The notes under the pieces were generated by a model. It was given only the letters and a program-made list of their open reading frames with translations, did not search any database and was not told the DNA's origin. Below are positions 1 through 64,000 of a stretch of DNA of 64,000 bases, one piece after another. How positions within the stretch are numbered: the stretch's first letter is position 1; every line of letters begins with the position of its first letter. The translations under genes and the position numbers were made by a program. This DNA is from Micromonospora echinospora (lineage in GTDB: Bacteria; Actinomycetota; Actinomycetes; Mycobacteriales; Micromonosporaceae): the NCBI RefSeq assembly GCF_014203425.1, contig NZ_JACHJC010000001.1, forward strand, positions 496,001-560,000. The letters are read 5' to 3'.

Positions 1-1
1 C

Positions 2-337
2 ACGTACACCCGCTCCCGGCACGGCCTGGTCATGGTCAGCGAGTACGTCTCGTGGTCACCGCCGACGAACGTCGGCATGAAGATGGTGCGCGGGCCGTGG
101 TTCTTCGAGCGGTTCGGCGGCGGCTGGCGCTTCGCGCCCGGCCCCGAGCCCGGCACCACGATCGCGACCTGGCGGTACAACTTCCGCTGCCGGCCGGCGT
201 TCCTGCGCCCGGTGGCCGAGCGGATCGGGGTGTGGCTGCTCGGGCGCGACATCCGCCGCCGGATCGCCGGGTACGCGGCCGGCTGCGCCGACCCGGAGGT
301 GCTGGCCGCCGCCCGCCAGTCGCTCGCCGGCGACTGA
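2..337 (+). CDS. SRPBCC/polyketide-cyclase-like protein, C-terminal part
   Basis: Only the 3' end of the gene is present; the reading frame is open to the left edge, so the true start lies outside the window. The visible 111 residues include a Trp- and Phe-rich stretch (GPWFFERFGGGWRFAPG) followed by a segment reading TIATWRYNFRCRPAFLRP and an Arg/Ala-rich C-terminal helix. This pattern is what one sees at the end of SRPBCC (START-like, hydrophobic-pocket) proteins, which bind lipids or polyketide-like ligands. The family call is moderate; substrate and role cannot be inferred. It is followed 7 bp later by a convergent small gene. Confidence 0.55.
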   Translation, partial: TYTRSRHGLVMVSEYVSWSPPTNVGMKMVRGPWFFERFGGGWRFAPGPEPGTTIATWRYNFRCRPAFLRPVAERIGVWLLGRDIRRRIAGYAAGCADPEVLAAARQSLAGD

Positions 338-344
338 TCCGGCG

Positions 345-602
345 TCAGGCGGTACGGCGCATCGCCGCGTAGACGGTGTGCCCGTCGCCGACGCTCGTCA
401 TGGTGACCAGCTCCCAGCCGTAGTTGGACAGGTGCTCCACCGCCTCCATCAGCGGCTGGAACGCCCGGCGACCCCAGGCGTTGTTCGCCCGGACCAGCAG
501 GTGCCGGTGTGGATAGGCGCGCAGGTCGACCTGGCCGCCGAGGACGGCATCGGCGGCGACGACCCGTTCCTGGGCGAGCTGCTGCGGGGGGATGAGATTC
601 AT
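345..602 (-). CDS. small conserved protein of unknown function (DUF4177-like)
   Basis: An 85-residue protein starting at an ATG that reads MNLIPPQQLAQERVVAADAV. An upstream in-frame ATG would add 17 Arg/Pro-rich residues and is less likely. It contains VEHLSNYGWELVTMTSVGDG; the aromatic-x-WELV pattern resembles DUF4177-type small proteins, whose function is unknown. It is convergent with the SRPBCC gene and divergent from the flavin-reductase-like gene, so its promoter must lie within about 50 bp of the next gene's start, beside the parS-like site. No catalytic motif is visible. Confidence 0.55.
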   Translation of the reverse strand: MNLIPPQQLAQERVVAADAVLGGQVDLRAYPHRHLLVRANNAWGRRAFQPLMEAVEHLSNYGWELVTMTSVGDGHTVYAAMRRTA

Positions 603-654
603 GCCCGGCAGGGTAGGGCGTTCCGTCGGACCTCGCCCGGCAACGGACGGCACA

Positions 655-1188
655 ATGTTTCACGTGAATCCAGAGCCGGGCGCCCAGATCCATTCCACCG
701 ATCCGTTCGCGGCGCCGGCCGGGCAACGCTCGCCGGTACGACGGCTGCGCGGCCGGCTGGCCGCTCCGGTGACGCTCTGGACCGCGCCCGGGCCGGCCGG
801 GCTGACCGTGTCGTCCACGCTCGTGGCCGAGGGGGAGCCGGCCCGGCTGCTCGGGCTGATTGATCCGGAGTCGGACCTGTGGGCCGCGGTCGAGGAGGCC
901 GGGCGGTTCGCGGTCGCCCCGCTGGGCCCGCGCCACCGGCAGCTCGCCGACCGCTTCGCCGGCCTGTTCCCGTCGCCCGGCGGTCTGTTCGCCCTCGACG
1001 CCTGGACCGAGACGCCGTACGGGCCGGTGCCGGCGGACGCCGGCGGGTGGGCGGGGTGCCGGCTCGACACCGCCCGCGAGTACGGCTGGGGCCTGCTGGT
1101 CGAGGCCACCATCGAGTCGGTGGACCTCCCCGCGGACACCCTCCCCTTGCTGCACTACCGCGGCCGCTACCGCGAGCTGACCGACTGA
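655..1188 (+). CDS. flavin-reductase-like FMN-binding protein
   Basis: A 177-residue protein (start ATG 655; GTG 664 is an alternative). The core runs APVTLWTAPGPAGLTVSS, then an acidic loop, GRFAVAPLGPRHRQLADRF, and ends with LLHYRGRYREL. This resembles the split-barrel flavin reductase family that binds FMN and reduces free flavin with NAD(P)H: a start-of-barrel TVSS segment, a FAV-x-LG-x-x-H segment and a final HYRGRY segment. The protein is probably cytosolic. No partner monooxygenase is adjacent. A near-consensus parS sequence overlaps its first five codons, which constrains the N-terminal sequence. Function is inferred from family resemblance only. Confidence 0.6.
   Translation: MFHVNPEPGAQIHSTDPFAAPAGQRSPVRRLRGRLAAPVTLWTAPGPAGLTVSSTLVAEGEPARLLGLIDPESDLWAAVEEAGRFAVAPLGPRHRQLADRFAGLFPSPGGLFALDAWTETPYGPVPADAGGWAGCRLDTAREYGWGLLVEATIESVDLPADTLPLLHYRGRYRELTD
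656..671. promoter_or_regulatory. parS-like ParB-binding site
   Basis: TGTTTCACGTGAATCC matches 14 of 16 positions of the bacterial chromosomal parS consensus TGTTTCACGTGAAACA, including the full inner palindrome TTCACGTGAA. The two mismatches are at positions 14 and 16. ParB binding at parS organises origin-proximal DNA. The replication/ribosome block at the other end of the window is normally origin-proximal in actinobacteria, so a parS here is plausible. I found only this one copy of TTTCACGTGAA when reading the window. Confidence 0.5.
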
Positions 1189-1224
1189 CCCACCCCGCCC
1201 CGGTCGCGCCCCGGCCCGCCCCGG

Positions 1225-1268
1225 CCCGGCCCTGGCCCGGCCCTGGCCCGGCCCTGGCCCGGCCCTGG
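1225..1268. repeat. four tandem copies of an 11-bp unit
   Basis: The unit CCCGGCCCTGG repeats four times without error, with partial copies on both sides. It lies directly after the flavin-reductase-like gene in the 346-bp gap that ends at 1534. The period is not a multiple of three and it is not in a supported reading frame. It could be slippage-prone intergenic DNA; no function is evident. Confidence 0.9.
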
Positions 1269-1273
1269 CCGGT

Positions 1274-1330
1274 CGATCATGAGGTTGACCGTGTTCGGCG
1301 TCCGATTTGTCGCCGCCAACTTCATGATCG
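1274..1330. repeat. short interspersed inverted repeat (REP-like)
   Basis: The arms CGATCATGAGGTTG (1274-1287) and CAACTTCATGATCG (1317-1330) are inverted copies with one mismatch over 14 bp, separated by 29 bp. The arms are richer in A/T than the surroundings, which suggests a distinct origin. I recall similar GATCATGA-GTTG palindromes scattered between genes in Micromonosporaceae, but this needs a genome search. It could also act as a transcription terminator for the gene upstream. Confidence 0.6.
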
Positions 1331-1393
1331 TCGCTTGTCGGCGGGAGGGCGGCCGGAGGGCGGTGGGAGGAGGTCGGGGTGACCGGTTAGCGG

Positions 1394-1409
1394 AGTGATG
1401 TGGGTCACT
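1394..1409. promoter_or_regulatory. CRP/GlxR-type palindromic operator
   Basis: AGTGATGTGGGTCACT has perfect 5-bp arms (AGTGA/TCACT) separated by 6 bp and contains GTGA-N6-TCAC, the core recognised by cAMP-receptor-type regulators (consensus TGTGA-N6-TCACA). It lies about 80 bp upstream of a -10-like TACCGT (1488-1493) and 126 bp upstream of the DUF485/symporter operon. Acetate uptake genes are classic CRP/GlxR targets in other bacteria, which supports the reading. No footprint is implied. Confidence 0.5.
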
Positions 1410-1534
1410 CGGCGCAGCCGGGGCGCCGTTCGGCGCAGCCGTTCGCCGCCGGGCGGCGGAGCCTTCCCGGGCGGGGAGCGCGCTCTCTACCGTGCGCGAA
1501 ACTCCCCCACGCCTGCGAAGGTGGTGATCCACAG

Positions 1535-1903
1535 ATGTCCACGGACACACCCGCGTCCGCACCCGCCGAGTCGACGGCGGAACGGTACCTTGCCGTCCAG
1601 CGGTCCGACGAGTTCGCCGGGTTGCGGCGCGCGCTGCGCGGCTTCATCTTCCCGATGACCGTCGCGTTCTTCCTGTGGTACGCGCTCTACGTCATCCTCT
1701 CCGCGTACGCGCGGGGATTCATGGGCACGAAGCTGATCGGCAACATCAACGTCGCCCTGGTCTTCGGCCTGCTCCAGTTCGTCTCCACGTTTGTCATCGC
1801 CTGGCTCTACTCCCGGTTCGCCAACCGCCGGATCGACCCGGTCGCCGACCGGATCCGCGACGAGATGGGGGAGGTGACCCATGAACACGGTCCTCGCGGC
1901 TGA
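1535..1903 (+). CDS. DUF485 small membrane protein, symporter partner
   Basis: A 122-residue protein with a soluble N-terminus (about residues 1-35) and two hydrophobic helices at roughly 38-60 (FIFPMTVAFFLWYALYVILS) and 72-98, the standard DUF485 layout. DUF485 proteins are found next to acetate/monocarboxylate symporters of the ActP/MctC type and probably assist them in the cytoplasmic membrane. The start is ATG 1535, preceded by AAGGTGG. The 3' end overlaps the next gene by 23 bp, so the two are almost certainly co-transcribed and translationally coupled. Expression may be under a CRP-type regulator through the upstream palindrome. Confidence 0.88.
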   Translation: MSTDTPASAPAESTAERYLAVQRSDEFAGLRRALRGFIFPMTVAFFLWYALYVILSAYARGFMGTKLIGNINVALVFGLLQFVSTFVIAWLYSRFANRRIDPVADRIRDEMGEVTHEHGPRG

Positions 1904-3554
1904 GGCGGGCAGCACCACCGCCCGGAACCTCACCATCACGCTGTTCCTGGTCTTCGTCGCGATCACGCTGGCGATCACCGTCTGGGCCAGCCGGCAGACC
2001 AAGACCGCCACCGACTTCTACGCCGGCGGCCGGTCCTTCTCCGGTTTCCAGAACGGCATGGCGATCGGCGGCGACTACATGTCGGCGGCGTCCTTCCTGG
2101 GCATCGCCGGCATCATCGCGCTCTACGGCTACGACGGCTTCCTCTACTCGATCGGCTTCCTGGTCGCCTGGCTCGTGGCGCTGCTGCTCGTGGCCGAACT
2201 GCTGCGCAACTCCGGCCGGTACACGATGGCTGACGTACTGGCGTTCCGGATGCGGCAGCGGCCGGTCCGGACCGCGGCGGCGGTCTCCACCATCACCGTT
2301 TCGATCTTCTACCTGCTGGCCCAGATGGTCGGCGCCGGCGCGCTCGTCGCGCTGCTGCTCGGCATCAAGCCGGGCACCACCTTCCTCGGCATGGACGCCG
2401 ACACCGCCAAGGTCGCCACGATCATCATGGTCGGCGCCCTGATGATCATCTACGTGACGGTCGGCGGCATGAAGGGCACCACGTACGTGCAGATCGTCAA
2501 GGCGTTCCTGCTCATGGGCGGCGCGCTGGTGATGACGCTGCTGGTGCTCGCCAAGTACAAGTTCAACCTGTCGTCGCTGCTCGGCGACGCGGCCGACGCC
2601 TCGGGCAAGGGAGCGGCGTTCCTCGAACCCGGGCTGCGCTACGGCGTGGAGACGCCCGGCGACGCGCTGAAGACGTTCTACAGCAAGATGGACCTGCTCT
2701 CGCTGGGCATCGCGCTGGTCCTCGGCACGGCCGGCCTGCCGCACATCCTGATCCGCTTCTACACCGTGCCGACCGCGCGGGCGGCACGTAAGAGCGTGCT
2801 CTGGGCGATCGGCATCATCGGCTCGTTCTACCTGCTCACCCTGGCCCTCGGCTTCGGCGCGGCGGCGATCGTCGGCGGGCAGGCGATCACCGAGCAGGAC
2901 AAGGCCGGCAACACGGCCGCGCCACAGCTGGCCGAGGCGCTGGGCGTGGACTTCCTCGGCGGGAACCTGGGCGGCGCGACACTGCTGGCGATCATCGCGG
3001 CGGTCGCGTTCGCCACGATCCTCGCCGTGGTCGCCGGGTTGACGCTGGCGTCGTCGTCCAGCCTGGCGCACGACTTCTACGCCAACGTGATGAAGAAGGG
3101 TGAGGCGTCGGAGCGGCAGGAGGTGAACGTCGCCCGGATCTCCGCGCTGGGGATCGGCGCGGTCTCGATCGTCCTGTCGATCTTCGCGCAGAACCTGAAC
3201 GTGGCGTTCCTGGTAGCGCTGGCGTTCGCGGTCGCCGCCTCGGGCAACCTGCCGGCGATCCTCTACAGCCTGTTCTGGAAGCGGTTCAACACCTCCGGCG
3301 CGGTCTGGGCGATCTACGGCGGCCTGCTCTCCGCCGTGCTGCTGGTCTTCTTCTCGCCGGTCGTGTCCGGCGTGCCGACGGCGATGTTCCCCGACCACGA
3401 CTGGCACTGGTTCCCGCTGTCGAACCCGGGCATCATCTCGATCCCGTTCGGCTTCCTGTGCGGCTGGCTCGGCACGATCCTGTCCAAGGAGAGCGACGAG
3501 GAGAAGTACGCGGAGCTGGAGGTGCGCTCGCTCACCGGAGCCGGCGCGCACTGA
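1881..3554 (+). CDS. actP: cation/acetate-type sodium:solute symporter (ActP/MctC family)
   Basis: A 557-residue polytopic protein of the sodium:solute symporter family. It has about 13 hydrophobic helices and the family signature near the N-terminus (TDFYAGGRSFSGFQNGMAIG, then GDYMSAASFLGIAG). Later segments such as GTAGLPHILIRFYTVP and ASSSSLAHDFYANV are typical of ActP/MctC acetate, propionate and pyruvate transporters. It overlaps the DUF485 gene, as ActP genes commonly do. A GGGGAGG ribosome binding site precedes ATG 1881. The likely role is Na+- or H+-driven uptake of short monocarboxylates; the exact substrate is not decided by sequence. A strong hairpin follows the stop. Confidence 0.88.
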   Translation: MNTVLAAEAGSTTARNLTITLFLVFVAITLAITVWASRQTKTATDFYAGGRSFSGFQNGMAIGGDYMSAASFLGIAGIIALYGYDGFLYSIGFLVAWLVALLLVAELLRNSGRYTMADVLAFRMRQRPVRTAAAVSTITVSIFYLLAQMVGAGALVALLLGIKPGTTFLGMDADTAKVATIIMVGALMIIYVTVGGMKGTTYVQIVKAFLLMGGALVMTLLVLAKYKFNLSSLLGDAADASGKGAAFLEPGLRYGVETPGDALKTFYSKMDLLSLGIALVLGTAGLPHILIRFYTVPTARAARKSVLWAIGIIGSFYLLTLALGFGAAAIVGGQAITEQDKAGNTAAPQLAEALGVDFLGGNLGGATLLAIIAAVAFATILAVVAGLTLASSSSLAHDFYANVMKKGEASERQEVNVARISALGIGAVSIVLSIFAQNLNVAFLVALAFAVAASGNLPAILYSLFWKRFNTSGAVWAIYGGLLSAVLLVFFSPVVSGVPTAMFPDHDWHWFPLSNPGIISIPFGFLCGWLGTILSKESDEEKYAELEVRSLTGAGAH

Positions 3555-3566
3555 TCAGCACGTCGA

Positions 3567-3597
3567 GCGGGGCCCCTGCCGTACGCGGGGGCCCCGC
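3567..3597 (+). terminator. hairpin terminator after the symporter operon
   Basis: GCGGGGCCCC (3567-3576) pairs perfectly with GGGGCCCCGC (3588-3597) across an 11-nt loop. It lies 13 bp after the symporter stop and 24 bp before the epimerase start. There is no T-run, as is usual in high-GC actinobacteria. Confidence 0.75.
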
Positions 3598-3620
3598 CTC
3601 GCGTGTATAGGCTGACCGCC

Positions 3621-4598
3621 ATGAAGGTCGCTCCCCGCTTCGGTAGCGGACACCGCATCCTCGTCACCGGCGGCGCCGGTTTCGTCCCGTCCCACCTGGT
3701 CGACCGGCTCGTCGAGCGCGGCTGCACGGTCGTGGTGCTGGACAACTTCGTCACCGGGTCCAAGGAGAACGTGGCCCACCTGCTGGACAAGCCGACCTTC
3801 ACGCTCGTCGAGGCGGACATCTCCGACGGCCTGCCGCACCACCCGGCGATGACGGAGCGGTTCGACGCGATCCTGCACATGGCGTCCCCGGCCAGCCCCA
3901 CCGACTTCGAGAAGCTGCCGGTGGAGATCCTCCGGGTGGGCTCGGTCGCCACGCTGGCGCTGCTGGAGCGGGCCACCGACGACGGCGCGCGGTTCCTGAT
4001 GGCCTCCACCTCCGAGGCGTACGGCGACCCGAAGGAGCACCCGCAGCGGGAGACGTACTGGGGCAACGTCAACCCGATCGGCATCCGGAGCGTCTACGAC
4101 GAGGCGAAGCGCTTCTCCGAGGCGGCCACCATGGCCTACCACCGCAGCCGGGGCACCGACACCGCGATCGTGCGGATCTTCAACACGTACGGCCCGCGGA
4201 TGCGCCCGGACGACGGCCGGGCGATCCCGACCTTCATCTCCCAGGCGCTGCGCGGCGAGCCGATCACCGTGCACGGCACCGGCAACCAGACCCGCTCGAT
4301 CTGTTACGTCGACGATCTGGTGCGCGGAATCCTGCTGCTGCTCGACTCGACGCAGACCGGGCCGATCAACTGCGGCACCGAGCACGAGATGTCGATGCGG
4401 CAACTGGCCGAGACGATCGTGTCACTCACCGGAAGCACGTCCGAGGTGAGCTACATCACTCGCGCCTCGGACGACCCGGAGATGCGCCGTCCGGACCTGA
4501 CCCTCGCCCGCGAACTGCTTGGATATGAGCCGAGCGTCACGCCCGAAGACGGACTCGGGCGCACGATCGAGTACTTCCGCGGGCGGCTCGGGTACTGA
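3621..4598 (+). CDS. NAD-dependent sugar epimerase/decarboxylase (UDP-glucuronate decarboxylase-like)
   Basis: A 325-residue extended short-chain dehydrogenase. It has a Rossmann motif TGGAGFVPSHL near residue 17, a catalytic Tyr-x3-Lys in SVYDEAKRFSE, the GNVNPIGIRS segment and RIFNTYGPRM, and DDPEMRRPDLTLA near the C-terminus. The GNVNPIG/NTYGPRM combination is characteristic of UDP-glucuronate decarboxylase (UDP-xylose synthase), with dTDP-glucose 4,6-dehydratase as the next nearest relative. The start ATG 3621 follows TAGGCT by 7 nt with no Shine-Dalgarno, so the mRNA is probably leaderless. Its position before three LCP ligases suggests a role in supplying a nucleotide sugar for wall or exopolysaccharide; that link is inference. 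Confidence 0.75.
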   Translation: MKVAPRFGSGHRILVTGGAGFVPSHLVDRLVERGCTVVVLDNFVTGSKENVAHLLDKPTFTLVEADISDGLPHHPAMTERFDAILHMASPASPTDFEKLPVEILRVGSVATLALLERATDDGARFLMASTSEAYGDPKEHPQRETYWGNVNPIGIRSVYDEAKRFSEAATMAYHRSRGTDTAIVRIFNTYGPRMRPDDGRAIPTFISQALRGEPITVHGTGNQTRSICYVDDLVRGILLLLDSTQTGPINCGTEHEMSMRQLAETIVSLTGSTSEVSYITRASDDPEMRRPDLTLARELLGYEPSVTPEDGLGRTIEYFRGRLGY

Positions 4599-4671
4599 AC
4601 CCGCCCGGGACGCGGCTGACATCGGCGCGCGTCGAGGGCGTCGGTGGCCCGGCCGACCTACCCTCGGTTAC

Positions 4672-5919
4672 ATGTCAGCGACCTCGTCTGCCGGCGCCCC
4701 CTTCCCGCACCACCTGAACCGGGATGCGGGCCGCGCTTCGGTTCCCGGCTCCGGCCGGGGCGCCACCGGGCGCGCCCGCACCTCGGATGCCCGCTGGTAT
4801 CCCCCGCACGACGAGGCGCCCCGCTCGGGCCGTACCGGCGGTCCCGTGGGGCCGACCGGACCCGGCGGTCCGGGCGACGGCGGCCCGGGTGGTCCGGGCC
4901 GGCGCGGCCCCCGGCCCCGCTGGGGACGCATCGGCCTGGTGGCCGGTGTCGTGGTGCTGGTGCTGGCGCTGCTCGGCGGCCTCGGAGCCTGGTTCTACGC
5001 CCGCAACCTCGACGACGACCTGGCCCGTACGGACCCGTTCGCCGGGATCACCGGCGGGCGCCCGGCCAAGCAGGTCGACGGCGCGTTCAACATCCTGCTC
5101 GTGGGCAGCGACTCGCGGGACCCGGACGCCCCGGTCGACGGCTCCGGCAAGTGGCGCGCGGACACCGTGATCGTCATGCACATCCCGGCCGACCACAAGC
5201 GCGCCTACCTGGTCTCGGTGCCGCGTGACCTGTACGTGCCGATCCCGGAGAACGCCGGCGCGTCCTGCGACTCGGGTTCCCGCAACAAGATCAACGCGGC
5301 GTTCGCGTTCGGCGGCCTGCCGCTCGCGGTGAAGACCGTGGAGTGCTTCACCGACGTACGGATCGACCACGTCATGGCCATCGACTTCGGTGGCTTCAAG
5401 GAGGTCACCGACGCCCTGGGCGGGGTCGACCTCAAGGTGGAGCGGACCATCACCTCGATCCACAAGCCGTACCGGACGTTCACCAAGGGCGTGAACCACA
5501 TGAACGGCGCCGAGGCGCTGGACTGGGTCCGGCAGCGCAAGCAGTTCCCGGACGGCGACTTCGCCCGCATGCGGCATCAGCAGGAGTTCCTGAAGGCGCT
5601 GATGGACAAGGCGGCGAGCACCGGGACGCTCACCAACCCGAAGAAGCTGAACGACTTCCTCAAGGCGGTGACCGCCGCCGTCACGGTCGACCAGGGATTC
5701 TCGTTGACCGACATGGCAGTGCAGTTCCGCAGTCTGCGAGGCGAGAACCTCACGTTCGTCACCAGCCCGCACCTGGGCGGCCAGACCATCGATGGCCAGT
5801 CTGTGGTGGTCTCCGACCGGGAGAAGGCGCTGGCGATGTACAAGGCGATCGCCGCGGACCGGATGGCCGAGTGGATGCAGGCCAACCAGAAGGGTTCGGG
5901 CGACAGCGCCGGCGGCTGA
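4672..5919 (+). CDS. LytR-CpsA-Psr (LCP) cell-wall glycopolymer ligase, copy 1
   Basis: A 415-residue protein with a Gly/Pro-rich cytoplasmic tail (residues 1-83), one transmembrane helix (about 87-108) and an extracytoplasmic LCP domain. LCP marks seen are FNILLVGSDSR, KWRADTVIVMHI, YLVSVPRDLYV, RNKINAAFAFGG, and DWVRQRKQFPDGDFARMRHQ, which include the conserved Asp and Arg residues that bind the polyprenyl-pyrophosphate substrate. LCP enzymes transfer glycopolymers such as teichoic acid or arabinogalactan from the lipid carrier to peptidoglycan. The ATG at 4672 follows TACCCT by 8 nt. It is the first of three paralogues in a row, and there is no LytR_C tail. Confidence 0.88.
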   Translation: MSATSSAGAPFPHHLNRDAGRASVPGSGRGATGRARTSDARWYPPHDEAPRSGRTGGPVGPTGPGGPGDGGPGGPGRRGPRPRWGRIGLVAGVVVLVLALLGGLGAWFYARNLDDDLARTDPFAGITGGRPAKQVDGAFNILLVGSDSRDPDAPVDGSGKWRADTVIVMHIPADHKRAYLVSVPRDLYVPIPENAGASCDSGSRNKINAAFAFGGLPLAVKTVECFTDVRIDHVMAIDFGGFKEVTDALGGVDLKVERTITSIHKPYRTFTKGVNHMNGAEALDWVRQRKQFPDGDFARMRHQQEFLKALMDKAASTGTLTNPKKLNDFLKAVTAAVTVDQGFSLTDMAVQFRSLRGENLTFVTSPHLGGQTIDGQSVVVSDREKALAMYKAIAADRMAEWMQANQKGSGDSAGG

Positions 5920-6128
5920 CGGCAGCGCACGAACGACAGAGCCGGTGTCGCGCGTGAGAACCACGCCACCGCGGCGGCAAAACCGCCGACCGGCCCCTTA
6001 CCCCTGCCCGTTCGGCCACAACCGAGAACGTGGGCCGGTATTGATGGGAATTGCCGCCCTACGAGGTCGCGAGAACGGGAACATATACGTAAAGTGGTCC
6101 CGCCCCCGATCACCGAGCTGGAGCACGC

Positions 6129-7343
6129 ATGTCGGTCCAGACCAGCCGTCGCCCGCAGTCACCGGCACCCGGATCATCCGGGCGGGTCCCTCCGGTCATC
6201 CCCACACAGCCCGGTCCTGGCGGTCGCGGTTCCGGCGGTGGCAAGAAGAAGCGCACCAAGCGCAAGGACCCACTCTGGGCGAAGCTCACGCTGGTGCTCG
6301 GCGCCGTGCTGATGGTGACCAGTGGCGTCGCGATCGTCGGCAGCAAGGCGGTAATCGGCCAGGCCACCGACAACATCGCCCAGCGCAACCTGCTCGGCGG
6401 GGCCGGCAAGAGCGAGGCCGAGGGCGGCAACAGCCTCGAAGGCCCGATCGACATGCTGCTGCTCGGTGTGGACGCCCGCGAGCGCTGGGCCGCCGATGAC
6501 GTCCGGTCGGACACGATCATCATCCTGCACATCCCCGCCAGCCACGACCAGGCGTACCTGATCTCGATCCCCCGGGACACCGAGGCGCGTATCCCCGCGT
6601 TCGAGAAGAGCGGCTACAAGGGCGGCACCGACAAGATCAACGCGGCCTTCTTCCACGGCGCCCAGAACGGCGGCGGCTGGGAGGGCGGCGCCCAGTTGAT
6701 GGCCAAGACGATCAAGTCGATGACCGGGATCGGCTTCGACGGCGCCGCGATCATCAACTTCGGCGGCTTCAAGAGCGTGATCGACGCGCTCGGCTCGGTA
6801 CGCATCTGCGTGAGCCACGAGGTCAAGTCGCACCACATGTCGTACGTCGACGGCAAGGCGATGTGGAACGCGGACGCGAAGAAGACCGGCAAGCCGTACA
6901 AGGCAGTGGTGCACAAGAAGGGCTGCCGGGAGATGGAAGGCTGGGAGGCGCTCGACTACTCCCGCCAGCGCTACGGCCTGCCGAACAGCGACTACGACCG
7001 GCAGCAGAACCAGCAGCAGCTCATCAAGGCGATGGCCAAGAAGGCCACCGAGGGCGGCATGCTGACCAACCCGATCAAGCTCAACGCGCTGATGAAGGCG
7101 GCCGGCAAGGCGTTCGTCCTGGACACCGGCGGCGTACCGATCGCGGACTTCATCTTCACGCTCAAGAACCTCAACGGGAACGACCTGGTCACCCTGCGGA
7201 CCAACGGGGGGACGTTCGCCGGCAACAACAACGGCCGGGAGACGTTCAACGAGACGACCATGGACATGTTCCAGGCGGTCAAGAACGACAAGCTGGCCGA
7301 CTTCGTGATCTCCAACCCGGACGTCCTCTCCACCCGTAAATGA
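6129..7343 (+). CDS. LytR-CpsA-Psr (LCP) ligase, copy 2
   Basis: A 404-residue paralogue of the preceding gene. It has a Pro/Gly-rich N-terminus ending in KKKRTKRKD (a positive-inside anchor), one transmembrane helix at about residues 50-74, then the LCP domain: IDMLLLGVDARE, VRSDTIIILHIPA, YLISIPRDTEARIP, TDKINAAFFHG, and SRQRYGLPNSDYDRQQNQQQ. Compared with copy 1 it carries an extra insert (about residues 240-265, KAMWNADAKKTGKPYKAV), so the two probably handle different acceptors or polymers. A 209-bp spacer with an AT-rich patch (AACATATACGTAAAG near 6080) separates it from copy 1, so it may have its own promoter. Confidence 0.87.
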   Translation: MSVQTSRRPQSPAPGSSGRVPPVIPTQPGPGGRGSGGGKKKRTKRKDPLWAKLTLVLGAVLMVTSGVAIVGSKAVIGQATDNIAQRNLLGGAGKSEAEGGNSLEGPIDMLLLGVDARERWAADDVRSDTIIILHIPASHDQAYLISIPRDTEARIPAFEKSGYKGGTDKINAAFFHGAQNGGGWEGGAQLMAKTIKSMTGIGFDGAAIINFGGFKSVIDALGSVRICVSHEVKSHHMSYVDGKAMWNADAKKTGKPYKAVVHKKGCREMEGWEALDYSRQRYGLPNSDYDRQQNQQQLIKAMAKKATEGGMLTNPIKLNALMKAAGKAFVLDTGGVPIADFIFTLKNLNGNDLVTLRTNGGTFAGNNNGRETFNETTMDMFQAVKNDKLADFVISNPDVLSTRK

Positions 7344-7410
7344 CCTGCTGACCTGCGCGAAAGCGCCACCGGCCGGCCGATCCCCCCGTAGCCTGACGTG
7401 AGCGGGTCTC

Positions 7411-8458
7411 ATGTCGCGGCTACGGGGGGATCGTCACGTCCAGGCCAGCACGGAACCGACGCGGGCGGGGCGCACCTGCCCGCTGGGCCCGGTTCCTGCT
7501 CGGCGCCGGACTCGCCCTGGTCCTGCTCGCCGCGCTCGGCGTGGCCGGGCTGAACTGGCTCACCCACCGCTACGACCGCACCGTCGCCAAGGAGCAGTTG
7601 CTCGACCCGGCCGCCCGGAAGAAGCGGACAGAGCTGGACGGCGCGCTCAACTACCTCCTGATCGGCTCCGACCACCGGCCCGGCGCGAACCCCGAGGACC
7701 AGCGCTCGGACAGCATCCTGATCGTGCACGTGCCGGCCGGCATGCGGCAGGCGTACCTGATCTCCGTACCCCGCGACCTGCTGGTGGCGCTCCCGGCGGC
7801 GCCCGGCTTCCCCGGCGGCCAGGACAAGGTCAACGCCGCGTACGAGCACGGCGGCGGGGGCGAGGGCGGCGCCCGGCTGCTCAGCGCCACCCTGAGCCGG
7901 CTCGCCGGAATCCGCTTCGACGGGGCGGCGCTCGTCGACTTCTCCGGCTTCAAGCAGGTGATCGACCAGCTCGGCGGCATCCGGATGTGTGTGGACACGC
8001 CGGTGCGCTCGATCCACACCCGGCACCAGTTCGACGCGGGCTGCCAGCAGATGGACGGGGCCCGGACGCTCGACTACGTGCGGCAGCGCTACGACCTGCC
8101 CGGCGGCGACTTCGACCGGCAGCGGCACCAGCAGCAGATGCTCCGGGCGGTGCTCGACCGGGCCGGCGAGACGCGCCTGCGCACCGACCCGGTCAAGCTG
8201 GACCGGGTGCTGCGCGCGGCCGGCGGGGCGCTGACCGTGGACACCAACGGCGTACCGCTGGACGAGCTGCTCTTCGCGCTGCGCGGGCTGCCCGCGGACG
8301 CCCTGCGCGGGGTCCAGATCCCCTCCTACCCGCAGACCATCGACGGGATCTCGTACGTGGTGCTGGACAGCGGGAGCGGCGGGCTCTTCGCCGCGCTGCG
8401 CGACACACACGTGCCGGAATGGGCCGGCGCCAACCCGCGCTGGGTCAACCGGCTGTGA
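7411..8458 (+). CDS. LytR-CpsA-Psr (LCP) ligase, copy 3, with apparent frameshift at the start
   Basis: The LCP domain is intact and open from 7430 to the stop: transmembrane helix FLLGAGLALVLLAALGVAG, then LNYLLIGSDHRP, RSDSILIVHVPA, YLISVPRDLLVALP, DKVNAAYEHGG, and LPGGDFDRQRHQQQ. However, no ATG, GTG or TTG exists in this frame upstream of the transmembrane helix. An ATG at 7411 lies in the -1 frame and follows a TAGCCT box. Skipping one G in the G6 run (7424-7429) joins it to give MSRLRGIVTSRPARNRRGRG ahead of the helix, about 348 residues in all. So either the sequence has one extra G, or the gene is slippage-dependent or recently broken. The first in-frame GTG (7541) would lose the membrane anchor. 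Confidence 0.75.
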
Positions 8459-8486
8459 GCGGTCCGGGCGACTAGGCTTGGTGACC

Positions 8487-8822
8487 GTGTTCGGAGCCCC
8501 GCTACCCAGCGTCCCCGCGTCGGCCGTGCCCGTCGACGTCTACCTGCTCGACGTCCGTGAGGACGACGAGTGGGCCGTCGGCCACGCGCCGGCCGCCCAT
8601 CACCTGCCGATGACCGAGTTGCCCGCCCGGATCGCCGAGATCCCGCAGGACCGCGACGTGGCGGTGATCTGCCGCTCGGGCGGCCGCTCCGCCCAGGTCG
8701 TCGGCTACCTGATGCGTAACGGCTGGGACCAGGTGCGCAACGTCGAGGGCGGGATGGGTGACTGGGCCGCCGCCGGCCGCCCGGTGGTCACCGACGACGG
8801 ACAGCCGGGCCGGGTCGCCTGA
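8487..8822 (+). CDS. single-domain rhodanese-like protein
   Basis: A 111-residue rhodanese-homology domain: YLLDVREDDEWAVGHAPAAH (the substrate-binding DVRE-x-WxxGH motif) and the active-site loop VICRSGGRSAQ with a catalytic Cys about two thirds along. Such proteins carry a persulfide on the Cys and move sulfane sulfur to acceptors; the partner is unknown here. GTG 8487 is chosen because TAGGCT ends 8 nt upstream, which matches the leaderless arrangement of neighbouring genes; GTG 8481 and TTG 8478 are in frame but too close to that box. The GDPD gene follows after 7 bp. Confidence 0.85.
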   Translation: MFGAPLPSVPASAVPVDVYLLDVREDDEWAVGHAPAAHHLPMTELPARIAEIPQDRDVAVICRSGGRSAQVVGYLMRNGWDQVRNVEGGMGDWAAAGRPVVTDDGQPGRVA

Positions 8823-8829
8823 GGCGGTC

Positions 8830-9621
8830 ATGACCGTCCCCCTGGTCTTCGCCCACCGCGGCGCCTCGTACGACCTGCCGGAGCACACGCTCGCGGCCTA
8901 CCTCCGCGCCATCGAGGAGGGCGCGGACGGGCTGGAGTGCGACGTCCGGCTGACCCGCGACGGGCACCTGGTCTGCGTGCACGACCGCCGGCTGGACCGG
9001 ACCAGCAACGGCAGCGGGCTGGTCAGCGCGCGTACGCTCGCCGAACTCGACGCGCTCGACTTCGGCTCCTGGCACCGGGCCGCGACGCTCGCCGAGGACG
9101 ACGCGCCGCTGGACGAGTCGCACACCCGGCTGCTCACGCTGGAGCGGCTGCTCGACGCGGTGCTCGACGCCGGGCGGCCGGTCCGGCTGCTGATCGAGAC
9201 CAAGCACCCCTCGCGCTACCGGGGCGAGGTCGAGCGCCGCCTGGTCGCGCTGCTGCGCCGGTACGGGCTGGACGAGCCCCGCCCGGGGCGTCCCGTCCAG
9301 GTGACGGTGATGTCGTTCTCGCCGCTGGCCGTACGCCGGGTCCGGGAACTCGCCCCGGCGCTGCCCACGGTGCTGCTGCTGGAGGTGCTGCCGCGCCTGC
9401 TGCCGCTGGGCCGGCTGCCGTTCGGCAGCCGGATCGCCGGTCCCGGGATGGGTCTGGTCCGGGCCCGGCCGCGGCTGGTCCCGGCGCTGCGCGCGGCCGG
9501 CAACGCGGTGTACGTCTGGACGGTCAACGAGCCGGAGGATCTGGAACTCGTGCTGGAAGCCGGCGTGGACGGGGTGATCACGGACCGGCCGGCCCACGCG
9601 CTGGCCCGGTTGGGCCGGTGA
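8830..9621 (+). CDS. glycerophosphodiester phosphodiesterase
   Basis: A 263-residue GDPD-family TIM barrel. Motifs seen: FAHRGASYDLPEHT (catalytic His-Arg-Gly), ADGLECDVRLTRDGHLVCVHD (metal-binding Glu and Asp, second catalytic His), LLIETKH, and VYVWTVNEPEDLE at the C-terminus. The enzyme hydrolyses glycerophosphodiesters to glycerol 3-phosphate and an alcohol. There is no signal peptide, so it is probably cytosolic. The start ATG 8830 follows GAGGCGG and lies 7 bp after the rhodanese stop, so the two are likely co-transcribed. Length is normal for cytosolic UgpQ-type enzymes. Confidence 0.88.
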   Translation: MTVPLVFAHRGASYDLPEHTLAAYLRAIEEGADGLECDVRLTRDGHLVCVHDRRLDRTSNGSGLVSARTLAELDALDFGSWHRAATLAEDDAPLDESHTRLLTLERLLDAVLDAGRPVRLLIETKHPSRYRGEVERRLVALLRRYGLDEPRPGRPVQVTVMSFSPLAVRRVRELAPALPTVLLLEVLPRLLPLGRLPFGSRIAGPGMGLVRARPRLVPALRAAGNAVYVWTVNEPEDLELVLEAGVDGVITDRPAHALARLGR

Positions 9622-9697
9622 GTCCGGTCGATCGGTATCGGGGACGGTCGACCGGCCGGGGGTGTCCGGGAGGGCTGCCGCGCGGCACACTCGGGAC

Positions 9698-11152
9698 ATG
9701 CCGGAGCGACCCGACTACCCCGCCCTCATCACCGGCCACACGACCGTGATCAATATGATCAACTCGGGCGAGTCCGGCCCCGCCGTGCTCAACCGCCTGC
9801 TCCACGAGGTCGAACCGGCGGTGGGCGCGGCCGGCCTGGTCTTCGTGGAGTTCACTCCGGCCGGCGGACGGGTCATCGCGGCGACCGGCCGCGCCGAGTT
9901 CGTGCTCGGCCGACCGCTGCCCGCCACCGACCCGGCCACCGTCTGCCTGCTCGCCGGGCCGCCGGTGCGGGAGGTCCGGGTCGACGCGATCCCGGGCGCG
10001 CTCGCCGACGAGGTGGCCGGCCGGGGCCTCTGCCGGATGATCGTGGCGCGTGCCGAGATCGGCGGGCTCACCGTCGGCAGCCTGCACGCGCTCTACCCGC
10101 TGGGCGAGCCGCCGGAACCCGCGCAGCGCGCCGTGATCGGCTACGTGGCCGCGTGCATAGCGCACATGTACGGCGACCAGACCGGTCTGCCGGTGCACGG
10201 GGACGGCCCGGTCGTGGCGGCGCTCGCCGACGGGCTGGCCGTGGTGGACCGCGACGGGCGGATCCGGCTCTGGAACCCGGCGGCGGCCGAGGTGACCGGC
10301 CGCCCGACGGAGGAGGCGCTGAACCGCCCGCTGCCGTTCCCGCTGCCGCCGCCGGGTCAGGTGCTCGACCACCGGATGCCCGACGGCCGCTGGCTGCGGA
10401 TCACCTCCGGCGAGTTGCCCGGCCCGAACGCGCTGCGCGTGGTCACCTTCCGCGACATCACCGACCAGCAGCGGCGCGACCACGACCGCGACCTCTTCGT
10501 GGCGGTGACCAGCCACGAGCTGCGCACCCCGGTGACCGTGATCAAGGGGTACGCGGACACCCTCACCGACCACTGGGACTCGCTCAGCGACGACGACCGG
10601 AGGCAGGCCGCGCGGATCATCGGTCAGCGCGCGAACGAGCTGGCCCGACTGGTCGACAGGTTGCTGACCGCCGCCACCGAGAATCGTCCCGGCGGCGAGC
10701 CGGCCGCGCCGTTCGACCTGGTCGACGCGCTGCGCGCCGCGGTGACCCACCTGCCGGCCGACATCCGGCACCGGGTCGTGCTCGACCTGCCGGCCGACCT
10801 GCCCAAGGCGCTCGGCGACCGGCACAGCCTCGCCACAGTGCTCACCGAGCTGGGCACCAACGCCGGGAAGTACTCGCTGCCGGACACCCCGATCGAGATC
10901 ACCGCCGAGGCGAACGAACGGACCGTCTCGTTCCGGGTGGCCGACCGGGGCATCGGCATCCGCCCGGAACACGTGGAGCGGGCCTTCGACCGGTTCTGGC
11001 AGGGCGAGTCCGGCGACCGCCGGCGGTACCCGGGCGCGGGGCTCGGCCTCTATCTCGTCCGCCAGATCGTTGAACAGCAGAATGGATGGGTATCCCTCCG
11101 GCCCAGAGCCGGTGGCGGTACGGTCGCAGAGGTGCGGCTGCCGCGGGGTTGA
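9698..11152 (+). CDS. sensor histidine kinase (GAF-like + PAS + HisKA + HATPase)
   Basis: A 484-residue cytosolic kinase without transmembrane segments. Residues 1-165 form a GAF-like sensor region. About 172-265 is a PAS domain (VAALADGLAVVDRDGRIRLW, then VVTFRDITDQQ). The phosphoacceptor His is near residue 273 in VTSHELRTPVTVIKGY. The ATPase domain shows ELGTNAGKYSLP (N box), VADRGIGIRPEHVERAF (G1) and GAGLGLYLVRQI (G2). No response regulator is adjacent. The RsbW-like ATPase gene follows 30 bp later, so the two may feed one signalling route. The signal is not predictable from sequence. Confidence 0.87.
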   Translation: MPERPDYPALITGHTTVINMINSGESGPAVLNRLLHEVEPAVGAAGLVFVEFTPAGGRVIAATGRAEFVLGRPLPATDPATVCLLAGPPVREVRVDAIPGALADEVAGRGLCRMIVARAEIGGLTVGSLHALYPLGEPPEPAQRAVIGYVAACIAHMYGDQTGLPVHGDGPVVAALADGLAVVDRDGRIRLWNPAAAEVTGRPTEEALNRPLPFPLPPPGQVLDHRMPDGRWLRITSGELPGPNALRVVTFRDITDQQRRDHDRDLFVAVTSHELRTPVTVIKGYADTLTDHWDSLSDDDRRQAARIIGQRANELARLVDRLLTAATENRPGGEPAAPFDLVDALRAAVTHLPADIRHRVVLDLPADLPKALGDRHSLATVLTELGTNAGKYSLPDTPIEITAEANERTVSFRVADRGIGIRPEHVERAFDRFWQGESGDRRRYPGAGLGLYLVRQIVEQQNGWVSLRPRAGGGTVAEVRLPRG

Positions 11153-11182
11153 CCCGGCGCTCGCAGACGGGGAAGGAACGAC

Positions 11183-11632
11183 GTGTCGACTGGTCCGCCC
11201 GAGCGGTCGTGGTGTGTGGTGGTGCCCCACGACCCGACCGGCGCGCGCCTGGCCCGGCACCGGCTCGCCGACGAGCTGACCGGCGTCGTACCCCCGGTTC
11301 TGCTGGCCGACCTGGTCGCGGTCCTCGCCGAGCTGGTCGGCAACGCGGTCCGGCACGCCGAGGCGCTGCCCGGCGGCGTGGTCCGGGTCGCCTGGCGGCT
11401 GCGGGTCACCGAGCAGGGCCCGAGCGTCCAGCTCCAGGTCACCGACGGCGGTTCCGGCGCCGGCCCGTGCATGCGGGCCGCCTCGCCGGACGCGGCCGAC
11501 GGGCGCGGGCTGCACATCGTCGCCGGGCTCGCCAGTGGCTGGGGCGTGGAGCGGGACGGCCTGGGCCAGAGCGTCTGGGCGCGGTTCGACCCGGCGCCGG
11601 CGCACCGGCCGGATCTGGTCGCGGCCGGCTGA
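11183..11632 (+). CDS. RsbW-like ATP-binding regulatory protein (GHKL ATPase)
   Basis: A 149-residue stand-alone GHKL ATPase. It has the N box ADLVAVLAELVGNAVRHA, the G1 box VTDGGSG and a G2-like DGRGLHIVAGLA. Short single-domain proteins of this type in actinobacteria act as anti-sigma factors or serine kinases of the RsbW/SpoIIAB class. The start is GTG 11183, preceded by GGGGAAGGA. It is just downstream of a histidine kinase; no sigma factor or anti-anti-sigma gene is adjacent, so its partner must lie elsewhere. Confidence 0.8.
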   Translation: MSTGPPERSWCVVVPHDPTGARLARHRLADELTGVVPPVLLADLVAVLAELVGNAVRHAEALPGGVVRVAWRLRVTEQGPSVQLQVTDGGSGAGPCMRAASPDAADGRGLHIVAGLASGWGVERDGLGQSVWARFDPAPAHRPDLVAAG

Positions 11633-11692
11633 ACGCACGGGCAGGCGGGTCCTGCCCCCACCCGCACGGCCCGGCATCTAGGCTGTCTCGCC

Positions 11693-12577
11693 ATGAGCAA
11701 GCGTCGGAAGAACCAGCGGGTCGGCGAGAGCACGCCCAAGCGGGAGAAGGTGCGCGACGTCTTCGTGCCCCGGCCGTTCGAGGGCCTGGTCGACGAGCCG
11801 GAGTGGATCGCCCTGCGCGAGCTGGTCCCGGCCGCCTCCGCGCCGCTGCGGCTCACCCCGGAGCTGATCGAGGAGTACGGCGACCGGCCGGTCACGCTGG
11901 CCACCGTGCTGCCGATGGCCGCCCCGGCGATGACCAAGCCGGACGGACGCGTCTTCATCGGTCTGCAACGGCACCAGCAGTCCGGCGACGTCTCCCGGGA
12001 CCTGGCCGACGCGCTGATCTCCGCGCTGCGGACCGAGCCGGGCGGTCAGGTGAGCGTGCCGCCGCTGCCCGGGCCCGGCCCGCGCCTCCAGGACATCCTG
12101 GTGGACGGCCCGCTGGAGATCAGCATGCACGACGGGTTCGACTTCTGGCTCGACCCGGGCGCCGCCGACGACCCGAACGTGCAGGCGTCCCTGGAGCGGG
12201 CCAACTCGGCGATCTACCCGACCGTGAAGCTGGCCGCCGCGCGGGCCGCGTACTGGTGCCAGGTGCCGGAGAAGGCCCACGTGCGGATGGTGCTGCCGGA
12301 GGACGAGGACGCCGCGCTGGACGCGCTGTCCCGCCTCGGCGCGGCCGGCGCGCTGACGCTCGGCGACGACACGAAGTTCGCGGGCATGTTCCGGGCGCAC
12401 GGGCGCCTCGCGCCGGTCTGGGACCTGCCGGAGGACAGCCCGGCCGCCGAGTGGGAGGCGCCGCTGGCGGAGTTCGCCAAGCGCTACGCCGAGGCGGTCG
12501 CGGAGCAGGCGCCGCTGGACGCGGCGGGCCGCCGGTCCCGGCAGGGTCTGCTCGGCCGCCAGCTGACGCTGCGCTGA
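11693..12577 (+). CDS. DUF5926 family protein
   Basis: A 294-residue protein of an actinobacteria-specific family (DUF5926). The N-terminus MSKRRKNQRVGESTPKREKV is strongly basic, suggesting nucleic acid or ribosome contact. The body (FVPRPFEGLVDEPEWIALRE, DGFDFWLDPGA, AAYWCQVPEKAHVRMVLPE) has no catalytic motif I recognise. TAGGCT ends 8 nt before ATG 11693, so the mRNA is probably leaderless. Function is unknown. It is convergent with arcA, with only 12 bp between the stops and a hairpin overlapping the end of arcA. Confidence 0.8.
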   Translation: MSKRRKNQRVGESTPKREKVRDVFVPRPFEGLVDEPEWIALRELVPAASAPLRLTPELIEEYGDRPVTLATVLPMAAPAMTKPDGRVFIGLQRHQQSGDVSRDLADALISALRTEPGGQVSVPPLPGPGPRLQDILVDGPLEISMHDGFDFWLDPGAADDPNVQASLERANSAIYPTVKLAAARAAYWCQVPEKAHVRMVLPEDEDAALDALSRLGAAGALTLGDDTKFAGMFRAHGRLAPVWDLPEDSPAAEWEAPLAEFAKRYAEAVAEQAPLDAAGRRSRQGLLGRQLTLR

Positions 12578-12589
12578 CGGTTCCGGGAG

Positions 12590-13813
12590 TCAGGCGGGGT
12601 CCGGAACCCCGCCTTTCTCCCGCACCAGCGGGCAGGACATGCACCGCGGGCCGCCCCGGCCGGAGCCCAGCTCCGAGCTGGCGATGGCGATCACCTCGAT
12701 GCCGGCGCGCTCCAACTGCGCGTTGGTCTCCACGTTGCGCTCGTACCCGACGCAGAGCCGGGGCGCGAGCGCGAGCGTGTTGTTGCCGTCGTCCCACTGC
12801 TCGCGTTCGGCGGTGACCGGGTCGAGGCCGGTGTCGATGACCCGGAGCTGGTCGAGGTCCATCGCGTCGGCGGCGGCCCGCAGGAACGGCGCCGGGCCGT
12901 CGACCCGCAGGTCGTCGCCGTCCGCGCCGGCGATCACCGTGTACGCGGACAGTTCGTTGGCGATGTTCGGGTACATCAGCACGGCGTCGGTGTCGACCAT
13001 CGTGCAGACCGTGTCCAGGTGCATGGTGGCGCGTTCCTGCGCGATCGGGACCACCAGGATGGTGTGCGCCAGGCCGGCGGCGAACACCTGCCGGGCCAGC
13101 CGCTCCGCGCCGGCCGGGGTGGTGCGTTCGCCGACGCCGACGGCGAGCACCCCCGGGGCGAGCAGCAGCACGTCGCCGCCCTCCAGATGCTCCAGCCGGG
13201 GGTGGTAGACGAACTCGGTGCCGACGAACCGGGGGTGGAAGCGGTAGATCGCGTCGGTGAGCGTGGTCTCCCGCCGCCGCGCCGGCATGGCCAGGCTGGT
13301 CACCCCGACCCGGTCCCCGATCCACACCGACGAGTCGCGGGTGAACAGCAGGTTGGGCAGCGGGTCGATGACGAAGTCGTGCCGGTCCATGAGGGTCCAC
13401 ACCAGACCGCCGGGACGGTCGCCGCCGATTCGCAGCTCCTCGTGGGCGAGCCCGGCGATCAGCACGTCGGCCAGCCCGGCCGGGTCCAGGTACGTGAGGT
13501 GGTCGGCGACCCGGCGTCGCAGGGTGTGGCCGAGCCGGCGGGACCGCAGCACCTGCTCGGTCAGCTCGGCCCGGGCGTCCGGCACGGCGAGCGTCTCGGC
13601 CAGCAGGTCGGCCAGGTAGAGCACCTCGACCCCGCGGGACCGCAGCGCCGCCGCGAACGCGTCGTGCTCCTCCTGCGCCCGTCCCACCCATGGGATAGCG
13701 TCGAACAGCAACGAGTCGTTGTTGCGTGGGGTGAGGCGGGCGAGTTCGGGCCCCGGGCGGTGCAGCAACACCGTCCCGAGCCGGGCGACTTCGCTGTCCA
13801 CATAGTGGGTCAC
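12590..13813 (-). CDS. arcA: arginine deiminase
   Basis: A 407-residue arginine deiminase, which hydrolyses arginine to citrulline and ammonia. Signatures: [20 protein letters not shown] at the N-terminus, [29 protein letters not shown] (substrate-binding and catalytic Glu/Asp), the His in MHLDTVCTM, and the catalytic Cys in [10 protein letters not shown] near the C-terminus. Length fits the family. No arcB or arcC lies next to it, so it is not in a full deiminase operon here. It is transcribed away from the NERD-like gene, with a 162-bp divergent spacer carrying both promoters. Confidence 0.92.
12592..12614 (+). terminator. hairpin terminator between DUF5926 and arcA
   Basis: AGGCGGGGT (12592-12600) and ACCCCGCCT (12606-12614) form a perfect 9-bp stem with a 5-nt loop, followed by TTCT. 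It lies inside the last codons of the convergent arcA gene and can serve the DUF5926 transcript. Confidence 0.65.
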
Positions 13814-13975
13814 CCCCGCAGCCTAGGGCAGGCTTGCGCACCATTCGGAAAAGAAGGGTGGATGAATATGGCATTCATCCGCACTCACTCCGGCGCCCCG
13901 GCTTGCCGACCCCCCGGGTGCGCAACGTAGGGTAGCGGAGACATAACTTCGAGAGACCTTTTGCCGGAGGTCGCG

Positions 13976-14713
13976 ATGACTGTCTTTCCCGCTCGTCGAG
14001 CCGTACCGAGCAGGGCACTGCCGCCCCGCACGGTGCCGCACACCCGGGTCGAGCCCACCTCGGTGCTCGAGCCGGCCCGACCGACTCCACTGGAGTGGGC
14101 CCGGCGTCGCCGGGCGGAGCGGGGGGCCCGCCGGTTGGAAGCCGCCGGGGCCCGCGCCCTCGGCCAGCTCGACCATCTCGGGCCCGCCTGGCACGTCATC
14201 GAGTGGCCCCGGACAGACCCGGCCGACATGCTGTTCGACCGCGTCCGCGACGACCGGGCCGGGTTCCTGGCGATCGGCCCGAGCGGCCTGTTCGCGGTCA
14301 CCATCGCCGACCACGGCCGCGCGCGGGTGCTCGTCGCCGGCGACGTCGTGCAGATCAACGGCAAGCGCCCGCCCTACGTGGCGGAGGCGCGCCGGGACGC
14401 CAAGCGGGCCAGCAAGGCCCTCTCCGACGCGGTCGGCCTGCCGATCCCGGTCGCCCCGGTGCTGACGTTCGTCGGTTCCGGGGTGATCAGCGTCTACGGG
14501 CTGCCGAAGGACTGCCTCATGGCCACCCACCGGGAGCTGGACCGCCTGCTCGTGGCCGGCGGAAACCGGATCAGCCCGGCCACCGCCGAGAAGCTCTCCC
14601 GCGTCGCCCAGGCACCGTCGACGTGGTTCAACGGCACGTACCGTCCAACCGCCGACTACCGGTGGTACGACGAGGGCCGAACGGCCGCTGACAAGCGGGC
14701 CGCCCACCGGTAA
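13976..14713 (+). CDS. NERD-like (nuclease-related) domain protein
   Basis: A 245-residue protein. After an Arg/Pro-rich N-terminus it has ARRLEAAGARALGQLDHLGP, then DRAGFLAIGPSGLFAVTIAD, a long basic middle and VAPVLTFVGSGVISVYGLP. The order (helix, GFLAIGPSGLFAV strand, basic loop, VLTFVG strand) matches NERD domains, which are restriction-endonuclease-fold. The expected acidic/Lys catalytic set is not clearly preserved, so it may be inactive or regulatory. The start ATG 13976 follows GGAGG by 6 nt. It is cytosolic. I would treat the family call as probable, not firm. Confidence 0.55.
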   Translation: MTVFPARRAVPSRALPPRTVPHTRVEPTSVLEPARPTPLEWARRRRAERGARRLEAAGARALGQLDHLGPAWHVIEWPRTDPADMLFDRVRDDRAGFLAIGPSGLFAVTIADHGRARVLVAGDVVQINGKRPPYVAEARRDAKRASKALSDAVGLPIPVAPVLTFVGSGVISVYGLPKDCLMATHRELDRLLVAGGNRISPATAEKLSRVAQAPSTWFNGTYRPTADYRWYDEGRTAADKRAAHR

Positions 14714-14858
14714 CGTCTCCGGCGACGCCACGCGGCCCCCGGCTCCGCCCCCCGACTGGTTCCGTCGGTCCGCGTCGTCGCCGGCCGCCCGGCAGCCGAT
14801 GCTCCCGCCGCACCGACCGGCTAGCGTGGACGAACCGTCGGTGTACATAGGAGGCGCG

Positions 14859-15311
14859 GTGGCCCACGTCGAACTCTCACTCTCGGACGTGTTCGCGCCC
14901 CCGGCGGCCTCTTCCGAGCAGGAGTCCGACAACTTCGGGCAATGGTCCGGCATGGTCTCCCGGGCCGCCGAGCCGTGCCTGCTGATCGACGCCGGCACCA
15001 CAGTCGTGGCGATCTCGTCGTCCGGCTGCGCGCTGCTCTGCCTGGGCGCGCCGGAGGACGTGATCGGCCTGCCGCTGCTGGAGGGCGGCCTGCGCCTGGT
15101 GGACTTCACGGCCAGCCCGAGCGAGCTGACCGAGCAGGAGACCGACAAGATCCCGCCGCTGCTCGCGCTGCACTCCGGGCGACTCGCCCGGGGTCTGCTC
15201 CGCGTGCAGGGGCCCGGCTCCGACGCCGGCCGTACCGTCGACGCGATCTCCACCCCGGTGCTCACCGACGGCGTGGTGGCCGGCTCGCTCACCTTCCTCT
15301 CCGCGGTCTGA
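14859..15311 (+). CDS. small PAS-like sensor protein
   Basis: A 150-residue protein starting at GTG 14859 behind a strong ATAGGAGG ribosome binding site. The sequence AEPCLLIDAGTTVVAISSSG followed by ALLCLGAPEDVIGLPLLEGG and a final DGVVAGSLTFLSAV has the strand order of a PAS domain (N-terminal sheet, helix with GLPL, closing strands). No output domain is attached, so it probably works by binding a ligand or a partner kinase. An upstream open frame from 14799 lacks a ribosome binding site and was rejected as the start. The lipoprotein gene follows 104 bp later. Confidence 0.6.
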   Translation: MAHVELSLSDVFAPPAASSEQESDNFGQWSGMVSRAAEPCLLIDAGTTVVAISSSGCALLCLGAPEDVIGLPLLEGGLRLVDFTASPSELTEQETDKIPPLLALHSGRLARGLLRVQGPGSDAGRTVDAISTPVLTDGVVAGSLTFLSAV

Positions 15312-15415
15312 GCCGCGACGAGGCCCGGCACGCTTCACCCGGGCCCGCACTCCTCCTACGATGGGCTCGACCCCGCCATACGACGACATCCCTCGATGCC
15401 CCGAGGACACCCATC

Positions 15416-15934
15416 GTGCTCCGCACCCCCCACCCCCGTCGCCGGCACCGCCCGCTGGTGCTGCTGACAGTGCTCGCCCTCGCCGCCTGCGGCACGCCGC
15501 CCGAGCTGCGCCCGCCGCCCGTCGCCACCGGTGTTCCGGTCCCGTCGGCGTCCGCCACGCCCACCGCGAGCGCCACACCGGCCGCGCCGGTCACGCCGTC
15601 CACGCCCGCGCTCTCCCCGTCCACGCCGGTGGCGGCGACGCCGTGCCGGGGCCGGCCGTCCGGCGACCGGATCGTCACGCTGCTGCGCGGGTCCGCCGGA
15701 GTGCTGCCCCGCGACGTCCGGGTCACCGTGACCACCGGCCCGCTCTGCGCCGAGGGCTGGCAGTACACCGTGCTGGCGGTCACCGGACACGAGGAGCTGC
15801 AGGTGGTCACCCGGGGCGACACCGGCACGCCGACCCTGGTGACGGCCGGGACGGACGTGTGCGGCGTCGAGGTGCGGACCCTCGGGCCGCCCGGCATCCG
15901 TACCCTGGCCTGCGACGGCACGCCGGGTGCGTAG
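15416..15934 (+). CDS. putative lipoprotein with Pro/Thr/Ala linker
   Basis: A 172-residue secreted lipoprotein. The N-terminus has basic residues (RTPHPRRRHRP), a hydrophobic stretch LVLLTVLALAAC and a lipobox LAAC with the modified Cys near residue 23. A long low-complexity linker rich in Pro, Thr, Ser and Ala follows (residues 30-75), then a small folded domain with four Cys (PCRGRPSG, PLCAEGW, DVCGVEV, TLACDG) that probably form two disulfides outside the membrane. The start is GTG 15416 behind CCGAGGA. Function is unknown. It ends 10 bp before pheA. Confidence 0.7.
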   Translation: MLRTPHPRRRHRPLVLLTVLALAACGTPPELRPPPVATGVPVPSASATPTASATPAAPVTPSTPALSPSTPVAATPCRGRPSGDRIVTLLRGSAGVLPRDVRVTVTTGPLCAEGWQYTVLAVTGHEELQVVTRGDTGTPTLVTAGTDVCGVEVRTLGPPGIRTLACDGTPGA

Positions 15935-15944
15935 GCTGGTCGGC

Positions 15945-16901
15945 ATGCCGGGAACACCGCCGACCCGCTTCGTCTACCTGGGCCCCGAGGGCACCTTCGC
16001 CGAGCAGGCCCTGCGAACAGTGCCCGCCGCCGAGCGCGGGGACCGCACGCCGGCCCGCAGCGTCGGCGAGGCGCTCGACGCGGTACGCGCCGGCGAGGCG
16101 GACGCGGCTCTGGTGCCGCTGGAGAACTCCATCGGCGGCGCGGTCGGGGTGACGCTCGACGAGCTGGCCGAGGGCGACCCGTTGGTGATCACCCGGGAGG
16201 TCGTCCTGCCTGTGGAGTTCGTGCTCGCCGCCCGGCCGGGCACCACGCTCGCCGACGTGCGCGGCGTCGCCGCCCACCCGCAGGCGTCCACCCAGTGCCG
16301 GGGCTGGCTGCGCGAGCACCTGCCCGACGCCACAGTTGTCGACGTGCTCTCCAACGGCGCCGCCGCGGCCGGCGCGGCGAGCGGCGAGTACGACGCCGCC
16401 ATCTGCGCCCCGATCGGCGCGACCCGGCACCGGCTCGCCGTCCTCGCTGACAAGATCGCCGACCATCCGGACGCGGTGACCCGCTTCGCGCTGGTGTCCC
16501 GCCCGGGGCCGCCTCCGCCGCCGACCGGTGACGACCTCACCTCGCTGGCCGTCTACATCGCGCACGACCGGGTCGGCGCGCTGCTGGCGGTGCTCATGGA
16601 ACTGGCGGTGCGGGGCGTGAACATGACCCGTATCGAGTCCCGCCCCACCGGTGAGGCGCTCGGCCGGTACGTGTTCTTCCTGGACTGTGCCGGGCACGTC
16701 GCCGACGTACGCCTGGGCGAGGCGTTGCAGGGGCTGCGCCGGGTCTGCGCCGACGTGCGGTTCCTGGGGTCGTACCCCCGGCACCGCTGGAACGCGACGG
16801 CGGGTGACCGGCCCGCGCCCGCGCCGAGCGGGCTCTCCGACCTCGACTACGCCGATGCGGCGGCCTGGGTGGCCCGGCTGCGGGCCGGCGAGCTGAGCTG
16901 A
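15945..16901 (+). CDS. pheA: prephenate dehydratase
   Basis: A 318-residue monofunctional prephenate dehydratase, which converts prephenate to phenylpyruvate in phenylalanine synthesis. Residues 1-200 form the catalytic bilobe domain: FVYLGPEGTFAEQAL, ALVPLENSIGG, and the catalytic Thr-Arg-Phe in DAVTRFALVSR. About 208-290 is an ACT domain with the phenylalanine-binding segment MTRIESRPTG, so feedback inhibition by Phe is expected. There is no chorismate mutase domain. ATG 15945 follows TAGGCT by 7 nt (leaderless pattern). A short hairpin follows the stop. Confidence 0.92.
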   Translation: MPGTPPTRFVYLGPEGTFAEQALRTVPAAERGDRTPARSVGEALDAVRAGEADAALVPLENSIGGAVGVTLDELAEGDPLVITREVVLPVEFVLAARPGTTLADVRGVAAHPQASTQCRGWLREHLPDATVVDVLSNGAAAAGAASGEYDAAICAPIGATRHRLAVLADKIADHPDAVTRFALVSRPGPPPPPTGDDLTSLAVYIAHDRVGALLAVLMELAVRGVNMTRIESRPTGEALGRYVFFLDCAGHVADVRLGEALQGLRRVCADVRFLGSYPRHRWNATAGDRPAPAPSGLSDLDYADAAAWVARLRAGELS

Positions 16902-16905
16902 CCGG

Positions 16906-16934
16906 CCCGGGGCGACCACGGCGGGCGCCCCGGG
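16906..16934 (+). terminator. hairpin between pheA and AIM24 gene
   Basis: CCCGGGGCG (16906-16914) pairs with CGCCCCGGG (16926-16934) across an 11-nt loop, between two convergent genes. It can act in both directions. There is no T-run. Confidence 0.6.
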
Positions 16935-16944
16935 CACCGGGCCG

Positions 16945-17664
16945 TCACTGCAGCAGGCCGCCGAGCATGCCGCCCTGCTGCTGGGAGCCGCTGCCGGCCA
17001 CCGGAGGCTCCTCCGAGGGCTGGACCACGACGAAACCCTGCCCGGCGAAGCTCATCGTGAACGCCTCGCCGGTGCTGCGGCCGAGCAGCGTGCCGAGGCC
17101 GAGCTGCTCGGCGCGGTGGTAGCCGGTCTGGAGGTTCGCCGACCAGCAGACCGCCGCCTGCGGGTCCACGTACGTCGGCGCGTCCACGTTGAGCACCACA
17201 GGGGCGCCCTTCGTGGTTACGGCGATCCGGCCGTGGCCGGTGAAGACGCAGTTGAACAGGCCGGAGGAGGAGGCGATACCGGCGCCGCCGACCATCTTGA
17301 TGTCGTACTGCAGGGTCGAGTCGAAGGCCAGCACGCTGGAGCCGTTGATGGACAGCGCGTCGCCCGGCTCCAGGTCGATGATGTGCACGTCCTTGGCGAA
17401 GTCGGCGAGGAACACGTCGCCGCGCCCGGAGACCTTCATCAGCGGCACGCCCTCACCGGTGAGGCGCTGCTTGATGAACTTGCCGATGCCGCCGGAGCCG
17501 AGGGCCTGGAACTGCACCTGGCCCTGGTACGCGACCATCGAGCCGACGCGGGCCATCGCCTCGCCGTTCAGCTCGATCTTCAGCATCTTGGAGTTCTGCA
17601 ACCGCATGCCCGGCTGCTGGGACTCCTTCTCGAGGTTCTCCGCGGAGAACAGCGCGCTACGCAT
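16945..17664 (-). CDS. AIM24 family protein
   Basis: A 239-residue protein of the AIM24/TIGR00266 beta-roll family. It shows the Gly- and Val-rich repeated strand pattern: LKIELNGEAMARVGSMVAYQG, DVFLADFAKDVHIIDLEPGD, and LFNCVFTGHGRIAVTTKG. The biochemical role in bacteria is unknown. The C-terminus (GSGSQQQGGMLGGLLQ) is Gln/Gly-rich. ATG 17664 is preceded on its strand by CAGGAGG, which decides the start over an upstream in-frame codon. It is convergent with pheA. Confidence 0.85.
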   Translation of the reverse strand: MRSALFSAENLEKESQQPGMRLQNSKMLKIELNGEAMARVGSMVAYQGQVQFQALGSGGIGKFIKQRLTGEGVPLMKVSGRGDVFLADFAKDVHIIDLEPGDALSINGSSVLAFDSTLQYDIKMVGGAGIASSSGLFNCVFTGHGRIAVTTKGAPVVLNVDAPTYVDPQAAVCWSANLQTGYHRAEQLGLGTLLGRSTGEAFTMSFAGQGFVVVQPSEEPPVAGSGSQQQGGMLGGLLQ

Positions 17665-17759
17665 GGGGTTTCCTCCTGGGTCAGGATGTGCCTGACCACG
17701 GAGATTAGGGGACCGGCGCAACCGCCGGGATCAGCCGGGCGGAGGCGCGCCGCGACCGG

Positions 17760-18110
17760 TCAGCCCCAGCCGAGGGCGTGCAGACGCTCGTCGTCGATGC
17801 CGAAGTGGTGGGCGATCTCGTGCACCACTGTCACCGCGACCTCCTCGACGACGTCGTCGTCGGTGTCGCAGATCGCCAGGATCGGATTTCGGTAGATCAG
17901 GATGCGATCGGGCAGCACGCCGGAGTAGTCCCAGCCGCGAGAGGTGAGCGAATGCCCCTCGTACAGGCCGAGCAGGTCCTCGCCCGGCGGCGGGTCGTCC
18001 TCGACCAGGATGACCACGTTGCTCATGAGCCCGAGCAGTTCCTCGGGCACCTCGTCGAGCGCCTCACCGACCAGTTCCTCGAACCGGTCCCGGCTCATCT
18101 CCACGGCCAC
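17760..18110 (-). CDS. metallopeptidase family (zincin-like) protein
   Basis: A 116-residue protein with VVHEIAHHFGIDDERLHALGW at its end. The HExxH-x2-G-x-D motif supplies two His ligands, the catalytic Glu and a final Asp ligand, which places it in the small DUF1025/metallopeptidase family of minimal zincins. N-terminal residues (RFEELVGEALDEVPEELLG) form the conserved helix of that family. Start may be GTG 18110 or ATG 18098. The physiological substrate is unknown. It precedes (on the same strand) the AIM24 gene by about 95 bp. Confidence 0.82.
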   Translation of the reverse strand: MAVEMSRDRFEELVGEALDEVPEELLGLMSNVVILVEDDPPPGEDLLGLYEGHSLTSRGWDYSGVLPDRILIYRNPILAICDTDDDVVEEVAVTVVHEIAHHFGIDDERLHALGWG

Positions 18111-18193
18111 GCGGCCCGGTCACTCCCCCACAATCGGCACGTCGCACGGCGAGGGCGGCCCGCAGGACACCCTCGCCATGCCGTACGTGATGG

Positions 18194-18622
18194 TCAGGCC
18201 AGGCGGGCGTTCAGCGTGATCTGCGCGCCCGGCGACAGCAGCCGGGAGATCGGGCAGTTCTCCTTGGCCGCCTCGGCCAGCTTGGTGAACTCGGCCTGGT
18301 CGATGCCCGGAACCTGGCCGACGGTCTCCAGGTCGATGCGGGTCACGGTCATGCCGGCGTCGGTCTTGTCGAAGTGCACCTTGGCGGTGGTCTCCACCGC
18401 CGTCTCCTGGGCGCCGGCGTCGGCGAGCTGCTTGGAGAGCGCCATCGAGAAGCAGCCGGCGTGCGCGGCGCCGATCAGCTCCTCGGGGTTGGTCCCCTCG
18501 CCCTCCTCGAAGCGCGACTTGAAGGAGTAGTTGCCGGACAGGCCGCCCTTGCCGGTGCGGACGGTGCCGGACCCCTCGGTGAGGTTGCCCTGCCAGCGAG
18601 CGGATGCGGTACGGATAGGCAT
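18194..18622 (-). CDS. osmC: OsmC/Ohr-family peroxiredoxin
   Basis: A 142-residue OsmC-type thiol peroxidase. The two redox cysteines are in GAAHAGCFSMALSKQL and AKENCPISRLLS, with the conserved N-terminal ARWQGNLTEGSGTVRTG and PEELIGAAHA. These enzymes reduce organic hydroperoxides with a resolving thiol system. OsmC and Ohr differ in detail; the GNLTEGSGTV and FEEGEGTNPEELI features favour OsmC. It lies 83 bp upstream of the zincin gene on the same strand and could share a transcript. Confidence 0.87.
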   Translation of the reverse strand: MPIRTASARWQGNLTEGSGTVRTGKGGLSGNYSFKSRFEEGEGTNPEELIGAAHAGCFSMALSKQLADAGAQETAVETTAKVHFDKTDAGMTVTRIDLETVGQVPGIDQAEFTKLAEAAKENCPISRLLSPGAQITLNARLA

Positions 18623-18739
18623 GGCACGACGCTAACCGAAAGCGGGCCGCGTCGCACCGCACCTCCGGACGACGATCCGGGCCGGCGGGTGTGTGCTGTG
18701 CCATGATTCGACGCAGGCCCGCGTACGGGAAGGGTGGCC

Positions 18740-19474
18740 ATGTCACAGGATCTCCCCGTCCCCCGGCAGGAGAAGCGAACCCCCGTGCGGGACGACCGGT
18801 CCGACGACACCACTGTCGTCGAGTGGGGTGACGCCGAGCCGGAGTCCACCGGCCGGGCCGGACGCACACTCGCCGCGCTGGGCCGGGACCGCCGGCTGCC
18901 GACGGTTCTCGCCGGACTCGCCACGGTGGCCGCGGTCGCCTCGCTGATCGGCGAGTGGCTGATCATCACGGTGCCGGCCGAGGCCCGGGACGACGACGCG
19001 CCCACCCGGCTGACCAGCGGCATCTCCGAGATCGGCGGGTTCGGGGTGGCGTACCTGGTGGGCCTGCTCGGGTTGTCCGTGGCGCTGGCTCTGGCGCTGC
19101 GCGGCGCCCCAGCGGTCCGTCGGCACGCCGCGCTCGCCGGGCTGGGCCTCTCGGCGGGCGTGCTCGGCGTGCTGGTCGCGACCGCCGCGTCCCTCCAGCA
19201 GCTGGCCCGGCGCATCCTGTTCTTCGTCGGGGACCAGCGCCTCGACGTGGAGCACGGGCGCGGCCTGGCCACCGCGTTCCTCGCCGTCGCGCTGCTGGCC
19301 GCCGCGCTGCGCCTCGCCGGCCGTCCGGCCGGGGACGCGCCCGTGGACGAGGAGCCGGACGACGACCGGCCCGCCCGGCGGGGCCGGGCCGCCGAGGACG
19401 ACCTGCCTCCGGCGCCCGCAGACCTGACGGTGCAGCCCACGGTGCCGTTCGCGGACCCCGACCGGTCCCGCTGA
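18740..19474 (+). CDS. four-helix membrane protein of unknown function
   Basis: A 244-residue protein. A charged cytoplasmic N-terminus (about 1-50) is followed by four hydrophobic helices at roughly 55-76, 100-122, 132-155 and 172-192, and a Pro/Asp/Arg-rich C-terminal tail of about 45 residues. An amphipathic segment RILFFVGDQRLDVEHGRG sits between helices 3 and 4. I recognise no family. ATG 18740 is preceded by GGGAAGG; GTG 18734 is a weaker alternative. It is divergent from osmC. Confidence 0.65.
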   Translation: MSQDLPVPRQEKRTPVRDDRSDDTTVVEWGDAEPESTGRAGRTLAALGRDRRLPTVLAGLATVAAVASLIGEWLIITVPAEARDDDAPTRLTSGISEIGGFGVAYLVGLLGLSVALALALRGAPAVRRHAALAGLGLSAGVLGVLVATAASLQQLARRILFFVGDQRLDVEHGRGLATAFLAVALLAAALRLAGRPAGDAPVDEEPDDDRPARRGRAAEDDLPPAPADLTVQPTVPFADPDRSR

Positions 19475-19652
19475 CGCAGCGCCGGCACCGCCTCCGCCGG
19501 CCACCGCGGGGCCGTCGTCGCTTCGTCTCCGATTCGCCGGAAAGCCGTGGTTGCCGCCCGTTCCGCGAGATACGGTTGCTGCCCGCCGTCCCATGGTCGC
19601 GGCACCGAGGACCTGGTCGGCCGGCGTGACGGCGGCGGGCGAAGGAGGAACC

Positions 19653-20474
19653 ATGACCCGCCCGGGACTGCCCAAGCTGATCGCCACCGACCTGGACGGC
19701 ACGCTCGTCCGCAGCGACGAGACCGTCTCCGCGTACACCCATCGGGTGCTGGACCGGGTGCGGTCCGCCGGGATTCCGGTGGTCGGCGCGACCGGCCGCG
19801 GACCGCGCCTGACCGAACTCACCCGCAACGACATCCGGGCCGCTGACTTCCTGGTGATGGCCGGCGGCGGCCGGGTCGTGGACCAGAGCGACCCCGAAGG
19901 GCCGTTGGTGCTGCGCGACGAGCGGCTGCCCGGCGAGGTGCTGGCCCGGATCCTCACCGACCTGGAGGCGGTGGTCGGCCCGCTCACCGTGATGGTGGAG
20001 GCGTCGGACGAACACGACGCGCCGCTGTGGGGCGACTACCACCCGAGCTGGCCCTACCCGGACCGGTTCGAGGCGCGCAGCCGGATCGAATGCCTGTCCT
20101 GCGACGTGATCAAGGCGTTCGCCCGGACCGCCGACCACCACGTGGACGAACTGCTGGCGGCGGCGCGGGCGATCGTGCCACCGCAGGTGGCCACGCTCAC
20201 CCAGGCCGGGCTCGGCTTCATCGAGATCTGCCCGCCCCGCACCGACAAGGCCAGCGGCCTGAGCGTGATCGCCGAGCGGCTCGGCGTGGACCCGGCCGAC
20301 GTGCTGGTCTTCGGCGACCAGCCCAACGACCTGCCGATGTTCGACTGGGCGGGATGGGCCCGGGTGGCGGTGGCGAACGCCCACCCGGAGGTGCGCGCCG
20401 CGGCGGACGAGATCACCTTGCGCAACGACGACGACGGGGTCGCGGTCTACCTGGACCGACTACTCTCCCGGTGA
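19653..20474 (+). CDS. HAD-superfamily Cof-type phosphatase, copy 1
   Basis: A 273-residue Cof-type HAD hydrolase: motif I LIATDLDGTLVRSDE (nucleophile Asp), motif II GATGRG, and motif IV VLVFGDQPNDLPMFDWAG. The C2B-type cap lies between motifs II and III. The family dephosphorylates sugar phosphates or cofactors such as FMN or PLP; the substrate is not predictable. ATG 19653 follows a strong GAAGGAGG. The stop overlaps the next gene's ATG (TGATG), so the two HAD paralogues are translationally coupled. Confidence 0.87.
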   Translation: MTRPGLPKLIATDLDGTLVRSDETVSAYTHRVLDRVRSAGIPVVGATGRGPRLTELTRNDIRAADFLVMAGGGRVVDQSDPEGPLVLRDERLPGEVLARILTDLEAVVGPLTVMVEASDEHDAPLWGDYHPSWPYPDRFEARSRIECLSCDVIKAFARTADHHVDELLAAARAIVPPQVATLTQAGLGFIEICPPRTDKASGLSVIAERLGVDPADVLVFGDQPNDLPMFDWAGWARVAVANAHPEVRAAADEITLRNDDDGVAVYLDRLLSR

Positions 20475-21286
20475 TGGAAGATCCACCTCGGCTCGTCGCC
20501 TCCGACATCGACGGCACGCTGCTTCGCGACGACCGGACGCTCAGCGCGCGTACCGCCGCGGTGCTGGCCCGCATCAACGCCTCCGGCACGCCGGTGGTCC
20601 TGGTCACCGGCCGTCCGATCCGCTGGCTCCAGATGGTGTACGAGCAGCTCACCGAGCCGCTGCCGGCGATCTGCGCCAACGGCGCGGTGGTGTACGACCC
20701 GGTCACCGACCAGGTGCTGCGGGCCGACCCGCTCGCCCCGGAACTGCTGGCGGAGGTGGCCCGGCGGCTGCGCGCCGAGGTGCCCGGGGTGAGCCTCGCG
20801 GTGGAGATCGTGGACAGCCGGCAGATGCGGCACGAGGCGCACTACCCGCTGCGCTGGGACGCCGACCTCGACGCGATCCGGGCAGTCGAGTCGCCCGAGG
20901 AGCTGCTCGCCGTGCCCGCTGTGAAGCTGCTGGCGCGAGCCGGTGAGCAGGACCCGGACGTGTTCGTACAGGTGGTGGCGGGCGCGCTGGAAGGGCTGGC
21001 CGAGGCGACCCACTCGTCGTACAGCGGGCTGATCGAGATCTCGGCGGCCGGCGTGACGAAGGCGGCCGGGCTGGCCTGGTACGCGGAGCGGCTGGGCGTC
21101 GACGAGCGGGACGTGCTGGCCTTCGGCGACATGCCCAACGACGTGCCGATGCTGGCCTGGGCCGGACGCGCGGTGGCAGTCGCCAACGCCCACCCGGCGG
21201 TGCGGGAAATCGCTCACGAGGTCACCGGGCCGAACACCGAGGACGGTGTGGCGGCGTACCTGGAGAAGGTCTTCGGGGTGGACTGA
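20474..21286 (+). CDS. HAD-superfamily Cof-type phosphatase, copy 2
   Basis: A 270-residue paralogue of the preceding gene with motif I LVASDIDGTLLRDDR, motif II LVTGRPIRW and motif IV DVLAFGDMPNDVPMLAWAG. The two products share layout but differ in the cap, so they probably have different substrates. ATG 20474 overlaps the preceding stop by one base. A perfect 14-bp hairpin terminator follows before the convergent bpa gene. Confidence 0.87.
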   Translation: MEDPPRLVASDIDGTLLRDDRTLSARTAAVLARINASGTPVVLVTGRPIRWLQMVYEQLTEPLPAICANGAVVYDPVTDQVLRADPLAPELLAEVARRLRAEVPGVSLAVEIVDSRQMRHEAHYPLRWDADLDAIRAVESPEELLAVPAVKLLARAGEQDPDVFVQVVAGALEGLAEATHSSYSGLIEISAAGVTKAAGLAWYAERLGVDERDVLAFGDMPNDVPMLAWAGRAVAVANAHPAVREIAHEVTGPNTEDGVAAYLEKVFGVD

Positions 21287-21289
21287 CCG

Positions 21290-21322
21290 ACCGGCCGGGG
21301 CGCTCGACGCGCCCCGGCCGGT
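21290..21322. terminator. bidirectional hairpin terminator
   Basis: ACCGGCCGGGGCGC (21290-21303) pairs perfectly with GCGCCCCGGCCGGT (21309-21322) over a 5-nt loop. It lies in the 39-bp gap between convergent stops, so it probably serves both the HAD operon and bpa. Confidence 0.8.
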
Positions 21323-21325
21323 GGG

Positions 21326-21907
21326 TCACAGGTACTGGCCGGGCGCGTGGCCCTCGCCACCGGCACCGGGGATCCCGGGCATGCCCGGGATCACGCCGCC
21401 GGGGCCGCTGGGCAGCGCCTGACGGCCCGAGCGCATCTGCTCCAGCTGGACGCGGGCGGCCATCTGCTGGGCCACCAGCGCGGCCTGGATGCCGTGGAAC
21501 AGGCCCTCCAGCCAGCCCACCAGCTGGGCGTGCGCGATCCGCAGCTCGCCCTCGCTCGGCGTCTGCTGCTCGGTGAACGGCAGCGAGATCCGCTCCAGCT
21601 CCTCGCGCAGCTCGGGTGCGAGGCCCTCCTTCAGCTCCACGATCGAGCGCTCGTGGATCTCCCGCATCCGGTTCCGGCTGGCGTCGTCCAGCGGCGCCGC
21701 CTTCACCTCCTCCAGCAGCTGCTTGATCATGCTGCCGATCCGCATCACCTTGGCCGGCTGCTCGACCAGGCGGGTCGGGTCCTCGCCCTTGCCCTCCTCG
21801 GTCTGCACCGTGCCGACCGGGCGGCCGTCCGGCCCGACCACCACCACGGTGCCGGGGATGCCATCGTTGCCCTGCTCGTCGTCCCGTCCGGAATGCGCTT
21901 CGGTCAT
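21326..21907 (-). CDS. bpa: bacterial proteasome activator
   Basis: A 193-residue Bpa (PafE) protein, an ATP-independent ring that opens the 20S proteasome of actinobacteria. It has an acidic disordered N-terminus, a four-helix core (MKQLLEEVKAAP-like region through AALVAQQMAARVQLEQM), a Gly/Pro-rich tail and a C-terminal GQYL. The last residues fit the HbYX motif (hydrophobic-Tyr-any) that docks into the proteasome alpha ring. ATG 21907 is chosen; ATG 21916 would add three residues. Proteasome genes themselves are not in the window. Confidence 0.9.
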   Translation of the reverse strand: MTEAHSGRDDEQGNDGIPGTVVVVGPDGRPVGTVQTEEGKGEDPTRLVEQPAKVMRIGSMIKQLLEEVKAAPLDDASRNRMREIHERSIVELKEGLAPELREELERISLPFTEQQTPSEGELRIAHAQLVGWLEGLFHGIQAALVAQQMAARVQLEQMRSGRQALPSGPGGVIPGMPGIPGAGGEGHAPGQYL

Positions 21908-21973
21908 GGCACCCATCTTTACCCACGTCGACCATGTGCACGCGGCCGGACCGGGGGGCGCTACCGTCGCCGC

Positions 21974-22801
21974 ATGCTCTCCGACCCGCGCGAGGTGCTG
22001 ACCCGCCCGTCCCCACCGCCGGACGCGACAGTCGCCTACGGCGATCACCCGGACCAGCTCGCCGACCTGCGCCGGCCTGCCGGCGACGGGCCGCCCCGGC
22101 CGCTCGTCGTCGTGGTGCACGGCGGTTTCTGGCGAGCCGAGTACGACAGGGCCCACACCGGCCCGATGGCGGCGGCGCTGGCCGCGCTCGGCCACCCGGT
22201 CGCGCAGATCGAGTACCGCCGGACCGGCCGGCCGGGCGGCGGCTGGCCGCACACGCTGACCGACGTCCGCGCCGGGGTCGCCGCCCTGCCCGGCCTGGCC
22301 GCCGCGGCGCTGCCCGGCCGGGTGGCGCCCGTGCCGCCGATCCTGATCGGCCATTCCGCGGGCGGGCACCTGGCCCTGTACGTGGCCGCGCACGCCCCGC
22401 AGACGGTCGCCGGGGTGCTCGCGCTGGCCCCGGTGGCCGACCTCGCCGAGGCGTACCGGCTGGACCTGGACGGTGGGGCGGTGGCCGCGCTGCTCGGCGG
22501 CTCTCCGGAGGACGTGCCGGACCGGTACGCGGACGCGGATCCGTCGAAATCCGTACCCGCATCAACACGGACGGTAGTCATACACGGCGAATTGGATGTG
22601 CAGGTCCCCGCCTCGATCAGCCGATCCTGGGTGGCCGCCGACCGGGCCGCCGGGGGGACTTCCACGCTGATTGAGCTGCCCGAATGCGAGCATTTCGGGC
22701 TGATCGACCCGGACTCCACCGCCTGGCCCCGGGTGACACAGGCGTTGCGGTCGCTTCACGATGATCTTCAAGGCATTGACGCAGCGTCGCCGACCAGGTA
22801 G
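21974..22801 (+). CDS. alpha/beta hydrolase (kynurenine-formamidase-like)
   Basis: A 275-residue alpha/beta hydrolase. It has an oxyanion motif VVVHGGFWRAEYD (HGGxW, as in arylformamidases), the nucleophile elbow IGHSAGGHLA with catalytic Ser, a catalytic Asp in VIHGELDVQVP and a His in ECEHFGLIDP. The HGGxW motif is typical of kynurenine formamidase-type and related carboxylic ester hydrolases; without kyn genes nearby the substrate is open. ATG 21974 follows TACCGT by 6 nt (leaderless pattern). It is divergent from bpa with a 66-bp gap. Confidence 0.8.
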   Translation: MLSDPREVLTRPSPPPDATVAYGDHPDQLADLRRPAGDGPPRPLVVVVHGGFWRAEYDRAHTGPMAAALAALGHPVAQIEYRRTGRPGGGWPHTLTDVRAGVAALPGLAAAALPGRVAPVPPILIGHSAGGHLALYVAAHAPQTVAGVLALAPVADLAEAYRLDLDGGAVAALLGGSPEDVPDRYADADPSKSVPASTRTVVIHGELDVQVPASISRSWVAADRAAGGTSTLIELPECEHFGLIDPDSTAWPRVTQALRSLHDDLQGIDAASPTR

Positions 22802-22822
22802 AACGCCGAAGGGGTGTGCACC

Positions 22823-24073
22823 ATGGCCACCCCGTCGGGAAGGAAGTCGGTGGCACAGATGAACCGCAGGCGAGCCCTGCAAATGCTGGCCGCACTGGGT
22901 ACCACCGGACTGGCGGCGGGTTGCGGCTCCGGGGAGGCAGACACCGGGGAGCAGTCCGGGTCCGGCAGCCCGATCAAAGTCGGGCTGATCGTGCCCGGCA
23001 GCGGGGCGAACAAGGCCATCGGCGACGAGATCACCAACGGCTTCCAGCTCTACCTCCGCCTGCGCGGGCAGCAGATCGCCGGCCACCCGGTCACGCTGGT
23101 GCCCGCCGAGGAGGGCACCACCGCCGCGTCCGGCAAGGCCGCTGTGGAGCGCCTGCTCAAAGAGGATGTGCTCGCGCTCACCGGCGTGGTCAGCCCGGCC
23201 GTCATGACCGGCATCAAGGACTCGGTCGAGCAGGCCCGGGTGCCGTTGATCGGCTCCAACGCGTCGCCCTCGACGCTGCAGGGCGTCGTCTACATCTGGC
23301 GTACGTCGTACGTGCTGACCGAGCCCGGCGAGGCGCTCGGGGAGTACCTGCGCCAGAAACTGGACGCGTCGAGCCGCATCGCCATCTTCGGCACCCGCGG
23401 CCAGGGCAGCGAGGACGTCGTCGAAGGGCTGCGGCGGGCGTACGAGCGGGGTCGCCGGCTCACCGAGGACCCGATCTTCACCGACGACTCCGACAACCCC
23501 ACGCGAGAGCTGTACGCCGGGCCGATCCGCAAGGCGCTGGGGCGGAAGCCGGACGCGGTCTTCTGCCACTACTCGGGCACCCAGGCCGTCCAGTTCGTCA
23601 AGCAGCTCTACGCCCAGGGCTACCGGGGGCCGATCTACGCCCCCGGGTTCCTCACCGAGGGCACCGCGCTGGACCAGCTCGACGACGGCGAGAAGGGCCG
23701 CGACCGCAAGCTGATCGAGGCGAACGGCCTCGAGACCGCGCTCAACTACTCGGCCGACCTGAACAACACCGCCAACCGGATCTTCGCCTCGGCGTACCGG
23801 AAGACGTTCAACTCCGCGCCGACCACGTACGCGATGGCCTCCTACGACGCCGCGCTGGTGCTGGACAAGGCGATCCGGCTGGCCGGGGCGAACCCGTCCC
23901 CGCAGCAGGTCAACCTGGCGCTGGGCAAGATCGGCCAGGTGGACAGCCCGCGCGGCACCTGGCAGTTCAACCAGACCCGTACCCCGCAGCAGAAGTGGTA
24001 CCTGCGCCGGGTGCAGACCGACGGCCGGCTGCTGTCCAACATCGTGATCAACGAGCTGGCCACGCTGGGCTGA
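22823..24073 (+). CDS. branched-chain-amino-acid-type ABC substrate-binding lipoprotein
   Basis: A 416-residue type I periplasmic-binding-protein-like lipoprotein (LivJ family, Peripla_BP_6). It has a twin-Arg-like N-terminus (NRRRALQMLAALG), a lipobox GLAAGC with the Cys near residue 33, and the two-lobe body: IKVGLIVPGSGANKAIG, VTLVPAEEGTTAAS, VLALTGVVSPAVMTGIKD, and PTTYAMASYDAALVLDKAI. No permease or ATPase genes follow, so it is an orphan receptor or belongs to a transporter elsewhere. The RBS GAAGGGG precedes ATG 22823. A 44-bp palindrome ends the gene. Confidence 0.85.
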   Translation: MATPSGRKSVAQMNRRRALQMLAALGTTGLAAGCGSGEADTGEQSGSGSPIKVGLIVPGSGANKAIGDEITNGFQLYLRLRGQQIAGHPVTLVPAEEGTTAASGKAAVERLLKEDVLALTGVVSPAVMTGIKDSVEQARVPLIGSNASPSTLQGVVYIWRTSYVLTEPGEALGEYLRQKLDASSRIAIFGTRGQGSEDVVEGLRRAYERGRRLTEDPIFTDDSDNPTRELYAGPIRKALGRKPDAVFCHYSGTQAVQFVKQLYAQGYRGPIYAPGFLTEGTALDQLDDGEKGRDRKLIEANGLETALNYSADLNNTANRIFASAYRKTFNSAPTTYAMASYDAALVLDKAIRLAGANPSPQQVNLALGKIGQVDSPRGTWQFNQTRTPQQKWYLRRVQTDGRLLSNIVINELATLG

Positions 24074-24085
24074 CCGGCTCCCGTA

Positions 24086-24129
24086 CACGCGAAGGGCGGC
24101 CTCCCCGCGGGGAGGCCGCCCTTCGCGTG
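24086..24129. terminator. 44-bp perfect palindrome, bidirectional terminator
   Basis: The 22-bp arm CACGCGAAGGGCGGCCTCCC-CG (24086-24107) is followed immediately by its exact reverse complement (24108-24129). It lies between convergent stops at 24073 and 24137. The outer GAAGGG/CCCTTCGCG feature recurs in the terminator at 59555-59589, suggesting a shared style of terminator in this genome. Confidence 0.85.
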
Positions 24130-24136
24130 CCGGGGC

Positions 24137-24961
24137 TCAGTGCCGAAGCTCGGCGATGCAGCACTTCACGCTGCCACCGCCCTTCTTCAGCTCGGCCAGC
24201 TCCACCGGGACCGGGTGGTAGCCGGCCGCCTTCAGCTTGCCGGCGAGCCGGGTCGCCTCGTTGTTCAGCACCACGTTGAGCCCGTCGCTGACCAGGTTGA
24301 GCCCGAACGCCAGCGCGTCCTCGTCGTCCGCGACGATCGCGTCCGGGAACAACTGCGCCAGCACCCTCTGGCTGGCCGCGGAGAAGGCGCCCGGGTAGTA
24401 GACGATGTTCTCGTCGTCGATCGAGGCCAGCGCCACGTCCAGGTGGTAGAAGCGCGGGTCGATCAAGCGCAGCGAGACCACCGGGCGGCCGAGCGCCTCC
24501 TGCGCCTCGGCGTGCGCGGCCGGTTCGGTCCGGAAGCCGTGCCCGGCGAGGACCAGTCCGCCGTGCGCCTCCGGCAGGTACGCGAAGTCGCCCTCGCCCT
24601 CGTTCGTCTCGTTCGGGGCGATGAACCGCCAGCCCTGCTCCTCGTAGAACGCCCGGTGCGCGGCGGCCTCGGCGGTCCGCTGCTCGTGCTTGAACCGGGC
24701 GCCGTAGACCGTGCCGTCGACCACGAACGCGCCGTTCGCGGCGTAGACCATGTCCGGCAGCCCTGCCTCGGGGGTGAGCAGATGCACGTCGTGACCGAGC
24801 CCGACGAGCGTCTCCCGCAGCCGGTCCCACTGCTTGACCGCCAGGTCGGCGTCGACCGCCGTGGTCACGTCCATCCACGGGTTGATCGCGTACTCGACCG
24901 CGAAGTGCTCGGGCGAGCACATGAGATATGTCCGCTTTCGCGAGACTCGCTGCTGGTTCAC
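24137..24961 (-). CDS. dimethylargininase/arginine-deiminase-superfamily enzyme (DDAH-like)
   Basis: A 274-residue guanidino-group-modifying enzyme. Seen: AINPWMDVTTAVD, LPDMVYAANGAFVVDG, GEGDFAYLP (catalytic Glu/Asp), RFYHLDVALASID (catalytic His) and KKGGGSVKCCIAEL (catalytic Cys). It is shorter than ArcA and resembles dimethylarginine dimethylaminohydrolase and the amidinotransferase-like proteins beside AsnC regulators in mycobacteria. GTG 24961 is chosen because TACTCT ends 8 nt upstream with no Shine-Dalgarno. It is divergent from an Lrp/AsnC gene, a conserved arrangement that suggests control by that regulator. Product may be citrulline or ornithine; the substrate is not settled. Confidence 0.8.
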   Translation of the reverse strand: MNQQRVSRKRTYLMCSPEHFAVEYAINPWMDVTTAVDADLAVKQWDRLRETLVGLGHDVHLLTPEAGLPDMVYAANGAFVVDGTVYGARFKHEQRTAEAAAHRAFYEEQGWRFIAPNETNEGEGDFAYLPEAHGGLVLAGHGFRTEPAAHAEAQEALGRPVVSLRLIDPRFYHLDVALASIDDENIVYYPGAFSAASQRVLAQLFPDAIVADDEDALAFGLNLVSDGLNVVLNNEATRLAGKLKAAGYHPVPVELAELKKGGGSVKCCIAELRH

Positions 24962-25029
24962 GGTCACCAAGAGTAGGTACGGTACAACTTTGGTAACAGC
25001 CACAAGCATTGCTTCCCGGGAGCAGAACG

Positions 25030-25488
25030 TTGCAGATAGACGCGGTAGACCAGCGAATCATTGCGTTGCTCGTGGCAGATGCCCGCGCCTCGTACGCGGA
25101 CATCGGCACCCGGGTGTCACTCTCCGCCCCCGCCGTCAAGCGACGGGTCGACCGGCTCCGATCCGCCGGTGTGATCCGGGGATTCACCGCGGTCGTCGAC
25201 CCCGCCGCCGTCGGCTGGACCACCGAGGCGTTCGTCGAGCTGTTCTGCGCCGGCCGCACCACCCCGGCTCAGATCGGCGCCGCCGCACGACGGCACCCCG
25301 AGGTGGTCGGCGCGTACACCGTCTCCGGCGAGGCGGACGCGCTCGTGCACCTGCGCGCCGCGGACATCTCACACCTGGAGGAGGCGCTCGAACGCCTGCG
25401 CGCCGAATCGTTCGTCACCTCGTCCCGCAGCACCATCGTGCTCTCCCGGCTGGTCGAGTCGCCCGGCGTCGGACCGTCAACGGTTTGA
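25030..25488 (+). CDS. Lrp/AsnC-family transcriptional regulator
   Basis: A 152-residue Lrp/AsnC protein. The N-terminal winged helix-turn-helix reads QIDAVDQRIIALLVADARAS, then YADIGTRVSLSAPAVKRRVDR (recognition helix) and GVIRGFTAVVDPAAVG. The C-terminal RAM domain (about residues 70-140) binds an amino acid effector. TTG 25030 is the likely start (GGGAG 8 nt upstream); TTG 25009 is also in frame. It is divergent from the DDAH-like gene with a gap of about 70 bp that must contain its operator. An arginine-family effector is a reasonable inference. Confidence 0.85.
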   Translation: MQIDAVDQRIIALLVADARASYADIGTRVSLSAPAVKRRVDRLRSAGVIRGFTAVVDPAAVGWTTEAFVELFCAGRTTPAQIGAAARRHPEVVGAYTVSGEADALVHLRAADISHLEEALERLRAESFVTSSRSTIVLSRLVESPGVGPSTV

Positions 25489-25543
25489 CCTCAACCCGGC
25501 TTCATGTCGTGCACTGGTGACCGGCTTGAAGCGAGGGGGCGGT

Positions 25544-26491
25544 ATGCGTGCGGTGTGGCTGCGGGAGTTCGGCGGACCGGAGGTGCTCGTGCCCGGGACG
25601 GCACCCGACCCGGCACCCGGACCGGGCCAGGTGCTCGTCGACGTGGCACACGCGAACATCACGTTCGTCGAGACGATGTTCCGGGCGACCGGCTTCGGCC
25701 CGTTCGGCGCCGAACTGCCGCTGATCCCCGGCAACGGCGTCGGCGGGACGATCACCGAACTGGGACCGGGTGTCGATCCGGCGCTCGCCGGACGCGTCGT
25801 GGTCACCGCCACCGGCGGGTACGCCGAGCGCGTCGTGGTCGACCAGGGCGCGCCTGTCCGCGTACCCCCGGGGTTGGCGCTGGACGCGGCGGTGGCGCTG
25901 ATGGCCGACGGCCGGACCGCCCTGATGCTGGCCCGTGCGGCCGGGCTGCGGCAGGGTGACCGCGTCCTGGTCGAGGCGGCCGCCGGCGGCGTCGGATCGC
26001 TGCTGGTCCAACTCGCCGCGCGGGCCGGCGCCACCGTGGTGGCCGCAGCCGGTGGCCCGGCGAAGGTCACCACGCTCCGCGCGGGCCGGCTCGACGTCGT
26101 GGTCGACTACCGGCAGCCCGGCTGGACCGACCGGGTCCGGGACGCCGTCGGCGCGGTCGACGTGGTGTTCGACGGCGTGGGCGGACCGCTCGCCCGGGAG
26201 GCGTTCGGCCTGCTCGACCCGGGCGGGCGGATGCTCAGCTTCGGCCTGGCGAGCGGCACCTGGGCGGACATCCCGGCCGAGTCGGCCGCCGCACGCGGCG
26301 TGACGCTGCTACGGCCCCGGCCCGGCCCGGACGAACTGCGCGCCCTCACCGAGGCGGCGCTCGCCGAGGGCGCGGCCGGACGGCTGCGCCCACTCATCGG
26401 CCGACGCTTCCCGCTGGAACGGGCCGCCGAGGCGCACGCCGCGATCGAGGCCCGGGAAACGATGGGCAAGACCCTGCTCGACGTACGCTGA
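25544..26491 (+). CDS. quinone oxidoreductase-like medium-chain dehydrogenase
   Basis: A 315-residue zinc-free MDR protein of the NADPH:quinone oxidoreductase group. It shows the N-terminal catalytic domain (MRAVWLREFGGPEVLVPG, IPGNGVGGTITELG), the Rossmann motif VLVEAAAGGVGSLLVQLAA (AxxGVG for NADPH) and FPLERAAEAHAAIEARETMGK at the end. No structural zinc Cys cluster is present. The substrate is unknown; quinones or enones are typical. ATG 25544 follows GCGAGGGGG. It is 55 bp downstream of the Lrp gene. Confidence 0.87.
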   Translation: MRAVWLREFGGPEVLVPGTAPDPAPGPGQVLVDVAHANITFVETMFRATGFGPFGAELPLIPGNGVGGTITELGPGVDPALAGRVVVTATGGYAERVVVDQGAPVRVPPGLALDAAVALMADGRTALMLARAAGLRQGDRVLVEAAAGGVGSLLVQLAARAGATVVAAAGGPAKVTTLRAGRLDVVVDYRQPGWTDRVRDAVGAVDVVFDGVGGPLAREAFGLLDPGGRMLSFGLASGTWADIPAESAAARGVTLLRPRPGPDELRALTEAALAEGAAGRLRPLIGRRFPLERAAEAHAAIEARETMGKTLLDVR

Positions 26492-26500
26492 CCCGACGGC

Positions 26501-27658
26501 TCAGAGGTACATGCCGGTGCGGTGCTCCTCGCTGCGGGCCGGCTTGTCGCCCTCACCGAAGAAGCGCTTGCCGCCGAACTCGCCGTGCAGACGGTCGTCC
26601 AACTCGTCCGCCAGGCCGGTCATCACCTGCACCGCGAGCATCAGGTGGGTGGCCTGGAAGTTGCGGCCGAAGACCGGAATCGACGCCCACACCGTGTCGT
26701 CGGCGCAGTAGAGCCGGCCGATCGGCATCCGGTTGGTCAACTCGGAGAGCTTCACGTAGAGACGCTCCGTCGGCTCCACCTCGGTCAGCACCGGCGAGAA
26801 GACGTCCACGAGCGGCGGATTGTCGCGGACCCGGACGAACACCATCGCCGAGCCGGCCCGGATGTTGATGTCACCGTCCGAGTCGATCTGGAGCTGGTCG
26901 GAGGTGGACTTCAGCATCGTGGACACGACGGTATGCACCCGCTCCGCGAGCGCCTGCACGTCGTTCTCGTCCGCCTGGGCGGTCGCCGCCGCGGCCAGCG
27001 CCTCGTCCAGATCGGCCTCGACGTCCCGGTCCGGCCCGAACTCGCTGCGGGCCGTACCGAGCGGTTCCACCGGCAGCGGCTCACCCTCGACGTCGTGCAC
27101 CAGGTAGACGAGGAAGGCGGGGTGCGGGGCGCCGTAGACGTCACGCAGCGTCCGGGAGAGCACGGCGGCCAGCCGGGTGGACTCGTCGGCGCCGCAGTCC
27201 AGGCCGAACTGCTCGCCGGAACCCGCCACCACGCCCGGCGGCGACCAGCCGAGCGCGACCATGTCGGCCACCGCCGCCCGGTCCAGCCGGTAGCCCTGCG
27301 GCAGTGTGGCGTTGCCGACCGCCCGCGCCGAGAGGCGACCCTCCTCGCCCGCGTCCACGCTGACCGAGTAGACGGCGTCCCCGGTGCCGGAGGCGGTCGG
27401 ATCGAGTGTCACCTCAAGGTGGCCACCGGCGGGCAGCGCGCGTAGCCGCTCGGCGAGCGCCCGGGCGAACTCACGCCAGGCCTCGGTCACCTTGGCCCGC
27501 AGATCGGCAGTGGTCGGCTCGTCCAGCAGGATCGACTCGTGATGATGCTCAGGCGTACCGCCGGCAGAGTGATGAGCCGGCGTGCCACCGGAGCTGTGCT
27601 CAACCGGCGTGTCGCCGGCCGGCTGCTCGACCGGCGCCGAGGGGTGGTCTGCCGTCAT
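26501..27658 (-). CDS. YbjN/TY-Chap (type III chaperone-like) protein
   Basis: A 385-residue protein. Residues 1-45 are a His/Gly/Pro-rich tail with a near-repeat (VEHSSGGTP, AHHSAGGTP, EHHHE). About 50-200 is an N-terminal alpha+beta domain, and 225-365 resembles a YbjN domain: HTVVSTMLKSTSDQLQIDSD, ERLYVKLSELTNRMPIGRLY, and AVQVMTGLADELDDRL. This fits the actinobacterial proteins annotated as T3SS/YbjN peptide-binding chaperones. Function is unknown; YbjN-like domains are thought to bind peptides. It is convergent with the quinone oxidoreductase gene. Confidence 0.7.
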   Translation of the reverse strand: MTADHPSAPVEQPAGDTPVEHSSGGTPAHHSAGGTPEHHHESILLDEPTTADLRAKVTEAWREFARALAERLRALPAGGHLEVTLDPTASGTGDAVYSVSVDAGEEGRLSARAVGNATLPQGYRLDRAAVADMVALGWSPPGVVAGSGEQFGLDCGADESTRLAAVLSRTLRDVYGAPHPAFLVYLVHDVEGEPLPVEPLGTARSEFGPDRDVEADLDEALAAAATAQADENDVQALAERVHTVVSTMLKSTSDQLQIDSDGDINIRAGSAMVFVRVRDNPPLVDVFSPVLTEVEPTERLYVKLSELTNRMPIGRLYCADDTVWASIPVFGRNFQATHLMLAVQVMTGLADELDDRLHGEFGGKRFFGEGDKPARSEEHRTGMYL

Positions 27659-27723
27659 GATCGCCTCCGTCTGTTCCCGCCACCCTACCCACGCGCGGCG
27701 GCGACCGAATCACGCCCGAGGCG

Positions 27724-27981
27724 CTATTCCGCAGGCGTGGAACCGCCCAGATCCACCGGCCAGGAACCGGCCAGCGCGCTGAGCCGCTCGGCCGCCGCCG
27801 CCGGGTCCGCGCCGCGCCCCACCGCCAACCCCAGCAGGTACGCGGTGACCGGCGCCCCCGGCCGCACCACCTGATGTGCCACGTCCCGGGCCACGTCCAG
27901 CACCGTCGACACCGGCACCCCGGCCGGGTCCAGGTCCAGCTCGGCGCAGACCGCCGTCACCCAGTCGTCCAGGACCGTCAT
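27724..27981 (-). CDS. DUF6457 protein coupled to mobA
   Basis: An 85-residue protein MTVLDDWVTAVCAELDLDPA continuing into a helix-rich body (DVARDVAHQVVRPGAPVTAYLLGLAVGRG). This matches DUF6457, a small family found next to Mo-cofactor genes in actinobacteria. The ATG (27979-27981) overlaps the mobA stop (27978-27980), so translation is coupled. A role accessory to molybdenum cofactor guanylylation is suggested only by context. Confidence 0.75.
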   Translation of the reverse strand: MTVLDDWVTAVCAELDLDPAGVPVSTVLDVARDVAHQVVRPGAPVTAYLLGLAVGRGADPAAAAERLSALAGSWPVDLGGSTPAE

Positions 27982-28712
27982 CTCGACCACTCCTCCGCCC
28001 GGCGTACGTCCTCGTCAGTGTCGCAGTCGAACCAGGGCGGCGGACCGGAGCCGGACCAGGACACCTCGCGTACCGCGACACCGGTCAGCAGCCCACGTAC
28101 CGGCGCCCCGTCGAGCGTGCCGCCCCGCGTCGCGGCGAGCCGGTCGAGTGCGGCCCGCAGAGCCGGCAACCGCCACACCGCGCAAAGCTGCTGGCGGCGG
28201 CCGTCGGCGTCCACGTAACAGGCGAGCGCGACTGTCGATCCGGCCGGCGTGAGCGCTGATTTCCGCTCGGCGGCCAGGTCGTGTTCCCGCTCGGCGGCGG
28301 GGTCGTGTTCCCGCTCGGCGGCTGGGTCGTGCGGCTGCCCAGCGGGCGGGGCGTGCGGCTGATCGGTGGCTGGGGCGTCGAGCGCGCGTCGCAGCTCGGT
28401 CACCGCGGCGGCGGTGAGCAGCGGGAGATCGGCGGCGAGCAGGGCGACTGTCGTCGTAGCCGGGTCGAGCAGCGCCAGCCCAGCCGCTGTGGCGGCCACC
28501 GGCCCGCCCCCGGGTGGCTCCTCACGTGTCGTCCGGACCTCGTCGGGCAGCGGACCGGACGGGCCGACCACGATCCGCTGGTCCGCATCGGCCACCGCGG
28601 CCAGTACCCGATGCAGCATCGGCCGGCCGCCAACCGGGCGGGCCGGCTTGTCCACGCCGCCCATCCGCCGGGCCGCGCCACCGGCGAGGACCACCGCCGC
28701 GTACCCCGTCAC
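27978..28712 (-). CDS. mobA: molybdenum cofactor guanylyltransferase
   Basis: A 244-residue MobA, which adds GMP to Mo-molybdopterin. It has the nucleotidyltransferase motif AVVLAGGAARRMGGVDKPARP, DPATTTVALLAADLPLL (metal-binding Asp) and WFDCDTDEDVRRAEE near the C-terminus. The middle carries an unusual low-complexity insert (about residues 125-150: QPHDPAAEREHDPAAEREHD and on) produced by a 24-bp tandem repeat. This insert sits where MobA proteins normally have a short loop. It is followed by the coupled DUF6457 gene. Confidence 0.87.
   Translation of the reverse strand: MTGYAAVVLAGGAARRMGGVDKPARPVGGRPMLHRVLAAVADADQRIVVGPSGPLPDEVRTTREEPPGGGPVAATAAGLALLDPATTTVALLAADLPLLTAAAVTELRRALDAPATDQPHAPPAGQPHDPAAEREHDPAAEREHDLAAERKSALTPAGSTVALACYVDADGRRQQLCAVWRLPALRAALDRLAATRGGTLDGAPVRGLLTGVAVREVSWSGSGPPPWFDCDTDEDVRRAEEWSR
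28266..28337. repeat. three tandem 24-bp repeats inside mobA
   Basis: Three consecutive 24-bp units (28266-28289, 28290-28313, 28314-28337), each beginning CTCGGCGGC and containing GGTCGTG. The first two differ at two positions; the third is more diverged. The unit keeps the reading frame and encodes the AEREHDPA-type repeats of MobA. Confidence 0.85.
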
Positions 28713-29022
28713 CGCCTCACCCTATCCACGGCCACGACCGCCGCATCCCGGCTCGGACCGAGGGCTCGGTTCACAGGATCGGACCCATGCCCGGCTTTGC
28801 TGGCGGTTTTCCGACGTTGATCAACTCCCTTTCGCCGAAGTGGTGGCATCCAAGGCCCTCCGATACCGCCACTTCGGCGATCTGGTGTCGATCATCATCG
28901 GCCGAACAAGGCCGGGCCGGGGGCGGACCGGGGGTGGAGATGGGAGCCGGGCCGTTCGGGCGAGGCGTGTGCAGGAGCGGGGGTGAGGTGCGGGCGGCAG
29001 AGTGCCCGGGGAGGATGGCGGC
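28713..29022. other. 310-bp divergent intergenic region mobA/fdhD
   Basis: It contains the 91-bp palindrome, a GC-rich stretch after it (GGGCCGGGGGCGGACCGGGGG), and the fdhD ribosome binding site GGGGAGGA at 29008-29015. I see no supported gene. Promoters of both mobA and fdhD must lie here, but I could not identify them with confidence. Confidence 0.6.
28811..28901. repeat. 91-bp imperfect palindrome (REP/MITE-like)
   Basis: Inner arms CGCCGAAGTGGTGGCATC (28833-28850) and GATACCGCCACTTCGGCG (28862-28879) match in 16 of 18 positions around an 11-bp loop. Outer arms CCGACGTTGATCA (28811-28823) and CGATCATCATCGG (28889-28901) match in 10 of 13. It lies between mobA and fdhD, whose promoters point away from each other. 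It is less GC-rich than its surroundings. I recall similar GTTGATCAA / CCGAAGTGG palindromes in Micromonosporaceae, which would make it an interspersed element. Confidence 0.65.
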
Positions 29023-29883
29023 ATGGGACGGGCAACAGACCGGCGAAGCGTGCTGCGGATCGACCTCGACGCGACAGGCGAGGGCCGGGGCCGGGGCCGG
29101 GGCCGCCGCCAGGACACCCTGGCTGCGGAGGAGCCACTGGAGATCCGCGTGGGCGCGGCCGGGCCGGGCCGGCGTCGGCCGCTCGCGGTGACGATGCGCA
29201 CCCCGGGCGACGACCTGGACCTGGCGATCGGCTTCCTGCTCACCGAAGGGCTGATCCGGTCGGCCGCAGACGTGCACACCGCACAGCTCTGCGCCGGGGC
29301 GGAGACCCCGAACACCTACAACGTGGTCGACGTCGTGCTCACGCCCGGTGTTCCGGAGCCGGTCACCGATCCCTCGCGCAACTTCTACACCACCAGTTCG
29401 TGCGGCGTGTGCGGCAAGGGCAGCATCGAGTCGGTGCGTACCCGTTCGCGGTTCGCCGTGCGGGACGACCCGCTGACGGTCACCGCCGAACTGCTGGCCG
29501 CGCTGCCGGATCGGCTGCGGGCCGCTCAGCGCGCCTTCGACCGCACCGGTGGCCTGCACGCGGCCGGCCTCTTCACCGCCGACGGGGAGATGGTGGTGCT
29601 GCGGGAGGACGTCGGGCGGCACAACGCGGTGGACAAGGTGATCGGCTGGGCCACCCGGGAGGGGCGGTTGCCGCTGGCCGGGCACGTGCTGCTGGTCTCC
29701 GGGCGGGCCAGTTTCGAACTCACCCAGAAGGCGTGGATGGCGGGCGTGCCGCTGCTCGCCGCGGTGTCCGCGCCCAGCACGCTCGCCGTCGAACTGGCCG
29801 AGGAGGCCGGGATGACGCTTGTCGGCTTCCTGCGCGGGCCGACCATGAACGTCTACACCGGGGCGGCGCGGATCGGCGGCTGA
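29023..29883 (+). CDS. fdhD: formate dehydrogenase accessory sulfurtransferase
   Basis: A 286-residue FdhD. The catalytic loop reads [16 protein letters not shown] (CxxC), with [12 protein letters not shown] upstream and [20 protein letters not shown] and [19 protein letters not shown] downstream. FdhD moves sulfur from a cysteine desulfurase to the Mo-bis-MGD cofactor of formate dehydrogenase. A GRGRGRGR stretch near residue 20 is low-complexity. ATG 29023 follows GGGGAGGA by 7 nt. It sits beside mobA and DUF6457, consistent with a formate-dehydrogenase branch of Mo metabolism; the dehydrogenase itself is not in the window. Confidence 0.92.
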
Positions 29884-29887
29884 CGGC

Positions 29888-31093
29888 TCAGCGCCGTGGA
29901 CGGCGACGGCGACGGCGCAGCACCGCGCCGCCGTCGGAACCGGGCCAGCCGTCCAGCTGGGACGGGGCCACCCCGCGCCGAAGCGCCTCGTCGAGCAGCA
30001 CCGCGAGCGAATAGCCGGGGTGGGCGGACAGCACCCGTTCCAGGGCTACCGCCGCCAGCGCCCCGTGCCCGGAGCGCCAGGCGGAGAAGGCGAGCAGGCA
30101 GCCCGGCGCGGCGATCAGGTCCGGCTCGGCGCGCCGCGTGACGTCGGTCCAGAGGCTGATGTCCGCGTCCCGGCCGTCGGTCCGGGACCAGGCGTGATCG
30201 CGTACCGGGATGTGGGTGAGCAGCACGGTCAGCCAGGCCACCTCGTCGTCGTCGAGCCGCTCGCCACGCCGCTGACGGCGGAACGCGGCCCGCACCGCCG
30301 CCGTGCCCGCGCTCCGCACCGCACGTGGTGAATCCACCGGCCCGGCACCGTCGGCCCGCACCTCACCGTCCACCGGCACGGAACTACCGCCCGCCGGACC
30401 GCCACCCGGCCCGGAACGGTCCGCCGATCCGGTGCCGACCGGTGCGGTGCCGTCGACCGGCTCCGGGCCTTCGTGCGGCCTGCCGGCCACCGGGCTGCGG
30501 CCGGACTGCGAGGACGTCCCGCCGGTGAGCGCGGCCAGGCGCAGACGGGCCCGGCCGGTGGCCCTGCGCATGGCGAGGCGTACCGGCCCGTCGAGCGGGG
30601 ACACCTGCGCGGCCAGCGCGGCCCGGTCGGGCAGGGCGACCTGACCGGCGAACACGGCCGCGGCGCTGACCTGGCTGGCGGCCGGGTCGTACGGGGTGCC
30701 CTCGGGCGGGCAGCAGGACGGCTCGGCGCACAGGTACGACCACCAGCGGCCCTCGGTGACCCGCAGGGCGTCGAGCACGACCAGCCCGGCAGCGGTCAGC
30801 GCGTCGCCGATCGCGTCCACGACGCCGGTCACCCGGGCGGCCGGACCGTAGCCGACGACCGTGGCGGCGTCCGCGTCCTGCCGGGCCACCACCTGTGCCA
30901 GGTGCCGGGCCGCCGGGCCGGGGTCGGCGCCGGGTGCGGGCAGGTCTCCCCGGGCGGCGAAGACGACGCGCCGGCCGCGTACCGCGACCACCACGACGCT
31001 GTCGGCCGGGTGGAAGCCGAGCAGGTAGGGCACGGCCGCGACCATGTCGGCCGGTGAGCGGACGGAGAGGCGGGGTTGCTCGGTGGAGTTCAT
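29888..31093 (-). CDS. DUF4192 domain-containing protein
   Basis: A 401-residue DUF4192 protein. It has LSVRSPADMVAAVPYLLGFHP, then DSVVVVAVRGRRVVFAARGD, and PVRDHAWSRTD with HPGYSLAVLLDEALRRGV in the C-terminal half. A disordered Gly/Pro/Asp-rich insert (about residues 200-265) separates the halves, and the end is poly-Arg. The family is common in actinobacteria and has no known function. ATG 31093 is chosen because it is preceded by a Shine-Dalgarno-like run and matches the conserved N-terminus. It is convergent with fdhD. Confidence 0.82.
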   Translation of the reverse strand: MNSTEQPRLSVRSPADMVAAVPYLLGFHPADSVVVVAVRGRRVVFAARGDLPAPGADPGPAARHLAQVVARQDADAATVVGYGPAARVTGVVDAIGDALTAAGLVVLDALRVTEGRWWSYLCAEPSCCPPEGTPYDPAASQVSAAAVFAGQVALPDRAALAAQVSPLDGPVRLAMRRATGRARLRLAALTGGTSSQSGRSPVAGRPHEGPEPVDGTAPVGTGSADRSGPGGGPAGGSSVPVDGEVRADGAGPVDSPRAVRSAGTAAVRAAFRRQRRGERLDDDEVAWLTVLLTHIPVRDHAWSRTDGRDADISLWTDVTRRAEPDLIAAPGCLLAFSAWRSGHGALAAVALERVLSAHPGYSLAVLLDEALRRGVAPSQLDGWPGSDGGAVLRRRRRRPRR

Positions 31094-31245
31094 GCCGGGA
31101 GCGTGGGCGTTCGCATGTCGCACTGTCCGCCCCTGTGGACGACACGCGGCCCGTCCACAGATACGGAGCGTATCGGTCCAGGTCAGCGGCGATCCGTGGC
31201 GTCGCTTGCCCCACGGTTGTCCGGGGTACCCGCTACCTTGCGCTC

Positions 31246-32160
31246 ATGGACCTGGCGTACCTGCGGGCACACCCGGAGCACCTGCCGACCTTCCTGACCC
31301 ACCAGCGGATCCGGGAGACCCCGGTCTCCGGCGGTGAAATCTGCGCCGCCTCCCGGCTCACGCTGGACGACGGGCACTCCGTGTTCGCCAAGACGTGGCC
31401 GGAACGGGCGGCGCGTCCCCTGCCGGAGGGTTTCTTCGCCACCGAGGCGGCCGGGCTGCGCTGGCTGCGCGAGGCGGGTTCGGTGCCGGTGCCGGATGTG
31501 CTCGTGGCGCTGCCCGGCCTGCTGGCGCTCGACTGGGTGGAGCCGGGCGAGCCGACGCCGGAGGCAGCGGAGGCGTTCGGGCGTGACCTGGCCGGGCTGC
31601 ACCGGGCCGGGGCGCCGGCGTTCGGCGCGGACTGGACCGGGTTCATCGGCGCGCTGCCGCAGGACAACACACCCGACCCCGGTCCCTGGCCGGACTGGTT
31701 CGCCCGGCGTCGCCTCCTGCCGTACCTGCGCATGTCGGTCGACGGCGGCGCGCTCGACCGGTCCGGGGCGGCGCTGGTCGAGCAGGTCGTGGCCCGGATC
31801 GGTGAGTTCGGCGGCGACGAGCCGCCGGCCCGGCTGCACGGCGATCTCTGGCCCGGCAACCTGCTCTGGGGCGCCGACGGCCGGGTCTGGCTGGTCGATC
31901 CGGCCGCGCACGGCGGCCACCGCGAGACCGACCTGGCGCAACTCGCCCTTTTCGGCGGCCCGCCCCATCTGGACCGCGTCATGGCCGCCTACCGGGAGGC
32001 GTGGCCGCTGGCCGACGGCTGGCGGGAACGTGTACCCCTGCATCAGCTGCACCTGCTGCTCGTGCACACCGCGATCTTCGGCGCGGCGTACGCGAACGCG
32101 GTGGCCGCCACGGCTCGGGACGCCCTCCGGGGCGTCGAGCGCGCTACGGTCGACGGATGA
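31246..32160 (+). CDS. fructosamine kinase family protein
   Basis: A 304-residue protein kinase-like small-molecule kinase. Seen: VFAKTWPE (ATP-binding Lys), [33 protein letters not shown] (catalytic HGD-x6-N) and [18 protein letters not shown] (metal-binding Asp). Fructosamine-3-kinase-type enzymes phosphorylate Amadori products and so reverse protein glycation. ATG 31246 follows TACCTT by 6 nt (leaderless pattern). Its last four bases overlap the moaA start (ATGA), so it is co-expressed with moaA; the reason is unclear. Confidence 0.85.
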
Positions 32161-33173
32161 GCGCCCCCCGGACGACGGCCGACGGCCTCCTCGCCGACCG
32201 GTACGGCCGCGTCGCCCGGGACCTGCGGGTCTCGCTGACCGACAAGTGCAACCTGCGCTGCACCTACTGCATGCCGGCCGAGGGCCTGCCCTGGCTGTCC
32301 GGTCCGCAGCTGCTCAGCGACGACGAGATCGTCCGGCTGGTGGGTGTCGCGGTGACCCGGCTCGGCATCACCGAGGTGCGCTTCACCGGCGGTGAGCCGC
32401 TCATCCGACCTGGTCTGCCCGGCATCGTGGCGGCGGTGGCCGCGCTCACACCCCGGCCGCGCATCTCGCTCACCACGAACGGCATCGGCCTGGCCCGCAT
32501 GGCGCCGGCGCTGCGCGCGGCCGGGCTGGATCGTGTCAACGTCTCGCTCGACACGCTGGACCGGGACCGGTTCACCGCGCTGACCCGGCGCGACCGGCTC
32601 GCCGACGTGCTCGCCGGGCTGGCCGCGGCGGCGGACGCCGGGCTGACACCGGTGAAGATCAACTCGGTGCTCATGCGTGGCACGAACGACGACGAGGCGC
32701 CGGAGCTGCTGCGGTTCGCGCTCGCGCACGGTTACGAGCTGCGGTTCATCGAGCAGATGCCGCTCGACGCGCAGCACGGCTGGGACCGCTCGACAATGGT
32801 CACCGCCGACGAGATCCTGGCCTCCCTGCACGCCGCGTTCGCGCTGACGCCGGACCCGTCCGAGCGGGGTGCGGCACCGGCCGAGACATGGCTGGTGGAC
32901 GGCGGGCCGGCCCGGGTCGGTGTGATCGCCAGCGTGACCCGGCCGTTCTGCGGCGACTGCGACCGCACCCGGCTCACCGCCGACGGCCAGGTCCGCAACT
33001 GCCTCTTCGCCACCGAGGAGTCGGATCTGCGCGGCGCGTTGCGCGACGGCGCCGACGACGAGGAGCTGGCCCGGCGCTGGCGCGCCGCGATGTGGGCCAA
33101 GCGGGCCGGTCACGGCATCGACGACCCGACGTTCCTCCAGCCCGCGCGCTCGATGTCGGCGATCGGAGGCTGA
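32157..33173 (+). CDS. moaA: GTP 3',8-cyclase MoaA
   Basis: A 338-residue radical-SAM enzyme that begins molybdopterin synthesis by cyclising GTP. The N-terminal cluster motif is [15 protein letters not shown] (Cx3Cx2C), with the SAM motif [11 protein letters not shown]. The C-terminal cluster is [20 protein letters not shown], and the protein ends in Gly-Gly (AIGG), as active MoaA does. ATG 32157 overlaps the stop of the fructosamine kinase gene. The moaD-like gene starts 3 bp after the stop. Confidence 0.94.
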
Positions 33174-33175
33174 GG

Positions 33176-33421
33176 GTGGAGCTGACGGTGCGCTATTTCG
33201 CCGGCGCCCGCGCGGCGGCCGGACGATCCGAGGAGACCGCATCCGCTGGCCGGTCGCTGGACGAACTCCTCGATGACCTGGCCGCCCGCCACGGCGAACG
33301 CCTCGCCGTGGTGCTGAAGGCGGCGAGTTTCCTGGTCGACGGCGTCGCCTGTCATGATCGACGGGCACCGTTGCCGGCCGGGGTGACGGTGGACGTGCTG
33401 CCGCCCTTCGCGGGCGGCTGA
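33176..33421 (+). CDS. moaD: MoaD/ThiS-family sulfur carrier
   Basis: An 81-residue ubiquitin-like sulfur carrier ending in PPFAGG; the C-terminal Gly-Gly is the site of thiocarboxylation. N-terminus ELTVRYFAGARAAAGRSEE is typical of MoaD, the small subunit of molybdopterin synthase. Its partner MoaE is encoded 11 kb away in the second Mo block. GTG 33176 starts 3 bp after the moaA stop, so it is in the same operon. Confidence 0.88.
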   Translation: MELTVRYFAGARAAAGRSEETASAGRSLDELLDDLAARHGERLAVVLKAASFLVDGVACHDRRAPLPAGVTVDVLPPFAGG

Positions 33422-33431
33422 GGGGGCACAC

Positions 33432-34706
33432 GTGCTGGCCATGGCGACATTCCTGGGCTTCGTCGTGCTCGTGATCGGCCTGATCCACTTCTATCTGTGG
33501 AAGCGGCTGGTCCGGGACACCACGCGCCCTGGGCGGTGGCGCCGGGTCGGCGGGGTGGCGATCGCGGCGCTGGCGGTGCTCGTGCCGGTGACCCTGGCCG
33601 GCACCCGCAACGGCTGGTACTGGCTGGCCTGGCCCGGCTACCTCTGGGTCGCGCTCATGTTCTACCTGCTGGTGATCCTGCTGGTGCTCGAAGTGCCCAC
33701 CGCTGTGGTCCGGCTGGTGCAGCGCCGCCGGGCCCGCTCGGCGGCCGTCGGCCCGGAGCCCGAGCCCGAGCCCGCGCTCGTGGGCGCGGCAACCGCGGAG
33801 GGTGGGACGCCGCCGCCGGTCGCCCCCACCGACGCGCCGCCCGCCGGCACCGACGCGCCGGACCACGATCCCTCCCGGCGGCTGCTGCTCGCGCGCGGGG
33901 CGGCGATCTTCGCCGGGCTGACCGCCGCCGGCGTCACCGGGTACGGCGTCCGCACCGCCATCGGTCCGCCGCAGCTCGACCGGGTGCAGATCCCGCTGGC
34001 CAAGCTGCCCCGCAGCATGGACGGGCTGCGCATCGCCACCGTCTCCGACATCCACCTCGGGCCGCTGCGCGGCCGGGCGCACACCGAGCGGATCGTCGCG
34101 ATGATCAACCGGATGGACGCCGACCTCGTCGCCGTGGTCGGTGACCTGGTCGACGGCACGGTTGCCGAGCTGGGCGAGGCCGCCGAGCCGCTGCGCGACC
34201 TGCAGTCCCGGTACGGCAGCTTCTTCGTCACCGGTAACCACGAGTACTACTCCGGCGTGGAGGAGTGGGTCCGCGAGGTGGACCGGCTCGGCCTGCGGGT
34301 GCTGCAGAACGAACGGCAGGAGATCCAGGCCCGGGGCGGCGTGCTGGACCTGGCCGGGGTGAACGACGTCAGCGCCGCCGGCACCGGGGTGGCCGCCCCC
34401 GCCGACTACGCCGCCGCGCTCGGCGACCGCGACCCGAGCCGGCCGGTGGTGCTGCTCGCCCACCAGCCGGTGGCCGCGCAGGAGGCCGCGAAGTTCGGCG
34501 TCGACCTCCAACTGTCCGGGCACACCCACGGCGGTCAGATGGTGCCGTTCAACCTGGCGGTCAAGCTCGAACAACCGGTGGTCTCCGGTCTCGGCGAGGT
34601 GGACGGCACGAAGGTCTACGTCACGAACGGCGCCGGTTTCTGGGGCCCGCCGGTCCGGGTGGGCGCGCCACCTCAGGTGACGCTCGTGGAGCTGCGCGCC
34701 CCATAG
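33432..34706 (+). CDS. membrane-bound metallophosphoesterase
   Basis: A 424-residue protein with four hydrophobic helices in the first 90 residues, an acidic/Pro-rich linker (about 95-145), a further hydrophobic or Tat-like segment (RRLLLARGAAIFAGLTAAGV), and a calcineurin-like phosphoesterase domain from about residue 195. The five motifs are clear: TVSDIHLGPL, VVGDLVDGT, VTGNHEYY, LLAHQP, and LSGHTHGGQ. The domain faces outward. Homologues (YkuE/YaeI-like) cleave lipid A-type or UDP-sugar pyrophosphates; the substrate here is unknown. GTG 33432 follows GAGGGGG by 5 nt. Confidence 0.87.
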   Translation: MLAMATFLGFVVLVIGLIHFYLWKRLVRDTTRPGRWRRVGGVAIAALAVLVPVTLAGTRNGWYWLAWPGYLWVALMFYLLVILLVLEVPTAVVRLVQRRRARSAAVGPEPEPEPALVGAATAEGGTPPPVAPTDAPPAGTDAPDHDPSRRLLLARGAAIFAGLTAAGVTGYGVRTAIGPPQLDRVQIPLAKLPRSMDGLRIATVSDIHLGPLRGRAHTERIVAMINRMDADLVAVVGDLVDGTVAELGEAAEPLRDLQSRYGSFFVTGNHEYYSGVEEWVREVDRLGLRVLQNERQEIQARGGVLDLAGVNDVSAAGTGVAAPADYAAALGDRDPSRPVVLLAHQPVAAQEAAKFGVDLQLSGHTHGGQMVPFNLAVKLEQPVVSGLGEVDGTKVYVTNGAGFWGPPVRVGAPPQVTLVELRAP

Positions 34707-34800
34707 CGCGCACGGGCCGCCGAGTCCAGCACCGCATTGCTCAGGTCACCCGTACGCGTGGCGACGGGCGGGCGGGGGACCGGACGTGACAGGATGCGGC

Positions 34801-37800
34801 GTGCCTCCGTTCAGCGCCGCACCCCCCGGTGGCCTCCCGCCGTACGTGGCGGACCTGCACATCCACTCGAAGTACTCCCGCGCGTGCAGCCGCGACCTGA
34901 CCCTGCCGAACCTGGCCTGGTGGGCCCGGCGCAAGGGCATCGGAGTGCTCGGCACCGGGGACTTCACCCATCCCGCCTGGTACGACCACCTGCGCGAGAC
35001 GCTGCACCCGGCCGAGCCCGGCCTGTACCGGCTCGCGCCCGAGGCGGAGCGCGACGTCGCCCGGCGGCTGCCGCCCCGGCTGGCGAGCGAGGCGGAGGCG
35101 GACCCGGTCCGGTTCATGCTCAGCGTGGAGATCTCCACGATCTACAAGCGGGACGACCGCACGCGCAAGGTGCACCACCTGATCTACCTGCCGGACCTGG
35201 ACGCGGTGGGGCGGTTCAACACCGCGCTGGGCCGGATCGGCAACCTCGGCTCGGACGGGCGGCCGATCCTCGGGCTGGACTCCCGCGACCTGCTGGAGAT
35301 CACGCTGGAGGCGAGTCCGGACGGCTACCTGGTGCCCGCGCACATCTGGACGCCCTGGTTCTCCGCGCTGGGCTCGAAGTCGGGCTTCGACGCGATCGCC
35401 GACTGCTACGCGGACCTGGCCGAGCACATCTTCGCGGTGGAGACCGGCCTGTCGTCCGACCCGGAGATGAACTGGCGGGTCGGCAGCCTGGACCGCTACC
35501 AGCTGGTGTCCAACTCGGACGCGCACTCGCCGCCGGCGCTGGCCCGGGAGGCCACTGTCCTCACCGCCGCCCGTGACTACTTCGCCATCCGCGAGGCGCT
35601 GCGTACCGGGGACGGGCTCGCCGGGACCGTCGAGTTCTTCCCGGAGGAGGGCAAGTACCACGCCGACGGCCACCGGCTGTGCGGCGTGAACTGGTCGCCG
35701 CAGCGGACCCGCGAGGCCGGCGGGCGCTGCCCGGAGTGCGGCAAGCCGCTGACGGTGGGCGTGCTCAGCCGGATCGAGGAGCTGGCCGACCGGCCGGCGG
35801 GGCATCGTCCGGCGCACGCGCGCGAGGTGACCCACCTGGTGCCGCTGGCGGAGATCCTGGGCGAGCTGAACCGGGTGGGCGCGCGGTCGAAGAAGGTCGA
35901 GGGCAAGCTCAACGAGCTGATCGCCGCGCTCGGACCGGAGTTGGAGATCCTCACCCGTACCCCGGTCGAGGAGATCGGCCGCGTCGGCGGCGAGCTGCTC
36001 GCGGAGGGCATCGGCCGGCTACGGCGCGGCGACGTGCGCCGGGTGCCGGGCTACGACGGCGAGTACGGGGTGATCACGCTGTTCGACCCGGCGGAGCTGG
36101 GCGGTCCGGGTGCCGGGGCGGGGCAGGAGACGCTGTTCGACGTACCCGTGCCCGCGCAGCGGCGGCCCGCGGAGCCGGCGCCGAAGCCGAAGGCCAAGCG
36201 CCCGGCGGCGGCCCGGCCGGAGCCGAAGCGGACACCGCCGCCCGCGCCTCCGATCGCGCCGCCGCCGTCGCCGCACGAGCCGTTCGAGCCGATGCTCGCC
36301 GGGATGGAGGAGGTCGGCACCGGCCTGCTGGACCGGCTGGACGCGATGCAGCGGGTGGCCGCGTCCGCGCCGGGTGGCCCGCTGCTCATCGTGGCCGGTC
36401 CGGGCACCGGCAAGACCCGCACGCTCACCCACCGGATCGCGTACCTGTGCGCGGAGCTGAACGTCTTCCCTGATCAGTGCCTGGCGATCACGTTCACCCG
36501 CCGGGCGGCCGAGGAGCTGCGGCACCGGCTGGACGGGCTTCTCGGCCCGGTCGCCGAGGACGTCACAGTGGGTACGTTCCACTCGCTGGGCCTGACCCTG
36601 CTGCGGGAGAACTCGGCGGCGGCCGGACTGCCGGCGGACTTCCGGATCGCCGACGACGCCGACCGGGCGGCGGCGCGCGCCGAGGCCGGTGACGACGACG
36701 AGCGGTACGTGGCGCTGCTGCGCAAGCGGGACCTGGTCGACCTGGACGAGCTGCTGACGCTGCCGGTGGCGCTGCTCAAGGGCGATCGGAAGCTGGTCCG
36801 GGAGTACCGCGAGCGGTGGAAGTGGATCTTCGTCGACGAGTACCAGGACGTCGACGCGGTGCAGTACGACCTGCTGCGGCTGCTCAGCCCGCCGGACGGC
36901 AACCTGTGCGCGATCGGCGACCCGGACCAGGCGATCTACTCGTTCCGGGGCGCGGACGTGGGCTACTTCCTGCGCTTCTCGCAGGACTTCACCGACGCCC
37001 GGCTGGTTCGGCTGAACCGCAACTACCGCTCCTCGGCGCCGATCCTGGCCGCCGCCGTGCAGGCCATCGCGCCGTCGTCGCTGGTGCGAGGGCGACGCCT
37101 CGACCCGGCCCGGCTCGACCCGGAGGCACCGCTGGTGGGCCGGTACGCGGCGAGTTCGGCGTACGACGAGGCCGACTTCGTGGTCCGTACCGTGGACGAA
37201 CTGGTCGGTGGCCTGTCCCACCGCTCGCTGGACTCGGGGCGGATCGACGGGCGGACGACGTCGCTGTCCTTCTCCGACATCGCGGTGCTGTACCGCACGG
37301 ACGCGCAGGCCGCGCCGATCGTGGACGCGCTGGCCCGGGCGAACATTCCGGTGCAGAAGCGCTCGCACGACCGGCTGCGTGACCGTCCCGGCGTGCCGGC
37401 CATCGCCCGCGAGCTGCGCCACGCCGGGCTGGACGGTTCGCTCGCCGCCCGGGTACGCCAGGCCGGGCAGATCCTGGCCGAGCGCTTCGCGGTGCCGACG
37501 CTCGACGGTTCCGGCGCGGTACGTCCTGAGGACGTCCGTACGGCGGTGGACCTGCTCGCCCCGCTGGCCCGCCGCTGCGACGACGACCTGGAACTGTTCC
37601 TCAACCAGCTCGCCACCGGCGCGGAGGTGGACGCGCTGGACCCGCGCGCCGAGGCGGTCACGCTGCTCACGCTGCACGCCGCGAAGGGCCTGGAATTCCC
37701 GGTGGTGTTCCTGGTCGGGGCCGAGGACGGGCTGTTGCCGCTGCGCTGGCCCGGAAGCGAGCCGGACGACGACGCGGTGGCCGAGGAGCGGCGGCTGTTC

Positions 37801-37986
37801 TTCGTCGGGCTGACCCGGGCGCAGGACCGGCTCTACGTCAGCCATGCGGGCCGGCGCGCCCGGCACGGCGCGGAACGCGACACCCGCCCGTCGCCGTTCC
37901 TCGACGTGATCGACCCGGCGTTGTTCGAGCGCCTGGACGCGGCCGAGCCCCGCCGCCCGAAGGACCACCAGCTCCGGCTGATCTGA
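34801..37986 (+). CDS. EndoQ-like PHP nuclease fused to UvrD-type helicase
   Basis: A 1061-residue two-part protein. Residues 1 to about 420 match the COG1379/TIGR00375 PHP family that includes endonuclease Q: VADLHIHSKYSRACS, GVLGTGDFTHPAWY, SVEISTIYK, PAHIWTPWF, VSNSDAHSPPAL, and a Zn-ribbon with CPECGK. A Pro/Ala/Lys linker (about 435-500) follows. Residues 505-1061 are a complete SF1A helicase: AGPGTGKTRTLT (motif I), WIFVDEYQDVDAVQ (II), CAIGDPDQAIYSFRG (III), LNRNYRSS (IV), TLHAAKGLEFPVV (V), RRLFFVGLTRAQDRLYVSHA (VI). EndoQ cuts 5' of deaminated bases and AP sites; the helicase could open the nicked strand. GTG 34801 is preferred; GTG 34786 is possible. Confidence 0.85.
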   Translation: MPPFSAAPPGGLPPYVADLHIHSKYSRACSRDLTLPNLAWWARRKGIGVLGTGDFTHPAWYDHLRETLHPAEPGLYRLAPEAERDVARRLPPRLASEAEADPVRFMLSVEISTIYKRDDRTRKVHHLIYLPDLDAVGRFNTALGRIGNLGSDGRPILGLDSRDLLEITLEASPDGYLVPAHIWTPWFSALGSKSGFDAIADCYADLAEHIFAVETGLSSDPEMNWRVGSLDRYQLVSNSDAHSPPALAREATVLTAARDYFAIREALRTGDGLAGTVEFFPEEGKYHADGHRLCGVNWSPQRTREAGGRCPECGKPLTVGVLSRIEELADRPAGHRPAHAREVTHLVPLAEILGELNRVGARSKKVEGKLNELIAALGPELEILTRTPVEEIGRVGGELLAEGIGRLRRGDVRRVPGYDGEYGVITLFDPAELGGPGAGAGQETLFDVPVPAQRRPAEPAPKPKAKRPAAARPEPKRTPPPAPPIAPPPSPHEPFEPMLAGMEEVGTGLLDRLDAMQRVAASAPGGPLLIVAGPGTGKTRTLTHRIAYLCAELNVFPDQCLAITFTRRAAEELRHRLDGLLGPVAEDVTVGTFHSLGLTLLRENSAAAGLPADFRIADDADRAAARAEAGDDDERYVALLRKRDLVDLDELLTLPVALLKGDRKLVREYRERWKWIFVDEYQDVDAVQYDLLRLLSPPDGNLCAIGDPDQAIYSFRGADVGYFLRFSQDFTDARLVRLNRNYRSSAPILAAAVQAIAPSSLVRGRRLDPARLDPEAPLVGRYAASSAYDEADFVVRTVDELVGGLSHRSLDSGRIDGRTTSLSFSDIAVLYRTDAQAAPIVDALARANIPVQKRSHDRLRDRPGVPAIARELRHAGLDGSLAARVRQAGQILAERFAVPTLDGSGAVRPEDVRTAVDLLAPLARRCDDDLELFLNQLATGAEVDALDPRAEAVTLLTLHAAKGLEFPVVFLVGAEDGLLPLRWPGSEPDDDAVAEERRLFFVGLTRAQDRLYVSHAGRRARHGAERDTRPSPFLDVIDPALFERLDAAEPRRPKDHQLRLI

Positions 37987-37996
37987 CCGGCGCGCG

Positions 37997-38626
37997 TCAG
38001 GTGAGGACGGCGGCGAGCCACGCGCCGCCGAGGATCGCCGGGCCGAACGGCACCGGCGTGTCCCGGCGTACCCGGCCGGCGGCGAGCAGGACGAGGACCA
38101 CCACCCCGGCTAGCACGTGCGGCAGGAGCAGCCCGAGGCGCAGCGCCGGCCAGCCGAGCCAGCCCAGCGGCAGCCCGAGCGCGGCGGCGAGCTTCACGTC
38201 GCCGAACCCGAGCCGGGCCCGGGGCAGCAGCGCCAGCAGCGCGTACCCGATGAAGGAGAACGCGGCCCCGGCGACCGCGACGGTCAGGCGGCGCGGTTCG
38301 CCGGTCGCCGCCGTGGCAGCGGCCAGGCCGAGCCCGCCGCCGATCGCGACCAGGCCGACGAGCGGGTCGGGCAGCCGCAGCGTTGTCAGGTCGGTGACCG
38401 CGAGGACCAGCCCGGTCGCGGCGATCAGCAGCAGCGCCGGCAGCGCCGGATCGCCGCCCCGGGCGGCGGCGAGCCCGCCGAACACCACGGCGCCGACCAG
38501 GGCGAGCGCGCCTCGGCGCGGAGGGCCGCCAGCGGGAACGGTGACGAACAACCGGCCGACCGGTACGGCCACCCACCCGGCCGCCGCGCCGAGGAGCGCG
38601 ACCCCCGTCACCAGCAGCGCAGACAC
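37997..38626 (-). CDS. A24 prepilin peptidase (short form)
   Basis: A 209-residue membrane protein with about six helices and both aspartate motifs of type IV prepilin peptidases: AVTDLTTLRLPDPLVG (first catalytic Asp) and ARLGFGDVKLAAALG (GxGD, second Asp). The cytosolic N-terminal zinc/methylase domain is absent, as in TadV/CpaA-type enzymes. It would cleave prepilin-like leaders for a Tad pilus or Flp system, but no pilus genes are adjacent. GTG 38626 is chosen. It lies 11 bp downstream of the EamA gene on the same strand, so they may share a transcript. Confidence 0.8.
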   Translation of the reverse strand: MSALLVTGVALLGAAAGWVAVPVGRLFVTVPAGGPPRRGALALVGAVVFGGLAAARGGDPALPALLLIAATGLVLAVTDLTTLRLPDPLVGLVAIGGGLGLAAATAATGEPRRLTVAVAGAAFSFIGYALLALLPRARLGFGDVKLAAALGLPLGWLGWPALRLGLLLPHVLAGVVVLVLLAAGRVRRDTPVPFGPAILGGAWLAAVLT

Positions 38627-38637
38627 GGGCCGGGACG

Positions 38638-39645
38638 CTACCGCCCGGCGGGTTCCCCGGCTGTCCCTTCGACGGCTGGTGGCGGGGACCGGCGGGGTCG
38701 CTCGGTGCTCACCACCACCGCCACGCCGACCACGATGATCGCGCCGCCCAGCAGCACCTGCGAGGTGATCGGCTCGGCGACGAACAGCGCGCCGAGCACC
38801 ACCGCGACCACCGGATTCACGTACGCGTACGTGGAGACCAGGGAGATCGGCGCGTGGGCGAGCAGCCAGACGTACGCGGTGAAGGCGACGAGCGAACCGG
38901 CCACCATCAGGTAGGCCAGCGCCGCCCAGGACCGCCCGGTCACCTCGGCGAAGCTGAAGCCGCGCAGCTCGCCACGGGCGACGCCGACCAGCGCGAGCAC
39001 CGCCGCGCCGGCCGTCATCTCGTAGACGGTGGCCACGAACGGGTCGGCGGGCATCCGGATCCGCCCGGACAGGTACGAGCCGACCGACCAGCTCGCGGCG
39101 GCCGCGACCACCGTGAGCGCGCCGGCCACCGGCACGCCGTCCACCCCTTCGCGGGGCAGCACCAGCACGACGAGGCCGGCGAACCCGAGCGTCACCCCGG
39201 CGAACGTCCACGGCCGGGGCCGGTCCCCGCCCACGGTCCGCAGCAGCACCACCAGGAGCGGCACGGTGGCCACCAGCAGCGCGGCCACGCCCGAGGGCAC
39301 CGCGGTTCCGGCCGGACCCGACTCGGCGAGCACCACCAGCCCGTTTCCACCGGCGAGCAGCAGCACGCCGATCAGCGCGGCGGAACCGACACGGCGCGGG
39401 GGCACCCGCAACGCGCCGGGCCCGCGCCGCACCCGCAGCACCACGGCGAGCACCACGGCGGCGGCGGCGAACCGCATCGCGGCGGAGATCAGCGGCGGCA
39501 GCGACTCGACGGCGACCCGGATGCCCAGGTACGTCGAGCCCCAGAGCAGGTAGACCAGCACGAGTGCGGTCCAGATCAGGGCGGTACGGGTCGGCGGCGT
39601 CGCGGAATCGACAGCGTTCGTCGCACTCGTGGGGCGTGAGCTCAT
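38638..39645 (-). CDS. EamA/DMT-family exporter
   Basis: A 335-residue drug/metabolite transporter with ten hydrophobic helices in two EamA repeats. The first begins ALIWTALVLVYLLWGSTYLG and the second about residue 185 (LTVVAAAASWSVGSYLSG). The conserved WGSTYLGIR and the helix-10 segment LLGGAIIVVGVAVVVS are typical of the YedA-like subgroup. It probably exports a small metabolite or amino acid; the substrate is unknown. It is divergent from the LppU-like gene with an 85-bp spacer. Confidence 0.85.
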   Translation of the reverse strand: MSSRPTSATNAVDSATPPTRTALIWTALVLVYLLWGSTYLGIRVAVESLPPLISAAMRFAAAAVVLAVVLRVRRGPGALRVPPRRVGSAALIGVLLLAGGNGLVVLAESGPAGTAVPSGVAALLVATVPLLVVLLRTVGGDRPRPWTFAGVTLGFAGLVVLVLPREGVDGVPVAGALTVVAAAASWSVGSYLSGRIRMPADPFVATVYEMTAGAAVLALVGVARGELRGFSFAEVTGRSWAALAYLMVAGSLVAFTAYVWLLAHAPISLVSTYAYVNPVVAVVLGALFVAEPITSQVLLGGAIIVVGVAVVVSTERPRRSPPPAVEGTAGEPAGR

Positions 39646-39730
39646 CGAGGGACCACGCTACGGTGACCACGGCGTCGGCGTCCCCAGTTGGTGGCCGGCC
39701 TCTCAGCACTGGCGTACGCAGGAGGCGTTC

Positions 39731-40567
39731 ATGTCGAACTTCGGTCCACCGGGCGGCGGCTCCCCCGACCCCTGGGGACGGCCAGACGACGGCTACGCCC
39801 CGCAGTCCGATCCCCGCTACGCGCCGCAGGGCGACCCTCGTTACGCCGCGCAGCCCGACCCGCAGTACGGCCCGCCGCCGGGCGCGCGGCCGTACGGCCC
39901 GCCCGAAGATCAGTACGGGCCGCCGACCCACCAGTACGGGCCCGCCGACCGGTACGGCCCGCCGGCGGATCAGTACGGGCCGCCGACGCAGCGCTACGAG
40001 CCCGGGCCGGCCTGGTCCCCCGGCCCGCCCCGGCAGGGCCACCCGGCCGAGGGCGGGTACGCCGGACCGCCGTACGGCGGGGAGCCACCGTACGGCGAGC
40101 CGACCCCGCCGAAACGGGGCAAGGGCCCGCTGCTGTTGGTCGTGGTCGTGCTGGCGGTGCTGCTGCTCGGGGGCGCCGGGGCGTACTGGATGCTCGGCCG
40201 GGACGAGGAGAGCCCGACGGCCGGGACGACGGCGGCCACCGCACCGGCCGATGATCCGACCGAGGCGGCGCCGAGCGATCCGGCGGAGACGACGCCCACG
40301 GCGCCGGCGCCGGCCTCCTCGACCGATCCGCGTTTCGTGAAGGCGGGCCAGTGCGTCGCCAACGAGGGCGGCGGCGGGCAGCCGAAGCTGGTGATTGCCG
40401 ACTGCGCCCCGAAGACGTACGAGGTGCTGCGGCGCGTCGACGGCGCGACGAGCGGCAAGAAGGACGCGGAGGCGAAGTGCGGGAAGGTCGACGGTTACAC
40501 CGACTGGTACTTCTTCGACAGTGAGCTGGACACGCTCGACTTCGTGCTCTGCCTGAAGCGCCGCTGA
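39731..40567 (+). CDS. LppU/SCO3897-family protein with YGPP repeats
   Basis: A 278-residue protein. Residues 1-125 are a Tyr/Gly/Pro repeat region (DQYGPPTHQYGP, DRYGPPADQYGPP). One transmembrane helix (about 135-155, LLLVVVVLAVLLLGGAGAYW) is followed by an acidic Thr/Ala linker, then a small extracytoplasmic domain with four Cys (VKAGQCVANEG, IADCAPK, AEAKCGKV, FVLCLKRR) and YTDWYFFD, as in the LppU/SCO3897 family. Function is unknown. ATG 39731 follows CAGGAGG. A strong hairpin follows the stop. Confidence 0.78.
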   Translation: MSNFGPPGGGSPDPWGRPDDGYAPQSDPRYAPQGDPRYAAQPDPQYGPPPGARPYGPPEDQYGPPTHQYGPADRYGPPADQYGPPTQRYEPGPAWSPGPPRQGHPAEGGYAGPPYGGEPPYGEPTPPKRGKGPLLLVVVVLAVLLLGGAGAYWMLGRDEESPTAGTTAATAPADDPTEAAPSDPAETTPTAPAPASSTDPRFVKAGQCVANEGGGGQPKLVIADCAPKTYEVLRRVDGATSGKKDAEAKCGKVDGYTDWYFFDSELDTLDFVLCLKRR

Positions 40568-40588
40568 GGCCCCGGCCGGTCGGTACGC

Positions 40589-40632
40589 AAAACTAGGGCT
40601 GTCTAGCATCCACGCTAGACAGCCCTAGTTTT
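40589..40632 (+). terminator. 19-bp perfect stem-loop with T-tail
   Basis: AAAACTAGGGCTGTCTAGC (40589-40607) pairs without error with GCTAGACAGCCCTAGTTTT (40614-40632) across ATCCAC. The A/T-rich ends give a T-tail on the right arm, so this is a canonical intrinsic terminator for the LppU-like gene. It is markedly less GC-rich than its surroundings and is palindromic at both ends, so it could act in both directions. Confidence 0.85.
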
Positions 40633-40709
40633 ATGTCGAGGCCGACACGCGGTAGCCGCCTCTACGCACGTCTAGCCTGGTCGCTAGAGAACCCGATACT
40701 GTGCGATTC

Positions 40710-41945
40710 GTGGATCCGGTCCGCAACCCGTACGCGCCGGGCGCCGGCCAGCGCCCGCCCGAACTCGCCGGGCGGGGGCGGGAACTCGACGTGTTCGACG
40801 TGGTGCTGGAACGCATCGCGCGCGGCCGGCCCGAACGCAGCCTGATGCTCACCGGGCTGCGTGGCGTGGGCAAGACGGTCCTGCTCAACACGCTGCGGTC
40901 CGAGGCGATCAACCACCTCTGGGGCACCGGCAAGATCGAGGCGCGGCCGGACCAGTCGCTGCGCCGGCCGATCGCCGCCGCGCTGCACATGGCGGTCCGT
41001 GAACTGGCGCCCCGGCACCGCGCCCCGGACCGGATCGACGCCTTCCTCGGCGTACTCAAGGCGTTCGCGCAACGCTCCGCGCCCACCGGACGCGGTGGCG
41101 CGGCGCCCAAGCTGCGCGACCGCTGGCAGCCCGGCATCGACGTACCCGCGAGCAGCGGACGCGCCGACTCCGGCGACATCGAGATCGACCTGGTCGAGCT
41201 GCTCAGCGACGCGGCGGCGGTCGCCACCGACGTCGGCACCGGCATCGCGATCTTCATCGACGAGATGCAGGACGTCGGCGCGGAGGACGTATCCGCGCTC
41301 TGCGCCGCCTGCCACGAGCTGTCCCAGCTCGGCGCGCCGCTGATCGTGGTGGGCGCGGGGCTGCCGCACCTGCCGGCCGTGCTCAGCGCCGCCAAGTCCT
41401 ACTCGGAGCGGCTCTACCGCTACCAGCGCATCGACCGGCTCGACCGGATCGCCGCCGACCAGGCGCTCTGCGCGCCGGCCGAGCGGGAGGAGGTCGAGTA
41501 CGAGCAGAAGGCCCTCGACCTGCTCTACGAGAAGTCCGGCGGCTACCCCTACTTCGTCCAGGCGTACGGCAAGGCCACCTGGGACCACGCGCCCCGCTCG
41601 CCGATCACCGCGGCGGACGTCCGCGTCGCCGCGCCCGAGGCGGAGGCGGAGCTGGCAGTGGGGTTCTTCGGTTCCCGGTTCGAGCGGGCCACCCCGGCCG
41701 AACGCGAGTACATGCGGGCCATGGCGACGCTGGCGCTGGTGGACGGTGAGGACGCCGGCCGCGACGACATGGACGCCGCGGTGCCCACCGCCGAGATCGC
41801 CCGCGCGCTCGGCCGCAAGCCGGCCAGCCTCTCCCCGGCCCGCGACGCGCTCATCAAGAAGGGGCTGATCTACTCCGGGGAGCGCGGGACGGTGGCGTTC
41901 ACCGTCCCGCACTTCGGCCGCTACCTGCGCACCCAGCCCACCTGA
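40710..41945 (+). CDS. AAA ATPase of the Cdc6/Orc1-like type
   Basis: A 411-residue P-loop ATPase: PPELAGRGRELDVFDVVLER, Walker A LTGLRGVGKTVLLN, Walker B IAIFIDEMQDV, sensor 1 LIVVGAGLP, and a C-terminal winged-helix region (PTAEIARALGRKPASLSPAR, then DALIKKGLIYSGERGTVAFT). The PELAGREEEL start and winged helix resemble archaeal Orc1/Cdc6 and the related bacterial ATPases of unknown role. GTG 40710 is chosen since TACTGT ends 7 nt upstream; GTG 40701 overlaps that box. It stands alone between the terminator and a convergent GNAT gene. Confidence 0.78.
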   Translation: MDPVRNPYAPGAGQRPPELAGRGRELDVFDVVLERIARGRPERSLMLTGLRGVGKTVLLNTLRSEAINHLWGTGKIEARPDQSLRRPIAAALHMAVRELAPRHRAPDRIDAFLGVLKAFAQRSAPTGRGGAAPKLRDRWQPGIDVPASSGRADSGDIEIDLVELLSDAAAVATDVGTGIAIFIDEMQDVGAEDVSALCAACHELSQLGAPLIVVGAGLPHLPAVLSAAKSYSERLYRYQRIDRLDRIAADQALCAPAEREEVEYEQKALDLLYEKSGGYPYFVQAYGKATWDHAPRSPITAADVRVAAPEAEAELAVGFFGSRFERATPAEREYMRAMATLALVDGEDAGRDDMDAAVPTAEIARALGRKPASLSPARDALIKKGLIYSGERGTVAFTVPHFGRYLRTQPT

Positions 41946-41979
41946 CGGCTCAGGCCACGCCGGCCCAGATAGCGTCGGC

Positions 41980-42528
41980 TCAGACCCGCGACCACGGCGG
42001 CGGGAAGACCACCTCGCCGGACGGGGGCGGCGGCTCCTCGCTCGCCGACGGCGGCAGCACCAGCGCCTGCCACGGCTCGCCCAGCCCGGACCAGGGGCTG
42101 GTCAGGCCCAGCCGGTCCGCCGGGCCGAACCCGAACCGCCGGTAGTACGCCGGGTCGCCCAGCACCACCACCAGCCGCTCGCCCAGCTCGGTGGCCGCGT
42201 CGAGCGCCGCCTGCACCGCCGCCGTGCCGTGACCGAGCCGCTGCCGGTGCCGCGCCACGGCCACCGGGCCCAGAGCCAGCGCCGGCCACACTCGGCCGTC
42301 GTCGGTGCGTACCCCCACGCGCGTGAGCAGCGCGTACGCCACCACCTCGCCGCCGTACTCGGCGACCATGGCCAGCTCGGGAATCCACGCCGGGCTGTGC
42401 CGCAGCTCCTCGACCAGGCCGACCTCCGGCGGGGTGGCCACGTCGGGCCGGGCGAAGGCGGCGGCCAGCACCCGGGCCACCGCCGGCTCGTCGGCCGGGC
42501 CCTCCGGGCGTAGTCGCAGCGTCGTCAC
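41980..42528 (-). CDS. GNAT-family N-acetyltransferase
   Basis: A 182-residue GNAT acetyltransferase. N-terminal TLRLRPEGPADEPAVARVLA, central ALGPVAVARHRQRLGHGTAAV (acetyl-CoA pyrophosphate loop, R-x-x-GHG) and VVVLGDPAYYRRFGFGPADR, the YYxRFGF motif of the YjbC/predicted acetyltransferase subgroup. The acceptor is unknown. GTG 42528 is the start in a frame that is open much further upstream, so the exact start is uncertain. It is convergent with the AAA ATPase gene. Confidence 0.83.
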   Translation of the reverse strand: MTTLRLRPEGPADEPAVARVLAAAFARPDVATPPEVGLVEELRHSPAWIPELAMVAEYGGEVVAYALLTRVGVRTDDGRVWPALALGPVAVARHRQRLGHGTAAVQAALDAATELGERLVVVLGDPAYYRRFGFGPADRLGLTSPWSGLGEPWQALVLPPSASEEPPPPSGEVVFPPPWSRV

Positions 42529-42663
42529 CCGCGCGACCTTACCGAACGCGACCGGTCCATCCGCGACTGTCGCTGAAATCGATACCGTCCGGACGTCCAC
42601 GTCGGCCGATACCTTTCGTGTGTTGCGGGGATGACGACGCCCGCGACGGGGTAAGACTGAGCC

Positions 42664-43209
42664 ATGAAGCCCGTGCGTTCCCTCGCCCGAGTCATGTTGA
42701 GCGGCATCTTCGTGGTCAGCGGTGCCCGCAACCTGCAGAACCCGGAACGGCTGGTGCAGGCCGCGGAACCGGTCACCGGGAAGGTCGCCCCGCTGATCCG
42801 CAACGTCCACCCGCGCATCCCCACCGACACCGTGTCGCTCATCCGGGCCAATGCCGCCACCCAGCTCGTCGGCGGCCTGATGCTGGCCACCGGCCGGTTC
42901 ACCCGCCCGGTGGCGCTGGTGCTCGCCGGCTCCCTGATCCCGACCACGGCCGCCGGTCACGCCTTCTGGAAGAACGACGACCCGGCCGCGCGCAACAACA
43001 ATCAGGTCCACTTCCTGAAGAACCTCGGCCTGCTCGGTGGCCTCCTCCTCGCCGCCGCCGACACCGAGGGCAAGCCGGGGCTGCGCTGGCGCGCAGGCCA
43101 CCGGATCGACCACTCGCGCCGGTCGGTCAAGCGCGCGGTACGCACCGCGCGGCGCGACGCGAAGATCGCCGTACGCTCCGCGGCGACCGCCCGCAGAATG
43201 CCTGGCTGA
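42664..43209 (+). CDS. DoxX family membrane protein
   Basis: A 181-residue DoxX protein with four hydrophobic helices: RSLARVMLSGIFVVSGARNL (family start), about 60-78, 82-103 and 118-135. The FVVSGARNLQNPERLV and HFLKNLGLLGGLLL segments are characteristic. DoxX proteins are inner-membrane proteins linked to thiol/redox stress in mycobacteria, but no partner is adjacent. The C-terminus is strongly basic. ATG 42664 follows a TAAGACT box (leaderless pattern). Confidence 0.85.
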   Translation: MKPVRSLARVMLSGIFVVSGARNLQNPERLVQAAEPVTGKVAPLIRNVHPRIPTDTVSLIRANAATQLVGGLMLATGRFTRPVALVLAGSLIPTTAAGHAFWKNDDPAARNNNQVHFLKNLGLLGGLLLAAADTEGKPGLRWRAGHRIDHSRRSVKRAVRTARRDAKIAVRSAATARRMPG

Positions 43210-43414
43210 CAGCCCTTCCGTACGGCCACCACCCCCCGCAAGGCCACCAATCACCTGAACCGTCCGAGACCCGTTAACGCGGTGGAAATGTCGCAAACAC
43301 GTGTGGGATCGGACACGGTCGCGTAACGCGGGAGGCAGCAACGTGAGGCGCCGTTCTAGGCTCCGTTCTGGACCTGGACGGGTACGACGATCTTGGTACG
43401 GGGGTGGCCACGCC

Positions 43415-44836
43415 ATGCCGACGTCAGTCGGTAGACGGACCAACCGCCTCGCCCCGACCTCCCGCGTCGACCGCCGGACCGTCGTGCGCCTCGGCGTCGT
43501 GGCCACCGTGTCGTACGTCGCGTGGCTGGCCATCAGCGCCTTCGGACGGCCGTACAACTTCTTCGACATGAAGATCTACCACGGCGCGGTGGTGTGGTGG
43601 GCCAGCGGCAACGAGCTGTACGACTTCGTCGCGCCGTCGACCACACTGGGCTTCACCTACCCGCCGTTCGCCGGCCTGGTCATGCTGCCGATGTCCTGGC
43701 TGCCGGTCGACGGCGCCGGTTTCGTCAACGCGCTGGCCAGCATCGGCGCGCTCGCGGTCGTCCTGGCGGCGCTGCTGCGCCCCATCGTGGACCGGCTCGG
43801 CTGGCCGCTCTGGTTCACCGTCGGCATCGCCACCCCGCTCGCGGTGGCCATCGAGCCGTCCCGGGAGACGCTCGGCTACGGCCAGGTCAACCTGCTGCTG
43901 TTCGCGCTGATCATGGCCGACATGGTGGGCCTGCGCTGGCGCGCCAAGCGGGGCACTCACCACGAGACCGCCGACTCGCCGCTGGCCCGGTTCGTCTACA
44001 GCGGCGCCTGGGCGGGCGTCGGCATCGGGCTCGCGACCGCCGTCAAGCTCACCCCGGCGCTGTTCGTCGCCTACCTGATGCTCACCCGGCAGTGGCGGGC
44101 CGCGCTCACCGCTGTCGGCACCACGATCGGCGTGACCATCGCGTCGTTCGGTATGGTCGGCGAGGAGTCCCGCGCCTATTTCACGAGCGTGCTGTGGCAG
44201 ACCGAGCGGGTCGGTGCGGCGGACATGACCGCCAACCAGTCCCTCGCCGGGCTGCTGGCGCGGCTCTACGACTCGATCGAGACGCCCGGTCTGCTCTGGC
44301 TCGCCTTTTCGGTGCTGCTCCTGGCGCTGGGCCTGTCCCGGGCGATCAGCGCCCGCGCCGACGGCGACGAGCTGACCGCGTTCACACTCGTCGGGCTCAC
44401 CGCCAACGTGATCAGCCCGATCTCCTGGTCGCACCACCTGATCTGGGTCATCCCGGCGATCATCGTGCTGGCCGACGCCGCGGTACGCCGCCGCGACGCC
44501 AGCCGTGGCCTGCCCCTGCGCGGCAGCGGGCCCTCGGCCAACGGGGTGCCCGCGCTGCGCCCGCCCATCTGGTACCCGACGCTCACCGGGCTCCGCCACG
44601 GCGCGGGCGCGCTCGGGCTCTACCTGCTGTTCCTGATCTCACCGATCTGGCCGTACGAGCACCAGCTCCCCGAGGTGTCCCACTACCAGGACGGCCTGTT
44701 CGGCGCGCTCATGGAGAACTCCCTGGCCATCGCGCTGATCGTGCTGGTCGCGGCGCTGCCGTGGCGTCCGGGCGCCGAGCCGGCGTTCTACCACGACCGG
44801 TTGAGCCGAGCCGCCGCGCTCGCCGCCCGGCGCTGA
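43415..44836 (+). CDS. GT87/DUF2029 polyprenol-phosphate-dependent glycosyltransferase
   Basis: A 473-residue polytopic protein of the GT-C fold. After the first helix comes FFDMKIYHGAVVWWASGNEL (the conserved Asp of the first outer loop), then GFTYPPFAGLVMLPMSWL, GYGQVNLLLFALIMADM and ISPISWSHHLIWVIPAI, which fit the alpha-mannosyltransferase family DUF2029/GT87 (PimE, AftC relatives). It would transfer a sugar from a polyprenyl donor on the outer membrane face. The acceptor is unknown. ATG 43415 is preferred; GTG 43343 behind GGAGG would add 24 Arg-rich residues. Confidence 0.82.
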   Translation: MPTSVGRRTNRLAPTSRVDRRTVVRLGVVATVSYVAWLAISAFGRPYNFFDMKIYHGAVVWWASGNELYDFVAPSTTLGFTYPPFAGLVMLPMSWLPVDGAGFVNALASIGALAVVLAALLRPIVDRLGWPLWFTVGIATPLAVAIEPSRETLGYGQVNLLLFALIMADMVGLRWRAKRGTHHETADSPLARFVYSGAWAGVGIGLATAVKLTPALFVAYLMLTRQWRAALTAVGTTIGVTIASFGMVGEESRAYFTSVLWQTERVGAADMTANQSLAGLLARLYDSIETPGLLWLAFSVLLLALGLSRAISARADGDELTAFTLVGLTANVISPISWSHHLIWVIPAIIVLADAAVRRRDASRGLPLRGSGPSANGVPALRPPIWYPTLTGLRHGAGALGLYLLFLISPIWPYEHQLPEVSHYQDGLFGALMENSLAIALIVLVAALPWRPGAEPAFYHDRLSRAAALAARR

Positions 44837-44840
44837 GCCC

Positions 44841-45305
44841 TCAGGGGCAGTTCACCCATTCCTCGGTGCCGTCGTCGAAGACCTGCCGCTTCCAGATCGG
44901 CAGCCGCGCCTTGACCTCGTCGACCAGCCGTGCGCACGCGGCGAACGCCGCCGCCCGGTGCGCCGTGCTGACCGACGCCACCAGCGCCACGTCGCCGATC
45001 TCCAGCGGGCCGATCCGGTGCGACACCGCGACCGCGTACACCGCCGGGTCGGCGGCGACCTCGGCCGCCACCTCGCGCAGCACCACCTCGGCGGTGGGGT
45101 GGCCCTCGTACTCCAGACGGGTGACCCCCCGCCCGTGGTCGTGGTCGCGAACCACGCCCTGGAAGGACACCACCGCGCCGGCCCGGCGGTCGGCGACCGC
45201 CGCCTCGTGCGCGGCCAGGTCGAGCGGCCGGTCGGTCACCGCGCCGAGCACCACGCCTGCCTCCACAGTCACGACGTCTCCCGTCGGCTCGTTCGTCGCG
45301 CTCAT
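44841..45305 (-). CDS. moaE: molybdopterin synthase large subunit
   Basis: A 154-residue MoaE. Seen: AGAVVSFQGVVRDHDHGRGV (substrate loop), LEYEGHPTAEVVLREVA, VSHRIGPLEIGDVALVASVS (catalytic region), HRAAAFAACARLVDEVKARLPIWKRQ with the active-site Lys residues, and DGTEEWVNC. It pairs with MoaD to insert two sulfurs into precursor Z. Its ATG overlaps the moeA stop (ATGA), so it is the last gene of the moaC-mog-moeA-moaE operon. It is convergent with the GT87 gene, with a 4-bp gap. Confidence 0.93.
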   Translation of the reverse strand: MSATNEPTGDVVTVEAGVVLGAVTDRPLDLAAHEAAVADRRAGAVVSFQGVVRDHDHGRGVTRLEYEGHPTAEVVLREVAAEVAADPAVYAVAVSHRIGPLEIGDVALVASVSTAHRAAAFAACARLVDEVKARLPIWKRQVFDDGTEEWVNCP

Positions 45306-46561
45306 CCGGCACGCTCCCCGGGGGTCAGCGGCAGCGGCACGAGCGGCACCCGGTCGCCGGCCGCGCCGCTGGTGCCGGGCCGGATCACCGCGAAACCGTC
45401 AGCGCCCGCGAGACCCCGCAGCATGGCCGAGCCGACGTGCCGCACCGGGTACGCGGTGCCGGCGATCCGGTCCCAGCGGGCCAGCGCCAGATGGGTGTAG
45501 TCGCCGCGCCCGGGAATCGGCTCGGCCAGCGTCACGTGCGGCAGCACCGGCATCGGCCGGCCGGTGAGGCCGGCGAGCAGGGGCGCGACGAGCGACACGA
45601 GCGCCACCACCGCGGACTGCGGGTTGCCGGGCAGGCCGGCCACGAACCGCACCCGCCCGTCGGCGTCCACCAGCCGGGCGAGCAGCATCGGGAAGCCCGG
45701 GCGCACCGCCACCGTGTTGACCACGTAGTCGGCGCCGAGCGCCTCCAGCGTCGGGTGCAGGTGGTCGACCGGCCCGTGCATGGTGCCGCCGGTGGTGCAG
45801 ACCAGGTCGGCGTTGGCGAGCGCGCCACGCAACGCCGCCACGTGCGCGGGCAGCGTGTCGGCGACCGGGCCGACCACGTCGGCCGTACGCACCTGGCAGC
45901 CGTAGCGGCGCAGCCAGGCGGGCACCGACGGGCCGAGCGCGTCGCGGACCCGGCCCGCGCCCGGCGGACCCGAGGTGAGCAGCTCGTCGCCGAAGACCAG
46001 CAGCGCGGCCCGGGGCGGGCGGCGGACCCGCAGCGTGTCGTGCCCGCAGGAGGCGGCCAGGCCGATCACCGCCGGATCCACCGGCGTGCCGGCGGGCAGC
46101 AGCTCCTCCCCGACGTACGCCTCCTCGCCCGGTTCCCGCCACTCCGGCTGGGTACGGGGCGTGCCGGTCACCAGGCCGTCCGCCGTGCGGGCCGAATCCT
46201 CGATCCGCAGGATCGCGGTCGTGCCCTCGGGAACCATCGCGCCGGTGGCGATCTCGACAGTGGTGCCGTCGGCCTCCAGCGGCGGCGCGGTGTGCCCGGC
46301 GAGCACCCGCCCGACCACCCGCCACGGCCCCGGCCCACGCACCGCCCAGCCGTCCACGCTGGACGTGGGGAACGCCGGCAGGTCGGTACGCGTCGTCAGC
46401 GGCTCGGCCAGGGTGTGCCCGTCGGCCTCGGCCAGCGGGCGGGCGACGGCGGGGAGCGCGGCGGACAGGCCCACCGCGTACACCCGGGAGCGGGCCTCCT
46501 CCCACCCGGCCGGGGGTGGCGTGGCCGCCTCGGCCGCGGCGGCTTCGGTTTCCGTGCTCAT
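45302..46561 (-). CDS. moeA: molybdopterin molybdotransferase
   Basis: A 419-residue MoeA, which inserts molybdate into adenylylated molybdopterin. Seen: FPTSSVDGWAVRG, VEIATGAMVPEGTTAI, PAGTPVDPAVIGLAASCG, VCTTGGTMHGPVDHLHPTLE, VRPGFPMLLARL, and FVAGLPGNPQSAVVALVSLV. Domain order (I-II-III-IV) and length are normal. Its stop overlaps the moaE start. The mog gene is 37 bp upstream on the same strand. Confidence 0.93.
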   Translation of the reverse strand: MSTETEAAAAEAATPPPAGWEEARSRVYAVGLSAALPAVARPLAEADGHTLAEPLTTRTDLPAFPTSSVDGWAVRGPGPWRVVGRVLAGHTAPPLEADGTTVEIATGAMVPEGTTAILRIEDSARTADGLVTGTPRTQPEWREPGEEAYVGEELLPAGTPVDPAVIGLAASCGHDTLRVRRPPRAALLVFGDELLTSGPPGAGRVRDALGPSVPAWLRRYGCQVRTADVVGPVADTLPAHVAALRGALANADLVCTTGGTMHGPVDHLHPTLEALGADYVVNTVAVRPGFPMLLARLVDADGRVRFVAGLPGNPQSAVVALVSLVAPLLAGLTGRPMPVLPHVTLAEPIPGRGDYTHLALARWDRIAGTAYPVRHVGSAMLRGLAGADGFAVIRPGTSGAAGDRVPLVPLPLTPGERAG

Positions 46562-46598
46562 CCGGCGAGCCTAGCGCCGGGGCACGCGGCCCGCGGGT

Positions 46599-47069
46599 TC
46601 AGTGGTCGCCGCCGCGAAGCTGGTCGACGGCGTGCCGCAGGATCGGCCCGAGCACCGCCAGGCCGTCGCGGGCGCCGCCCCGCGAACCGGGCAGGTTGAC
46701 CACGAGCGTCCGGCCGGTCACCCCGGCCAGCCCTCGGGACAGCGCCGCGGCCGGCACGGTGTCGCGGCTGTACGCGCGGATCGCCTCGGCGATGCCGGGA
46801 ATCTCGTAGTCGAGCAGCGCGCGGGTCACCTCGGGCGTGCGATCGGTCGGGGTGATGCCGGTGCCGCCGCTGGTCAGCACCACGTCGACGCGCTCCTCGC
46901 GGGCGGCGAGCAGCGCCTGACCGACCGGGTCGCCGTCCGGCACCACCACCGGCGGGTCGACCTCGCAGCCCAGCTCGCGCAGGCCGGTCACGAGCAGCGG
47001 GCCGCTGGTGTCCTCATACACCCCGGCGGCGGCCCGGTTGGAGGCCACGATCACCCGGGCCCGGATCAC
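46599..47069 (-). CDS. mog: MogA/MoaB-family molybdopterin adenylyltransferase
   Basis: A 156-residue MPT-binding protein. Seen: RVIVASNRAAAGVYEDTSGP, VVLTSGGTGITPTDRTPEVT (MPT-binding loop), EIPGIAEAIRAYSRDTVPAA and TLVVNLPGSRGGARDGLAVL. It adenylylates molybdopterin before MoeA acts. The GTG start (47067-47069) overlaps the moaC stop (47066-47068), giving translational coupling. MogA versus MoaB cannot be separated from sequence alone. Confidence 0.9.
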   Translation of the reverse strand: MIRARVIVASNRAAAGVYEDTSGPLLVTGLRELGCEVDPPVVVPDGDPVGQALLAAREERVDVVLTSGGTGITPTDRTPEVTRALLDYEIPGIAEAIRAYSRDTVPAAALSRGLAGVTGRTLVVNLPGSRGGARDGLAVLGPILRHAVDQLRGGDH

Positions 47070-47557
47070 GGCCGGTCCTCCGGCCGGACCCACTCGCCGG
47101 TCTTGCCGCCCTCCTTGCGGAGCACCCGGACGGCCTCCACCGAGGCGGCCGGGTCGACCGCCTTGACCATGTCGACCAGGGCGAGGCCGGCGACCGCCAC
47201 CGCGGTCAGCGCCTCCATCTCGACGCCCGTTCGGTCGGCGGTCTTCGCGGTGGCGGTGATCTCCACCGTGTCGGTGGTGAGGTCGAGGTCGACGGTGACG
47301 CCGTGCAGCGCGATCGGGTGGCAGAGCGGGATCAGGTCGGGCGTGCGCTTGGCGCCCATGATGCCGGCGAGCCGGCCGACGGCGAGCGCGTCGCCCTTGG
47401 GCAGGCCGTCGCGGCGCAGCAGCTCGACCACCTCGGCGGTGGTGCGGAGCCGGCCGGCGGCGACCGCGAGCCGGCCCGACACCGGCTTGGCGGAGACGTC
47501 GACCATCCGGGCCGCACCGGCCGGGTCGACGTGGGTGAGCTGCGCGGGTTCGGTCAC
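47066..47557 (-). CDS. moaC: cyclic pyranopterin monophosphate synthase
   Basis: A 163-residue MoaC, which completes precursor Z from the MoaA product. Seen: HVDPAGAARMVDVSAKPVSGR, GDALAVGRLAGIMGAKRTPDLIPLCHPI (active-site Lys and His), TADRTGVEMEALTAVAVAGL and DMVKAVDP. It is the first gene of the minus-strand Mo operon. Just upstream of it lies the decayed SARP-type gene on the same strand, so the moaC promoter must be within or close to that remnant. Confidence 0.94.
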   Translation of the reverse strand: MTEPAQLTHVDPAGAARMVDVSAKPVSGRLAVAAGRLRTTAEVVELLRRDGLPKGDALAVGRLAGIMGAKRTPDLIPLCHPIALHGVTVDLDLTTDTVEITATAKTADRTGVEMEALTAVAVAGLALVDMVKAVDPAASVEAVRVLRKEGGKTGEWVRPEDRP

Positions 47558-48349
47558 GGCCCGACCCTATCCGCCGGGTACGACGACGCGCGGCCGTCGG
47601 CGCGGAGGAGCGCCGCTGCCAGCGGTTCGACCTGCGGGTTGTCCGCGGCGTTGTCGAGCACCACGATCGCGGATCTCGTGGCCACTTCCCGTCGCCACAT
47701 CTCCAATCGACCGGGCAGTTCCATCGGTATCCGGCCGGCCGGCACACCCATGTGGCGAAGAAGGATGTCAAGCGATGGGGCAGGCGTCAGCCACGTGTCC
47801 TCGGTGTGGCCGCGCAGGCCGGCCGCGAGGCCAGGTGCAGGGCAGGAGTCGTCTTGCCGCAGCCCGCCATGCCGTCGATCAGGCGGATCGTCGGGCCGCT
47901 ACCCGATCGCTCGCTCACGTCGTGCAATAAGCGATCGAAATTTCCTTCCGACCGACGAAATCCGGCTCCGCTACGGGACCGCCTGCGCCGGCTCTCCCGC
48001 CCGCATCAGTTCCCGAGCGCGGGCCAGCGCGCGGTCAGCCGGTACAGGGTCGATGAGGCTCTCGTCGGCGAGGAGCCGGTAGCCACCCGGCTCACGGACG
48101 ATCCTGAGCCTGTCGTCCGCGTGCGAGTCGAGGCTGCGCCGCAGGTTGCCGGCGTAGGTCCGGCCATTGGCAATCGTGGAGCGGGGCGGATCGTCGGGCC
48201 ACAACTCGTCCACCGGGTCGTGCATCGGGACCAACTGATTGGCCCGCACGACCAGCAGCGCCAGAACCAACTGCTGTTCGGGGCGTTCCAAGCGAGAGGT
48301 CCGTGGTGCCGATCCGCACCGCCAGACCACCGACAACCTGGATTTCCAT
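47554..48349 (-). pseudogene. decayed SARP/AfsR-type regulator
   Basis: Pieces of one regulator lie in order in different frames. ATG 48349 begins EIQVVGGLAVRIGTTDLSLG; a frame change at the G4 run 48280-48283 joins it to QLVLALLVVRANQLVPMHD, then DELWPDDPPRSTIANGRTYA and LRIVREPGGYRLLADE, an OmpR-type DNA-binding domain. The BTAD domain is missing after a stop at 47971. A third frame (about 47920-47830) has DRLLHDVSERS and Walker A IDGMAGCGKTT. A further shift leads to GLRGHTEDTWLTPAPSLDIL, MGVPAGRIPMELPG and the Walker-B-like SAIVVLDNAADNPQVEPL. At least three frameshifts and a large deletion make it non-functional. Confidence 0.82.
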
Positions 48350-48769
48350 GCTGCTGTTCCAGCCTCAATCGGCTCCTGTCCACGGGCACACGGGAGCGCA
48401 ATGGATTAGTCACAAACCCGTTGCCCCATCAGCGGTCTGGCACACCGACGCCACTCTCGTCCGACCCGGCGGTGAAAGCCGTCCAAACCACGGTTGTAAT
48501 GTTCCGCCGCCACGACGACGCTACAGGCGACGTAAGGCACCTCAGGCCATTCCCATGGCGCTGAGCGACTGCGCGGGTACATGAAGGAGACGATCGGCTC
48601 CGCTCCGCATACAGCCCGTGGACACAACGTCATTTACTCCGCAATAGTTACTTATATTGCGCATACCGACATTAATGCTTTCTTATCGCCCTGCCTACGC
48701 TCTAACCTGCTCTTACAAGACAGGGGCGCCACAAAGCGCCAAGAGAGATATGCGAGGAGGGTCGTGACA

Positions 48770-48793
48770 ATGCGCAGCACCGAATGGAACTGA
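48770..48793 (+). CDS. heptapeptide minigene MRSTEWN, copy 1
   Basis: ATG-CGC-AGC-ACC-GAA-TGG-AAC-TGA encodes MRSTEWN. GAGGAGG at 48754-48760 lies 9 nt upstream, an excellent ribosome binding site. A small hairpin precedes it. The copy 84 bp downstream encodes the same peptide with a synonymous Arg codon. A 70-codon frame from ATG 48581 also ends in this peptide, but copy 2 has no such extension, so the seven-residue product is favoured. Length, the Met-Arg start and the C-terminal Asn recall microcin C-type precursors; no MccB-like gene is in the window. Confidence 0.55.
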   Translation: MRSTEWN

Positions 48794-48853
48794 CGAACCC
48801 TTTGGGCATCAAGCAACCACGACCCGTTTTCGATATCCGAGGAGGGCGACAAA

Positions 48854-48877
48854 ATGCGTAGCACCGAATGGAACTGA
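48854..48877 (+). CDS. heptapeptide minigene MRSTEWN, copy 2
   Basis: ATG-CGT-AGC-ACC-GAA-TGG-AAC-TGA encodes MRSTEWN again. GAGGAGGG at 48839-48846 lies 7 nt upstream. Going upstream in frame there is no ATG, GTG or TTG before the stop of copy 1, so this peptide can only begin here. The single nucleotide difference inside the coding part (CGC/CGT) is silent, while the 38-bp spacer between copies has no similarity. That pattern points to selection on the peptide and its ribosome binding site. Confidence 0.55.
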   Translation: MRSTEWN

Positions 48878-48951
48878 GAGTTCTCATATTCCCGGCGAAG
48901 GGGTAGGCTGCCGCTCATCGCATTCCGACGGTGAGCGGCGGGTGATGCCGG

Positions 48952-51486
48952 TTGAGCCGAACAGCGGACGGCCGACAAGCCGTCGAGCCCACGCTGCGCG
49001 TAATCGTGTCCACCTTGAGCGTATGCGCGACGTTCGTCGCGCTCGCCGCACTGATCGCCGTCTGGACAGAGCCACCGGACTCCGTACGTGACCTCGTCAC
49101 CGTCACGACCCTGGTGGTGACGGTCGCCCTGGCCACAGTCATCAAAACCCCGGTGCGCATCCGGTCGACCACAGTGGCCTTCGCCTGGGTCGAGACCGCG
49201 ATCGTCATCGGTCTCGCCGTCGCGCCGGCCTCCTGGCTGATCCTGGCAACCGGCATCGGCGTAGCCTGCGGATCGGTCACGCGACTCGCGCCCATCAAGA
49301 CCGCATTCGGCGTCGCGAAGCACACGTTGGTCGCCGGGGGCAGCACTCTCGTCATCCTGCTGCTCGGCAACGCGTGGCCGCCCCGCGAGCCGCTCCAGAT
49401 CGTGCTGCTGCTGGGAGTCGTCTACCTAGTCGCGGCCGTGCTCGACGACCTACTCGCGATTCCGGTCATCGCGCTCGCGTCCGGAACGCCCATCATGCGG
49501 CAGTTCCGCACCGACCTCGACCTGCGGATCGCGGGATTCGCAGTCCGCTTCCTGGTGGCCGCCTGCACCGTACTCATCCTGCGGGCCGACCCCCGACTGC
49601 TGCTCGCCGTACCGGCACTGGTGCTCAGCCTGCACCTGGCCTACTCCACGCGGATCCGCAGCCGAACCGAACAGCAGGCGTGGCAACGACTCGCCCGCGC
49701 CACCGACGCGCTCAACGTGGTCGACCTCGACCAGGTGCTGACCACCGCCGTCACCGAAGCCAGCGAACTCTTCTCCGCCGACGAGATCGAGATCGAGCTG
49801 CGCGAGGGCGGACGCACCGTCCGCGGCAACGCCGCAGGCATCGCGTACGACGGAACGTCGCCCCAGCCCAGTGACATCGACGGCCGGGTCATGCCGGTCG
49901 CGCTGGAAGGCCACAACCGCACCGACGACCTCGGCGTGCTGCGACTGCGGTTCGCCGGTCCGGTCGAGCTCTCCGAGCGGGAGCAGTACACCCTGCGTAC
50001 CTTCGCCTCCGCCCTCTGCACCGCGGTCCGCAACGCCCAGGCGTACGCCGAACTCGCCCGCATCGCCCAGGACCACGCCTACGCCGCCACCCACGACGCC
50101 CTCACCGGCCTGTCCAACCGGCGGCACCTGCTGGACGAGGGCAGCGCCCAGCTCACCACCCGGCACGCCGACGGCGTCACCGCGCTGGTGCTGATCGACC
50201 TCAACCACTTCAAGGAAGTGAACGACACCCTCGGCCACGGCGCCGGTGACCGGGTGCTGATCCAGGTCGCCGAGCGGCTGCGCCGCGCGGCCCGCCCCGA
50301 CGACCTGGTCGCCCGGCTCGGCGGGGACGAGTTCGCCGTGCTGCTGCGCGGCCTGCCCGCCCCGGCCGTCGCCTCCCACCGCGCCGAGGCCCTGCTCAAC
50401 GCCCTGCACGATCCGCTCGACGTGGACGGCATGCGAATCAGCGTGGAGGCCAGCGGCGGCATCGCCGTCGCCCCCGCCACCGGCGGGATGCCCGAGTTGC
50501 TGCGCCGCGCCGACGTGGCCATGTACCAGGCCAAACGCGCCGGCCAACGCCTCGCCACCTACGCGCCCGCCCGCGACACCGCCGACCTGAGCCGGCTCAC
50601 CCTCGGCGGTGAACTGCCCCGCGCCGTCGCCGACCACGAATTCACTGTCAACTTCCAGCCCATCGTCGACCTCGCCAGCGGCGAGGTGATCGGCGCGGAG
50701 GCCCTGGCCCGCTGGCACCACCCCACCCACGGGCTCATCGACCCGCTGCGCTTCCTCGAAGCGGTGGAACGCTCCGGGCTGCTGCCCGCGTTCGCCGAGG
50801 CGATCCTCGACCAGGCGCTCATCGCCGCCTGCTCCTGGCGCGACGCCGGCTTCGACCTGCCCGTCTCGGTCAACGTGTCCCCCCGCAGCCTGCTCGACGC
50901 CCGTTTCCCCGGCGCGGTGCTGGCCCGGCTGCGCGCCCACGACCTCCCGCCGGACCGGCTCGTGCTGGAACTGACCGAGACGCTCACGCTCAGCCAGCTC
51001 GACGTGGTCGACCGCGTCCTCAGCCGGCTGCGCGACTCCGGCGTCCGCCTGGCGCTCGACGACTTCGGCACCGGATACTCGTCGCTCTCCCTGCTCTCCC
51101 GCATCCCCGTGCACGAACTGAAGATCGACCGCAGCTTCGTCACCGCCATGGAGACCACGCCCGAGGCCGCCGCCGTCATCCGCTCCACCCTCGACCTCGG
51201 CCGCAGTCTCAACCTCACAGTCGTCGCCGAGGGCGTCGAGAGCGAACCCCAGCGCCGCGCCCTCTGGGAACTCGGCTGCGCCGCCGGCCAGGGCCACCTG
51301 TTCGCCCGGCCACTGCCCGCCGCCGCGCTGCTCGCCAGCCTCCAACGCGGCCACGGCGGCCGGACCGGCGCGCTCGCACCCGCACTGCACGACGCAGGCG
51401 CCGTGATCCGCCTCCCCGGACGCCGCGCCGGCGGTGCCCGCACCCGCCCGAACACGTCCGCCGCCGGCGACTCCCGGCAACCCTGA
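48952..51486 (+). CDS. membrane-anchored GGDEF-EAL cyclic-di-GMP protein
   Basis: An 844-residue protein. Residues 1-230 hold about seven hydrophobic helices (a MASE-like sensor). About 250-365 is a GAF-like region. The GGDEF domain follows (ATHDALTGLSNRRHLL, DLNHFKEVNDTLGHGAGD, RLGGDEFAVLL), with an intact active site. The EAL domain shows FQPIVDLASGEVIGAEALARW, VNVSPRSLLD, LELTETLTL, LALDDFGTGYSSLSLL and VVAEGVES. Key residues look intact in both, so it may make and degrade c-di-GMP. TTG 48952 is the only usual start upstream of the first helix. The C-terminal 45 residues are disordered. Confidence 0.85.
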   Translation: MSRTADGRQAVEPTLRVIVSTLSVCATFVALAALIAVWTEPPDSVRDLVTVTTLVVTVALATVIKTPVRIRSTTVAFAWVETAIVIGLAVAPASWLILATGIGVACGSVTRLAPIKTAFGVAKHTLVAGGSTLVILLLGNAWPPREPLQIVLLLGVVYLVAAVLDDLLAIPVIALASGTPIMRQFRTDLDLRIAGFAVRFLVAACTVLILRADPRLLLAVPALVLSLHLAYSTRIRSRTEQQAWQRLARATDALNVVDLDQVLTTAVTEASELFSADEIEIELREGGRTVRGNAAGIAYDGTSPQPSDIDGRVMPVALEGHNRTDDLGVLRLRFAGPVELSEREQYTLRTFASALCTAVRNAQAYAELARIAQDHAYAATHDALTGLSNRRHLLDEGSAQLTTRHADGVTALVLIDLNHFKEVNDTLGHGAGDRVLIQVAERLRRAARPDDLVARLGGDEFAVLLRGLPAPAVASHRAEALLNALHDPLDVDGMRISVEASGGIAVAPATGGMPELLRRADVAMYQAKRAGQRLATYAPARDTADLSRLTLGGELPRAVADHEFTVNFQPIVDLASGEVIGAEALARWHHPTHGLIDPLRFLEAVERSGLLPAFAEAILDQALIAACSWRDAGFDLPVSVNVSPRSLLDARFPGAVLARLRAHDLPPDRLVLELTETLTLSQLDVVDRVLSRLRDSGVRLALDDFGTGYSSLSLLSRIPVHELKIDRSFVTAMETTPEAAAVIRSTLDLGRSLNLTVVAEGVESEPQRRALWELGCAAGQGHLFARPLPAAALLASLQRGHGGRTGALAPALHDAGAVIRLPGRRAGGARTRPNTSAAGDSRQP

Positions 51487-51526
51487 CCCCGCGGGACCAC
51501 CGCGCCGGTCTGCCAGACTGGCCCGC

Positions 51527-52870
51527 GTGACCGCCCACGCCGACCCCGCGACCCCCGTCTCCCGCCGCTGGTCGGCACTCGACACCGCAGCCGGTGGCCT
51601 CGCCCTCGACCTGGGCCTCTACGCCACCGCCACCGTCTTCGCCGCGATCACCGCCGCCACCTCCACGCTGCCGCCGCACCGCGCCTGGGGCACCGTCGCT
51701 ACCATCGGGTACGCGCTCGCCACCCTCGCGGCGACCGCGCAACTGCTCGCCCGCCGCCGCGCCGCCGGCACACCCCTGGCCGCGCTGCCGGCACGCTGGA
51801 CGGTCACCGGAATCACCTGGGCCACCACCGCGCTGCTCCCGATCGTCACGCAGAGCCTCGAACGGGCCGGCGGACGCACCGACCGCGCCCAGGAGGAGGT
51901 GATCGTCGTGGAGAACGCCGGCACCCGCCTCGCCGAGCACGGCACCCCCTACCTCGGCCCCGACGCCATCGCCGCGCTGCCCCCCGGCGAACAACTCCTC
52001 GGCTACACCCCCTACCAGCCCGGCATGGCGCTGTTCGGGCTGCCCCGGGCCGCAGTGGACGCCTGGTGGACCGACGCCCGCATCTGGTTCGCCGTGGTCA
52101 CCGCGCTCACCCTGATCGCCCTCGTCGCCACGCTGCGCGCCGCCGGTGGCCCCGCCGCGCCCCGCCGCGACGCCGCCGTGCTGCGCGCCGTCCAGGCCGC
52201 CACCGTCCTGCCCATCTGCGCGCTCACCCTGGCCACCGGCGGCGACGACCTGCCCGTACTCGCGCTCTGCCTGCTCGCCCTCGCGCTCGCCGCCGCCGGA
52301 CACCCCGGCCGCGCCGGTCTCGCGATCGGCGCCGCCGGCGCGCTGAAACTCTTCGCCTGGCCGATCGCCCTCGTCCTGCTCTTCTGGGCCGCCACCCGCC
52401 GCGCCACCCTGCGCACCGCCCTCGGCGCCCTCGGCCTACCCGTCCTCGCGCTGGTCCCGGTACTGCTCGTCGACCGCGACGCCCTCGTCGAGAACGTCCT
52501 GCGCTTCCCCCTCGGCCACGGCATGGTGACCAGTCCCGCCCAGTCGCCCTTCCCCGGGCACCTGATCGCCGAGACGCTCCCGGCCGGCCGGGCGATCGCC
52601 GCCGCGCTGCTCGTCGCCGCCGGAGTCGCGATCGCCGTCCGGCTGCTGCGCCGCCCGCCCCGCACCGCCGTCACCACCACGATCATCTGCGGGTACGGGC
52701 TGCTCGCCGCGATCCTCCTCATGCCCTCCACCCGCTTCGGCTACCTGCTCTACCCGGCCGCGCTGCTCGTGCTCGCCCCGGCACTGGCGCTCACCCGACC
52801 AGCGGACCCGACGGCATTCCCGGCAACCGCCCCGCGCGACCCGGCCGGAAGGCGTACACCTGAGGGATGA
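51527..52870 (+). CDS. polytopic membrane protein (GT-C/DUF2029-like)
   Basis: A 447-residue protein with about eleven hydrophobic helices. A periplasmic loop (DRAQEEVIVVENAGTRLAEHG, then TPYLGPDAIA and YTPYQPGMALFGLPRA) sits after helix three, the position of the catalytic loop in GT-C glycosyltransferases. Later segments GHPGRAGLAIGAAGALKLFA and PAQSPFPGHLIAE resemble DUF2029-type proteins. The acceptor is unknown. GTG 51527 is chosen as CAGACT ends 7 nt upstream. Its stop overlaps the next ATG (ATGA). Confidence 0.7.
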   Translation: MTAHADPATPVSRRWSALDTAAGGLALDLGLYATATVFAAITAATSTLPPHRAWGTVATIGYALATLAATAQLLARRRAAGTPLAALPARWTVTGITWATTALLPIVTQSLERAGGRTDRAQEEVIVVENAGTRLAEHGTPYLGPDAIAALPPGEQLLGYTPYQPGMALFGLPRAAVDAWWTDARIWFAVVTALTLIALVATLRAAGGPAAPRRDAAVLRAVQAATVLPICALTLATGGDDLPVLALCLLALALAAAGHPGRAGLAIGAAGALKLFAWPIALVLLFWAATRRATLRTALGALGLPVLALVPVLLVDRDALVENVLRFPLGHGMVTSPAQSPFPGHLIAETLPAGRAIAAALLVAAGVAIAVRLLRRPPRTAVTTTIICGYGLLAAILLMPSTRFGYLLYPAALLVLAPALALTRPADPTAFPATAPRDPAGRRTPEG

Positions 52871-53499
52871 CCACCTACCGCGACCGGGCCGAGGCGGGAC
52901 GGGATCTCGCCGAGCGCCTGACCGACCTCGCCGGCCGACCCGACGTCATCGTGCTCGGCCTGGTCCGCGGCGGCGTACCCGTCGCCCAGGTGATCGCCGA
53001 CCGGCTCGGCGTACCCCTCGACGTGCTCGTCGTCCGCAAGCTCGGCGTGCCCTGGGCGCCCGAGGTCGCGTACGGCGCACTCGGCCCCGGCGGTGTGCAG
53101 GTCCTCAACGAGATGGTCGCCGGCCGGATCAGCGAGAACGACCGCGCTCAGGTCCGCCGCCGCGAACAGGCCGAACTGGAACGTCGTGAGCAGCGCTACC
53201 GCGCCGGCCGCCCGCCGCTGGACCTCACCGGACGCACCGCCGTCGTCGTGGACGACGGACTCGCCACCGGCGCCACCGCACGTGCCGCCGTCCAGGTCGC
53301 CCGCCACCTCGGCGCCGCCCGCGTCCTGGTCGCCGTCCCGGTCGGCTCCGAGCAGGCGTACGAGATGCTCGCGTCCGAAGCCGACACGGTCGTGAGCTGC
53401 CAACTCCCGCCCGACTTCGCCGCCGTCGGCGCGTACTACGAGGACTTCCACGAGGTCTCCGACGACGAGGTGACGCAGGCGCTGACCGCCACTGCGTGA
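52867..53499 (+). CDS. phosphoribosyltransferase family protein
   Basis: A 210-residue type I PRTase-like protein. The PRPP-binding motif reads AVVVDDGLATGATARAAVQ; the N-terminus has DVIVLGLVRGGVPVAQVIAD and LDVLVVRKLGVPWAPEVAYG. These are typical of the predicted phosphoribosyltransferases (DUF/COG1926) that are often fused or next to hydrolases; the nucleobase is not known. ATG 52867 overlaps the upstream stop, so translation is coupled. Confidence 0.83.
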   Translation: MTTYRDRAEAGRDLAERLTDLAGRPDVIVLGLVRGGVPVAQVIADRLGVPLDVLVVRKLGVPWAPEVAYGALGPGGVQVLNEMVAGRISENDRAQVRRREQAELERREQRYRAGRPPLDLTGRTAVVVDDGLATGATARAAVQVARHLGAARVLVAVPVGSEQAYEMLASEADTVVSCQLPPDFAAVGAYYEDFHEVSDDEVTQALTATA

Positions 53500-53522
53500 A
53501 AACACCCGGTACCGTCGTTGTC

Positions 53523-53918
53523 ATGCAGATGACCTGTCCCAAGTGCCGCGGAGAAATGCGCCAGTACGAGCGCAGCGGAGTAGTCATCGACCAGTGCGGC
53601 GAATGCCGGGGCATCTTCCTCGACCGCGGCGAGCTGGAAAAGCTGTTCGATGCCGAGGCCAACTGGAACCAGCAGCACGGCGGCGCCCGGCAGGCCGCGC
53701 CCTCCGGCGCCGGCTACCCGCCGCCCCCGCCGCCCCCGCCCGCCGCCGCGCCGCACCAGCCCGGCTACGGCGCCGTCCCCCCGCCCCCTCCTCCGCCGCC
53801 GCCCGGCCACGGCTATGCGCAGCCCGCGTACGGCCACAGCCAGCAGCAGCACTACGGCTACCACGGCCACTACCGCCGGAAGAAGAAGCACGGCTTCCTC
53901 GGCGAACTCTTCGACTGA
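53523..53918 (+). CDS. zinc-ribbon (TFIIB-type) protein with poly-Pro linker
   Basis: A 131-residue protein. The N-terminus has TCPKCRGEM and DQCGECRGIFLDRGELEKLF, a zf-TFIIB-type zinc ribbon (two CxxC pairs) with the conserved FLDRGELEKL helix. It continues with poly-Pro tracts (residues about 70-77 and 90-98), a His/Tyr/Gln-rich region and a basic end (RRKKKHGFLGELFD). The C-terminal KKHGFLGELFD also recurs in this family. Function is unknown. Confidence 0.82.
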   Translation: MQMTCPKCRGEMRQYERSGVVIDQCGECRGIFLDRGELEKLFDAEANWNQQHGGARQAAPSGAGYPPPPPPPPAAAPHQPGYGAVPPPPPPPPPGHGYAQPAYGHSQQQHYGYHGHYRRKKKHGFLGELFD

Positions 53919-54036
53919 CCGACGCCGACGCCCACGCCGGGTCGGTGCACCGCATCGACCCGGCGTGCCCGACGTCCTGCTCCTCGCCGTGCGTCCCGTC
54001 GTGCCGGGCGTGCCGCACCGTGGCAGGCTGCACGTC

Positions 54037-54717
54037 ATGAGCCCGATCCGGCAGCACGAGGCGCTGGCCCAGGCGTACGACGGCATCACCGCCGTGGTCA
54101 CCCCGCTCGACGACGCCGGCCTGCAACGGCCCACCCGGTGCCGCGGCTGGCTCGTCGCCGACCTGCTCTTCCACGTGCTCTGCGACGCCCAGCGCGCGCT
54201 GGTCGCCCTGGCCAGCCCCGCACCCGGACCGGCCGACGTGGACGACGTCAGCTACTGGCACGCGTTCACCCCCGCCGACGACGACGCGAGCGCACGGCAC
54301 GCCTGGTGGGCGCGCCGCTCCGCCGTCGCGTTCGACCGACCCTCAGGTGTGGTCCAGCTCTGGTCCGACACCGCGCCCGCCGCCGTCCGCGCGGCCACCG
54401 CAGCCGACCCCGACGGATTCGTGACCACCCAGGGCCACGTGCTGCGCGTACCCCATCTGCTCGCCACCCTGACCACCGAGGCGGTCATCCACCACCTCGA
54501 CCTGGTGGTGGACCTGCCGGACGCGCCGCTGCCGGCGGCGGACCCGACGCGGGTCGCCGTGACCACGATGGACAGCCTGCTCAGCGACGAGGCGGTACGG
54601 CCGACCGGCTGGGACGACCACGAGTACCTGCTGAAGGCCGCCGGCCGGGTGCCGCTGACCGACCGGGACCGGCTGGAGCTGGGCGAGGCCGCCGGCTGGT
54701 TCCCGCTGCTCGGCTGA
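54037..54717 (+). CDS. maleylpyruvate-isomerase N-terminal/DinB-like protein
   Basis: A 226-residue protein with QHEALAQAYDGITAVVTPLD, then PTRCRGWLVADLLFHVLCD (the CxGW-x3-DL-x2-H motif of mycothiol-dependent maleylpyruvate isomerase-like proteins) and EAVIHHLDLVVDL (metal-binding His). The two His and an upstream helix form the DinB-fold metal site. Many such proteins use mycothiol; the substrate is unknown. ATG 54037 follows a CAGGCT box (leaderless pattern). It is convergent with dnaB, 6 bp from its stop. Confidence 0.78.
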   Translation: MSPIRQHEALAQAYDGITAVVTPLDDAGLQRPTRCRGWLVADLLFHVLCDAQRALVALASPAPGPADVDDVSYWHAFTPADDDASARHAWWARRSAVAFDRPSGVVQLWSDTAPAAVRAATAADPDGFVTTQGHVLRVPHLLATLTTEAVIHHLDLVVDLPDAPLPAADPTRVAVTTMDSLLSDEAVRPTGWDDHEYLLKAAGRVPLTDRDRLELGEAAGWFPLLG

Positions 54718-54723
54718 CGCCGC

Positions 54724-57405
54724 TCAGACGATGGCCATGTCCACGAAGCGCGACAGGTGCAGCTGTGCCGCGACCGTCACCGTGTCGGTCGGCCCATTCC
54801 TGTGCTTGGCGATGATGAAGTCCGCCTCGCCCGCGCGCGGCGACTCCTTGTCGTAGTAGTCGTCGCGGTGCAAGAGGATGACAACGTCTGCATCTTGCTC
54901 AATCGAGTTGTGCGCGGCGATGCCGTTGGCGATGAAGTTGTGTGTGCCGAGCACCGTGGCGTCGTAAACGTCCTTCTCGCCGACTGACTCGATCGAGACG
55001 ATCTCGTCCCAGAAGACATCGTTCGTCGCGTGCAGATCAAGATCCGCAGAGTCCAGCACCGCGGCCACCTTGGCGAGACGAGACCGGCTGGGCGCATGCT
55101 TCCACATCACGCTGCCGGAGAACTGGGTGCCGACCGCGGCCGCAAACTTTCGGTGGCTCATCTTGCGTTCCGCCAGGACCTCTCGGACCCGTGACCACAC
55201 CTCCGTGGGCACGGTGTCCACGTTGGGGTTGCTGACGACGGATTCGAGAATCACCAGCAGCGCTGCGCAGCCGTTGGCGCGCTCGCCGTGCACACCGATC
55301 TCTCGAAGGAAACGGAGCTGGTCATCGCGACCAGAGATGTCCAGGGTGTACTGCGGCCGGTGTCGAGCGACCGGAACCTGTCGCAATCGAGCCGAGATTC
55401 CGTAGCGAAGCAGCAGGCGTGAAATGTCCTCCAGCATGCGCCGCGACGTCGAGGAAAAGTAGACCCGTCCGCCTCGACCAGACTTGTTGACGGTTACGGA
55501 CCCGTCCGTCGCCCAGATGTGCCGCAGGAAGAGCGTGATCTGCGCTTTGGGCAGGCCGAACACCGCTTGAGGTACGAACTTTTCGTGGGACCGCAGCCCG
55601 AACAGCCCCAAGCCGTCCAACCACTCAGCGATCGGGTTCCGCCGCCCGCGGGCGAGCCGGAATGGTGCCGGTAGCCGGAGCGTGGTCACTCGGGCAGCCG
55701 GATAGTCGTCTCGCACAGCCGTGATCCCGAAATGCGTCGCGGCCTCCGTCACGGCCGCCAGGTTGGCCTCGTCACAACTGGCGTAGCGGATCGGCTGCCG
55801 GCGGACGAACGAGCCGTCTCCGAGGAGGTGAGCCAGCATTACCACCTCTGGCTCGGCCCACGGCTGAATGTTCAGTGGCGGCGGAATGTGCCGAGGCGCG
55901 GCAAGCCGGGTCCCCACCGTGAGTTCTTCCAGTGGCAGCCAACCACCGAACGTGAGGAATGGGTGGTTGGCGGTCGCTTCCACTTGCTTCCCGGATGAAA
56001 GTGTCATCCGGAACACTTCGCGTGTCCCACTGGGAAAGGCGTGCGTGAGCGTCCGGGGGGTGTAGCGGAGACCTTCGTCGAGGGCCCAGACTGGGATGTC
56101 CCTGACATTCCCGGCCAGGAGTGCCCCGAGGGTGATCTCCGAGTTGTCATCGGCTCTGACGAGTCTCGTATCCGCCGTCAGACAGCCCGACTCACGCAGG
56201 TCGGAAAGCTGGGGACGCTTGTCAGTCCGCTGCTCCGGGCCACGGTTCAGCTGACTCACCGCGATCACCGGGCACTCAACTTCCTTGGCCAGCAGCTTCA
56301 GGCCACGGGACAGGTCCGCGACCTCCTGCTGCCGACTCTCGGTGCGTTTCGGTGAGGTCATCAGCTGGAGATAGTCGACCACGATCAACTTCAGATCGTG
56401 CTTCTGCTTGAGCCGCCGCGCCTTCGCCCGGATTTCCATCAGGTTCATGCTCGGCGTGTCGTCGACGAAGAGCGGTGCCTCGCTGATCTCGCCCATGCAG
56501 CGGGCCAGCTTGGTCCAGTCGTCGTCGGAGAGCTGCCCGCTGCGCAGCACGTGCAGCGGTACGCGCGCCTCGGCCGAGAGCAGTCGCATGACGATCTCGA
56601 CCTTGCTCATTTCCAGCGAGAAGATCGCCGCCGCCTGATTGGCGCGGATGGCCGCATTTCGGGCAAAATCCATAGACGCCGTTGATTTTCCGAGACCAGG
56701 CCTGCCTGCAACAATAATAAGTTGGCCGGCGTGCAGGCCGTTGAGCAGCCGGTCCAGGTCGGTGAAGCCGGTCGGCACACCGGTCATCATCCCGCCCTGG
56801 GCGCCGACCGCCTCGATCTCGTCGAGCGTCGGTTGGAGCATGTCGGCCAGGACCGCGAAGTCCTCGCTGACGCGCTTCTCGGTGATCTCGTAGACGGCCT
56901 GCTGGGCGAGGTCGACGATGTCGTCCACGTCGCGGCTGCCGCCCTGGCCGGTGCCGTAGCCGAGCTGCACGATCCGGGTGCCGGCCTCGACCAGGCGGCG
57001 GAGCACCGCTCGTTCGCCGACGATGCGGGCGTAGTAGGCGGCGTTCGCGGCGGTGGGCACGCTGGCGATGAGTGTGTGCAGGTAGGGCGCGCCACCGATG
57101 CGGGCGAGGTCGCCGGAGTCGGCGAGCGCGGCGGCCACCGTGATCGGGTCGGCGGGTTCGCCGCGTCCGTAGATGTCGAGGATCGCGTCGAAGATGGTGG
57201 CGTGGACGGGGCGGTAGAAGTCGTTGGTCTTCAGGATCTCCACGACGTCCGCGATGGCGTCCTTGGAGAGCAGCATGCCGCCGAGTACGCACTGCTCGGC
57301 GGCCACGTCCTGCGGCGGTGTCTTCTCGAACGCCGTATCGCGCGGCGGCGGCTCGGACGGCTGTCCCCCGGTCCGTTCCGCACGCGTCTCGTCGGTGACC
57401 GACAC
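54724..57405 (-). CDS. dnaB: replicative DNA helicase DnaB, intein-containing
   Basis: An 893-residue precursor whose extein is 467 residues. N-terminal domain: PPQDVAAEQCVLGGMLLSK, PVHATIFDAILDIYGRGEP. Helicase domain: Walker A IVAGRPGLGKSTASMDFARN, Walker B LIVVDYLQLM, DLRESG, then after the intein SIEQDADVVILLHRDDYYD and HRNGPTDTVTVA. It unwinds DNA at the fork. GTG 57405 follows AAGGGGGG by 6 nt; frames open further upstream are not conserved. It is the distal part of the rpsF-ssb-rpsR-rplI-dnaB region, separated from rplI by an oppositely directed gene. Confidence 0.93.
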   Translation of the reverse strand: MSVTDETRAERTGGQPSEPPPRDTAFEKTPPQDVAAEQCVLGGMLLSKDAIADVVEILKTNDFYRPVHATIFDAILDIYGRGEPADPITVAAALADSGDLARIGGAPYLHTLIASVPTAANAAYYARIVGERAVLRRLVEAGTRIVQLGYGTGQGGSRDVDDIVDLAQQAVYEITEKRVSEDFAVLADMLQPTLDEIEAVGAQGGMMTGVPTGFTDLDRLLNGLHAGQLIIVAGRPGLGKSTASMDFARNAAIRANQAAAIFSLEMSKVEIVMRLLSAEARVPLHVLRSGQLSDDDWTKLARCMGEISEAPLFVDDTPSMNLMEIRAKARRLKQKHDLKLIVVDYLQLMTSPKRTESRQQEVADLSRGLKLLAKEVECPVIAVSQLNRGPEQRTDKRPQLSDLRESGCLTADTRLVRADDNSEITLGALLAGNVRDIPVWALDEGLRYTPRTLTHAFPSGTREVFRMTLSSGKQVEATANHPFLTFGGWLPLEELTVGTRLAAPRHIPPPLNIQPWAEPEVVMLAHLLGDGSFVRRQPIRYASCDEANLAAVTEAATHFGITAVRDDYPAARVTTLRLPAPFRLARGRRNPIAEWLDGLGLFGLRSHEKFVPQAVFGLPKAQITLFLRHIWATDGSVTVNKSGRGGRVYFSSTSRRMLEDISRLLLRYGISARLRQVPVARHRPQYTLDISGRDDQLRFLREIGVHGERANGCAALLVILESVVSNPNVDTVPTEVWSRVREVLAERKMSHRKFAAAVGTQFSGSVMWKHAPSRSRLAKVAAVLDSADLDLHATNDVFWDEIVSIESVGEKDVYDATVLGTHNFIANGIAAHNSIEQDADVVILLHRDDYYDKESPRAGEADFIIAKHRNGPTDTVTVAAQLHLSRFVDMAIV
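54907..56184 (-). mobile_element. intein with LAGLIDADG homing endonuclease in DnaB
   Basis: A 426-residue in-frame insert begins with Cys (CLTADTRLV) and ends in His-Asn (GTHNFIANGIAAHN), followed by Ser of the extein. Block B is VEATANHPFLTFGGWLPLEE with the conserved Thr-x-x-His. Two LAGLIDADG-type motifs, LAHLLGDGSFV and LRHIWATDGSV, mark a homing endonuclease; the Asp residues are present. The insertion lies between DLRESG and SIEQDAD, the same site as the well-known Ssp DnaB intein. Codon usage is less GC-biased than the extein. Confidence 0.93.
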
Positions 57406-57801
57406 GGGTGCCCCCCTTGCTGCGTCGGATCGAGTCCAGCTGTATCGCTGGGGTGTGACAACTTCCGCCGACCCCTCCGGTCGATCGGGGGTCATCGTCC
57501 GGCGGTCGGGGGACCACGATACGGAACCCGAGGTCAGCGACTCAACAAGGCCGGTGGATGAGCCTCGGGACAACCTGTGGACGCCTGGGGACCGGCATGT
57601 GCGCAGGGTGTGCACAGGGTGTGGAAAAGTGATGGGGAATTCCGGTCGCATCGCCTCTGACCTGGCCTTTTCCTGTCCCCACCCTGTGGACGGAAGATTT
57701 CCGGCCGAGCTTTGTCGTCGTTCGTCCCGTACTATCGCTGCGAACGGCGACACCTGGGACAGCGGGTTTACTTTCGGGTTGAGAGAGGTCACGCTCCGGC
57801 C
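57406..57801. other. 396-bp divergent region with DnaA-box-like sequences
   Basis: No gene is supported. It contains four sequences like reversed DnaA boxes: TGTGGACGC (57576-57584), TGTGCACAG (57609-57617), TGTGGAAAA (57620-57628) and TGTGGACGG (57685-57693); the actinobacterial consensus in this orientation is TGTGGACAA. A -10-like TACTAT lies at about 57731-57736, for the plus-strand gene, preceded by AT-richer sequence. Promoters of dnaB and the following gene must be here. Confidence 0.55.
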
Positions 57802-59505
57802 GTGAGACACCGGGACTGGGGAAGCGGGGAGGACAGCCCGCGCGAGCGACGGCCGAGCGGTTCCTGGGATGAGCCCGCCGGGCCGCGCCGGGTCGACTCG
57901 TACGCGCCGGAGAGCTACCGCACGCCGAGTCGGCGGCGGGCGATCGAGCGCGGCCAGGACGAGCCTGTGGACGCCTACCTTCCCCGCTGGGCGCTGGAGT
58001 CCGGGGTGAGTCGCGCGGACGGTGGCGGGCGGCACGCGGCGCCCGACGACGACGAGATCGAGGTCGAGACGCCGTCCTCCGACGGTGTCTGGCGCACGGA
58101 GGCGGGCCGCGGCCGACGTGAGCAGCGGGCGATCGGTGCGGGTCCGTTGTCGGACCACACGGCCGAGTGGACGATGGACGCCCCCCAGGAGCGGGGGTAC
58201 GTGGGAAACAGGCGTGCCGACTCGGACGACGAGCCGGTGTCGGGAATGTCGCCCCGTAGTCGTCCCCGCCGCGCGGCGACCCGGCGTCCGCAGGTGACCT
58301 GGTCCGGGCTGCCGGATTCGGCGGGTCCGGGCGACGAGGAAGCGGCGCGGGACAGCGGGCGGGCGGGCCGGCGGCGTCGATCGGCGTCGGGTTCTTCCTG
58401 GCCGCCGCCGGTGGCGTCGGACTCCGCCTGGTCGCGGTCGGCGGTGTCGGGCTCGGACCGGTCCCGGCCGGCGACGTCGGATGCCGACTGGCCGGCGTCG
58501 GAATCGCGGCGACCGGCGTCGGCGGCGCCCGAGCCGGGCTGGTCGTCGTCGGCGTCATCGGGCCGGTCACCGTCGCCGGCTTCGGAGTCGACCTGGCCGC
58601 GGTCGGTGGCCCCGTCGGGTTCGGACCGGTCCCGGCCGGTGGCGGATCCCTGGCAGCGGCGTCGGGCGGCCGATCGCGAGCCGCCGCAGCCGCCGGAGCC
58701 GCCGCCTGCGGTCGACCCGTGGGACGCGTCGGGCGTGCACGCCTGGGACCGGCCGGCGCCCGGTGGCGGCTGGCAGCAGGCGGAGAGCCGGTGGGACCGC
58801 ACGGAGCACACAGGCGAGTGGGACCGGTTCACCGACACCGGCTATCTGGAGCCGGTGCGCGACGGGGTCGACCCGTGGGACCGTACTGCCCCGCCGGTGC
58901 GGGAGGGCTGGGCGTCACCGGAGCGGGCCGAGGCGTTCTGGTCCGGTACCCGGCTGGCCGGGGACGATCCGCGGTGGATGGAGACGCCGACGTCGGCGCC
59001 GAGGTCGCCGGCGGTGGCGTACTCGGCTCCGCGTCCGCGTGCCGTGCCTCGCGGCCGGCCGGTGGCGCCGGCCGGGCCGACGCTGCGGCAGCGGGTGGAG
59101 ACGATCGGTGGCGGCTCGTGGGGCCGGCGACTGGAAGACGACCTGCTGGACCCGGATCCGGGTGGACCGCTGCGGCCGCTCGTCTACACGGTGGCGTGCT
59201 ACCTGGTTCCGGCCGTGCTGGTCGTCGTCGGCCTGCTGTTCCTGAGCGGTCAGCCCCCGGCGGGTTGCGTCACCGACATCACCGGTGGCGGTTGCGACTC
59301 GCCGCGTACGCATGCCCTGGATTCGCTGGTGTCGGCGGCCCCGCGGTTCGGCCTGGCGCTGGTGAGCAGCCTGGTGGTGGCGGTGTTGCTACGGCAGGTC
59401 GGGACGACCTGGCGGTCGGCGACGGTGGCGCTGGCGGCGGCCGTGGTGGGCGGTGGCCTGTCCACGGTGGTGATCAGCGCGGTGACGGGTAACCCGCTCG
59501 GCTGA
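57802..59505 (+). CDS. large disordered protein with C-terminal membrane helices
   Basis: A 567-residue protein. Residues 1-445 are Arg/Ser/Pro/Asp/Trp-rich and disordered, with recurring WDR, DPWD and SGSDRSRP patterns (for example SGSDRSRPATSDADW and SGSDRSRPVADPW). The C-terminal 120 residues hold three hydrophobic helices (LVYTVACYLVPAVLVVVGLL, LVSSLVVAVLLR and ATVALAAAVVGGGLSTVVIS) with a Cys-containing loop (AGCVTDITGGGCDSP). GTG 57802 follows GAGAGAGG. I recognise no family. It lies between dnaB and rplI, pointing against both. A hairpin terminator follows. Confidence 0.65.
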   Translation: MRHRDWGSGEDSPRERRPSGSWDEPAGPRRVDSYAPESYRTPSRRRAIERGQDEPVDAYLPRWALESGVSRADGGGRHAAPDDDEIEVETPSSDGVWRTEAGRGRREQRAIGAGPLSDHTAEWTMDAPQERGYVGNRRADSDDEPVSGMSPRSRPRRAATRRPQVTWSGLPDSAGPGDEEAARDSGRAGRRRRSASGSSWPPPVASDSAWSRSAVSGSDRSRPATSDADWPASESRRPASAAPEPGWSSSASSGRSPSPASESTWPRSVAPSGSDRSRPVADPWQRRRAADREPPQPPEPPPAVDPWDASGVHAWDRPAPGGGWQQAESRWDRTEHTGEWDRFTDTGYLEPVRDGVDPWDRTAPPVREGWASPERAEAFWSGTRLAGDDPRWMETPTSAPRSPAVAYSAPRPRAVPRGRPVAPAGPTLRQRVETIGGGSWGRRLEDDLLDPDPGGPLRPLVYTVACYLVPAVLVVVGLLFLSGQPPAGCVTDITGGGCDSPRTHALDSLVSAAPRFGLALVSSLVVAVLLRQVGTTWRSATVALAAAVVGGGLSTVVISAVTGNPLG

Positions 59506-59554
59506 GTTCCGGCGAGACCGGGGCTGCCGCCGGGGTCGTGGTGACGCAGATGCG

Positions 59555-59589
59555 GAAGGGCCCGCACCGGTGTCCGGTGCGGGCCCTTC
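59555..59589. terminator. 16-bp perfect hairpin between convergent genes
   Basis: GAAGGGCCCGCACCGG (59555-59570) and CCGGTGCGGGCCCTTC (59574-59589) form a perfect stem around TGT. It lies between the stops at 59505 and 59607, and shares the GAAGGG...CCCTTCGCG style of the palindrome at 24086-24129. Confidence 0.85.
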
Positions 59590-59606
59590 GCGTCGTGCTA
59601 CGGGTG

Positions 59607-60053
59607 TCAGCCCTTGACCACGTTCAGGTCGAACTTGGCGGTCACCTCGGGGTGCAGCCGGATGCTGACCGGGTAGGAGCCGAGCGCCTTGATGTGGCCG
59701 GGCATCTCCAGCCGGCGGCGGTCCAGCGTCGGACCGCCGGCGGCCTTGACGGCGTCGACGATCTCGGCCGGGGTGACCGAGCCGAAGAGCCGGCCGCCGT
59801 CGCCGGCGCGGGCCTTCAGGTTGACCTTCAGGCCCTCGACCTGGGCCTTGACCTCGGTGGCGTGGCCCAGGTCGCGGATCTCGCGGGCCGAGCGGGCCCG
59901 CTTGATGACCGTGACCTGCTTCTCCGCGCCCTTGGTCCAGGCGATCGCGAAGCCCTGCGGCAGCAGGTAGTTACGGCCGAAGCCGTCCTTCACCTCGACG
60001 ATGTCGCCCGGAGAGCCGAGGCCGGACACCTCCTGAGTAAGGATGATCTTCAT
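59607..60053 (-). CDS. rplI: 50S ribosomal protein L9
   Basis: A 148-residue L9. N-terminal domain [20 protein letters not shown] followed by [19 protein letters not shown], the central helix, and the C-terminal domain with [14 protein letters not shown] and [21 protein letters not shown]. It binds 23S rRNA at the L1-stalk base. ATG 60053 follows a short spacer after rpsR (15 bp), so it is the distal gene of the rpsF-ssb-rpsR-rplI operon. Confidence 0.96.
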
Positions 60054-60067
60054 GTCCGTGCCTCCCC

Positions 60068-60307
60068 TCAGCGGGCCGTGGCCGTGTACGGCAGGAGCGC
60101 CATCTCGCGGGCGTTCTTGACCGCACGGGCGATCTGCCGCTGCTGCTGCGAGGTCACGCCGGTCACCCGTCGAGCGCGGATCTTGCCGCGGTCGGAGATG
60201 AACTTGCGCAGCAGCGCGGTGTCCTTGTAATCGATATAGGTGATCCCGTCCTTGTCGAGCGGGTTCACCTTCTTCTTCGGCTTGCGCAGTGCCGCAGCCT
60301 TCGCCAT
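60068..60307 (-). CDS. rpsR: 30S ribosomal protein S18, zinc-ligand-free form
   Basis: A 79-residue S18: [20 protein letters not shown] at the start, [40 protein letters not shown] and [15 protein letters not shown]. The N-terminal CxxC and the later Cys/His that bind zinc in many actinobacterial S18 proteins are absent (NPLDKDG and TGVTSQQQ stand in their place). So the canonical operon copy here is the C-minus type. ATG 60307 is chosen because it starts the conserved MAK. It lies between ssb and rplI. Confidence 0.94.
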
Positions 60308-60348
60308 TGCTCTTGCTCCTGGTTTGCGATCGCGGGCGCTCGGCGCCA

Positions 60349-60861
60349 TCAGAACGGGGGCTCCTCGTCGAAGTTTCCGCCGCCCGAACCACCGCGGGAG
60401 GGGGCGGGGGCAGCAGAGGCCCAGGGGTCGTCGAAGTTGCCTCCGCCGCCACCCTGGCCGCCACCACCACCGAAGCCGCCGCCACCGCCACCGGAGCGGG
60501 ACATCTTCTGCACCTTCGCCGTGGCGTAGCGCAGGGACGGGCCGATCTCGTCGACCTCCAGCTCGATGACGGTGCGCTTCTCACCCTCACGGGTCTCGTA
60601 CGACCGCTGACGCAGCCGGCCGGACACGATCACCCGAGCGCCACGCTGCAGCGACTCGGCGACGTTCTCGGCGGCCTGGCGCCAGACCGTGCACGAGAGG
60701 AACAGCGGCTCGCCGTCCTTCCACTCGCCGGAGGCCTTGTCCATGAAGCGGGGCGTCGAAGCGACCCGGAACTTGGCGACCGCCGCGCCGGAGGGGGTGA
60801 AACGCAACTCGGGGTCATCGGTCAGGTTGCCGATGACCGTGATGGTGGTGTCTCCTGCCAT
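60349..60861 (-). CDS. ssb: single-stranded DNA-binding protein
   Basis: A 170-residue SSB. OB-fold: [39 protein letters not shown] and [21 protein letters not shown] long Gly-rich linker (about residues 115-150) leads to the acidic tip NFDEEPPF, the partner-binding tail. ATG 60861 follows GAGGAG by 6 nt; ATG 60867 is too close to that site. It follows rpsF in the operon. Confidence 0.95.
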
Positions 60862-60959
60862 GACCATCTCCTCGCGCACTCATCTTTGTGCCATACAGGC
60901 TCTCAGAGCCGTACGACAGCGTGGATGAGGCTTGATCCGGACGTGCCGGGACTAGATGC

Positions 60960-61250
60960 TCAGCGCATCTCCGGACGGATGACCTTGGTGCGCAGCACCG
61001 ACTCGTTGAGTCGGAGCTGACGGTCCAGCTCGCCAACGGCCTCCGGCGTCGCCTGGAGGTCGATGACGGCGTAGATGCCCTCGGCCTTCTTGTTGATCTC
61101 GTACGCGAGGCGCCGGCGGCCCCACACGTCGGTCTTCTCCACCGAGCCACCCGCGGTCCGGATCACGTTCAGGTACGTGTCGAGCGACGGGGCGACGGTG
61201 CGCTCCTCGAGGCTGGGGTCGAGGATCACCATGACTTCGTAATGACGCAA
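60960..61250 (-). CDS. rpsF: 30S ribosomal protein S6
   Basis: A 96-residue S6: [59 protein letters not shown] and the final [11 protein letters not shown]. It binds S18 on the 30S platform. The start codon is TTG (61250), fixed by a strong GGAGGTGA 7 nt upstream. It is the first gene of the operon, with a 640-bp gap upstream. Confidence 0.95.
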
Positions 61251-61890
61251 GACGTGCTCACCTCCTGTGGGCTAAGCGGCCACGGTCCTTCCGTGGCAGG
61301 AGGTCGTGCGTCGTTGCCGTGACCGGTTCCGGGGGAACCCGGCTGGACACGGGCAACCGGACCAGAATAGCCGGTGCGGACGATCATGGCCGGACCGGCC
61401 GCCCCGCGCGCCCCGGACGCGGTGACAGGGGCCCACCTGCGGCCTCGCGAGCCGGCAGGCGGACCCCTGTCCACGGGGCCGCGGGGCGTCCCGTCCGCAT
61501 TCCTTGGGTGGGACCTGGGGAGGAACGACCACACCGATGAGGTTGGATCGAAGACGCCCCGCGGAGCTTTATCGTGTTGTCACCTGCGCTGACCATACAA
61601 TGGCTCTCGTCACCACTTGGGGTAAATGGAGGATTTAGTCCGGACTCTCGATCGGCGGTGCCGGATGACGAGTGGATCCCGCCCCGTCGTGCCGGGCCGC
61701 ACGCCGGGGCGCCCCGTTACCGGGTGTCGACCCCTTCACCAGTACGTGCTGTGGACCACGTGCGGGCGGAGCGTCGACCATCGATCCCACCTCGGACAAC
61801 GACCGCCGGGCCGGGTGGTGACGCCTCCGACCCGCCGGGCGCCTCCGGCGAGCGCGGCGACCGTCGCAGGCGCGACGTAGGCTGCCCTGC
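61251..61890. other. 640-bp divergent gap between rpsF and nfo
   Basis: No supported gene. On the left is the rpsF leader with its GGAGGTGA. Around 61560-61640 the DNA is less GC-rich and contains TTGTCA, TACAAT and GGTAAATGGAGGATTTAG, plausible promoter elements, but I could not pair a -35 and a -10 at a normal spacing. A frame from ATG 61626 (84 codons) is Arg/Pro-rich and unlike a protein. The right end carries TAGGCT 7 nt before the nfo ATG. The 61640-61880 part shows nothing else I can name. Confidence 0.6.
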
Positions 61891-62673
61891 ATGCGAATCG
61901 GAGCCCACGTCGATCCGACCGACCCGCTGGCCGAGGCAGCCGCCCGGCAGGCCGAGGCGGTGCAGTTCTTCCTGGCCGACCCGCAGGGCTGGAAGGCCCC
62001 GAAGACGCGCGAGGACGCCGAGCGCCTGCGCGCCGCCGACGTCGACCTCTACGTGCACGCGCCGTACGTGATCAACGTGGCCACGCTCAACAACCGGATC
62101 CGCATTCCCAGCCGCAAGCTGCTGCTCGCCCACGCCACCGCCGCGGCGGCCGTCGGCGCCAAGGGCCTGATCGTGCACGGCGGCCACGTCAACGCCGGCC
62201 AGGACGTCGCCGTCGGCTTCGACAACTGGCGCAAGACCTTCGCGTACGCGGCGGAGTCCGGCGGGTTCCCGCTGCCGGTGCTGATCGAGAACACCGCCGG
62301 CGGTGAGAACGCCTGCGCCCGGCACCTCGACTCGCTGGCCCGGCTCTGGGACGCGCTCGGCGACCACGAGGTCGGCTTCTGCCTCGACACCTGCCACGCC
62401 CACGCGGGCGGCGAGGAGCTGCTGGGCCTGGTCGACCGGGTGAAGGCGATCACCGGCCGGATCGACCTGATCCACGCGAACAACTCGAAGGGCGCCTTCA
62501 ACTCCGGCCAGGACCGGCACGACAACCTCACCGGCGGCACCATCGACCCGGAGCTGCTGGTGGCGGTGATCCGCGCGGCAGGCGCGCCGGTGATCGTGGA
62601 GACTCCCGGCGGCGTCGAGGGTCAGGCCGCCGACATCGCGTTCCTGCGCGGGCAGTTGGGCGCGGCGGAGTGA
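61891..62673 (+). CDS. nfo: endonuclease IV (AP endonuclease, TIM-barrel)
   Basis: A 260-residue AP endonuclease family 2 enzyme: RIGAHVDPTDPLAEAAARQA, VDLYVHAPYVINVA, GLIVHGGHVNAG, PVLIENTAGGENACARHLDS, FCLDTCHAHAGG and IHANNSKGAFNSGQDRHDN, and final VIVETPGG. The zinc-binding His, Glu and Asp residues are in place. It cuts 5' of abasic sites in base excision repair. ATG 61891 follows TAGGCT by 7 nt (leaderless pattern). It overlaps the next gene by 4 bp (GTGA). Confidence 0.9.
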   Translation: MRIGAHVDPTDPLAEAAARQAEAVQFFLADPQGWKAPKTREDAERLRAADVDLYVHAPYVINVATLNNRIRIPSRKLLLAHATAAAAVGAKGLIVHGGHVNAGQDVAVGFDNWRKTFAYAAESGGFPLPVLIENTAGGENACARHLDSLARLWDALGDHEVGFCLDTCHAHAGGEELLGLVDRVKAITGRIDLIHANNSKGAFNSGQDRHDNLTGGTIDPELLVAVIRAAGAPVIVETPGGVEGQAADIAFLRGQLGAAE

Positions 62674-64000
62674 CCGCCGAGAAGTCCGGCACGACCGGCC
62701 GCCGGTCCGGCGCCGAGACCCGGGCGGACGGGACCGGCGCGAAGAACCCGCCGGACGAGACGGCCGAGGTCGGGCCCGGGAACGGCGCGAAGAACGGGCC
62801 GGACGACACGGCCGGGGTCGGGCCCGGGAACGGCTCGCCCGACGAGCGCGCCTCCGGCGCGGACAAATCCGGTGAGGACGACGCCGCAGGCACGGTGACG
62901 AGTGCCGGCACGGCGAAGCGGACCGGCAAGGCTCGCCGCACCGGCAGGGCGAAGGCGGCAGGCACGGCGAGCACCGCCGGCAAGACGAGCACCGCCGGCA
63001 AGGCGGGGGCCGCCGACAAGGCGGGGGCCAGCGCCGAAGCCGGGAACGAGGACGAGGCGCGGGACGTGACCGGGAGCAACGGCGACGCCGGGGAGGACGG
63101 CGTCACCGTGGCGAAGGCCGGGGCCCGGGACAGAGCGGACGCCACCAAGAAGGACGACGCCGCGGAGAAGACCGACGCCTCGAAGAAGGACGGTACGGGC
63201 GGCGACGAACCGGCCGACCCGTGGTCCGCGTTCGGTCCGGCACCCGAGCCGGTGCTCGGTCGCCCCCGCCGGGCCGTCCGCGCGGTGGGCCGTTTCCTGG
63301 TGCACGAGTGGACGCTCGCCGTCGTCGCCGCGCTGGCGCTGGCGGCGGCGATGACCTGGCCCACGCTGCGCTATCCGCGGCACACGCTGCCTCACGACTA
63401 CTGGGACCCGAGCCTGCAGGCGTGGCAGATGGCCTGGTCCGGGCACATCCTGCGGACGAATCCCGCGCAGCTGTGGCACTCGAACACGTTCTATCCGGAG
63501 AACTGGAGCTTCGCGTTCTCCGACACGCTGCTCGGGTACGCCCCGGCCGGCCTGATCGGGGTCGGGCCGGAGCAGGCCGTGCTGCGCTACAACATCATGT
63601 TCGTGCTGGCGCACGCGCTCGCCGCGTTCGGTGCGTACGCGCTGGCCCGGCAGCTCGGCGCGGGCCGGATCGGCGGCGCGGTGGCCGGGGCGAGCTTCGC
63701 CTACGCGCCGTGGCTGCTGGCCCAGGCCGGCCACCTGCACATCATCTCCAACGGCGGCATCCCGTTGGCGCTGGCGATGCTGGCGCGGGGTCACGGCTGG
63801 TCACTGCGGTACGGCTACCGGCCGCGCCGCCGGCACGCGGGGTGGGCGTTCGCCGGGTGGCTGGTGGCCGCGTGGCAGCTCAGCCTCGGTTTCGGCATCG
63901 GGCTGCCGTTCGCGTACATGCTGGCGGGGACGGGCCTGGTCTCGGTGGTGCTGTGGTTCGTGCGGCGGCGCCGGGTGAAGCGTCCGTTCGGCTGGCGGCT
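62670..64000 (+). CDS. membrane protein with long disordered N-terminus (3' end outside window)
   Basis: The frame is open from GTG 62670 to the right edge (443 codons). Residues 1-205 are low-complexity Ala/Gly/Lys/Asp with repeats such as GPGNGAKNGPDDTAG and TAGKTSTAGKAGAADKAGA. From about 215 the sequence is hydrophobic: LAVVAALALAAAMTWPTLR, then HDYWDPSLQAWQMAWSGHIL, TNPAQLWHSNTFYPENWSFA, ALAAFGAYALARQLGAGRIG. The D-x2-x-x-W and FYPE loop is typical of YfhO/GT-C type sugar transferases. The start overlaps the nfo stop. Confidence 0.7.
   Translation, partial: MTAEKSGTTGRRSGAETRADGTGAKNPPDETAEVGPGNGAKNGPDDTAGVGPGNGSPDERASGADKSGEDDAAGTVTSAGTAKRTGKARRTGRAKAAGTASTAGKTSTAGKAGAADKAGASAEAGNEDEARDVTGSNGDAGEDGVTVAKAGARDRADATKKDDAAEKTDASKKDGTGGDEPADPWSAFGPAPEPVLGRPRRAVRAVGRFLVHEWTLAVVAALALAAAMTWPTLRYPRHTLPHDYWDPSLQAWQMAWSGHILRTNPAQLWHSNTFYPENWSFAFSDTLLGYAPAGLIGVGPEQAVLRYNIMFVLAHALAAFGAYALARQLGAGRIGGAVAGASFAYAPWLLAQAGHLHIISNGGIPLALAMLARGHGWSLRYGYRPRRRHAGWAFAGWLVAAWQLSLGFGIGLPFAYMLAGTGLVSVVLWFVRRRRVKRPFGWR

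Follow-up and report, generated by a model that had tools for sequence, protein, structure and literature searches.

A seven-codon minigene conserved upstream of a GGDEF-EAL gene in Micromonosporaceae, a candidate leader open reading frame

Introduction

The 64,000-nt stretch of Micromonospora echinospora DNA analysed here (the window) contains two very short open reading frames (ORFs) that encode the same heptapeptide, MRSTEWN, and lie upstream of a membrane-bound GGDEF-EAL gene on the + strand. The question raised by this locus is whether ORFs of seven codons are genes at all and, if they are, whether the peptide or the act of translating it matters to the cell. The original prediction held that selection on a seven-residue product had shaped both copies and, as a hypothesis, read them as precursors of the microcin C type, with a regulatory leader or a P450-modified minimal peptide as alternatives.

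Extremely short ORFs that evade automatic detection, as the present ones do, are also described in the accessible text on the five-residue precursors of biarylitides. These precursors are under selection and are present in actinomycetes. Unlike them, the peptides described below mostly carry one aromatic residue, and there is no P450 among the scanned neighbours.

Results

Two minigenes with one product

The features of the window on which the analysis is based are the following.

48754-48760, + strand: Shine-Dalgarno (SD) sequence GAGGAGG of copy 1, 9 nt before its ATG (from the sequence)
48770-48793, + strand: minigene copy 1, 24-bp ORF ATGCGCAGCACCGAATGGAACTGA, product MRSTEWN (from the sequence)
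48839-48846, + strand: SD sequence GAGGAGGG of copy 2, 7 nt before its ATG (from the sequence)
48854-48877, + strand: minigene copy 2, the proximal copy, 24-bp ORF ATGCGTAGCACCGAATGGAACTGA, product MRSTEWN (from the sequence)
48952-51486, + strand: GGDEF-EAL c-di-GMP enzyme with an N-terminal membrane domain, 844 aa from a putative TTG start (Pfam)

The paired identical ORFs and their strong ribosome sites are present in the sequence as predicted, and it was confirmed that the two coding parts differ by one base only, which is silent. Pattern searches of the 7.1-Mb genome returned both ORFs as the sole matches to ATG-N8-CGANTGG-NNN-TGA, and the three matches to GAGG-N4-11-ATG-N12-TGG-NNN-TGA all lie over the same two ORFs. 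No match was obtained in a plasmid search with the minigene cassette, nor in an Rfam search with the minigene region at E<=1.

A microcin C-type pathway would call for an adenylyltransferase of the MccB/ThiF kind, and the genome search for one gave two ThiF-domain proteins that passed the cut-off, one of them MoeZ/MoeB-like and the other unassigned; both are encoded megabases away (5.44 and 6.92 Mb) from the minigene at 0.545 Mb. The P450-modified peptide found no support either, as none of the nine neighbouring genes scanned (40701-53918, genes rather than every frame) is a P450.

The minigene in Micromonosporaceae

Among 354 genomes of the family, 7 contain the exact peptide pattern; all belong to the window's genus, and in the six other than the window's own it again lies just upstream of the orthologous GGDEF-EAL gene. 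The N-terminal domain of the enzyme was found at E<=1e-20 in 153 of 160 genomes of the genus, and the sequence upstream was read for 110 of the 153 loci. A pattern with a Met-Arg start detected a minigene in 94 of the 110 regions, while the remaining 16 have minigenes with other starts (e.g. MYGSDWG, MKGSEWA, MSAHEWL and MTSNEWG), which were spotted by eye and confirmed with a general pattern. The minigene is likewise present in 66/66 named loci (65 Micromonospora and one Plantactinospora mayteni), a set that overlaps the 110 genus regions. For the second genus (g4), the enzyme was matched in 67/67 genomes with a sensor domain about 35% identical, and the 40 orthologous loci inspected all carry a minigene, with peptides including MRGSNEWG, MKSNDWH, MNVHDWE and MYGEKEWG. 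In the two genera together, a minigene of 7-8 codons with Trp next to last lies upstream of this gene in every inspected region (150/150; 110 of the genus and 40 of g4). Its presence in every inspected locus of two genera indicates a real, selected gene.

Altogether 164 ORFs were counted, with one nested start counted twice (L041); 143 of them have 7 residues and 21 have 8 (one being the nested start). An acidic residue precedes Trp in 160 of the 164, and the SD spacing is 5-8 nt in 135 of 153. The last residue is Asn, which the microcin C reading had singled out, in only 32 of the 164, and 13 other residues occur there.

Tandem copies

A single copy is the rule and the duplication seen in the window the exception, two tandem minigenes being found in 13 of the 150 regions (12 in the genus, 1 in g4); a fourteenth region flagged as having two copies contains a nested ATG and was left out. 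Tandem copies occur in separate lineages, namely two clades of the genus, one g4 locus and one f19 gene. The CGC/CGT difference between the copies is kept in four of the five closest relatives, and in the close relatives L016, L017, L018 and L020 the distal copy looks decayed by eye while the proximal one is intact. In all 13 two-copy regions both copies end in the identical residue, which varies by species (N, T, D, G). Such matched ends are easier to reconcile with a trans-acting product or with gene conversion than with a last residue free to vary; they hint that the product itself counts, with gene conversion as the alternative.

Codon-level selection

All 150 regions contain an ORF of 6-8 codons in which Trp is the penultimate residue and an SD sequence, loosely defined, precedes the start, as against 0.31% of dinucleotide shuffles (60 per region) and 0/150 reverse strands. 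As the search pattern itself demands Trp, the invariance of this residue applies to at least one such ORF per region.

Nucleotide changes were then counted by Fitch parsimony on the tree of the 66 named loci, using the proximal copy. The Trp codon TGG shows no change, and start and stop show one each. Over positions 1-3, codon 2 has 3/4/11 changes and codon 5 has 1/1/12, so that 11 of 18 and 12 of 14, respectively, fall in the third position, where they are silent or exchange D and E. The counts are 2/1/5 for codon 3 and 3/9/2 for codon 4, the latter with 12 amino-acid changes within polar residues. Codon 7, with 16/15/11 changes and 27 changes of the codon as a whole, evolves nearly as fast as the downstream flanking bases (15-24 changes each, about 20), as against 5-9 changes in the best-kept bases of the SD sequence. 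Relatives also have in-frame insertions of whole codons (MRNSTEWD, MRKSTEWT), and stops are exchanged among TGA, TAG and TAA. In all 66 loci exactly one sense codon follows the Trp codon before the stop; Trp was a requirement of the pattern, which every locus satisfied. A fixed distance between Trp and the stop, combined with a nearly free last residue, is as expected if the state of the ribosome at termination matters. The codon-level changes, together with the comparison with shuffles, support the view that selection acts on the minigene as a translated seven-residue product, and in this respect the original prediction appears to have been right.

The conserved unit that emerges by comparison consists of an SD sequence, 7-8 codons in the family (6-8 when others are included), Trp next to last, a nearly free last residue and a stop.

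Association with one gene

Minigenes were also found upstream of the orthologous GGDEF-EAL gene in four further families. The class sample of 296 genomes gave 39 matches in other families, of which 27 are given here as loci inspected and 12 weaker ones were left out. A minigene with Trp next to last is present in 7 of the 27 (MSKMWA, MSKDWK, MRSTSWN, MRDTYWG, the GTG-started MNAGVSWG twice and the GTG-started MSLTEKWG), and one MNAGVSWG adjoins a second copy, MNTGVSWG. The other 20 homologues are without it; several of these score above some minigene-bearing ones, and four of the 20 contigs end 268-423 nt upstream of the gene. A follow-up survey covering 35 and 5 genomes of two orders yielded 24 loci, some of them previously inspected, with MNGVSWG twice (one without a clear SD sequence) and a GTG-started MSNWIWG as new cases and no minigene in 18. 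Short frames ending in W without an SD sequence at early-ending contigs (L178, L316) were left out of these counts. On a tree of the class-level homologues, several branches of which are weak or long, the other-family loci with a minigene lie scattered. Unlike in Micromonosporaceae, an acidic residue before Trp is not near-constant in these families.

In all cases found, the minigene is positioned upstream of this GGDEF-EAL gene and on the same strand. It is missing from 10/10 loci of weaker homologues in the two genera, which were taken as paralogues, and from all seven genomes of the genus without the enzyme (no match at E<=1e-20), where the seven-codon form with [D/E]-W and TGA was sought. 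Four pattern matches in three of the enzyme-less genomes all lie inside longer open frames without an SD sequence, while the expected minigene site was recovered in 7/7 positive-control genomes.

The neighbourhoods were compared by grouping ORFs of at least 90 codons with high third-position GC into groups of at least three loci. Several neighbours (moaC, moeA, GT87 and others) are common to the Micromonosporaceae loci; only the GGDEF-EAL gene, with antisense frames over it, groups the loci of the family with five loci of other families. This group is joined by 14 of 15 comparison loci, and the fifteenth, L291, also has the gene. Three of the five loci from other families have one more ORF in common, an MFS-type transporter adjoining the GGDEF-EAL gene, which is not common to the Micromonosporaceae loci.

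L289, 8257-9588, - strand: MFS-type transporter
L290, 5317-6816, + strand: MFS-type transporter
L293, 9415-10842, + strand: MFS-type transporter

The membrane domain of the enzyme

Pfam identifies both output domains of the enzyme (GGDEF, E=4.6e-42; EAL, E=1e-69). The structure of the N-terminal 287 residues was modelled and aligned to ECF S-components. The modelled domain matches the fold of solved S-components, with 8-13% sequence identity to the best-aligned chains, so the sensor domain is predicted to have the fold of these vitamin-transporter subunits. The combination of an S-component-like membrane domain with GGDEF-EAL outputs is discussed for this fold, and S-component-fold receptors (5TMR-SHK with GGDEF/EAL outputs) show the same domain combination as the present enzyme; a leader ORF of the kind proposed here is absent from the discussion in the part of that source available (PMC11109136).

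A second, distant relative of the sensor domain is encoded in an 847-aa frame of the same genome (G000:C1:1565393-1566220), and no minigene lies upstream of it.

Sequences around the minigene

Three further elements surround the minigenes of the window.

48657-48672, + strand: conserved box TTGCGCATACCGACAT, putative activator site of P1
48680-48708, + strand: putative promoter P1, TTCTTA (48680-48685), 17 nt, TAACCT (48703-48708) (by eye)
48904-48909, + strand: TAGGCT, candidate -10 hexamer of a promoter P2 in the interval from minigene to enzyme gene

The box TTGCGCATACCGACAT occurs exactly once in the genome, with four more places at 2 mismatches, as against five for the reversed control. 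A strict pattern detected a related short box (CATANNGACA and two close variants) in 75 of the 110 regions of the genus and in 16 of 30 from g4; a TANNNT hexamer begins 31 nt downstream of the box end in 63 of the 75 and 13 of the 16. A TANNNT between box and minigene is also common in shuffles (66% for the genus, 35% for g4); its presence is therefore uninformative, and the fixed spacing alone counts. Within 75 nt after the minigene stop, TANNNT occurs in 110/110 and 28/30 regions compared to 29% and 27% of shuffles. From their sequence and placement, the two TANNNT elements may belong to a promoter P1 with a bound activator and to a promoter P2. The -35 elements of both were assigned by eye only, and a sigma-70 consensus scan reported neither P1 nor P2 and one site further upstream, at 48619-48648.

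No terminator-like site was found on the + strand between 48350 and 49000. In 140 regions the 95 nt before the minigene, a stretch that includes bases before the presumed transcript start, fold more stably than shuffled sequence (mean z -1.45, 49% below -1.5); for the RNA after the minigene the difference from shuffles is slight (mean z -0.49, 21% below -1.5). A hairpin by the start codon was seen to shift its register among 18 close relatives when these were compared by eye. Given the weak folding, the lack of a terminator in that interval and the slipping register, a downstream attenuator or a hairpin masking the ribosome site finds no support as a conserved element.

Two minor observations were made by eye. 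Most g4 loci (L126-L155) have a GTCGCGAC palindrome after the putative -10 element of P1, and in several loci (L131, L132, L135) the presumed leader is nearly complementary at its 5' end to the SD stretch of the minigene, as if translation of the minigene itself were masked.

Discussion

The minigene is most likely a built-in control peptide for the enzyme rather than an antibiotic precursor. The regulatory leader, one of the alternatives of the original prediction, fits best: a conserved short ORF, whose translation is suggested by codon-level selection, stands upstream of one conserved gene and on its strand, and an unchanged Trp codon lies at a fixed distance from the stop throughout the 66 loci, as the critical residue of an arrest leader would. 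This reading is further supported by the link to a single gene, as the minigene is absent from paralogue loci and enzyme-less genomes, and by its position before the GGDEF-EAL gene in four other families despite differing neighbours. Judged from the sequence comparisons, there is about an even chance that the minigene is a translated leader ORF acting in cis, with a Trp-x-stop end that turns termination into a regulatory step.

In such a system, a long transcript from P1 would carry the minigene ahead of the enzyme gene, and a ribosome finishing M-x-x-x-(D/E)-W-x would meet the stop with Trp one residue behind the peptidyl bond. The speed of termination could then be set by a condition of the cell, be it free tryptophan, a small molecule or drug in the tunnel, or the state of tRNA or release factors, and the paused ribosome might alter the enzyme yield per transcript via RNA folding, access of Rho or re-initiation. 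P2 would give a basal, minigene-free transcript; because it is placed between minigene and enzyme, part of the enzyme mRNA may be without the minigene. Several results count against the leader ORF: the missing terminator on the + strand of 48350-49000, the failure of the sigma-70 scan to report P1 and P2 and the weak RNA structure downstream, but also the changes of codon 4, which mostly replace the residue, the matched ends of double copies and the loci without a minigene in the class-level and follow-up samples. To our knowledge, the arrest peptides studied to date depend on more residues than one Trp.

The nearest precedent for a Trp-x-stop mechanism, by analogy, may be MsrDL (MYLIFM). According to the available part of PMC10314930, this six-residue leader ORF lies upstream of one gene, msrD, as the minigene does, and acts at termination by stalling at its own stop codon through hindrance of release factors; its effect depends on the residues and is weaker with an additional codon ahead of the stop. 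The same source describes it as macrolide-induced and followed by an intrinsic terminator, whereas no terminator was seen here, and the two peptides have no sequence likeness (PMC10314930, available part). A role of tryptophan itself recalls another leader peptide, TnaC. There a Trp in the nascent chain is indispensable, and arrest takes place at a stop codon; TnaC is several times longer than the minigene peptide, a 7-mer with, unlike TnaC, Trp next to last. Metabolite-sensing arrest peptides of the TnaC kind are leader peptides through which ribosomes respond to L-tryptophan, as stated in the accessible portion of PMC8429421. A search of the open-access literature brought up no description that we recognised as this leader ORF.

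The main rival to the leader ORF is a peptide acting in trans, in which the heptapeptide, perhaps formylated, is the product, made in quantity through reiterative translation of the seven-codon message and serving as a signal or a ligand, perhaps of the S-component-like sensor domain. We regard this as unlikely, though it has arguments on its side: the minigene stays at 7-8 codons, a length shared with microcin C minigenes, in which seven codons favour repeated translation (PMC6495379, in the part available), tandem copies occur in separate lineages and end alike in 13/13 regions across differing species, the membrane domain of the adjoining enzyme is predicted to have the fold of a small-molecule receptor, and the MFS-type transporter stands beside the gene in three other-family loci. 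Against it, the last residue is near-neutral, most positions differ from one family to the next, the MFS gene is not shared by the Micromonosporaceae loci, and the constant order, strand and closeness to one gene would be needless for a trans product. A special form, in which the formylated heptapeptide, fixed in length, marked by its tryptophan and made by reiterative translation, is a self-made ligand of the sensor and reports the translational state or tryptophan supply to c-di-GMP signalling, seems improbable. Hardly better are the prospects of a narrow tryptophan attenuator, in which a shortage of charged tRNA-Trp would hold the ribosome at the single UGG and so change enzyme output, and the sensor might bind tryptophan or a relative too. 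UGG is indeed the only codon without any change, and all 150 regions conform to the Trp pattern that the search required, but the several Trp codons of a trp-type leader are not found: each of 78 distinct peptides has one, with two in one distant case (L298). Moreover, no terminator/antiterminator pair was found, the downstream gene is not a Trp gene, and waiting at UGG leaves the exactly one following codon unexplained.

Far less credit is due to a conserved DNA or RNA element, an operator or a structured RNA, that merely resembles an ORF. The stretch before the minigene is somewhat structured, but the third-position changes in codons 2 and 5, the whole-codon insertions, the exchanges of stops and the conservation of the SD sequence, as well as the empty Rfam search, speak against it. 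Lowest of all stands a microcin C-like peptide-nucleotide precursor or a P450-modified minimal RiPP, which we consider hardly conceivable. Its appeal lay in the species of the window, where the peptide has seven residues, a strong SD sequence, a Met-Arg start and an Asn end. MccA minigenes have, as here, 7 (rarely 8) codons, a strong SD sequence and an otherwise variable sequence, and all microcin C precursors in the survey concerned end in Asn, as far as its available text goes (PMC6495379). MccA has a C-terminal Asn and mccB as its neighbour; in the family the last residue varies almost freely, the window copies with their Asn notwithstanding, and the partner is the GGDEF-EAL gene, with no ThiF-family gene near the minigene; the microcin C-type reading was abandoned on these grounds. 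As for a RiPP, no modification gene was seen to link the loci of the family with the five inspected ones of other families, and a P450 is lacking among the nine scanned neighbours. The resemblance in length to microcin C may have a shared cause, the translation of a seven-codon message, without kinship.

With seven codons and a spread over a genus, a second genus and parts of the class, the minigene would be among the shortest gene families with comparative support in bacteria. Trp, length and ribosome site are fixed and the rest is variable. The leader ORF would probably be a translational checkpoint ahead of a c-di-GMP enzyme, a class whose input signals are often unknown, and point mutations in one codon make the question testable. 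ORFs of this size that lack annotation can be brought to light by looking for short frames that persist ahead of a single gene.

Other frames in the window

Two observations concern the surroundings of the locus. The short, broken-looking frames at 47640-48350 (- strand) gave on reading the impression of remnants of a regulator/ATPase gene, and a 121-aa frame among these coordinates (47971-48336, - strand) had no match in a Pfam scan. Further downstream, the frame at 54724-58158 (- strand) in the ORF list reads like a replicative DNA helicase, presumably interrupted by an intein.
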